DNA of 28,099 nt from a virus: IMG/VR virus record IMGVR_UViG_3300025168_000489, positions 1 to 28,099 of that record; one strand, written 5' to 3'. Under the pieces are notes generated by a model, which was given only the letters and a program-made list of their open reading frames with translations, searched no databases and was not told the origin of the DNA. The position numbers and the translations under genes were made by a program. Each line of letters opens with the position of its first letter. Within the stretch, counting starts at the first letter, position 1. Positions 1-28,099 of the stretch are shown one piece after another.

Positions 1-79
1 ACAAGACCAGATAACTAAGATAGAAAATTATTTAACACCTTTTTATTTAGAAGAGTTAGAGGAAATAAGAAATGAGTAA
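1..79 (+). CDS. C-terminal end of an unidentified protein, truncated by the window edge
   Basis: The frame beginning at base 2 is open from the window edge to a TAA at 77-79 and gives about 25 residues, ending in an acidic helical stretch (EELEEIRNE). The next gene's ATG at 72 overlaps this end, and it has a GAGG-type ribosome binding site inside this frame, which is the usual arrangement in this genome. Too little is visible to name a function. The frame is short enough to be open by chance, so the call rests mainly on the overlap. Confidence 0.5.
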   Translation, partial: QDQITKIENYLTPFYLEELEEIRNE

Positions 80-248
80 ATTAAATTATAAAGAAATAAA
101 ACAACGAATAAATGTTATTGAAGATAGGTATTACAAAGGTTGGAAACAATCTGAAGAATGGTGGAGAGTTACTGGAGATGTAAACTCAACCGATAGAAGA
201 TTATGGACTTACTATCACAACCTATTGAATAGGAGTTGCATAGAATAA
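72..248 (+). CDS. Small hypothetical protein, 58 aa
   Basis: ATG at 72 follows GAGGAAATAAGAA, a fair Shine-Dalgarno match. The 58-residue product (starts MSKLNYKEIKQR) is basic and rich in Trp and Tyr (GWKQSEEWWRVTGD in the middle). It has no signal peptide or membrane segment, and the aromatic residues suggest a compact helical protein. It overlaps the preceding frame by 8 bases, and its own stop codon lies inside the promoter at 236-264. The family is not recognised; small early proteins that act on the host are common at this place in phages, but nothing here shows a function. Confidence 0.6.
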   Translation: MSKLNYKEIKQRINVIEDRYYKGWKQSEEWWRVTGDVNSTDRRLWTYYHNLLNRSCIE

Positions 249-264
249 ATATCTATGGTATAAT
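236..264 (+). promoter_or_regulatory. Sigma70-type promoter, extended -10
   Basis: TTGCAT at 236-241 is followed by a 17-base spacer and TATAAT at 259-264, with TG plus one base directly before the -10 (TGGTATAAT). The design is the same as the promoter at 10550-10578 (TTGCAT, 17 bases, TGn, TATAAT). Transcription would start near 271, just upstream of the small ORFs at 279 and 388. The -35 overlaps the last codons of the 72-248 gene. Confidence 0.75.
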
Positions 265-278
265 AAGGATAGAAAATT

Positions 279-410
279 ATGATAAAAATAAAACAAATAA
301 TTAGAGTACCTTATGTTGTGTTAAATAATTTACTTGACACAAGATATAGGAGAAAGATTATGAAGAAAAATAAAAGGAGAAAGAAAAATGTTTCTGATAG
401 CACATTATAA
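279..410 (+). CDS. Small very basic protein, 43 aa
   Basis: ATG at 279 lies 8 bases after AAGGAT (265-270) and directly downstream of the promoter at 236-264. The 43-residue product has a short hydrophobic N-terminal half and then a dense Lys/Arg patch (RRKIMKKNKRRKKN). Such a peptide could bind nucleic acid or membrane, but no family is recognised. It overlaps the next gene (ATG 388) by 23 bases in another frame, so one of the two may be less important. The Lys-rich stretch coincides with the purine-rich ribosome binding site of the next gene, which could also explain this composition. Confidence 0.45.
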   Translation: MIKIKQIIRVPYVVLNNLLDTRYRRKIMKKNKRRKKNVSDSTL

Positions 411-600
411 ATTTATGTCAAGTAAAAATTTAAATAAATATCAATGGACTGAAAAATTTCCTGTTGACCAATTAGTTGATGATGAAAATAAAGTATTAAC
501 TTTTAAAACTGAGAAGGAAGCAAAGGAGGCAATGGTATCGTGGGGAGTGGATTTATATATAGCCGAGCAGTCCGGTGTAGTGATAGAGAGAATACAATGA
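388..600 (+). CDS. Hypothetical protein, 70 aa
   Basis: ATG at 388 follows AAAAGGAGAAAGAAAA, a strong Shine-Dalgarno sequence. The 70-residue soluble product has a segment like a small alpha/beta fold: FPVDQLVDDENKVLTF, then a charged helix with two KEA repeats, then DLYIAEQSGVVIERIQ. No signal peptide or membrane helix is visible and no family is recognised. Its stop overlaps the ATG at 597 (ATGA), so it is probably translationally coupled to the next membrane peptide. Its position right after an early promoter suggests early expression. Confidence 0.7.
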   Translation: MFLIAHYKFMSSKNLNKYQWTEKFPVDQLVDDENKVLTFKTEKEAKEAMVSWGVDLYIAEQSGVVIERIQ

Positions 601-689
601 TGTGTACACAGTTCACATTATATTTTTTTCTTGGTGGAATTTTAATAGGAATGTTTATAATTTTATTAGCTTATTTATTAGCTAGATAG
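597..689 (+). CDS. Single-pass membrane peptide, 30 aa
   Basis: ATG at 597 overlaps the stop of the preceding gene in an ATGA arrangement. The 30-residue product is almost entirely one hydrophobic helix (FFLGGILIGMFIILLAYLLA) ending in a single Arg. It is too short for the usual ORF cut-off, but the coupled start and the following gene's ribosome binding site right at its stop (TAGGAG) support translation. The function is unknown; it belongs to a run of tiny membrane peptides at this end of the window. Confidence 0.55.
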   Translation: MMCTQFTLYFFLGGILIGMFIILLAYLLAR

Positions 690-697
690 GAGTAACA

Positions 698-925
698 ATG
701 TACGACCCAGTAGTATTAAATATATTAGAAAAGAATGTTAAGGATTTACAAGAACAATTAGTAAATGCTAACAAAAGAATTAAAAGATTAACAGACGAGA
801 ACTATAAGTTAAGAAGAGAAATAGAATTAGTAAAAGATAATGGTAAAAGAATTATCAATGATAAAGGAAGTGCGTGGATAGGAGATGCTGAGATGCCTGA
901 TGCCGGCCATTTAAAGGATGAGTAG
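698..925 (+). CDS. Coiled-coil hypothetical protein, 75 aa
   Basis: ATG at 698 follows TAGGAGTAACA. Residues 8-48 show heptad-like spacing of Leu, Ile and Val among charged residues (ILEKNVKDLQEQL, NANKRIKRLTDE), which suggests a parallel coiled coil; the last 25 residues are polar and acidic. No catalytic motif is visible. It could be a scaffold or a bZIP-like regulator without a clear basic region, but this cannot be decided from sequence. It overlaps the next ORF (ATG 918) by 8 bases. Confidence 0.75.
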   Translation: MYDPVVLNILEKNVKDLQEQLVNANKRIKRLTDENYKLRREIELVKDNGKRIINDKGSAWIGDAEMPDAGHLKDE

Positions 926-1058
926 TGATAGAGATAGGAGATTAAAGGCTACAGGTTCTTGGTTTCAAAATCCAAAGAAAGTTAAATACTTATGGGTAAA
1001 TAATATATTTCCTATATTATTACTTGTAAGTTTATTTATTTTATTATATAATTATTAG
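918..1058 (+). CDS. Single-pass membrane protein, 46 aa
   Basis: ATG at 918 follows AAAGG (913-917) and overlaps the end of the coiled-coil gene. The 46-residue product has a very basic, hydrophilic N-terminus (SSDRDRRLKATGSWFQNPKK) and one C-terminal transmembrane helix (FPILLLVSLFILLYNY). This predicts an inner membrane protein with the basic end in the cytoplasm. No family is recognised. Confidence 0.6.
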   Translation: MSSDRDRRLKATGSWFQNPKKVKYLWVNNIFPILLLVSLFILLYNY

Positions 1059-1068
1059 GAGAATTAAG

Positions 1069-1254
1069 ATGCAGAATCTTTGGGATAAAGATGAGAAGAG
1101 AATGTACAGAAAATTATTTAAAGAATATAAAAGAGAAGGTTGTTCAAATGAAGAGGCAAGTATGTTAGCGAAACAGGATTGTAAAAACAGTATTGGCCTT
1201 GATATTTATTCAGCAGAATTAGTATACAATAAAACTTTAAAAGATTTTGATTGA
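1069..1254 (+). CDS. Small hypothetical protein, 61 aa
   Basis: ATG at 1069 follows TAGGAGAATTAAG, a good ribosome binding site. The 61-residue product is charged and helical (DEKRMYRKLFKEYKREG, then CSNEEASMLAKQDC). The second half resembles a short helix-turn-helix-like arrangement, but it matches no family I can name. The two cysteines (near residues 25 and 37) are too few for a zinc site. It is the last gene before the strong promoter at 1251-1278, whose -35 overlaps its last codons. Confidence 0.7.
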   Translation: MQNLWDKDEKRMYRKLFKEYKREGCSNEEASMLAKQDCKNSIGLDIYSAELVYNKTLKDFD

Positions 1255-1278
1255 CATTATGAAAAAAGTTATTATAAT
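1251..1278 (+). promoter_or_regulatory. Perfect-consensus sigma70 promoter for the replication block
   Basis: TTGACA at 1251-1256, a 16-base spacer, then TATAAT at 1273-1278. Both hexamers are exact consensus and the surrounding DNA is extremely A+T rich. Start of transcription near 1285 would give a leader of about 130 bases before the small ORF at 1418 and the primase-helicase at 1495. Confidence 0.8.
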
Positions 1279-1405
1279 AATTAAATATATATATAATATA
1301 ATTAATAATTATTTATTAAAATATATAATAAATATATTTATATTATTAATATCCTTATGGGTATTATATATATTTATTATGATGATATATTATACATTTA
1401 AATAA
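1259..1405 (+). CDS. Doubtful small membrane ORF, 48 aa
   Basis: An ATG at 1259 opens a 48-residue frame made almost only of Ile, Tyr, Leu, Lys and Asn, with a likely membrane helix (IFILLISLWVLYIFIMM). There is no clear ribosome binding site, and the ATG lies between the -35 and -10 boxes of the promoter at 1251-1278, so transcripts from that promoter would lack its start. The composition is also what translation of nearly pure A+T DNA would give. It may be real when read from an upstream transcript, but it is more likely leader DNA. Confidence 0.25.
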   Translation: MKKVIIIIKYIYNIINNYLLKYIINIFILLISLWVLYIFIMMIYYTFK

Positions 1406-1417
1406 AGGAATAAAAAT

Positions 1418-1495
1418 ATGTGGTTAGAAGTATTAATAATATACACAGTAATATATACCTTCATAGGTTTAAGTAACTCAGTAGGTATGATGTAA
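1418..1495 (+). CDS. Leader-like membrane peptide, 25 aa, coupled to primase-helicase
   Basis: ATG at 1418 follows AAAGGAA (1404-1410) with good spacing. The 25-residue product is hydrophobic (MWLEVLIIYTVIYTFIGL then SNSVGMM). Its TAA shares its last A with the ATG of the primase-helicase gene (TAATG at 1493-1497). The primase-helicase start has no strong ribosome binding site of its own, so this peptide probably delivers ribosomes to it by termination-reinitiation. Whether the peptide has a function of its own is unknown. Confidence 0.55.
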   Translation: MWLEVLIIYTVIYTFIGLSNSVGMM

Positions 1496-3132
1496 TGCAA
1501 AGTAAATGGATAAGCAGAGGTGAATGCCCTTCATGTAAGTCGAGTAAGGGATATAACATACATGTTGATGGGCATGCCTTCTGTTTTTCCTGTCAGAAAA
1601 GATTTAACAATACAGGAGAGGCAAGAATGCAAACCAAAATAGTAGATATACAAAATAAAATTTCAAGTACTGGTGAGTACGGAAGTATTAATGATAGGAG
1701 GATATCAGAACAAACTGCTAAAAAATATAGAACAAGAATAAGAACAGATGGTTCTATAATTTCACATCACTATTACGAATACTATAATGCTGAAGGTAGC
1801 CATGTTGCTACCAAGGTACGACAGGTAGAAGGAAAAAGAATGTGGTCTCAAGGAGATATGGGGGATGCCTTACTATTTGGCCAGAATTTATTTAAGTCCG
1901 GTGGTAAATATATTACCATTGTTGAAGGAGAGGTAGATGCAATGTCTGCCTACGAAATGTTAGGTAGTAAGTGGGCAGTAGTATCAATAAAGAATGGAGT
2001 TCAAAGTGCTGTACAGAATTGTAAACAACACCTTGAATATCTAAATACTTTTGAGAATGTGGTGGTTTGTTTTGACAATGACAAGCCAGGGATTGAGTCC
2101 TCTCAAAAGGTTGCTCAATTATTTGAACCTAACAAGTGTAAGATTGTAAGACTAGACCACAAAGATGCAAATGAATATCATAAGCTAGGTAAGTCCAAAG
2201 ACTTTGTGCAAGACTGGTGGAGTGCAGAATCATATACACCGGCAGGTATATTAAACTTATCTAGACTAGGAGAATCATTATATGATGAGAAGGATTGTGA
2301 GACTATACCTTATCCTTGGAGTGTTATGAATGAAAAAACATATGGTATGAGAACAGGAGAATTAGTAACCTTTACATCTGGGGCAGGTATGGGTAAGTCT
2401 TCTATCATGCGTGAGTTAATGCATCACATACTTAGAAACTCTAATGATAACATAGGTATACTAGCACTAGAAGAGAGTACAAAGAACACTGCATTTAATA
2501 TTATGTCAGTAGAAGCAAATCAAAGATTGTATATCAAAGAGATAAGAAATAAATTCTCAAGAGAACAATTAAATAAATGGCAAGAAGATACAGTAGGTTC
2601 TGGTAGGTTTTTTGCCTTTGACCATTTTGGTTCTATAGGTAATGATGAGATACTATCTAGAATTAGATACATGGCAAAGTCTTTAGATTGTAAGTGGATA
2701 TTCTTAGACCATCTATCTATCTTAGTTAGTGGTCAAGATGATGGAGATGAGAGAAAATCTATTGATGTATTGATGACTAAGTTACGTTCACTAGTAGAAG
2801 AAACTAATGTAGGTCTTCTCTTAGTATCACATCTGCGTAGACCTTCAGGAGATTTAGGCCATGAGAATGGTAAGGAAGTAACTCTATCACATCTAAGAGG
2901 TAGTGCTTCTATTGCACATCTATCTGATAGTGTGATAGCATTAGAAAGAAATCAACAGGCAGAAGATGATGTGCTTGCTTGTACAACAACGATTCGTATT
3001 CTAAAGAATAGATATACAGGAGAGACCGGTGTATGTTCTTACTTGCATTATGATAAAAACTCTGGTAGAATGTCACAAATAGACAATCCTTTTGAAAATG
3101 ATTTAGAAGGAACAACAGGAGTACAATTATGA
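1495..3132 (+). CDS. T7 gp4-type bifunctional primase-helicase
   Basis: This 545-residue protein primes lagging-strand synthesis and unwinds the replication fork. The N-terminal zinc-binding domain has CPSC (Cys11, Cys14) and CFSC (Cys30, Cys33). A TOPRIM primase core follows, with VEGEVDAM (Glu144-Asp148) and FDNDKPG (Asp194, Asp196). The C-terminal RecA-like hexameric helicase has Walker A SGAGMGKSS (295-303), a Walker B-like IFLDHLS (402-408), LVSHLRRP (443-450) and the NRYTGETG motif with its arginine near the C-terminus. Length and order match T7 gp4 (566 aa). It starts the replication block after the promoter at 1251-1278 and overlaps the next gene by 4 bases. Confidence 0.95.
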   Translation: MQSKWISRGECPSCKSSKGYNIHVDGHAFCFSCQKRFNNTGEARMQTKIVDIQNKISSTGEYGSINDRRISEQTAKKYRTRIRTDGSIISHHYYEYYNAEGSHVATKVRQVEGKRMWSQGDMGDALLFGQNLFKSGGKYITIVEGEVDAMSAYEMLGSKWAVVSIKNGVQSAVQNCKQHLEYLNTFENVVVCFDNDKPGIESSQKVAQLFEPNKCKIVRLDHKDANEYHKLGKSKDFVQDWWSAESYTPAGILNLSRLGESLYDEKDCETIPYPWSVMNEKTYGMRTGELVTFTSGAGMGKSSIMRELMHHILRNSNDNIGILALEESTKNTAFNIMSVEANQRLYIKEIRNKFSREQLNKWQEDTVGSGRFFAFDHFGSIGNDEILSRIRYMAKSLDCKWIFLDHLSILVSGQDDGDERKSIDVLMTKLRSLVEETNVGLLLVSHLRRPSGDLGHENGKEVTLSHLRGSASIAHLSDSVIALERNQQAEDDVLACTTTIRILKNRYTGETGVCSYLHYDKNSGRMSQIDNPFENDLEGTTGVQL

Positions 3133-3449
3133 AATGTTATAATTGTCAAACAGAATTAATATGGGGTGGTGACCACGACTCTGAAGATGATGAGGAACAT
3201 GCTATTGTTAGTAACTTATCTTGTCCTCAATGTGGTGCTTTTCATTTAGTTTATTGGGGTCATAAAGGAGAAGAAGAAGATAAACAACTTTGGATAAAAG
3301 GTTATAAAGAGTGGTTAGATAACAAAAAAGAAATGCCAGAAATGTGGGAGCATTATTGTGATACAGAAAAAAGTATGATGGAAGTAGGTAAAGGTGAGCC
3401 TTGTAATTGGTGTGGAAAGGAGGAGAAAGATTGTGAAAGTTGTTCTTGA
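3129..3449 (+). CDS. Zinc-ribbon protein of unknown role, 106 aa
   Basis: The ATG overlaps the primase-helicase stop (ATGA). The protein holds two cysteine sets: CYNC at residues 3-6 with CPQC in the middle, forming one likely four-Cys zinc ribbon, and a C-terminal CNWC followed by two more Cys. In between is an acidic stretch (GGDHDSEDDEEHA) and a Trp-rich region. It lies between primase-helicase and DNA polymerase and overlaps the polymerase start by 17 bases, so a replication accessory or nucleic-acid-binding role is reasonable but unproven. The family is not recognised beyond the zinc ribbon pattern. Confidence 0.8.
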   Translation: MKCYNCQTELIWGGDHDSEDDEEHAIVSNLSCPQCGAFHLVYWGHKGEEEDKQLWIKGYKEWLDNKKEMPEMWEHYCDTEKSMMEVGKGEPCNWCGKEEKDCESCS

Positions 3450-5079
3450 TATAGAAACAGATGGTTTTAATCCTAGTAAGATACATTGTATTGTAGCAAA
3501 GAATATAGATACTAATTTAGTTACTATATTTGACCCAGATACTTTATATAGCTTTAATAGTTGGGCTAATACAGTTGATAAATTTATTATGCATAATGGT
3601 TTATCTTTTGATGCACCAGTTCTTAATAGATTGTTAGGTACAGGAATAACACCAAATAAAATAATAGATACATTAATTTTGTCACAGTTATTTAATCCTA
3701 TCAGAGAAAAAGGACATAGTCTTAGAGCATGGGGAGAAAAACTAAGCATGCTTAAAGGTGGAGAAGATGTAAACTTTTCTAAGTATGATTTTAATATGTT
3801 AAAGTATTGCAAACAAGATGTAGAAATAACTCATGCTGTTTATAAAGAATTAATTAAAGAGAGCACTGGGTTTTCACAGGAGTGTTCAGACCTTGAACAT
3901 AATATAAGATTAATACTAGACCAACAGGAGAAGAATGGTTTTGCTTTTGACATGAAGAAAGCTCAACAGTTATTAGCAATATTAAAAGAAGACATCTATG
4001 ATTTAGAACAATGGTCACTGGAAGAGTTTGACCCTACTGTTATAGAGATGAAGACGAAGACAAAAGAAATTCCTTTTAACATTGGCTCTCGTCAGCAGAT
4101 AGCAGACAGGCTAATGAAGAAAGGTTGGAAGCCTAAACAGTTTACAGATAAAAAGAATATTATTATTAATGAAGCTGTTTTAAAAACAATTAAAGAGCCA
4201 GAGTTAAAACTTACTGCAGAAAGATTCTCAAAGTATTTTTTACTACAGAAGAGAGCAGTAATGGTTGAGTCTTGGATTGATGCTTGCGATAATAATAACA
4301 GGGTACATGGTAAGGTAATGACACTACGTACTATTACAGGTCGCATGGCACATAACTCACCTAACATGGCACAAGTACCGGCTGTATACTCACCATATGG
4401 TAAGGACTGCAGAGGGTTATGGACTATATCAGACCCTATGAAATATAAATTAGTAGGTACTGATGCTAGTGGTTTAGAGTTACGTTGTCTTGCTCACTAT
4501 CTTAATGATACAACTTATACTGATGAGATATTGAATGGAGATATACATACAAAGAACATGGAGCTAGCAGGCTTAGCAAATAGAGACCAGGCAAAGACAT
4601 TTATATATGCCTTTCTTTATGGTGCTGGTTCAGAGAAAATAGGTAAGATAGTAGGAGCTGGAAAAGAGAAAGGAGATATTTTAATAAAAAGATTTCTATC
4701 TAACTTACCCTCATTAAAAAGACTAAGAGAACAAGTAGAAAAAGTAAGTAGAAGAGGTAAGATAAAAGCTATTGATGGAAGATACTTAAAAGTTAGAAGT
4801 CCACACTCAGCATTAAATACTCTTCTGCAAGGAGCAGGTGCTATTGTTTGTAAGCAGTGGTTGTTACATATTATAACAAGAGTATATAATAAAAAACTTG
4901 ATGCAAAATTAGTAGCTTCTGTTCATGATGAGTATCAATTTGAAGTGGCTAACAAAGATGTAAATGAATTTTGTAGTATCACTAAGATTGCTATGAAAGA
5001 AACTGAGAAGACATTGAAGTTAAGATGTCCTTTAGATAATGATTACAAGGTAGGAGTAACATGGGCAGAAACACATTAG
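3433..5079 (+). CDS. T7-type family A DNA polymerase with 3'-5' exonuclease
   Basis: Replicative polymerase. The start is taken as GTG at 3433 because AAAGGAGGAG sits 8-9 bases before it and the product then begins directly with the exonuclease motif; an in-frame ATG at 3394 has no good site. This gives 548 aa. Exonuclease motifs are DIETDG (6-11), HNGLSFD (54-60) and YCKQDVEIT (125-133). Polymerase motifs are DASGLELR (344-351), RDQAKTFIYAFLYGAG (384-399) and HDE (498-500). The tyrosine in the O-helix matches the T7 residue linked to weak ddNTP discrimination. It is about 150 residues shorter than T7 gp5 (704 aa); the thumb region lacks the stretch corresponding to the T7 thioredoxin-binding loop. 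Confidence 0.95.
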   Translation: MKVVLDIETDGFNPSKIHCIVAKNIDTNLVTIFDPDTLYSFNSWANTVDKFIMHNGLSFDAPVLNRLLGTGITPNKIIDTLILSQLFNPIREKGHSLRAWGEKLSMLKGGEDVNFSKYDFNMLKYCKQDVEITHAVYKELIKESTGFSQECSDLEHNIRLILDQQEKNGFAFDMKKAQQLLAILKEDIYDLEQWSLEEFDPTVIEMKTKTKEIPFNIGSRQQIADRLMKKGWKPKQFTDKKNIIINEAVLKTIKEPELKLTAERFSKYFLLQKRAVMVESWIDACDNNNRVHGKVMTLRTITGRMAHNSPNMAQVPAVYSPYGKDCRGLWTISDPMKYKLVGTDASGLELRCLAHYLNDTTYTDEILNGDIHTKNMELAGLANRDQAKTFIYAFLYGAGSEKIGKIVGAGKEKGDILIKRFLSNLPSLKRLREQVEKVSRRGKIKAIDGRYLKVRSPHSALNTLLQGAGAIVCKQWLLHIITRVYNKKLDAKLVASVHDEYQFEVANKDVNEFCSITKIAMKETEKTLKLRCPLDNDYKVGVTWAETH

Positions 5080-5492
5080 AACCAAAGACAGAAGATAGAA
5101 AGAAGTTTGATTTAGATTTACAGTATGGTCAAGTAAAAGAAAAGATTGTTGCTGACATGCTACAAGATAAGAAGATAGAAGTAAAATCTGAAAGAGGTAT
5201 GTGGTTAAGGACAGGTAACATTGCGATTGAATATGAAAGCTATGGTAAACCTAGTGGTATTAACGCAACCAAAGCAGACTACTGGTTTCATAATCTATGT
5301 GTGGGAGACCAAGTATATGGCACACTAGTATTTGAAACTAAGATGTTAAAGAGAATTGTTAATACATCTATCAATGAGAATCAAGTTAGAAGTGTATCTG
5401 GTGGAGACCATAATGCAAGTAAGATGTATCTAATGAATATACAGAAACTTTTTTCTCAAAATATAATAAATAAAAGTGTTGACAATGCATAG
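5061..5492 (+). CDS. Putative PD-(D/E)XK endonuclease, 143 aa
   Basis: ATG at 5061 follows TAGGAGTAAC and overlaps the polymerase end by 19 bases. The core has a helix with YGQVKEKIVADML, then EVKSERG (Glu40-x-Lys42) followed by TGNIAIEYES, a strand-turn-strand order typical of the PD-(D/E)XK fold, and then GKPSGINATKADYWFH, a region that in such phage nucleases holds conserved polar residues. It is not a clear match to T7 endonuclease I. Its position after the polymerase fits resolution of branched DNA or degradation of host DNA. The nuclease fold is fairly likely; the precise role is inferred. Confidence 0.7.
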   Translation: MGRNTLEPKTEDRKKFDLDLQYGQVKEKIVADMLQDKKIEVKSERGMWLRTGNIAIEYESYGKPSGINATKADYWFHNLCVGDQVYGTLVFETKMLKRIVNTSINENQVRSVSGGDHNASKMYLMNIQKLFSQNIINKSVDNA

Positions 5493-5508
5493 TAAAATAT
5501 GCTATAAT
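5479..5508 (+). promoter_or_regulatory. Perfect-consensus sigma70 promoter for the ssDNA-binding protein
   Basis: TTGACA at 5479-5484, an 18-base spacer, then TATAAT at 5503-5508 with an extended TGC before it. Start of transcription near 5515 leaves a short leader carrying AAAAGGAG just before the ATG at 5537. The -35 overlaps the last codons of the nuclease gene. Confidence 0.8.
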
Positions 5509-5536
5509 ATAATTTTATCAATCAAAAGGAGTACAC

Positions 5537-5998
5537 ATGAGTGTAATTAGTGGAACAGCTTATTGGGCTAGCTTACAAAGTCCAAACACAAAGTTCGAAC
5601 CTAGCTGGCAAATTGAAGTATGTAATTTAGATGCTGAAAATAAAGCTATAGCAGAAAAAGATAATCTTACTATTAAGTATGATGATGTTAAAGGTGATTA
5701 TGTTTCTATCAAAAGAAAAGTTAAAAGAAAAGATGGTAATAATAATCAACCTCCTATAGTTGTTGATGCTCAAAAAAGACCTATGTTAGATTTAATAGCT
5801 AATGGTTCTAAAGTTAATGTACTATACAGTACGTTTGAGTGGAAGTATGCCGGTAAACAAGGAGTGTCTGCAGACCTAAAGAAAGTTCAGGTTGTAGAAT
5901 TAATTCCTTACGAAGAGAAAGAAGACTTTGATGAAATACCTGATGGTTATACATCTGCAGATGAAGCAGGTGCAGAAAAAATTCCTTTTGCCTCTTAA
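5537..5998 (+). CDS. Single-stranded DNA-binding protein, T7 gp2.5-like role
   Basis: The 153-residue protein begins MSVISGTAYWASLQSPNTKF and continues with SWQIEVCNLD and KRKVKRKDGNNNQPP. These are features of phage ssDNA-binding proteins found beside T7-type polymerases: an OB-like beta domain rich in aromatic and basic residues, then FEWKYAGKQG, and an acidic C-terminal tail (YEEKEDFDEIPDGYTSADEAG). The acidic tail would contact polymerase and helicase, as in T7 gp2.5. It has its own strong promoter at 5479-5508 and a strong ribosome binding site, consistent with the high copy number such a protein needs. The gene is followed by the hairpin at 6009-6040. Confidence 0.85.
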   Translation: MSVISGTAYWASLQSPNTKFEPSWQIEVCNLDAENKAIAEKDNLTIKYDDVKGDYVSIKRKVKRKDGNNNQPPIVVDAQKRPMLDLIANGSKVNVLYSTFEWKYAGKQGVSADLKKVQVVELIPYEEKEDFDEIPDGYTSADEAGAEKIPFAS

Positions 5999-6008
5999 CT
6001 AAAGGATA

Positions 6009-6040
6009 GTGGGAGACTGTTTGGCTGAGCAGTCTCTCAC
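6009..6040 (+). terminator. 11-bp hairpin: weak terminator or split ribosome binding site
   Basis: Bases 6009-6019 pair with 6030-6040 through 11 consecutive pairs, one of them G-U, around a 10-base loop. The sequence after it, ATTTTATATATG, is a poor U-tract, so it may be only a partial terminator behind the ssDNA-binding protein gene. The exonuclease ATG at 6050 has no Shine-Dalgarno sequence next to it. AAAGGA at 6001-6006 lies just before the hairpin, and folding would reduce its distance to the ATG from 43 to about 11 bases. Confidence 0.6.
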
Positions 6041-6049
6041 ATTTTATAT

Positions 6050-6907
6050 ATGAAAAAAATAGATACAATAGTAGAAGATATATATGGTTTGTTTGAGAAG
6101 AAGAACGAACATCTTACTGAGAAAGAAGTAGATAAATGTATAGATGATTTTGCTAGCTCGGTTAAAGTGCATGTAAAAGATTTCTTAAAACAGATGCCTC
6201 AAGATAAACCTAGGTTAAGATTATCAACTATAGGTAGACCAGACAGGCAACTGTGGTATGATTTTAAACAGCCTCGAACCGAGTCTTTCCCACCTAGTAC
6301 CAGGATTAAGTTTCTCTATGGTTATATCTTAGAAGAACTATTAATTATGCTTGCCTCTATCTCTGGACATAAGGTAACTCAACAACAGAAGCAAGTAGAA
6401 GTCGAAGGAGTTAAAGGACATCAAGATTGTTTTATAGATGACGTATTAGTAGATTGTAAGAGTGCCTCTGGTAGAGGATATAATAAATTTAAATATAATA
6501 ACTTATCAAGTGATGACCCCTTTGGATACATTCCTCAGATATCTGCATACGCAGAAGGTAATGGAGTAAATGAAGCTGGCTTTCTAGTTATTAATAAATC
6601 TACAGGAGAACTATGTTATACAAAAGTACATTCATTGGAGATGATAAATGCTAAAGACAGAGTTAAGAAAATTAAAGAAGTGGTTAAGTCTGATACTATA
6701 CCGGACAAATGCTACTCTGCTGTTGCTGATGGCAAGTCTGGGAATTATAAGCTTGCTACTGGTTGTATTTATTGTAGTCATAAGCATACTTGTTGGAGTG
6801 ATGCTAATAGTGGTGAAGGACTTCGTGCTTTTAATTATTCAACTGGTAAAAGATATCTCACACATGTTGAGAAAGCACCTAACGTAGAGGAAGTACATGA
6901 TAAATAG
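6050..6907 (+). CDS. RecB/Cas4-like PD-(D/E)XK exonuclease
   Basis: The 285-residue protein has RecB-family nuclease motifs in order: GYILEELL with Glu95, GHQDCFIDD with Asp126, LVDCKSAS with Asp135 and Lys137, and PQISAYAE with the QxxxY pair Gln163 and Tyr167. The C-terminus has CIYCSHKHTC (Cys239-x2-Cys242-x5-Cys248), the same spacing as the Fe-S cysteine triad of Cas4-type nucleases; Cys30 or Cys221 could be the fourth ligand. It probably degrades DNA for nucleotide recycling or recombination, like T7 gp6 in role. The start ATG at 6050 lacks an adjacent ribosome binding site (see the hairpin at 6009-6040). It overlaps the homing endonuclease start by 11 bases. Confidence 0.85.
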   Translation: MKKIDTIVEDIYGLFEKKNEHLTEKEVDKCIDDFASSVKVHVKDFLKQMPQDKPRLRLSTIGRPDRQLWYDFKQPRTESFPPSTRIKFLYGYILEELLIMLASISGHKVTQQQKQVEVEGVKGHQDCFIDDVLVDCKSASGRGYNKFKYNNLSSDDPFGYIPQISAYAEGNGVNEAGFLVINKSTGELCYTKVHSLEMINAKDRVKKIKEVVKSDTIPDKCYSAVADGKSGNYKLATGCIYCSHKHTCWSDANSGEGLRAFNYSTGKRYLTHVEKAPNVEEVHDK

Positions 6908-7598
6908 TCATTGGACTTGTTATGGCACAGAAAAATCTTTTGTGCCTAACGAGGATAAGTTTGGTTTTGTTTATATTATAACAAATACTAAGAATGGTAA
7001 GGCCTATGTAGGATGTAAACAATATTACATAGGTAAATCTAAGAAGGAATCTAGATGGCAGACTTATACAGGTTCTTCTAAATATTTAAATGAAGATATT
7101 AAAAAGATAGGTAAAAAATATTTTACATTTGAAGTAATAGCAGAGTATAAAAACAAAAGAAGTTTACGTTACTATGAGATGTACTATCAAGTAAAGTGGA
7201 ATGTTCTTACTGCTACTGTAGAAGGTAGTGATAAGCCTGCATTTTATAATTCATATGTTGGTGGTAAGTTTTATAGGCCTATTGAAAGTTATATGCCTCA
7301 TACAGAAGAAACTATAAGAAAAATGCGTGAAGCTCAAACAGGAGAAAAACATCCTCTGTATGGTAAAAAACATAAAGAAGAAACTAAAATAAAAATGCGT
7401 GAAGCTAAATTAGGAGAAAACAATTATTGGTATGGTAAAAAACATACAGAAGAAACTAAAAATAAAATGCGTGAAGTTCACACAGGAGAAGACAATCCTA
7501 TGTATGGTAAAAAACATACAGAAGAAACTAAAAATAAAATGCGTGAAGCTTATTTTAAAAGAATAACAAAAGTAAAATATATTGACAATGAAGAATGA
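6897..7598 (+). CDS. GIY-YIG homing endonuclease with tandem NUMOD3 repeats
   Basis: A free-standing homing endonuclease of 233 aa. The GIY-YIG domain has VYI (25-27) and YVG (37-39), an Arg at 53 (SRWQTYTGSS) and a Glu at 94 (RYYEMYYQ) in the places of the catalytic Arg and Glu. Residues from about 135 to the end are four NUMOD3-type DNA-binding repeats of 24 aa (pattern GExxPxYGKKHxEETKxKMREA), encoded by 72-bp direct repeats. It is inserted between the exonuclease and the next gene and overlaps both by about 11 bases, so it adds little spacing. Such genes spread to the homologous site of related phages during mixed infection. Confidence 0.92.
   Translation: MINSHWTCYGTEKSFVPNEDKFGFVYIITNTKNGKAYVGCKQYYIGKSKKESRWQTYTGSSKYLNEDIKKIGKKYFTFEVIAEYKNKRSLRYYEMYYQVKWNVLTATVEGSDKPAFYNSYVGGKFYRPIESYMPHTEETIRKMREAQTGEKHPLYGKKHKEETKIKMREAKLGENNYWYGKKHTEETKNKMREVHTGEDNPMYGKKHTEETKNKMREAYFKRITKVKYIDNEE
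7299..7557 (+). repeat. 72-bp tandem repeats coding for NUMOD3 modules
   Basis: Repeat starts are at 7299, 7371, 7443 and 7515, spaced exactly 72 bp; the last copy is partial. Copies three and four are identical over their first 34 bases (7443-7476 and 7515-7548), which points to recent in-frame duplication. They code for the DNA-contacting repeats of the homing endonuclease. Confidence 0.9.
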
Positions 7599-7610
7599 AC
7601 CTGATATAAT
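7582..7610 (+). promoter_or_regulatory. Perfect-consensus sigma70 promoter for the nucleotide module
   Basis: TTGACA at 7582-7587, a 17-base spacer, then TATAAT at 7605-7610, with TGA directly before the -10 (extended -10). This is the best-matching promoter in the window. It lies across the end of the homing endonuclease gene and the start of the gene at 7588, so transcription would begin near 7617, inside that gene. The genes it can fully serve are the DUF3310 protein, ribonucleotide reductase and the SufT-like protein. Confidence 0.8.
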
Positions 7611-7935
7611 ACAGATAGAAAACTTATTCTATTCTGAACCTTACAACTCAGAGAAGAGATTGTTTTTGTCTGTAATACTACAAGCATTATTAGATGTATC
7701 AAAGAATGTTATTACATCTAATGATAAAGTAAACAAAGCACGAGCTGAGTCCTGGTTCTTTGCAGAGGTTGGAGTAACTTGCGAGAACTTTGAAACAGTT
7801 TGTGGTATGGCAGGAGTAACACCAAGTAAAGCTAGGTCATTTGCTTACAAGGTTATTAAGGCAGACAATAAAAAGTTTTTAAGAAATAGAATAAGAAGTG
7901 TATTAAGAGGTGATGATGACAAAGAAGAAAAATGA
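7588..7935 (+). CDS. Small helical, possibly DNA-binding protein, 115 aa
   Basis: ATG at 7588 is preferred over the in-frame TTG at 7582, which is part of the -35 box. No ribosome binding site is seen and the gene overlaps the homing endonuclease stop, so it probably depends on coupling. The middle and end (AESWFF, then ENFETVCGMAGVTPSKARSF) resemble a pattern frequent in phages of alphaproteobacteria, where a helix-turn-helix-like segment follows a conserved VC.xAG.xP motif. A short acidic tail (RGDDDKEEK) ends the protein. A DNA-binding or regulatory role is plausible, and the strong promoter inside the gene is notable. Confidence 0.65.
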   Translation: MKNEPDIIQIENLFYSEPYNSEKRLFLSVILQALLDVSKNVITSNDKVNKARAESWFFAEVGVTCENFETVCGMAGVTPSKARSFAYKVIKADNKKFLRNRIRSVLRGDDDKEEK

Positions 7936-8296
7936 TTTGACATTTGCAGAAAGTCATGCTAAACTATACAATGATATGATAACATTTGAGGAGCAAGAAA
8001 ACATGGGACAAATGGATGAGGCAATAAGAGAAACAGTTAAAGAACAAGGTTTTAAGAAAATAAATTTAGAGAAGGAAGCTATTATAGCTACAGATAGACA
8101 GGTAGGTGGAGACCATTACAAGACTTGTAAGATACAACCTGTTGATTATATTGTAGAAAATAACCTGACATTTCTTGAGGGTAATGTAGTAAAGTATATT
8201 ACAAGACACAGAAGAAAAGGTGAGGGTGCAAGAGACATTGAAAAAGTAATACATTATTGTGAATTAATATTGGAGAAAGATTATGGCAGGAAATAA
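7916..8296 (+). CDS. DUF3310 protein, related to T7 gp1.7 nucleotide kinase
   Basis: ATG at 7916 is chosen because AAGAGG (7905-7910) lies 5 bases before it; in-frame GTG 7910 and ATG 7913 are less well placed. The C-terminal half carries the DUF3310 signature: QVGGDHYKTCKIQPVDYI, then FLEGNVVKYITRHRRKG, then a helix with KVIHYCELIL. T7 gp1.7, a member of this group, phosphorylates dGMP and dTMP, so a role in making nucleotides is likely next to the ribonucleotide reductase. The N-terminal 60 residues are charged and variable. It overlaps the previous gene by 20 bases and the next by 14. Confidence 0.85.
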   Translation: MTKKKNDLTFAESHAKLYNDMITFEEQENMGQMDEAIRETVKEQGFKKINLEKEAIIATDRQVGGDHYKTCKIQPVDYIVENNLTFLEGNVVKYITRHRRKGEGARDIEKVIHYCELILEKDYGRK

Positions 8297-10208
8297 TTAT
8301 TTACCTACAGAGTATCAAACGTTTATACATGCGTCTAGATATGCACGTTGGTTAGAAGAAGAAGGTAGAAGAGAGAGTTGGATTGAAACAGTATCTAGAT
8401 TTAGTAACTTCTTTCAAGGACATTTAGATAAGAATTTAGGTGTTGTCTTACCTCCAGAAATATGGAGAAGAATAGAAGATAGTATTATAGGACTACAAGT
8501 AATGCCTTCTATGAGAGCATTGATGACAGCAGGGCCTGCGTTAGAGAGAGAAAATATATCAGGATATAATTGTTCTTATGCTCCTATAGATAGTCCACGT
8601 TCTTTTGATGAGATACTTTATATACTTATGAATGGAACAGGTGTAGGGTTCTCTGTTGAAAGAGAGGGTGTTAATCAATTACCTACTATACCTTATAGAG
8701 AGTTTGAACAAACAGAAGATGTTATATCTGTAGCTGATTCTAAAGAAGGATGGGCCAGAGCATTTAGAGATTTAATATCTTATCTTTATACTAATAGAAT
8801 ACCTAAAGTAAATGTAAGTAAAGTAAGACCTGCAGGTGCTAGGTTAAATACCTTCGGTGGTAGGGCTAGTGGGCCTCAACCTTTAGTTAATCTAATTGAT
8901 TTTACTATTAATAAATTTAAAGAAGCTAAAGGTAGAAAGTTATCCTCTATGGAGTGTCACGATATTGTGTGTAAGACTGGTGAAGTTGTGGTTGTTGGTG
9001 GTGTGCGTAGGTCAGCTCTTATATCTCTGTCTAATTTATCAGACCAGAGATTAAGGGTTGCCAAGTCTGGTGCTTGGTGGGAGACAAATCCTGAGAGAGC
9101 ATTAGCTAATAACTCAGTAGCATATACAGAGAAACCTGATGCAGGTATCTTTATGAAAGAATGGTTAGCTCTATATGAAAGTAAGTCAGGAGAACGTGGT
9201 ATCTTTAGTAGAGTATCTGCTCAAGCAAAAGCTAAAGAGAATGGTAGACGTAAGTCAGACTATGCGTTTGGTACTAATCCTTGTAGTGAGATTATACTTA
9301 GACCTAATCAGTTCTGTAATTTAACTGAGGTAGTATGCAGACCTACTGATACAGTAGATACATTAAAAGATAAGATAGAAGTAGCTACTATACTAGGTAC
9401 AATACAAGCTACACTTACTAACTTTGGTTATCTTAGAAAGAGATGGAAAGATAATACAGAAGAAGAAAGATTACTTGGTGTATCCTTAACAGGTATTATG
9501 GATAATAGTATACTATCTAGAAGAAGAACTACCTTACCAGAAACACTACAAGACATGAGACAGAAAGCTGTGACAGTAAACAAAGAGTGGTCAGAAAAAT
9601 TAGGTATACCACAATCAACAGCTATTACTTGTGTTAAACCTTCAGGTACAGTAAGTCAATTAGTAGATAGTTCTAGTGGTATACATGCTAGACATAATCC
9701 TTATTACATTAGAACAGTAAGAGGAGATAAGAAAGACCCTCTGACAGAGTTTATGAAAGACCAGGGTATACCTTGTGAAGATGATGTTATGAATGCACAT
9801 AATGCTGTGTTCTCTTTTCCTATGAAGGCAGATTCTAATGCTGTATTTAGAGATGCTATGACAGCTATAGAACAATTAGAGATATGGAAGTGTTATGCAG
9901 AGCATTGGTGTGAACACAAACCATCAGTAACTATATCAGTTAAAGAACATGAATGGATTAACGTAGGTAATTGGTGTTGGGATAACTTTGATGCACTATC
10001 TGGTATATCATTCTTACCTTTCTCTGACCATACATATCAACAAGCACCTTATCAAGACATAGATAAAGCAACCTATGAAGAGCTTGAAGCTAAGATGCCA
10101 AAGAATATTAATTGGTCTGAGCTTAGTAAGTTTGAGAAAGAAGATTCAACAAAAGGTTCACAGGAGTTAGCATGTACAGCAGGTTCATGTGAGTTGGTGG
10201 ATATATAA
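8283..10208 (+). CDS. nrdJ: Adenosylcobalamin-dependent class II ribonucleotide reductase
   Basis: The 641-residue enzyme reduces ribonucleotides to deoxyribonucleotides using vitamin B12 as radical generator, in the cytoplasm. All expected residues are present: Cys97 in GYNCSYAP, the active-site loop NPCSE (Asn332, Cys334, Glu336), Cys345 in QFCNLTEV, and the redox pair Cys631 and Cys636 in the tail CTAGSCEL. The 11-residue gap between Cys334 and Cys345 and the 5-residue gap in the tail match the monomeric Lactobacillus triphosphate reductase (Cys408/419 and Cys731/736). GVRRSALISLSN and VKPSGTVSQL are further family motifs. It overlaps its neighbours at both ends; its start has GGAGAAAG upstream. 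Confidence 0.95.
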   Translation: MAGNNYLPTEYQTFIHASRYARWLEEEGRRESWIETVSRFSNFFQGHLDKNLGVVLPPEIWRRIEDSIIGLQVMPSMRALMTAGPALERENISGYNCSYAPIDSPRSFDEILYILMNGTGVGFSVEREGVNQLPTIPYREFEQTEDVISVADSKEGWARAFRDLISYLYTNRIPKVNVSKVRPAGARLNTFGGRASGPQPLVNLIDFTINKFKEAKGRKLSSMECHDIVCKTGEVVVVGGVRRSALISLSNLSDQRLRVAKSGAWWETNPERALANNSVAYTEKPDAGIFMKEWLALYESKSGERGIFSRVSAQAKAKENGRRKSDYAFGTNPCSEIILRPNQFCNLTEVVCRPTDTVDTLKDKIEVATILGTIQATLTNFGYLRKRWKDNTEEERLLGVSLTGIMDNSILSRRRTTLPETLQDMRQKAVTVNKEWSEKLGIPQSTAITCVKPSGTVSQLVDSSSGIHARHNPYYIRTVRGDKKDPLTEFMKDQGIPCEDDVMNAHNAVFSFPMKADSNAVFRDAMTAIEQLEIWKCYAEHWCEHKPSVTISVKEHEWINVGNWCWDNFDALSGISFLPFSDHTYQQAPYQDIDKATYEELEAKMPKNINWSELSKFEKEDSTKGSQELACTAGSCELVDI

Positions 10209-10519
10209 TGACTGAAGATAATCTAAGAATAAATATTATAGATGCATTACAAAAAGTATATGACCCTGAGATACCAGTTTCTATATATGATTTAGGTTTA
10301 ATATATGATATAGATATAAAAAAAAATAAAGATGTAGATATTCTTATGACATTAACAACACCAAATTGTCCAGTAGCACAAGAGTTACCTCAACAAATAG
10401 AAGATGCAGTAGCAGCTTTAGAAGAAGTAAATAAAGTTCAAGTAGGTATTACTTGGGAGCCACCTTGGAGTCAAGAAATGATTTCAGAAAGTGCTAAACT
10501 TGAATTAGGATTAATTTAA
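10208..10519 (+). CDS. SufT-like (MIP18/DUF59) Fe-S maturation protein
   Basis: The 103-residue protein carries the DUF59 signature: YDPEIPVSIYDLGLIYDI (18-35), the LTTPNCPV motif with Cys54, and the end WEPPWSQEMISESAK. In cells, family members such as SufT help deliver Fe-S clusters to target proteins. The ATG shares its A with the reductase stop (TAATG), so it is coupled to that gene. The class II reductase needs no Fe-S cluster, so the client may be elsewhere, for example the cysteine-rich exonuclease at 6050 or a host protein. The family call is firm; the role in the phage is inferred. Confidence 0.9.
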   Translation: MTEDNLRINIIDALQKVYDPEIPVSIYDLGLIYDIDIKKNKDVDILMTLTTPNCPVAQELPQQIEDAVAALEEVNKVQVGITWEPPWSQEMISESAKLELGLI

Positions 10520-10549
10520 AATGAAGTTAGTAGATATATAATTTTTTTG

Positions 10550-10578
10550 TTGCATTGATTTTTAAATTATGTTATAAT
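10550..10578 (+). promoter_or_regulatory. Sigma70-type promoter, extended -10, for the surface-modification block
   Basis: TTGCAT at 10550-10555, a 17-base spacer, then TATAAT at 10573-10578 preceded by TGT. It has the same design as the promoter at 236-264. It lies in the 101-base gap after the SufT-like gene and gives a leader of about 35 bases with AAGGACAAGG before the ATG at 10621. Confidence 0.75.
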
Positions 10579-10620
10579 ATTTATATATCAAAGAAAATAA
10601 AAATATAAAGGACAAGGTAA

Positions 10621-10869
10621 ATGAAAATTATTTTAATATTAATATTAAGTTTAGTTGTAGTACAGTTGAAAGCAAATCCCTGGTTTGATTCAGTGGGATA
10701 TAGATACTATCATGATATGGATAATGAACATGATGGTTCTAAATTTAGAAGTTATGCTACTAAAAAATTATCTAACAGTGATAAATTAAAAATAGCATAC
10801 GAAAGAAAAAGAAGTGGTAGAGGTGTTGAAGGTGGCACTTGGTTTATTGATTATGAATGGAAGTTTTAA
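10621..10869 (+). CDS. Small exported protein, possibly beta-strand rich, 82 aa
   Basis: ATG at 10621 follows AAGGACAAGGTAA. Residues 1-18 form a typical signal peptide: MK, a long hydrophobic run (IILILILSLVVVQ), then LKA as a likely cleavage site. The mature 64 residues are rich in Tyr, Arg and Gly; the last 25 alternate polar and hydrophobic residues and end in WKF, as the last strand of outer membrane barrels does. With only a few strands it cannot form a full barrel alone. Being first in the block with glycosyltransferases, it could act at the cell envelope, for example in blocking superinfection. The family is not recognised. Confidence 0.75.
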   Translation: MKIILILILSLVVVQLKANPWFDSVGYRYYHDMDNEHDGSKFRSYATKKLSNSDKLKIAYERKRSGRGVEGGTWFIDYEWKF

Positions 10870-10870
10870 T

Positions 10871-11665
10871 ATGGGAATAAAAATTAGAAACGATATGGAT
10901 ACAGTATATATTGGTTATGACCCAAGAGAACATGCAGCTTATGAAGTGTTAAAGTTCTCTATAGAAATCAGAGCTAAGAACCCTGTAAGAATTGTGCCTC
11001 TTAAAAAAGATGCATTGATTAGAAATGGTATGTTTAAAAGAAAGTCTAACAAGATGGGCAAACAACAGTATGATGAGATAGATGGTAAACCTTTCTCTAC
11101 TGATTTTAGTTTTACTAGATTTCTTGTACCACATTTAAACTTATATGAAGGACTGGCATTATATATGGATACAGATATGTATTGTTATGGTGATATAACA
11201 GAACTATTTGATATGTGCAGAGAAAACTATTATCCTGTATGGGCAGTACATCATAAGTATAATGTTGAAAAAAGCATTAAGATGGATGGCCAAGCACAAG
11301 AACCTTATAATATGAAGAACTGGTCTAGCCTTATGATGTTTAATTGTGGTCATCATTATCTAGAAAATTTAAGTATTAATGCTATTAACACAGAGAAAGG
11401 TAGATGGTTACATACATTTAAATGGTTACCAGATGATTCTTCAGATGTAGGACAAATACCTGAAGAGTGGAACTGGCTTGATGGTCATTCACCAGAAGTT
11501 ATGAAACCAAAGATTGTACATTTTACAACAGGTGGGCCTTGGTTTGCAAATTGGAAACCTAGAGGAACTACTGAAGGCAAGTATGCTGTTAAGTGGTGTG
11601 AAGATGCTAGGTGGTTACAAATGAAAGGTATCATACCAAAAGAAAAGGATTACTTAATACAATGA
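10871..11665 (+). CDS. GT8-like glycosyltransferase, 264 aa
   Basis: ATG at 10871 is chosen: it comes right after the previous stop and has GGAAG 7 bases upstream; the in-frame ATG at 10853 and earlier starts lie inside the previous gene. The product shows a GT-A fold pattern: VYIGYDPREHAAYEVLKFSI at the start, FSFTRFLVPHL, then ALYMDTDMYCYGDI with the metal-binding DTD (100-102), and WSSLMMFNCGHH. The end has IVHFTTGGPW with His217. This fits family 8 sugar transferases acting with a nucleotide sugar. The acceptor is unknown. It overlaps the next gene in an ATGA arrangement. Confidence 0.85.
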   Translation: MGIKIRNDMDTVYIGYDPREHAAYEVLKFSIEIRAKNPVRIVPLKKDALIRNGMFKRKSNKMGKQQYDEIDGKPFSTDFSFTRFLVPHLNLYEGLALYMDTDMYCYGDITELFDMCRENYYPVWAVHHKYNVEKSIKMDGQAQEPYNMKNWSSLMMFNCGHHYLENLSINAINTEKGRWLHTFKWLPDDSSDVGQIPEEWNWLDGHSPEVMKPKIVHFTTGGPWFANWKPRGTTEGKYAVKWCEDARWLQMKGIIPKEKDYLIQ

Positions 11666-11889
11666 GAGAACTATCAAATACATTATATAAGTCCTTGAGA
11701 TGTTATTATAAAGCTGAAGTAAACAAAGCATTGTATCAACTTGATTTAGCATTTCAAAAACCAGTAGCAATAGGAGAACATCCAAAGATAGTAGAAGATT
11801 CTATTGTATTAATAAAACAATTAGCTGAAGCTGAAGAGGCTTTAGAAACATTAGAAAAGAATTTTGGAGCATATAATGAAAGAGATTAA
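11662..11889 (+). CDS. Small helical hypothetical protein, 75 aa
   Basis: ATG at 11662 overlaps the glycosyltransferase stop (ATGA), so it is translationally coupled; the only Shine-Dalgarno match (AAGGAT) is rather distant. The 75 residues are helical, with a final heptad-like segment (KQLAEAEEALETLEKN). No signal peptide or membrane segment is seen. Its place inside the sugar-transfer block suggests a partner of these enzymes, but nothing in the sequence confirms it. Confidence 0.7.
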   Translation: MRELSNTLYKSLRCYYKAEVNKALYQLDLAFQKPVAIGEHPKIVEDSIVLIKQLAEAEEALETLEKNFGAYNERD

Positions 11890-14179
11890 TATTGTTACAT
11901 CTTTTAATGAAACAATTTTAAAAGATACAGCAGTACATTTATTAAACTCCACTAAAGAAAGTTTAGATACAAGTATTAATTTTACTGCTTACTATCATGA
12001 TTGTAAGATAGATGCCTACTCATTACCTGATTATACTTATAAAAGTTTACATGATGTTAAAGACCATGAAAGTTTTTTAAAAAGATATGCAGAACATGAT
12101 GGTACAGAAGAAGGTAAGATACCATACAATGAAAAGTTAGATGCATTGAAGTGGTCACATAAAGTATTTGCCTTAACAGAGAAAGCATTTGAGTTAGCAG
12201 AAAAAAGTAAAGAAGCTGGATGGTTAATATGGATTGATGCTGATTCTTATTTAAAGAAAAGATTAACTAAACAAGATATATTATCTATGTTAAATGATAA
12301 AGCAGATATTGTTTATAATCCTGATGAACCTTTCTTTATGGCTTTTAATTTAGATAAGCAACCTACTGTAGATATACTAGCAGATTTACGTGGTGCATAT
12401 ATACTAGGTGAGATGATTAAGTACAGAGAGTGGCATGATTATTATATATTATCTAGACTGATAACTATTTATCAAGCACATGGTATGAAAGTAGAACAGA
12501 TAAATACTATGAATGATTTCTTTTATCATTTTGCTGGTAGACCAGACTTTTCTAAGATATCTATTAGAAATAGTAAAGGTGAAAGAGCATTTCCTTTAAC
12601 AGATAATGTTTCTCAAGATATTAAACCTAATAGATATCAACAAATATCTCAGATAATGAAAGAATATAAACCAAAGATTGTAATAGAAACTGGAACATGG
12701 AATGGTGGAAGAGCTATAGAGATGGCCCTGACTGCATTTAATTATACTGATACATTTACTTATCATGGTTATGATTTATTTGAAGATGCTACTATTGAAA
12801 CAGACCATGAAGAGTTTAATGCAAAGGCACATAATAAAATGTCTGCAGTTAAAAATAGATTAAAAGAATTTGCAGAACATATGAAAGAAAATAAAAATAA
12901 AACTTTTACATTTGAATTAAATAAAGGTAATACTAGAAACATATTAAAAGACCAAGGTGAATGGTTTGATATGGCTCTTATTGGTGGTGGTAATAGTATT
13001 AAAACTATAGCTCATGATTATGATTGTGTAAAGAAAACACCTATAGTTATGATTGACCATTACTTTAGAGAAGATGATGATAAGATGGCACCTAATGAGT
13101 CTTACTGTGGTGTAAATAAACTATGGGATAAATTAAAAAAGAATAAAGAAATACGTAAACATGTATTACCTTCAGGTGATAAGGTAAAAGATGGTGGCTT
13201 TACACATTTTATGATTGTGTTAAGTGATAAAGAATTACCTAATATACCTGCTGATTTACAAAGAGTTCCTATTGTAGTTAATCCTAGAGATTGTGTACCT
13301 AAAGATTATATACGTGGTAATATAAAAGATAACATGAAATTAATACCAGAAAGTAAATTTATACAGAAATGTAAAACACATAATGAACATGGTATTATTA
13401 TTTCTGGTGGACCTAATATAGATTATGATGAGTTAAAAGATACTATTAAAAAGTATCCTAATTCTTTAACTATATGTGTTAAGCATGCATATCCTGGTCT
13501 TATAAAGAATGGTATAAAACCAAATGCTTGTATACTATTAGACCCACGTTCTATTGAAGGTGAAAGTACACATGGTATTAAGAGAAAAGATTTATTAAAA
13601 AATCCTGATGCAGATACAAAGTTTTTAGTTGCATCTATGACTGACCCTTCTGTTACTAATTATCTTATAGAAAATAAAGCAAACATATGGGGTTGGCATG
13701 CATTCACAGAATCATTACGAGATGATGATGATAGAAAACATGCAATTAAAAATAATCAAGTAAAGATTAGAGAAGACGTAGGTTTACCTGTAGGTGCTAC
13801 CTTAATTACCGGTGGTACTTGTGCAGCTATGAGAGCTATTGGTATGTTACATACTATGGGTTTTAGAAACTTACATTTATTTGGTTTTGAATCATCATTA
13901 AAAGATGACCCTACTGATGATATGAAAAAAGAAACTACTGGTGCTGATGATGAACCTAAAAGACCAAAGTATTTTCAAGTATCGGTAGAAAATAAAGCTT
14001 ATTGGACTACTGGTGAATTATTAGCAATGGCTCAAGATTGTGAGAAAACATTTGCTGATAAGACTATGGGTATTAATTATTATTTTTATGGTAAAGATAG
14101 TTTAGTATTTGAAATATGGGAGGGTGCACAAAAGAAAGAAACATTACCTGATTATAAGGATATGTTAAATGCACAATAG
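11876..14179 (+). CDS. Three-domain protein: GT-A-like, methyltransferase-like and DUF115
   Basis: ATG at 11876 is preferred because GGAG lies 7 bases before it; product 767 aa. The N-terminal third resembles a GT-A glycosyltransferase with IWIDADSYL (119-127, a DxD motif). The middle has ETGTWNGGRAIEMA (271-284), like a Rossmann SAM-binding loop, and later WFDMALIGG and VMIDHYF, as in class I methyltransferases of the TylF/cephalosporin hydroxylase type. The C-terminal part (about 506-675) matches DUF115/MptE-like proteins: GIIISGGPNID, ACILLDPRS, and GATLITGGTCAAMRAIGM. DUF115 occurs in flagellin glycosylation (Maf) proteins. Together these suggest transfer and modification of a sugar, possibly nonulosonic acid-like. 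No signal peptide: cytoplasmic. Confidence 0.8.
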   Translation: MKEINIVTSFNETILKDTAVHLLNSTKESLDTSINFTAYYHDCKIDAYSLPDYTYKSLHDVKDHESFLKRYAEHDGTEEGKIPYNEKLDALKWSHKVFALTEKAFELAEKSKEAGWLIWIDADSYLKKRLTKQDILSMLNDKADIVYNPDEPFFMAFNLDKQPTVDILADLRGAYILGEMIKYREWHDYYILSRLITIYQAHGMKVEQINTMNDFFYHFAGRPDFSKISIRNSKGERAFPLTDNVSQDIKPNRYQQISQIMKEYKPKIVIETGTWNGGRAIEMALTAFNYTDTFTYHGYDLFEDATIETDHEEFNAKAHNKMSAVKNRLKEFAEHMKENKNKTFTFELNKGNTRNILKDQGEWFDMALIGGGNSIKTIAHDYDCVKKTPIVMIDHYFREDDDKMAPNESYCGVNKLWDKLKKNKEIRKHVLPSGDKVKDGGFTHFMIVLSDKELPNIPADLQRVPIVVNPRDCVPKDYIRGNIKDNMKLIPESKFIQKCKTHNEHGIIISGGPNIDYDELKDTIKKYPNSLTICVKHAYPGLIKNGIKPNACILLDPRSIEGESTHGIKRKDLLKNPDADTKFLVASMTDPSVTNYLIENKANIWGWHAFTESLRDDDDRKHAIKNNQVKIREDVGLPVGATLITGGTCAAMRAIGMLHTMGFRNLHLFGFESSLKDDPTDDMKKETTGADDEPKRPKYFQVSVENKAYWTTGELLAMAQDCEKTFADKTMGINYYFYGKDSLVFEIWEGAQKKETLPDYKDMLNAQ

Positions 14180-14816
14180 AGATAAACCTTCTCAAGATTA
14201 TGTAGACCTATTAACTGAATATAAAGAATTACATAAAGACCCAAAGTATTTTAATGGTATATGTTTAATAACACATCTAAATACAGTAACACATATTATG
14301 GTAGAGGAAGGTGTTAAAAGTTTATTAGATTATGGTTGTGGTAAAGCTCTATTATATGATGAAGAAAAATATAAAACAATGAGACTTAATAAACGAGGTC
14401 AAGTTTTACCTAAACCTTTACAAGAAATATGGCAACTAGATTATCATGCCTTATATGACCCTGCATATCCCAAGCATAGTAAATTACCTAAAGGTAAGTA
14501 TGATGCTGTAGTATGTACAGACGTAATAGAACATATAGATGAGAAAGATGTTGACTGGATTCTAGAAGAAATATTTTCTTATAGTAGAAAGTTTGTCTTA
14601 CTTACTATTGCCTGTTATAAAGCATTAAAAACATTTAAAGATGGTAGAAATGTACATGTTAATATAAAAAATCCAAAACATTGGAAAGAAAAATTATTAC
14701 AGTTACATGATAAACATCCACATTTAAATATACATTATAGTTTAGATGTTATTGAAGATGAGAAAGCAGAAAAGCCTGTGTCAATAACGACATGGGAAAA
14801 AATAGAAAGGAAATAA
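14169..14816 (+). CDS. Class I SAM-dependent methyltransferase, 215 aa
   Basis: ATG at 14169 follows AAGGAT (14155-14160) and overlaps the previous gene by 11 bases. The SAM-binding motif I is SLLDYGCGKALLY (51-63) and the acidic motif after it is YDAVVCTDVIEHID (111-124), both typical of Rossmann-fold methyltransferases. The target (sugar, lipid or protein) cannot be read from the sequence; context with glycosyltransferases favours a sugar. DNA methyltransferase motifs such as DPPY are absent. Confidence 0.85.
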   Translation: MHNRDKPSQDYVDLLTEYKELHKDPKYFNGICLITHLNTVTHIMVEEGVKSLLDYGCGKALLYDEEKYKTMRLNKRGQVLPKPLQEIWQLDYHALYDPAYPKHSKLPKGKYDAVVCTDVIEHIDEKDVDWILEEIFSYSRKFVLLTIACYKALKTFKDGRNVHVNIKNPKHWKEKLLQLHDKHPHLNIHYSLDVIEDEKAEKPVSITTWEKIERK

Positions 14817-14817
14817 T

Positions 14818-15216
14818 ATGGCACTACTAAGTTTGATTGGACCTGCTACAAAGTTATTAGGTAAGTTCATAGAAGATAAAGATGTAAAAAATAAACTTGC
14901 TCATGAAGTAGCTACAATGGCAGAGAAGCATGCACAAGAATTAGCTAAAGGACAATTAGCTATAAACAAAGAAGAAGCAAAGTCTGGTAATATATTTATT
15001 GCCGGCTGGAGGCCCTTCATAGGTTGGGCATGTGGGGTTGCCTTAGTGTGGCATTTTATTGCAGCTCCGTTTATTATTTTCTTTGCAGCACTATTCGGTG
15101 CAACATTACCAGCACTACCTGAGTTTGATATGGGAAGTTTAATGACTGTATTAATGGGTATGCTTGGACTTGGAGGTCTTAGGACTTTTGAGAAATATAA
15201 AAAAGTTACAAAATAA
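14818..15216 (+). CDS. Holin of the 3TM type
   Basis: The 132-residue protein has a helical N-terminus with KHAQELAKGQLAINKEEA, then FIAGWRPFIGWACGVAL (60-76), the characteristic Gly-Trp-Arg-Pro segment of the GTA/3TM holin family, followed by further hydrophobic segments (FIAAPFIIFFAALFGA and MTVLMGMLGLGGL) and a basic tail. Holins form the inner membrane lesion that lets the lysozyme reach the cell wall. AAAGGAAA precedes the ATG. The lysozyme candidate (16540-17694) is on the other strand, so lysis genes are split between two operons. Confidence 0.85.
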   Translation: MALLSLIGPATKLLGKFIEDKDVKNKLAHEVATMAEKHAQELAKGQLAINKEEAKSGNIFIAGWRPFIGWACGVALVWHFIAAPFIIFFAALFGATLPALPEFDMGSLMTVLMGMLGLGGLRTFEKYKKVTK

Positions 15217-15228
15217 AAAGGAATAATT

Positions 15229-15390
15229 ATGAAACAAACAATTTATTTAGCATCATTAGTATTGATATTAATTTTTGTATTTATATTTGCAAGAACTGGT
15301 TCAGAAATAATAAATGAAAATATACCTACTAAAAGCAGTAATGTTCTTGAAAAAGAATATGAAGAATATGATATGAGTAACTATAGATAG
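15229..15390 (+). CDS. Small membrane protein, 53 aa
   Basis: ATG at 15229 has AAGGA (15218-15222) upstream. The 53-residue product has one N-terminal hydrophobic helix (IYLASLVLILIFVFIFA) and a polar, acidic C-terminal part ending EKEYEEYDMSNYR. It could be a signal-anchored periplasmic protein. Its place after the holin suggests a lysis role, such as an inner membrane spanin partner, but it is shorter than usual spanins and the family is not recognised. Confidence 0.65.
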   Translation: MKQTIYLASLVLILIFVFIFARTGSEIINENIPTKSSNVLEKEYEEYDMSNYR

Positions 15391-15662
15391 TGGCAGAGTT
15401 TAAAAAACATACCCCTTATAAAACTAAAGATTGGTATCTCAAGTGGGCATCATCTTTAGTTTTAATTGTGGGTATCATGCTTACATCACATAATATCTAC
15501 CCATATAATTTATATGTTAGTTCTGTGGGTTTATTAGGTTGGACTATTGTAGGATTCTGGTGGAATGATAGAGCAATTATGATTGTAAATCTTGTATCGC
15601 TAGTAATATATGTAACAGGTCTAATCAATTATTTATTATTTACAATGACGAGTATAGATTAA
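15390..15662 (+). CDS. Multi-pass small membrane protein, 90 aa
   Basis: The start is GTG at 15390, sharing its G with the previous stop (TAGTG), and has no strong ribosome binding site, so coupling is likely. The product has three hydrophobic segments (SSLVLIVGIMLTS, YVSSVGLLGWTIVGFWW, and MIVNLVSLVIYVTGLINYLL). The W-rich core, with WNDRA before the last helix, is reminiscent of a small membrane protein often carried by marine phages, whose function is unknown. Between holin and small terminase, a lysis-related or host-membrane role is possible. Confidence 0.75.
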   Translation: MAEFKKHTPYKTKDWYLKWASSLVLIVGIMLTSHNIYPYNLYVSSVGLLGWTIVGFWWNDRAIMIVNLVSLVIYVTGLINYLLFTMTSID

Positions 15663-15663
15663 A

Positions 15664-16122
15664 ATGGCACTAAATGAACAACAAGAAAGATTTTGTCAGT
15701 CGTATATCCTACATAGGAATGCCTCGGAAGCTGCTAGAGCTGCTGGGTATTCACAAGAACATGCAGCACGACAAGGGCACAGACTATTACAAAATGAAGA
15801 GATTGTCGAAAGAATTACAGAGCTCGAACAAAACTTAACTACTGATGTAGATGTTATCTCTGAGATAGAAAAGCAGTATGAGTTTGCCAAAGCTAATGGT
15901 CATACTAATAGTGCGATTAAAGCTCTAGAGTTATTATCTCGAATCAGAGGGACTCAAGAAGAGAAAGAAGATATGACAGACCCTGTAAAACTTAAAGAAG
16001 ATTTAGTAAAGTCTGCTAAGATAATGGGTAAAGATTTTTATTTTGATATAGCTAAAGAAGCTGGGTTTCTAGATAGAGGTAACAAGGTAGACAATGTAGA
16101 TAATAAAGAGCACAAAAAATAA
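15664..16122 (+). CDS. terS: Terminase small subunit
   Basis: The 152-residue protein begins with QQERFCQSYILHRNASEAARAAGYS, the helix-turn-helix pattern of Terminase_2-type small subunits, then RQGHRLLQNEEIVERITELEQN; the rest is helical and charged, ending in a basic Lys-rich tail. It recognises phage DNA and feeds the large subunit, which is not in this window. It starts one base after the previous stop and has only a weak ribosome binding site. It is the last gene of the + strand block, and its 3' end overlaps that of the converging gene at 16069-16515 by 54 bases. Confidence 0.88.
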   Translation: MALNEQQERFCQSYILHRNASEAARAAGYSQEHAARQGHRLLQNEEIVERITELEQNLTTDVDVISEIEKQYEFAKANGHTNSAIKALELLSRIRGTQEEKEDMTDPVKLKEDLVKSAKIMGKDFYFDIAKEAGFLDRGNKVDNVDNKEHKK

Positions 16123-16515
16123 TACACAACCACCTATAATAGTATTCTCTACCATTTTTCGTTGTTTTCTTTTTGCTTCTTCCTCTGCTTCTTTTTTATC
16201 TTTTCTTATCTGTGCTTGTATTCTTAGCACTTCATTCCAAGCATTAGGGCCATGAGAATAATTAACAAAGGTACGTAATTCTTTCTCCATATGTTGTGCT
16301 TCTTTTAAAGCAGCAAAAGTTTCTAATGCTTCTTCTTCTACAGAACCAAACAACCTTTTCTTTTTTTTCTTATGCCCATCCTTAACTGCTTGAATCGCAC
16401 CCATCCATCTGCCCAAATCCTTGGACATACTTTCTACTTGCTTGCCTACTTTAAATCCTGATACAATAGTTTTGTATGCAGTCGTAGCTATACCTATCGC
16501 TGTAACTGGGTCCAT
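16069..16515 (-). CDS. Membrane protein with C-terminal anchor, 148 aa
   Basis: ATG at 16515 (reverse strand) follows AAGAGGCAAAC. The product has a mildly hydrophobic N-terminus (MDPVTAIGIATTAYKTIVSG), a Lys-rich centre (GHKKKKKRLFG), a long charged helix with KDKKEAEEEAKRKQRK and a C-terminal transmembrane segment (IIGGCVLFFVLFIIYIVYLV). This layout is seen in a protein common near the lysis and virion genes of marine podoviruses; its function is unknown. It is the last gene of the - strand operon and converges on the small terminase gene. Confidence 0.75.
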   Translation of the reverse strand: MDPVTAIGIATTAYKTIVSGFKVGKQVESMSKDLGRWMGAIQAVKDGHKKKKKRLFGSVEEEALETFAALKEAQHMEKELRTFVNYSHGPNAWNEVLRIQAQIRKDKKEAEEEAKRKQRKMVENTIIGGCVLFFVLFIIYIVYLVTSI

Positions 16516-16539
16516 GTTTGCCTCTTAATTCTTAATGGA

Positions 16540-17694
16540 TTATATAAATCTTGGTTGTCTTTTATAGGGGTCTGATTCTATCATGCCTCCTGATTGTTTT
16601 TCTATTATTTTATTATGTTTTTTTTTATTATAAAATCCTTTTCTTTTTAAAACTTCTTCAAGATAATATTTTAATTTTTCTTCCGACACTGAGTCTTTTA
16701 TAAAAGGTTCTATTAAATTTTTATAAGTGTCCTCATTTCTTTTACTTAGATATTTTCTTACTAAAACACCTTTGTTATTTTTTCGTTTAAAAGTTCTATC
16801 TGTGGCATTTTCTATTATATCAGTAATATTATTATTAGCTAGTGCTTTGGCTAAATTTTTAGCAGGTGCATTATTTAAAGAAAAATCTATTAATAAATTT
16901 TGTTTCCATTTTTCTAAATCTTTAAAATCTTTTTTAATATTATTTTCTTTCATTACTTGATTAAATTCTCTAATTGCTCTATTAACACCTCTTTCACCTT
17001 GTATATCAAGTCTAGCTATAGTATCAGATTGTTCATCAGTAACTCCTTTACTAACATCTATTCCATATACCATCTTAGTAGTTATTTCATCACCTAAAAG
17101 TTTATGACCATAAGCAATATCATCTGTTTTTCCTCCTTCAGCACCTGGACCTAATTTTTTTTTAATATCTTCATTATTTTTAAAATGATTTAAAAAGTAG
17201 TCATCCACTATAAAATCACTTTGTGATGTAATAGATTTTTCTTTTGCTTTAGGTTCTTCAGTAACTGCTGGCTCACGAGAACTAAAATCTGGAATTATTT
17301 GACCAGGTTTAGGTTCAAATTTATTTTTCTCTTGACCTCCAGTAGGTAAAGCAGGAACAGGTTTTTTCTTTTCTTTATCTAACAAACTTTTTCTAGCTTG
17401 CTCTGTAAGAACTTTATTAGCTATAGTATCATCTAATTCACTTTGTTTTGGAACTTTTAAATTATTTTTTAAACTAGTCAAACCAGGTATTGTTTTTTGA
17501 TTTAAATTAGGTGTATAAATTTGTTCATTTAATACAGAAGGATTTCTACTATCATCTGTTATAGCTACACCTCTTGTTGCCTCACTATCTACAGAACCTA
17601 TAGGTATTTCTTCTTGCTCACTTTTTATATCTCCTAAAGGTGCATATAAAGACATTAATGCTTTTGATAAACTATCATATTCTTTTTCAGACAT
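16540..17694 (-). CDS. GH24/pesticin-like lysozyme with N-terminal extension, 384 aa
   Basis: Start with AAAGGAA upstream on the reverse strand. The first 160 residues are low-complexity, polar and Pro-rich. The lysozyme domain spans about 165-340: GPGAEGGKTDDIAYGHKLLG with catalytic candidate Glu186, Asp191/Asp192 and His197, then GVTDEQSDTIARLDI, which matches the T4 lysozyme pattern of Glu, Asp and a following helix of the type GVxTxDEAxxLFxxDV. It should cleave peptidoglycan. The C-terminus ends SGGMIESDPYKRQPRFI, a short tail found on virion proteins of marine phages. The long extension and place beside virion genes suggest it may be a virion-carried lysin as well as, or instead of, the endolysin. 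Confidence 0.75.
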   Translation of the reverse strand: MSEKEYDSLSKALMSLYAPLGDIKSEQEEIPIGSVDSEATRGVAITDDSRNPSVLNEQIYTPNLNQKTIPGLTSLKNNLKVPKQSELDDTIANKVLTEQARKSLLDKEKKKPVPALPTGGQEKNKFEPKPGQIIPDFSSREPAVTEEPKAKEKSITSQSDFIVDDYFLNHFKNNEDIKKKLGPGAEGGKTDDIAYGHKLLGDEITTKMVYGIDVSKGVTDEQSDTIARLDIQGERGVNRAIREFNQVMKENNIKKDFKDLEKWKQNLLIDFSLNNAPAKNLAKALANNNITDIIENATDRTFKRKNNKGVLVRKYLSKRNEDTYKNLIEPFIKDSVSEEKLKYYLEEVLKRKGFYNKKKHNKIIEKQSGGMIESDPYKRQPRFI

Positions 17695-17706
17695 ACTTTT
17701 TTCCTT

Positions 17707-17913
17707 TCATCTGTACACTCTTACTTTTTTATTTTTTAAATCTACTTCTACAGGTTTACATATAGCTGTATATCTTTTCTTTGTTACTGGGTCAGCCGGT
17801 TGTTTCATTACCCTAGATGCAAAATATCTACATCTATTAATGTCAGCAAACATCATATTACTTTCTTGTTGTGCTCTACCTAAGTATATCATTAATATAA
17901 ATACTGTGGTCAT
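17707..17913 (-). CDS. Small protein with N-terminal hydrophobic segment, 68 aa
   Basis: The ATG overlaps the stop of the gene at 17910-18158 by 4 bases (ATGA). The product starts with a short hydrophobic stretch (MTTVFILMIYLG) that could be a signal or anchor, then a region with two cysteines (NRCRYF and ICKPVEV) and a basic end. If exported, the two cysteines could form a disulphide bridge. The pattern is common among marine phages next to the lysis and virion genes, but no function is known. Confidence 0.7.
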   Translation of the reverse strand: MTTVFILMIYLGRAQQESNMMFADINRCRYFASRVMKQPADPVTKKRYTAICKPVEVDLKNKKVRVYR

Positions 17914-18158
17914 TTACCTATTGACCTTCTTATCATATCATCTATCTTACCTTCAAGTCTATCAAATCTTTGCATGAGTTGTGTCATATCATCTTTAACA
18001 TCTTCTTTTGTAGCATACATCAATGCCATGTTCTCTTTAGACTTTGCTAGTTCATCTTTAACTTTACCAATAGAAGCAGACGTAGAACGTATCCACCATA
18101 GAAAACCACCTATTGCCATAGTTAATATTGCATTCCATATCATTGTCATATCTGCCAT
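17910..18158 (-). CDS. Membrane-anchored coiled-coil protein, 82 aa
   Basis: ATG at 18158 on the reverse strand follows TAGGAGATTAAA. The N-terminus holds one membrane helix (IWNAILTMAIGGFLWWI), and the rest is a charged coiled coil (KVKDELAKSKENM, DMTQLMQRFDRLEGKIDDMI). The topology resembles small phage membrane proteins near lysis genes (for example hemolysin XhlA-like or spanin-type), but the exact family is not certain. It starts one base after the stop of the 1296-residue protein gene. Confidence 0.7.
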   Translation of the reverse strand: MADMTMIWNAILTMAIGGFLWWIRSTSASIGKVKDELAKSKENMALMYATKEDVKDDMTQLMQRFDRLEGKIDDMIRRSIGK

Positions 18159-18159
18159 T

Positions 18160-21100
18160 TTAATCTCCTATATTTACTTCTGGTAATTCTGTTGATAAAT
18201 TTTTTAAATTATACTTACGATAAATACTATCAAAAGCATTACGTAGTCTTGGAATTTGTGTAACTAAATCTCTATTTTCTCTAGCATATGTTTTCCAAAA
18301 AGACTTATCAAAACGTGGAGCTTGAAATTTTCCTTTGGTAATTAAATTTATTTCTTTTTTAGATAGACCACCTGCTTGACGAACTTGTCGAGACATTAAT
18401 ATTTTCTTAGCTTCAACAGGACTTTTAAATTTTAATAAACTATTATACAGTTGATAAATACCTTCCTGTGCTACAAACTGTTCTTCAATTCCTTCTTGAT
18501 ATAACTTTCTCATATTCTGTAAAGAAAAGTTTGCATCTCTAGCACTTAATCTTTGTTTAATAGTAGATGATGTAATATTATTATTTCTATTAGCATTACT
18601 TAATAAAGTCTTAGCAGCAAAAGAAACATTCTTTATTGGATTAACAGTAGTTTCTTTTGTTCCTAATCCAAATATACCTAAAGGTCCTGTAAAGTTTAAA
18701 CCTACTTCCGACAGATAACCAGCAACACTACTTGCATCTCTCATTAGTTTTCTTTTTTCACCAAAGTATAAAGGGTCTAGTTTAGATTGTAAGTAAGAAC
18801 CACCTTGGCCTCCTATTGGTTTACTTAATGCATCTAATGTTTCATATGCTCCAACATCTCCAGCTAGCTCTCTTATATTTTTTACAACACCAGGTTCTGA
18901 TATCTTATATGCTTTAAATAAAAAGTCTGCTGCACGTAAATCATTTTCTTCTTTAACATAACCTAATATATTTTTAGCATAATCTAAAACTAATGACTCA
19001 CCAACAAAAGGAGAGGCAGTATTCTTAATTACTTGTAACATTTTTTCATCTAAGTTTTTAGTTATGTCTTCACCATTTGCTGCACCTACTAATAAAGGAC
19101 TAATAATATCTAGTACATATTGGTCAGGGTTGTTATAACTTAAATCAGTAACAGCATATTCTTTTTCACCATCTTTATTTATATATTCTCTAACTTGTAG
19201 AGCATGATTTTTAGACCACTCTGGTAAAGACTGACGAATAAAATCCATAACTTTATCTGTACCTTGAGTAGTATTATATACATAAGCAGCTAGTGCCGGT
19301 GCTGCAGCTACTGCCCCTTGAGACAGTAAACGATTAGCACCAGACTTAATTAAACCTCTACCAGATTTAGTAGACATACCTAATTCAAAACCATCTTTAA
19401 TTTCTTGAGAGCCCATCTTTAAAACTCTATACTTATTACGTAAGTTCTCTGCAGGAAAAGCAGTAAAAGAACCAAGTATAGGTATGCCTCTCATCTTCTC
19501 TAATACTTTTGGTATTCTAGAATATACCGGCATAACATTTAATGCATTTGAAATAGCTACTTCATCTACTAAAAAATCATCAAATGCTTTTGTATCATCT
19601 GGTGTAACATATACTGGCTGATTTTCTTTAACTGGTTTGCCTGTTGATAAATCAATTACAGGTTCTTCTGTATCTGGGTCAAGCTTTGTAACTCTTTTAG
19701 TTCCTTTAATTGGTATACCATAATCTCTTTCATAATTAGCTCTCATGATTTGTTTTTGTTCAGGCGACATATCATCAAAGATTTTTTGAAACTTAGCTTT
19801 CTCACTTAAATAACTTGCTATCTTACCTAAATCATCTGTCTTTGTATATATCTGTTCTGCTTTTCTAGCAGTTTTTTTAAAGCCTGCTGTTTTTTCTAGA
19901 GAACTAACTCCCATTGAACCTACACGTACAATATTTCTAGCTAGTACACCTTGTATACCTTTTATATTATTCTCATTAATATCTGCAAAGTCTGATAATC
20001 TATTAGCAATTTGATTTAATTCCACATTAGTACCTTGCACACCTAATCTTCTTAGCTTATCAAACAAAGCATCTTTATCTTTTTTAGATTTTGTTACTAC
20101 CACTTTAGCTAACTTACCTATACCTGTCCAGTTACCTGAATTAGCCACAGTAGCTAAAGCACCTAGTGCATTTCTTACGTGAGCAAAAGGATTGTATACT
20201 GTCTTACCTTTTTTAATATAACCTTGAGTCGCTGCAATAGCTTGAGCAAAAGGACCTAGTGCTTCATTCTTAGATAAAAATCCTGTTCTATCTGTCATAA
20301 CTTTTATCTTAGCTGCTAATTCTTTTGGTATAAATATTTCTTGTGCAGGTGCTGCATAAATATCACCACGAACTTGAAAAGGTGTTTCATCATATAAAGA
20401 CTTTTCAAATGCAGAAGCTTTAGAAGTTACAAGAGGAACAGCATCTTCACCTAATAGTTCTTTAGCTTTAAAAGCAGAGTCAGCTCTTACTGCCAAGCCT
20501 CTGTTTAATAAACTATCAGATAACTGTGCAGCTATTCTTAAATCAGCAACAGGTTCTACAATACCAGCTATAGTTTCAGTAGCTCTTAATGCTGGGTTTT
20601 GATTTAAACCATAGATTGTTTTAATAACATCAGGCAATTCTTGTTTTGATTTTAATGCACCATACTTACTTCTGCTTTGTAAACTTGGTGTATATAATCT
20701 TTGCATTTCAGTATTAATAATTTTATTTAATTTGTTTTCATCATAAATACCTTCTTTACTTTGTTTACTAACAAATTCTTTTAATGTACCATCTGCATTT
20801 CTAAGTCCTAGTTTTTTACCTAGAACCTCATCTTCTACTGCAAGATTACGAAACTCAACAATAGTATCTCTATTTCGTGCATCTTTTTTCCAAAGATTAA
20901 AATCTTGTCTACCTTTCTTTGTAAACTTTTCAAAGATATCCCTTACATAATTATTTTTTAAACCATAGATTGTTTTAGTTTTTTCAGATATTTGTAATCG
21001 TGGGTCATCTAATTCTTTTCTAACTTTAGTTCTAAGACGAGTAAAGTCTCTTAGACTGTTAGCTAAATCAGGACTTCTTAATCTAACATTTCTTCTAGCT

Positions 21101-22050
21101 ATAGTATCTCCTTCCATAGCTTTATTAACTAATTCAATATCTGTTGGTGTAGGAGCTTTAAAATCTCTTTGCCAAAATGTTTCAATATCTCCAGATAACT
21201 TTTCAGCATCTTGTTTAATTTCTTTAAATGCTGATTCACCTATCTCAATGTTTCTCATGGTAGCATTATCTAAACCAGCCTGAGGCATAAACCATTTTTC
21301 TAACCAGTTTTGTGCACCTCTTACAGCATTACTATCTGAAAGACCTGTAGCCTTTGAAGCACTCTTAACACCAGCTCCTATAGTAGAACCTACAATATTA
21401 ATACCAGCACCTCCTAAAGGACTTATCACACCTTCAGCTAAACCTTGTAAAGCTATATCACCATAATCATATTCTCCTTGGGCCCTTCTTCCTAATGCCA
21501 TATCTACATTTTGAGAACGTGCTTGTTGTGCACCACCTCCAGCACCAGCAATACCACCTTCTACTGCTAATGAACCAAGTACTGGCTTAGTACCTAAAGC
21601 TTTTATCTTTGCTTTTACTGTTGCTCTAACACCTTGCTTTGCAGCTTCTTTAGCTCCAAGAACAGCAGCACCACCTGTGCCTAATGTAAATGCACCAGCA
21701 ACAACAGATAATAAGTTAGTAGGGTCTGTAATACCAGCAGCAGCATAATCACCTAGTGCTCTCCACATAGGTGCACCACCTTCACTAAAAGCTGAAGGCA
21801 GTTGGTCTACTTTATCTAAAGCTTCTGAGTAAGATTTTTTATTAACATCTGATAACTGTTTTATTTTACTACCCTGTGTAAAGGTAGATGAAATATTAGT
21901 ATCAAAATATCTTCGCTTCTGTAAAAACTTATCTAAGACTTCTTGTCTATTATTAGTTACAGTTTCACCCATAGCTTTTAAAGAATGATAAGCATTACTT
22001 AAAAACTTATCATCTTGTAATAAAGAATTATATGTTACTTTATTATCCAT
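18160..22050 (-). CDS. Large internal virion (ejection) protein, 1296 aa
   Basis: The 1296-residue product is comparable in size and location to T7 gp16 and other podovirus ejection proteins, which leave the capsid with DNA to build the channel through the envelope. The N-terminal 240 residues include long Gly/Ala-rich, mildly hydrophobic stretches (LLSVVAGAFTLGTGGAAVLG, GSLAVEGGIAGAGGGAQQA) that could insert in membranes. The rest is mostly charged helix. I see no lysozyme or transglycosylase motif in it, unlike T7 gp16; the lytic function may sit in the 16540-17694 protein. It overlaps the upstream gene by 8 bases. The ejection role is inferred from size and context. Confidence 0.7.
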   Translation of the reverse strand: MDNKVTYNSLLQDDKFLSNAYHSLKAMGETVTNNRQEVLDKFLQKRRYFDTNISSTFTQGSKIKQLSDVNKKSYSEALDKVDQLPSAFSEGGAPMWRALGDYAAAGITDPTNLLSVVAGAFTLGTGGAAVLGAKEAAKQGVRATVKAKIKALGTKPVLGSLAVEGGIAGAGGGAQQARSQNVDMALGRRAQGEYDYGDIALQGLAEGVISPLGGAGINIVGSTIGAGVKSASKATGLSDSNAVRGAQNWLEKWFMPQAGLDNATMRNIEIGESAFKEIKQDAEKLSGDIETFWQRDFKAPTPTDIELVNKAMEGDTIARRNVRLRSPDLANSLRDFTRLRTKVRKELDDPRLQISEKTKTIYGLKNNYVRDIFEKFTKKGRQDFNLWKKDARNRDTIVEFRNLAVEDEVLGKKLGLRNADGTLKEFVSKQSKEGIYDENKLNKIINTEMQRLYTPSLQSRSKYGALKSKQELPDVIKTIYGLNQNPALRATETIAGIVEPVADLRIAAQLSDSLLNRGLAVRADSAFKAKELLGEDAVPLVTSKASAFEKSLYDETPFQVRGDIYAAPAQEIFIPKELAAKIKVMTDRTGFLSKNEALGPFAQAIAATQGYIKKGKTVYNPFAHVRNALGALATVANSGNWTGIGKLAKVVVTKSKKDKDALFDKLRRLGVQGTNVELNQIANRLSDFADINENNIKGIQGVLARNIVRVGSMGVSSLEKTAGFKKTARKAEQIYTKTDDLGKIASYLSEKAKFQKIFDDMSPEQKQIMRANYERDYGIPIKGTKRVTKLDPDTEEPVIDLSTGKPVKENQPVYVTPDDTKAFDDFLVDEVAISNALNVMPVYSRIPKVLEKMRGIPILGSFTAFPAENLRNKYRVLKMGSQEIKDGFELGMSTKSGRGLIKSGANRLLSQGAVAAAPALAAYVYNTTQGTDKVMDFIRQSLPEWSKNHALQVREYINKDGEKEYAVTDLSYNNPDQYVLDIISPLLVGAANGEDITKNLDEKMLQVIKNTASPFVGESLVLDYAKNILGYVKEENDLRAADFLFKAYKISEPGVVKNIRELAGDVGAYETLDALSKPIGGQGGSYLQSKLDPLYFGEKRKLMRDASSVAGYLSEVGLNFTGPLGIFGLGTKETTVNPIKNVSFAAKTLLSNANRNNNITSSTIKQRLSARDANFSLQNMRKLYQEGIEEQFVAQEGIYQLYNSLLKFKSPVEAKKILMSRQVRQAGGLSKKEINLITKGKFQAPRFDKSFWKTYARENRDLVTQIPRLRNAFDSIYRKYNLKNLSTELPEVNIGD

Positions 22051-24280
22051 TTTGTTTTTTTACTTTAAATTCTTTTTCATTAGGACTTTCATTAAAAATT
22101 GTTTTAAATCTAGCATCATATGCCTTTTGTTGTGAAGGTTTTAAAAGATATCTTATTTTTAAATAATTTTCATAACCTACATTTGGGTTTCTTCCGTCTT
22201 CTGTACTTGCTAAATAATTATCAGCTTGTTCAGTAATAGTTAAACCTGTTTTTAATACGCTATCTCTAGCTGCTGCATTTAATCTTTCTTGTTCTAATCC
22301 AGTAGTATATTCCTGAATATCTATTTGACCTTTATTAAGTAACTGTTGATATTTACCTACTCTTGCTTGAAACTGTTGATTATTACTATCTCTTACAATT
22401 TGTCTTTCTTCTCTATTTAAATCTTTTAAAGTTTTTAAATACTCTTGAGAACCTTCAGTTGCTTTAGCTCCTGCTTTTCCAAACTCAGCAAAGAAACCAC
22501 CACCTTTACCATCACCAGTTAGTAAACCTTTTCCTAAGTCTATTAAGAATTTACTTCTAGCTCCTTTTCTAGCTGTTTCTTTTTCTTCAGTAAGTCTAGC
22601 TTTATCAGCTTCACCTTGTGCTTTAGCTGTAGCCTCTAATCCAGCATACTGTTGAGCAAGATTAGTAAACTGTTTTCTCGATTCAGCAAAAGGATTAAAT
22701 CCTGTTGTATTTTCTGTACCAGCACTAGCATTACCTATAATATCACCATCTATTAATGCTTGATTATTATTAGTAACTGATTGATTATTATTATTAACTG
22801 ATTGATTATTATTATTAGTATTTGTATTTGACTCAAAGTCTTCTTCTATAACATCAGGAGCATTAGACCTTGAAGACATCCTATCTCTTTTTCTTAATGT
22901 AGATTCTAAATCTTTTATTACTCTAGCTGGTTGATTGCTTTGTTGATTCTCTTTGTCCTGTTGTTCTCTTGCTATTCTACCTTGAATACCTTCTCTTACT
23001 GCAGACAGGCCTTCTAAATCTTGTACTCTTTGTTTTTGTTTTTCAGTCGTTCTTAGGGGATTTAAAGCTGTGCCTATTTTTTTAATTGTATCTATAGCTG
23101 GAGATATATCTACGTCACCTCTTATTAATTTTTTTGGGTCTATACCTTGCATAGGTTCACCTGGTATTTTTTTTCTTAAACTATCAAAAAACTGTTTTAA
23201 AGAATCAATAGTAGATGGACCATCTTCTTCATCATATTCTTCTATCTCTTCATTTATATCTGCCATTTGTCCTGGTGTTGTGGGTCTGAGATTATTAAAA
23301 ATTGATTGACCTACCTTTTTTTTTACCATAGGTAAACCAGATAAACCTTCATCAACACTACCACCTTCAGAAAATAGTTTTAAATTCTTAGCAGCATCAT
23401 AAGTACCTAAAGCAGTTGCTCCAGTTCCTAATGCTGTTGCTAAAGGACTTGGTCTATATTGTTGTTGTGTATATTGTACTTGACCTTGATTAATAGGTGT
23501 ACCAGCTACTAATGCTTGGAACTTACCGAGTTGTTGTTCTGGAAATTCTCTTTCAGTTAAAAATCTTTTATATGATTCATCTAATAGAGTTTGTTCTCTT
23601 TGTTGTTGTTCTCTACCCATAGCTTCTAATGCACCTAATTCTCTAGCTTGTGATGTAAACTGTTGAGGTACTAATGAAGATAAACCAGAAGCAGCTTGCC
23701 TCTCTCTTAATTTCTGTGCTTCAAATTGTTTTTGTGCGTTTTGAAAAGCTGCTAAATCTCCTTTAGCTTGTAAGTCAGATAGTAATCTTGCTTGATTATC
23801 TTGTGCTTGTGACTCTAACATAGCAGCTCTAGACCCACCAAAAGAACCAGCATCTACTGCTGCTTTTCTAAGGCCTGGTAATGTTTGTTGTTGAAATTGT
23901 TCTGTTGCTTGTCTCTTAGCAATATCAGTTACTGCTTGTTGATAAGGATTCATAAATGGTTGTAAGTTTTCAGTTGTTGCCTGCTCTGTTTGTCCTCTAA
24001 TTAATCCAGTAGCCTCATCATATATAGGTTTAGATTGTCCCACTAAGTCTCTTAAACCTGCTTGAGCTCTTGTTTGGTCATCAGATATAGCAGCTAAAGT
24101 TTTTCCCTCATAAGGAACAAAACCTTCATCCATTCTTTGTTTATATAATGCTTGACCTTTACCTAATATGTCTTTAAGATAAGGTGCTATTTCTTCTGCT
24201 ATTTTGGGTTCAGATATACTAGCCGGTACAATCTGTGTAGGTTGACTTCTAGTTAGACCTAATAAAGACGAAAGACTCAT
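22043..24280 (-). CDS. Virion protein with helical N-half and Asn-rich linker, 745 aa
   Basis: ATG with GGAGAG upstream on the reverse strand. Residues 1-250 are helical, Gln- and Ala-rich and contain FMNPYQQAVTDIAKRQATEQ and DAGSFGGSRAAMLESQAQDN, a pattern shared by large structural or ejection-type proteins of marine phages. Around 305 lies SEGGSVDEGLSGLPM, a Gly-Gly motif also seen in other proteins of this block. Residues about 485-507 form an Asn/Gln-rich linker coded by a 21-bp repeat. The last 180 residues are charged helix. It is probably an internal virion or tail protein; no enzyme motif was found. Confidence 0.7.
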   Translation of the reverse strand: MSLSSLLGLTRSQPTQIVPASISEPKIAEEIAPYLKDILGKGQALYKQRMDEGFVPYEGKTLAAISDDQTRAQAGLRDLVGQSKPIYDEATGLIRGQTEQATTENLQPFMNPYQQAVTDIAKRQATEQFQQQTLPGLRKAAVDAGSFGGSRAAMLESQAQDNQARLLSDLQAKGDLAAFQNAQKQFEAQKLRERQAASGLSSLVPQQFTSQARELGALEAMGREQQQREQTLLDESYKRFLTEREFPEQQLGKFQALVAGTPINQGQVQYTQQQYRPSPLATALGTGATALGTYDAAKNLKLFSEGGSVDEGLSGLPMVKKKVGQSIFNNLRPTTPGQMADINEEIEEYDEEDGPSTIDSLKQFFDSLRKKIPGEPMQGIDPKKLIRGDVDISPAIDTIKKIGTALNPLRTTEKQKQRVQDLEGLSAVREGIQGRIAREQQDKENQQSNQPARVIKDLESTLRKRDRMSSRSNAPDVIEEDFESNTNTNNNNQSVNNNNQSVTNNNQALIDGDIIGNASAGTENTTGFNPFAESRKQFTNLAQQYAGLEATAKAQGEADKARLTEEKETARKGARSKFLIDLGKGLLTGDGKGGGFFAEFGKAGAKATEGSQEYLKTLKDLNREERQIVRDSNNQQFQARVGKYQQLLNKGQIDIQEYTTGLEQERLNAAARDSVLKTGLTITEQADNYLASTEDGRNPNVGYENYLKIRYLLKPSQQKAYDARFKTIFNESPNEKEFKVKKQNG
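22761..22820 (-). repeat. 21-bp tandem repeat coding for an Asn-rich linker
   Basis: Three near-identical units (22761-22781, 22782-22802 and a partial 22803-22820) of A+T-rich sequence code on the reverse strand for NNNNQSV-type heptapeptides in the 745-residue protein. It is an in-frame, flexible-linker repeat that probably varies in copy number among relatives. Confidence 0.8.
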
Positions 24281-26088
24281 TATACTCTCCTCATTCTATT
24301 TAATGCTTGTAAACCATCTATTTCTTTTTGTTGTTCTCTTTGTCCTGTTGCTGCCATACGTACATCCTTTACAGTCGCATCCATTATTTGTGCACCTGCA
24401 TCAGGATTACCATTACCTAATAAAGACATTGTATTAGCATCTACCACATACTCTTTAGGACTTACTGCTAATGTTGCTACTTGCTGGCCATTATCTCGTT
24501 CTACAATAGGCATATATACATTATCTTGCATACCATCACCTTGACCTCCAACCATGCCTGAGAACTCTTTATATCGAACATCTAGGCCATCCTGAGGCAT
24601 TTTCCCACCATATGCCATACCTATTAATCCACCTGATGCAGCTAACTGAGTATCTCCTGGTCTAATAAATCTAGTTTTAACACCAGAGGTTAATGCACCA
24701 ACTCCTTGTGATGCAGCATAGTTTGGATTATAATTTTTATAAGCTAACTGTATTAACTCTAAAGCTCTATCAGTTGGAACTATTTCTTCTTCTCCAGTTT
24801 CTGGATTAATTCTATAATATTCTGTAGCTACTTTACCATAGTCTGTTTCTACTTGTCGTTGTTGTAAACCCTCTGGAAGGTCTGGTTGTTCTTCTTCTGG
24901 AGCTAATGCTTGTGCAGCTGCTGTTCCTAATGCTAGTTGTCCCATTGTGCCATCAGGTATTAATTTATTTAAATAAGGTACTCTATTTAATTCTCTTCCA
25001 ATTAAAGTTCCTTTATAATCTGGACCAGATAAACTTAATGAATTTTTTATTTTATCTACAGTAGATAAGTCAGCATACCCTGCATCTCCTGCATCTACTG
25101 CATTACTATAAATAGGTTTACCACTATAATCAAAACCGGCTATAGATTGACCTGTATTTACTGTACTTTGAGATGCACTTCCTATACTATCATTACCATA
25201 ACCAAAACCGGCTATTTTAGCATCAGATTTTAAAGGAGTATTTGTATATCTACCTTGTATATTAGCATCTGTATTAACTGCAAGACCACCAGTAGGTCCA
25301 CCAGTTGTACCACCTTTACCAATTACCTCGTTAGGTTGCTCACCTTTTAAACCACTAAGACCTGTTTGGTCTCCAAAACTTTTTCCTACAAATTCTCCAC
25401 TGCCTGCAACTCTATCACCTAATCTAGAAACAAAAGTTCCTGATGGGTCATAACCAGCTCCACCTGTAACACTTTGTCCTAAATCAGAAAATACATTTGT
25501 TGCTGCTGGTGTTGGAGCATTTGGTAATGAAGACAATGGAACATTACCAGTATAATTAGCAGCATCAGGGCCTAAATTAGAAGCATAATTAGATGTTCCA
25601 TCTCCTACAAATTCACTTCCAGCTTGTGAACCTTCTGATAACTTACCTTTAACTGCTTCTGCAGCAGCAGCTTTAGCAGCAGCCTGTGTAACTTTATATG
25701 GATTACCTTCTGCTTTAGGGTCTTTCATTGCAGCTATACTAGCAGCTATTGCAGCAGCTGCAGCAGGATTACCACCTAATAAAGGAGCCAAACTTAAAAT
25801 AATATTACCAACTTTTGATTTAGCTAAAGGCCTAACAATAGCTCTACCTGCTATTTTAGCACCAGGAAGTTTATTAAAAGCTCTAATTGCTTTCTTTAAA
25901 AATCCACCAAATCCTGCTTGTACTACAGGAAGATTAACAAGACCACCAGAAGCTGCATATTGCATATCTCCTTCATCAGCCATACTACCAGCCGTTAAGT
26001 CTGATAATAATGCTAGCCTTTCTAAACCTGTAGGTTCTGGCTCTTGTAAATTATCTCTAAACATCATTAAATCCTGTAGTCCATTCAT
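24280..26088 (-). CDS. Virion-associated protein with marine-phage C-terminal module, 602 aa
   Basis: ATG at 26088 follows AAGGAAA on the reverse strand. AASGGLVNLPVVQAG is at 46-59, followed by an Ala-rich hydrophobic region that could be membrane-active (NIILSLAPLLGGNPAAAAAI). The middle is Gly/Ser/Asn-rich and low in complexity. The C-terminal 120 residues start with AASGGLIGMAYGG and contain SGMVGGQGDGMQDN, SPKEYVVDANTMSLLGNGN and a final charged helix. This end resembles a module found at the C-termini of structural proteins in many marine phages, whose function is unknown. It may be an ejection or head-tail protein. Confidence 0.65.
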   Translation of the reverse strand: MNGLQDLMMFRDNLQEPEPTGLERLALLSDLTAGSMADEGDMQYAASGGLVNLPVVQAGFGGFLKKAIRAFNKLPGAKIAGRAIVRPLAKSKVGNIILSLAPLLGGNPAAAAAIAASIAAMKDPKAEGNPYKVTQAAAKAAAAEAVKGKLSEGSQAGSEFVGDGTSNYASNLGPDAANYTGNVPLSSLPNAPTPAATNVFSDLGQSVTGGAGYDPSGTFVSRLGDRVAGSGEFVGKSFGDQTGLSGLKGEQPNEVIGKGGTTGGPTGGLAVNTDANIQGRYTNTPLKSDAKIAGFGYGNDSIGSASQSTVNTGQSIAGFDYSGKPIYSNAVDAGDAGYADLSTVDKIKNSLSLSGPDYKGTLIGRELNRVPYLNKLIPDGTMGQLALGTAAAQALAPEEEQPDLPEGLQQRQVETDYGKVATEYYRINPETGEEEIVPTDRALELIQLAYKNYNPNYAASQGVGALTSGVKTRFIRPGDTQLAASGGLIGMAYGGKMPQDGLDVRYKEFSGMVGGQGDGMQDNVYMPIVERDNGQQVATLAVSPKEYVVDANTMSLLGNGNPDAGAQIMDATVKDVRMAATGQREQQKEIDGLQALNRMRRV

Positions 26089-26282
26089 TATATTTTCCTT
26101 CTATCCATATAGTTTGATTGTGCTTTTGTTTGGTCTGCATAAAAATTATTGCTTACATCACGTAAGGGTTCTATCTTTTGTTTTTGACTATATATACCCT
26201 GCATTAATCCAGTCTTACCTTGATTAATATTTTGTACATAAGTACTTGTATTTATAAAATTAAAATAATCTGTTTTATTCAT
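26088..26282 (-). CDS. Small hypothetical protein, 64 aa
   Basis: Its ATG shares its first base with the previous stop (TAATG on the reverse strand) and has no ribosome binding site, so it is probably translationally coupled. The product is polar, with MNKTDYFNFINTSTYVQNIN at the start and a basic C-terminus (YMDRRKI). The family is not recognised. Its place between two virion genes suggests a small structural part. Confidence 0.65.
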   Translation of the reverse strand: MNKTDYFNFINTSTYVQNINQGKTGLMQGIYSQKQKIEPLRDVSNNFYADQTKAQSNYMDRRKI

Positions 26283-26563
26283 TAGAAAAAAGCCTTAAAT
26301 GTTGTTGAAGCTGCAGTGCTAACAAAACCTTTATATTTACCAGCACTTGTTGTATACACCACATCACCTTTCTGTGGGTTTGTAATATTACCTGAAGTTA
26401 CTTCTACTCTTATAGTTGTTGATGGTCTATTATCTACTTGTGCATCTCGTGCATCTAATTCATTTAATAATGTAGCACCCCATCTTTGCATTTCATTATA
26501 TAAGTTTCTTATTTCTTCTGTTGGTAAGTTTACGAGATTAGATAACTCAGGATATCTTGCCAT
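26282..26563 (-). CDS. Small tail- or head-associated protein, 93 aa
   Basis: Coupled at both ends by TAATG overlaps. The first half is helical (LSNLVNLPTEEIRNLYNEMQRWGATLLNELDAR, shown here in parts: LPTEEIRNLYNEMQ and LLNELDAR); the second half is beta-rich (TTIRVEVTSGN, KGDVVYTTSAGKYKGFV) and ends in FKAFF. This helix-plus-beta layout is seen in small podovirus tail or stabilisation proteins, but no family is recognised with confidence. Confidence 0.7.
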   Translation of the reverse strand: MARYPELSNLVNLPTEEIRNLYNEMQRWGATLLNELDARDAQVDNRPSTTIRVEVTSGNITNPQKGDVVYTTSAGKYKGFVSTAASTTFKAFF

Positions 26564-28099
26564 TATCTACCACCATCTTTTTGTATTCCCATACGTATTG
26601 TTCCCCATCTCCAATTTGTACCGGTGGAATTACAAGACACCCTGATTCTAGCTTGCCTTCCTCGTGCTCGCATACTTATCTTTTCTGTAGTATTAGATAT
26701 AGTAAAAGGACCTTTCTCAGTTACCTCTTGACTTTCAGGATATCTTTTAGTCTTAACACTAAATTTTATATTACCTGTATTAATATCATAGTCTGGTATA
26801 ATTTTATCCATAAACATTAATTCATTACCATCATCTAAATCAAAATCTGCTGACTCTATAAAAGAAGTTTGTGCTGCATTGTTTGCTGTATATACAGATA
26901 CTGGTTCATTATTATATAAGTTACTACCACCTACAGATGAACCTGTTGTTATTGTATTTCCAAATACTGTTCTATCTGCAAAGGTTGTAAATAATCCTGT
27001 ACCATATACCCAGTAATTTTCTTCTGGTGAATGTACTACATACTTATTACACTCAGATGAATCAGTGCCTGGATATAACCAAATAATTTCTTTAAACTCA
27101 GAGTTAATACCAGCAAACACTTTATCTTTTACATCATAGTTTAAATCATCAAATATAAATCTTCTTACTGTACAAGGTAGAGTTCTTACTTGGCCATCAT
27201 AAGCATAGAAGTTTTCTTCACCCATCCAATAAGACACACCATTATAATCAACACCACCATGTGCAGATATCATACCACAATTACTACCTGCTTGTCTAAA
27301 ACTAAAAGTAAAAGGTGGTCCTGTAAATTGCATTAACCATAATGAATTATCTGTCCATATATTAATTGCATTTCTACTTCTTACTGCACCTACTATTTTT
27401 GTACCATCTGTTAAGACTGTCTCACCTGATGTAGAACTTGTACTTGGTACCCAATTAGTTACATCTTCTTGATTAGACCATCTAACAGTCATAGGGTCAA
27501 ATGTTCCATTAGGGTCTGCAGTTGTATTAAAAGCATTACCACCTAAACATATTAAGTGCCTATCATTTGGTGATATTATAATAGAGTTTACAGTTGTTGG
27601 TGTTGAGTTAGTAGAACCAGATACTTTTACAGCTCTTGCTGGTGTTGCTGAAGCATCAGTATCAAATCTATAAATTGTACCTCCTCTTCTATTTGCAATA
27701 ACATCTTCACCAAAGTTATCTAAACTCCATTGTGTAATCTCACTTACAAAATCACTAGAACCTACAGATGTTGGTTGATTCCATGCTCTTACATTAGAGG
27801 CACAAACACCAGCATTATAAACACCAGCACCAAATCCTAAACCTGCTACAGCTTCTGCTGCACCTGTTTCTAATAAGAAGTGAGCTGTTGCCTGACTTCC
27901 TGATGCTTGAGCAGCACTTGTTGTAGTAGCTACATCTATTGCAAAAGTATTTGCAGTTAAAACACTTACAGAAAAAACTGAATTTCCTAAAGTTACATTA
28001 CCACCTATAGTAGTAGAACTTGTAAAAAATACAAAGTCACCTGTACTTCTACCATGTGCTGTTGCTGATACAGTTATTGTATTAACACTAATAGCACAA
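26563..28099 (-). CDS. Tail hub/tubular-type structural protein, N-terminus beyond the window
   Basis: The reverse-strand frame is open from the window edge (28098) to the stop at 26563-26565, 511 codons; the ATG at 27492 is internal. Upstream of it the same frame continues without a stop and shows family-like segments (WSLDNFGEDVIA, GGTIYRFDT, and HLICLGGN just before VRWSNQED). Downstream are SRNAINIWTDNSLWLMQF, GVSYWMGEENFYAYDG, TVRRFIFDDLN and FKEIIWLYPG. This order of beta-rich segments is typical of podovirus tail proteins related in role to T7 gp12 or P22 gp10. The C-terminus (about 90 residues) is beta-rich and basic. At least 511 residues are visible, the family's usual size or slightly less. 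Confidence 0.8.
   Translation of the reverse strand, partial: CAISVNTITVSATAHGRSTGDFVFFTSSTTIGGNVTLGNSVFSVSVLTANTFAIDVATTTSAAQASGSQATAHFLLETGAAEAVAGLGFGAGVYNAGVCASNVRAWNQPTSVGSSDFVSEITQWSLDNFGEDVIANRRGGTIYRFDTDASATPARAVKVSGSTNSTPTTVNSIIISPNDRHLICLGGNAFNTTADPNGTFDPMTVRWSNQEDVTNWVPSTSSTSGETVLTDGTKIVGAVRSRNAINIWTDNSLWLMQFTGPPFTFSFRQAGSNCGMISAHGGVDYNGVSYWMGEENFYAYDGQVRTLPCTVRRFIFDDLNYDVKDKVFAGINSEFKEIIWLYPGTDSSECNKYVVHSPEENYWVYGTGLFTTFADRTVFGNTITTGSSVGGSNLYNNEPVSVYTANNAAQTSFIESADFDLDDGNELMFMDKIIPDYDINTGNIKFSVKTKRYPESQEVTEKGPFTISNTTEKISMRARGRQARIRVSCNSTGTNWRWGTIRMGIQKDGGR

Follow-up and report, generated by a model that had tools for sequence, protein, structure and literature searches.

In the viral DNA studied here, a GT8-like glycosyltransferase, a fused protein of 767 residues and a stand-alone methyltransferase are encoded by a conserved three-gene core, and this soluble cytoplasmic cassette may build a methylated glycan, for which a virion protein would be the most likely acceptor (probability about 0.48). 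A preliminary description of the window, i.e. of the whole stretch of 28,099 nucleotides, had instead proposed that five genes act together as an envelope-modification block of a small phage.

Gene layout

The features are as follows.
10547..10578, + strand: promoter-like element with a TTGTTGCA box, a spacer and the extended -10 TGTTATAAT, downstream of ribonucleotide reductase (RNR) and Fe-S genes
10621..10869, + strand: gene of an 82-residue exported protein (exp82) with a short hydrophobic N-terminus and a C-terminal Phe; passenger, not core
10871..11665, + strand: GT8-like glycosyltransferase, 264 residues from the ATG, DxD in MDTDMY; core
11611..11889, + strand: 92-residue protein with a PHROG match (phrog_1811); passenger
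11876..14179, + strand: fused protein, 767 residues from the ATG, GT-A-like / O-methyltransferase fold / MptE-like; core
14169..14816, + strand: stand-alone class I methyltransferase, 215 residues; core in every clade seen except the deepest

The five open reading frames nearly touch or overlap between 10621 and 14816, exactly as first described, and a holin gene starts at 14818, right after the methyltransferase gene. Within the group to which the window belongs, the place of the cassette is between RNR and holin/terS, on the opposite strand to the structural genes, a position that speaks against virion decoration. The DNA polymerase of the window is closest to those of SAR11 phages (47.6%), and its RNR to those of roseophages and HMO-2011 (62-64%). 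Terminase_6C, the one large-terminase family tested, is matched by seven of eight related contigs with lengths of 44-62 kb and not by the record, which is therefore probably a fragment of a phage genome, and the label of a small phage is not borne out.

The extended -10 of the first description is confirmed at 10570-10578, but it is by itself weak evidence and not remarkable, with nine such sites in the window against 4.0 expected and 3 of 100 shuffles reaching nine. In a general scan for promoters over 9800-16200, which gave no excess at 34 against 40.5, this site is not listed. The combination of the TTGTTGCA box, spacer and extended -10 has one match in the window against 0 expected, the pattern being derived from the window itself; it is also present in 100 of 220 loci (a count that includes repeats of contigs), and it falls just after RNR wherever positions were compared.

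Conserved core and separable passengers

The assignment of the 264-residue protein to GT8 is weaker than had been stated, as it reaches only 19.7 bits with Pfam GT8 (PF01501; E 6.8e-4), below the curated cut-off of 24.3, but the protein matches phrog_28018 at 5.3e-49. Its gene is found directly upstream of the fused gene in all 120 contigs that reach far enough. The 215-residue protein narrowly passes the cut-off of Methyltransf_23 (2.4e-6, 27.8 against 27.0 bits), it matches phrog_24759 at 3e-22, and its gene directly follows the fused gene in 74 of 83 contigs, the other nine forming one deep clade. RNR of either type is upstream of the cassette in 61/61 contigs and terS downstream in 65/65. 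The core genes are not scattered insertions, so that a joint system is not refuted on this account. None of the three core proteins has a hydrophobic stretch at transmembrane level, and Pfam, PHROG and hydrophobicity revealed no membrane-bound transferase or flippase among them.

Over 46 distinct sequences, the distances of the fused protein correlate with those of the methyltransferase at 0.93 and with those of the nearby RNR at 0.47; with those of terS the value is 0.63 (38 sequences). When the set is widened to 61, the deep clade among them, the fused protein tracks GT8 at 0.90 and terS at 0.79, and because of this latter value the co-inheritance of the core is partly shared ancestry. Between two contigs, L004 and L024, the likeness is 94-99% from RNR to the end of GT8, drops to 67-94% over the fused gene plus roughly the first half of the methyltransferase gene, and returns to 89-100% beyond that point: the fused gene, with roughly half of the methyltransferase gene, has been exchanged as a single allele while the flanks match.

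The other two genes are separable passengers and not needed parts of the cassette. The 82-residue protein has its hydrophobic peak at residue 1 and no match in Pfam, PHROG or, at E 0.01, among the deposited phages; of the 55 contigs with two-sided context, 15 have its gene upstream and 18 downstream, and in the remaining 22 it was not found. A copy with 75% identity is present in a 12-kb stretch (L213) with myophage-like genes in which the block was not detected. The 92-residue gene is in relatives also found upstream of RNR, and a homologue of its product adjoins the large terminase gene of HTVC115P. As both genes change place or are not found in relatives, and as exp82 occurs outside the block, a joint system of five genes is rejected; it is GT8, the fused protein and the methyltransferase that keep their order and diverge together.

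Domains of the fused protein

The 767-residue protein comprises a GT-A-like domain (about 1-232), an O-methyltransferase fold (about 238-453) and an MptE-like, Maf-type domain (about 470-740). With 19 close sequences, a first structure model reached a pLDDT of 53, which is poor, and was set aside; the model from an alignment of 41 sequences (A4) has a pLDDT of 85, with a pTM of 0.50 that leaves the domain arrangement uncertain. Structure prediction and profile searches did find the expected DUF115 domain: MptE-like (PF01973), formerly DUF115, matches at 1.1e-15 (58.3 bits, cut-off 34.6), and at E 0.01 in all 41 aligned fused sequences. The top structural match of the model is the Maf protein 5mu5 (Z 18.8 over 352 residues, model residues 231-750), albeit with an rmsd of 14.4, at which the two domains cannot be superposed as a single rigid unit. 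COMT-family chains align to about 238-453 with Z 14.6-15.8, and the SAM motif E-[TVI]-G-[TA]-W-N is present in all 105 sequences that reach it in full. By sequence, alignment A1 gave no match to solved structures, and A4 gave weak O-methyltransferase matches alone (best E 0.082). No DNA glucosyltransferase is among the VIA-align matches listed, which are filled by matches of the methyltransferase domain, and its absence there proves nothing.

Of the three domains proposed at the outset, the GT-A-like one has the weakest evidence, its fold being shown moderately and the other two well. Foldseek gave alpha-1,3-galactosyltransferases at E 7.8e-6, without a model range and in a region barely tested by VIA-align; the DxD is present in 105 of the 106 sequences that reach it (L108 has NTN instead), and 1 of 41 aligned sequences has a weak GT2 match. 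Copying between domains and separate genes is not shown, as profile comparison gave a probability of 1.3% for the GT-A domain and the GT8 gene product, and of 17% for the fused methyltransferase domain and the separate methyltransferase.

The name of the MptE-like family, together with the M. jannaschii HPPK that aligns to model residues 469-739 (Z 14.8) and the constant presence of an RNR gene upstream, might suggest a diphosphokinase, for pterins or another substrate, in a block that belongs to small-molecule metabolism. Such a role is very improbable, as the domain shares a polypeptide with a GT-A-like domain, its divergence follows that of GT8 and the methyltransferase much more closely than that of RNR, and its top structural match is a Maf protein; moreover, the flagellin-modification model PseD matches a relative (L093) at 4.1e-6, although far below cut-off and with no match in the window protein.

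Probable hand-over of the methylation

The metal-ligand motif of COMT-type O-methyltransferases consists of the Asp in IDGxH and a following DD/DN pair. The window protein has IGGGN and IDHYF at these positions, and the first metal ligand is thus missing. Of 100 readable sequences, 12 have an intact IDGGH/FDDFY and 88 have lost the first Asp; the motif is kept in the deep clade, in which no downstream methyltransferase gene was found, and all 72 motif-less sequences with room downstream have the separate gene. Since the motif is kept where the separate gene was not found and lost where it is present, methylation has probably been passed from the fused domain to the separate gene, about once; on a midpoint-rooted tree the association amounts to about one event and is therefore no statistical proof. 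In the window clade the fused methyltransferase domain is probably a scaffold or a SAM-binding remnant, and in the deepest clade it is probably active. The series of intact and decayed domains, without and with the separate gene, allows a direct test of such an enzyme hand-over.

Distribution and the likely acceptor

Whole or in part, the fused gene is present in 129 distinct contigs of uncultured phages, yet a search of 50,697 deposited phage records at E 1e-5 did not find it, so that culture collections have a blind spot here. With the limit relaxed to E 5, the fused protein has one weak match in deposited phages (0.03, residues 4-190), a DNA search with positions 1-20000 of the window found no deposited phage, and a scan of one genome per species with alignment A2 gave a single locus, on a contig of 33 kb that is phage-like although filed under a Sneathiella MAG. 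In those parts of the literature that were searched, no description of this three-domain fusion was found. Relatives of GT8 occur in 18 deposited records (E 1e-5) and of the methyltransferase in 21 (E 0.01), and in the 16 records common to both the matched stretches are at most 300 bases apart; 14 of these 16 are Caulobacter phages, four being RefSeq copies, and the pairing thus rests on about three lineages.

In S20, the methyltransferase homologue is part of a glycosyltransferase cluster that is flanked by genes for the major head protein and for head closure; a weaker homologue (6e-5) directly follows the major head protein gene in CRP-9, and in ctDrO704 a GT8/methyltransferase pair has the major head protein gene on one side and the gene of a virion protein on the other. 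As the homologues are side by side in unrelated phages and one or both are in the head-gene region of three, we infer that virion decoration is to be favoured over envelope modification, and between superinfection exclusion and virion decoration, both suggested initially, these neighbourhoods lean to the latter. The gene of the major capsid protein is outside the window. In DLP_6 the pair is in a tRNA/GroES region, and in DSL-LC06 the methyltransferase adjoins genes named for LPS and capsule, non-structural neighbourhoods that speak against it.

These same two neighbourhoods would fit a cassette that modifies a host surface glycan (LPS or surface protein) and thereby blocks adsorption of competitors or stops progeny from sticking to debris. 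The allele exchange between like flanks resembles serotype change, an exported protein gene is often at or near the block, and PMC7029224 reads the GT8 genes of pelagimyophages in this way, as a hypothesis. A host glycan as the target is nevertheless somewhat doubtful, as the core includes neither a flippase nor a membrane-bound transferase, the exported protein is not tied to the block, and homologues are in head-gene regions of the three other phages. Still less is to be expected of glycosylation or hypermodification of the phage DNA, the least probable of the explanations considered: some phage glycosyltransferases act on DNA and the cassette adjoins nucleotide metabolism genes, but no nucleobase-modifying enzyme was recognised in the 20 window proteins scanned with Pfam.

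In the decoration of virions, nucleotide donors would supply the sugars that the GT8-like and GT-A-like enzymes transfer, the Maf-type MptE-like domain would transfer a sugar to, or within, a chain, and the separate methyltransferase would methylate the glycan; with an acceptor made in the same cytoplasm, the particle would leave the cell already decorated. Enzyme activities, order of steps, donor sugars and acceptor are all what we infer. The idea of an envelope-modification block can be kept in so far as three of the five genes would build and methylate a glycan, its "envelope" not being established.

Comparison with known systems

Maf enzymes attach sugar directly to Ser/Thr of a surface protein. 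Like the phage protein, Maf (Magnetospirillum 5mu5; PseD) has an MptE-like/Maf_flag10 domain, apparently in the same order after a Rossmann/methyltransferase-like domain; unlike Maf, the phage protein has an additional N-terminal GT-A-like domain and is phage-borne, and the structural alignment with 5mu5 ends at Maf residue 503 of 632. The N-terminal domain of Maf is described as a degenerate Rossmann domain with weak methyltransferase motifs in PMC11339370. That it might be a sequence homologue of the phage methyltransferase domain is unsupported: profile comparison with seven Maf-type sequences, one of them (L223) kept although a wrong-frame or extended ORF is likely, gave a probability of 0.6%, and Maf_flag10_N (PF20157) has no match in the 41 fused members at E 0.01 or in four relatives at E up to 5, whereas three Maf-type controls match it at 5.5e-27 or better. 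It is conceivable, if unlikely, that GT-A, O-methyltransferase and Maf-type transferase in one polypeptide form a protein-glycosylation machine that decorates particles, that its alleles are swapped with part of the partner methyltransferase between constant flanks and so vary the sugar coat, and that the clade with the intact motif preserves the active ancestor of the decayed domain, perhaps even of the Maf Rossmann domain.

O-antigen conversion cassettes of the gtrABC type consist of a membrane flippase and membrane-bound transferases, and the window cassette differs from these in core proteins without a transmembrane-level stretch. Like the window, the Caulobacter Ccr phages have GT8-like and methyltransferase homologues side by side, and Tetraselmis virus S20 has the methyltransferase homologue and is not among the records with GT8 relatives. 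In these clusters, weak MptE-like matches (4e-5 in CcrC1, 0.0021 in S20) are below cut-off, and unlike in the window the genes are separate, with no three-domain fusion, and are placed in structural or tail/lysis regions. For the mycobacteriophage Che8, which has glycosyltransferase genes, glycan groups on major capsid proteins are reported in PMC11256854, which speaks for virion decoration.

Pelagimyophages have GT8-rich clusters (PMC7029224). In Mosig EXVC030M, as in the window, a homologue of the GT-A domain (5.1e-20) adjoins a GT8 homologue (9.3e-64), with RNR genes at a distance of a few kb, but there is no fused protein, and the neighbours are FkbM methyltransferases and a sulfotransferase. 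If virion decoration holds, there are many uncultured phages with a dedicated cassette for glycans, aimed probably at their own particles, in contrast to the host LPS that PMC7029224 hypothesises as target for the GT8 genes of pelagimyophages.

Layout of the block and extent of the record

Five tightly packed ORFs, in near contact or overlapping with their neighbours, make up the block and lie where the preliminary description had placed them, with a holin gene immediately after:

10547-10578, promoter-like element (TTGTTGCA box and extended -10)
10621-14816, five ORFs, for the exported protein exp82 (82 residues), a GT8-like protein (264 residues), a 92-residue protein, the fused protein (767 residues) and a methyltransferase (215 residues)

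The extended -10 that had been proposed ahead of the block is present, and together with the TTGTTGCA box it forms a pattern, derived from the window itself, that has one match in the window with 0 expected and is found in 100 of 220 loci, some of them from one and the same contig; taken alone, the extended -10 has no unusual frequency, and a general promoter scan was likewise unremarkable. The idea of a small phage is not borne out: the Terminase_6C family is matched by seven of eight related contigs with lengths of 44-62 kb and by nothing in this virus record of 28,099 bases, which is thus most likely a fragment rather than a small genome.

Gene neighbourhood and co-inheritance

Matches to all or part of the fused protein came from 424 IMG/VR stretches, of which 80 were retained; the neighbourhood counts cover 129 distinct contigs that carry the whole fused gene or some of it. 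In this sample, assembled from relatives of the fused protein and of exp82 and so no random draw, the GT8 gene lies directly upstream of the fused gene in all 120 contigs that reach far enough and the methyltransferase gene directly downstream in 74 of 83, and these three genes are flanked by an upstream RNR gene of one of two types (61/61) and a downstream terS (65/65). The nine exceptions, which lack the methyltransferase gene, all fall in a clade of 42-44% identity.

Pairwise distances of the fused protein, given as correlations without p-values, follow those of the methyltransferase (0.93) and GT8 (0.88), those of RNR only at 0.47 (46 distinct sequences), and on the other side, as a control, those of terS at 0.63 (n=38) and the holin at 0.67 (n=28); in a wider set of 61 that includes the deep clade, the values are 0.79 for terS and 0.90 for GT8. 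In two relatives, L004 and L024, identity is 94-99% in the stretch that begins with RNR and includes GT8, falls to 67-94% in the fused gene and in the methyltransferase gene up to base 304 of 645, and is 89-100% beyond. Between the window and contig 3300031957_000640, a 1296-residue protein is 99% identical, a 511-residue fragment 97% and two more late proteins 82-83%, as against 79% for the fused protein and 74% for the methyltransferase, whereas the pattern towards L004 is the opposite (fused protein 94%, methyltransferase 96%, 1296-residue protein 39%), and so the cassette allele travels independently of the late genes seen in the window, which lacks the major capsid gene.

Other genes of the window also vary locally. 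A 384-residue protein (16540-17694, minus strand), without a Pfam or PHROG match, is evolving fast: the versions in the window and in contig 3300031957_000640 share only 39% identity, at a dN/dS of about 1.0, with flanking genes at 91% and 99%. The ssDNA-binding-like gene at 5537-5995 is 65% identical to two relatives with adjoining genes at 95-99%, another local allele swap, and a GIY-YIG endonuclease with NUMOD3 repeats (6897-7595) is 64% and 92% identical to its counterparts in two relatives, most of whose other genes are closer to those of the window.

Passenger genes

Of 55 contigs with context, 15 have exp82 upstream and 18 have it downstream, and in 22 it was not found; the 92-residue gene separates GT8 from the fused gene in 17 of the same contigs, lies at some other upstream position in 21 and was not detected in 17. 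In ten stretches out of 105 distinct contigs with exp82, no GT8 and no fused gene is seen; in three (L184, L198, L212) RNR is present and the sequence stops near exp82, and seven match no other window gene. One of these seven, the 12-kb L213, carries an exp82 homologue (5926-6180, 75% identity) and no glycan block, next to CobS/CobT- and baseplate-like genes that, from reading the ORFs, look myophage-like; here exp82, a small gene for an exported protein, passes from one phage group to another. Homologues with a longer N-terminal hydrophobic segment follow the methyltransferase or holin gene in three relatives (L080:9411-9776, L081:7814-8167, L083:8988-9350), and this placement and segment may hint at a lysis-related role. 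In the RNR-GT8 gap of L009, L015, L016, L029 and L038, the place of exp82 behind the same promoter-like element is taken by a small ORF whose peptide product is very basic. The site after RNR (10208-10519 in the window) differs in content among the window and its relatives, with an Fe-S assembly protein, Hsp20, a 2OG-Fe(II)-oxygenase-like protein (by eye) or little. A homologue of the 92-residue protein adjoins the large terminase gene of HTVC115P, a phage in which no other block gene was found.

Domains and the metal motif

Pfam places the 215-residue protein, barely above the cut-off, among the class I methyltransferases; the 264-residue protein resembles GT8, with a Pfam score under the cut-off and a strong PHROG match. 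For the 767-residue protein, a fusion of glycosyltransferase, methyltransferase and DUF115 had been proposed, of which the latter two parts are the better supported. The MptE-like (DUF115) domain is found by Pfam (1.1e-15), and on an AlphaFold2 model built on 41 sequences with identity down to 44% (mean pLDDT 85, pTM 0.50), in which the domains are good and their mutual arrangement is uncertain, VIA-align matches residues 238-453 to the catechol O-methyltransferase family (Z to 15.8) and 469-739 to M. jannaschii HPPK (Z 14.8). The Foldseek list includes the GT-A enzymes alpha-1,3-galactosyltransferase and LARGE1 in rows without model ranges, which makes the predicted GT-A-like domain the least secure. 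The fused gene was not found in the deposited phage genomes searched; the best viral model match is an uncultured phage protein aligned over 800 columns at 25% identity, so a protein of similar architecture is already in a database.

The motif columns of the methyltransferase domain are readable in 100 of 109 distinct fused sequences. IDGGH and FDDFY are intact in 12, of which nine have room downstream and none of these the methyltransferase gene; the other 88 have GGG then N or D, and D then H or N, and the gene follows in 72 while 16 end before its position. In a midpoint-rooted tree of 41 sequences, the first split separates the intact clade from all the rest, and loss of the motif and association with the separate gene thus amount to about one event. 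The lost Asp is, as we assume from the COMT/TylF families, a metal ligand, and in our reading of these sequences the metal site of the internal domain would have been lost once the separate methyltransferase had joined. The DxD is retained in 105 of the 106 fused sequences that reach that far. L108, a 33-kb contig with the same phage gene order filed under a Sneathiella MAG, has NTN where DxD is expected; after its terS comes a gene for an exported protein in which a lipobox-like stretch can be made out by eye.

The likely acceptor

Deposited phage records hold GT8 relatives in 18 cases, methyltransferase relatives in 21 and both in 16, always at most 300 bases apart; 14 of the 16 are Caulobacter phages (four being RefSeq copies), the others ctDrO704 and DLP_6. 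Tetraselmis virus S20 carries its methyltransferase homologue inside a glycosyltransferase cluster that has the major head protein on one side and head closure on the other, CRP-9 has a weaker one (6e-5) after the major head protein, and in ctDrO704 the pair is flanked by the major head protein (about 3 kb away) and a virion protein; the families of these neighbours were checked. In the Ccr phages the cluster has lysis genes on one side and, on the other, a long gene whose annotation is either tail protein or hypothetical, and weak MptE-like matches occur in the CcrC1 and S20 clusters. By hydrophobicity of the core proteins, the cassette contains no membrane enzymes, which together with the head-gene neighbourhoods favours a cytoplasmic protein as acceptor, a virion protein being the simplest candidate. 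That the cassette decorates the virion has a probability of about one half (0.48); glycans on the capsid are described for Che8 in an excerpt of PMC11256854, and the other surroundings of the homologues in DLP_6 and DSL-LC06 count against it. Modification of the host surface is the less probable reading, against which the absence of membrane enzymes counts, and for which the consulted part of PMC7029224 offers LPS modification as a hypothesis for GT8 genes of pelagimyophages.

Comparison with Maf enzymes

Residues 231-750 of the fused-protein model match Magnetospirillum Maf 5mu5 (VIA-align, Z 18.8, 352 residues, rmsd 14.4). Sequence profiles do not support descent linking the Maf N-terminal domain with the phage methyltransferase domain, which is why common descent is kept solely as a bold reading. 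For the Maf N-terminal domain, the section of PMC11339370 consulted describes a Rossmann fold that is degenerate and carries weak methyltransferase motifs, and bacterial Maf enzymes have the same domain order as the fused protein, a methyltransferase-like domain followed by an MptE-like one.
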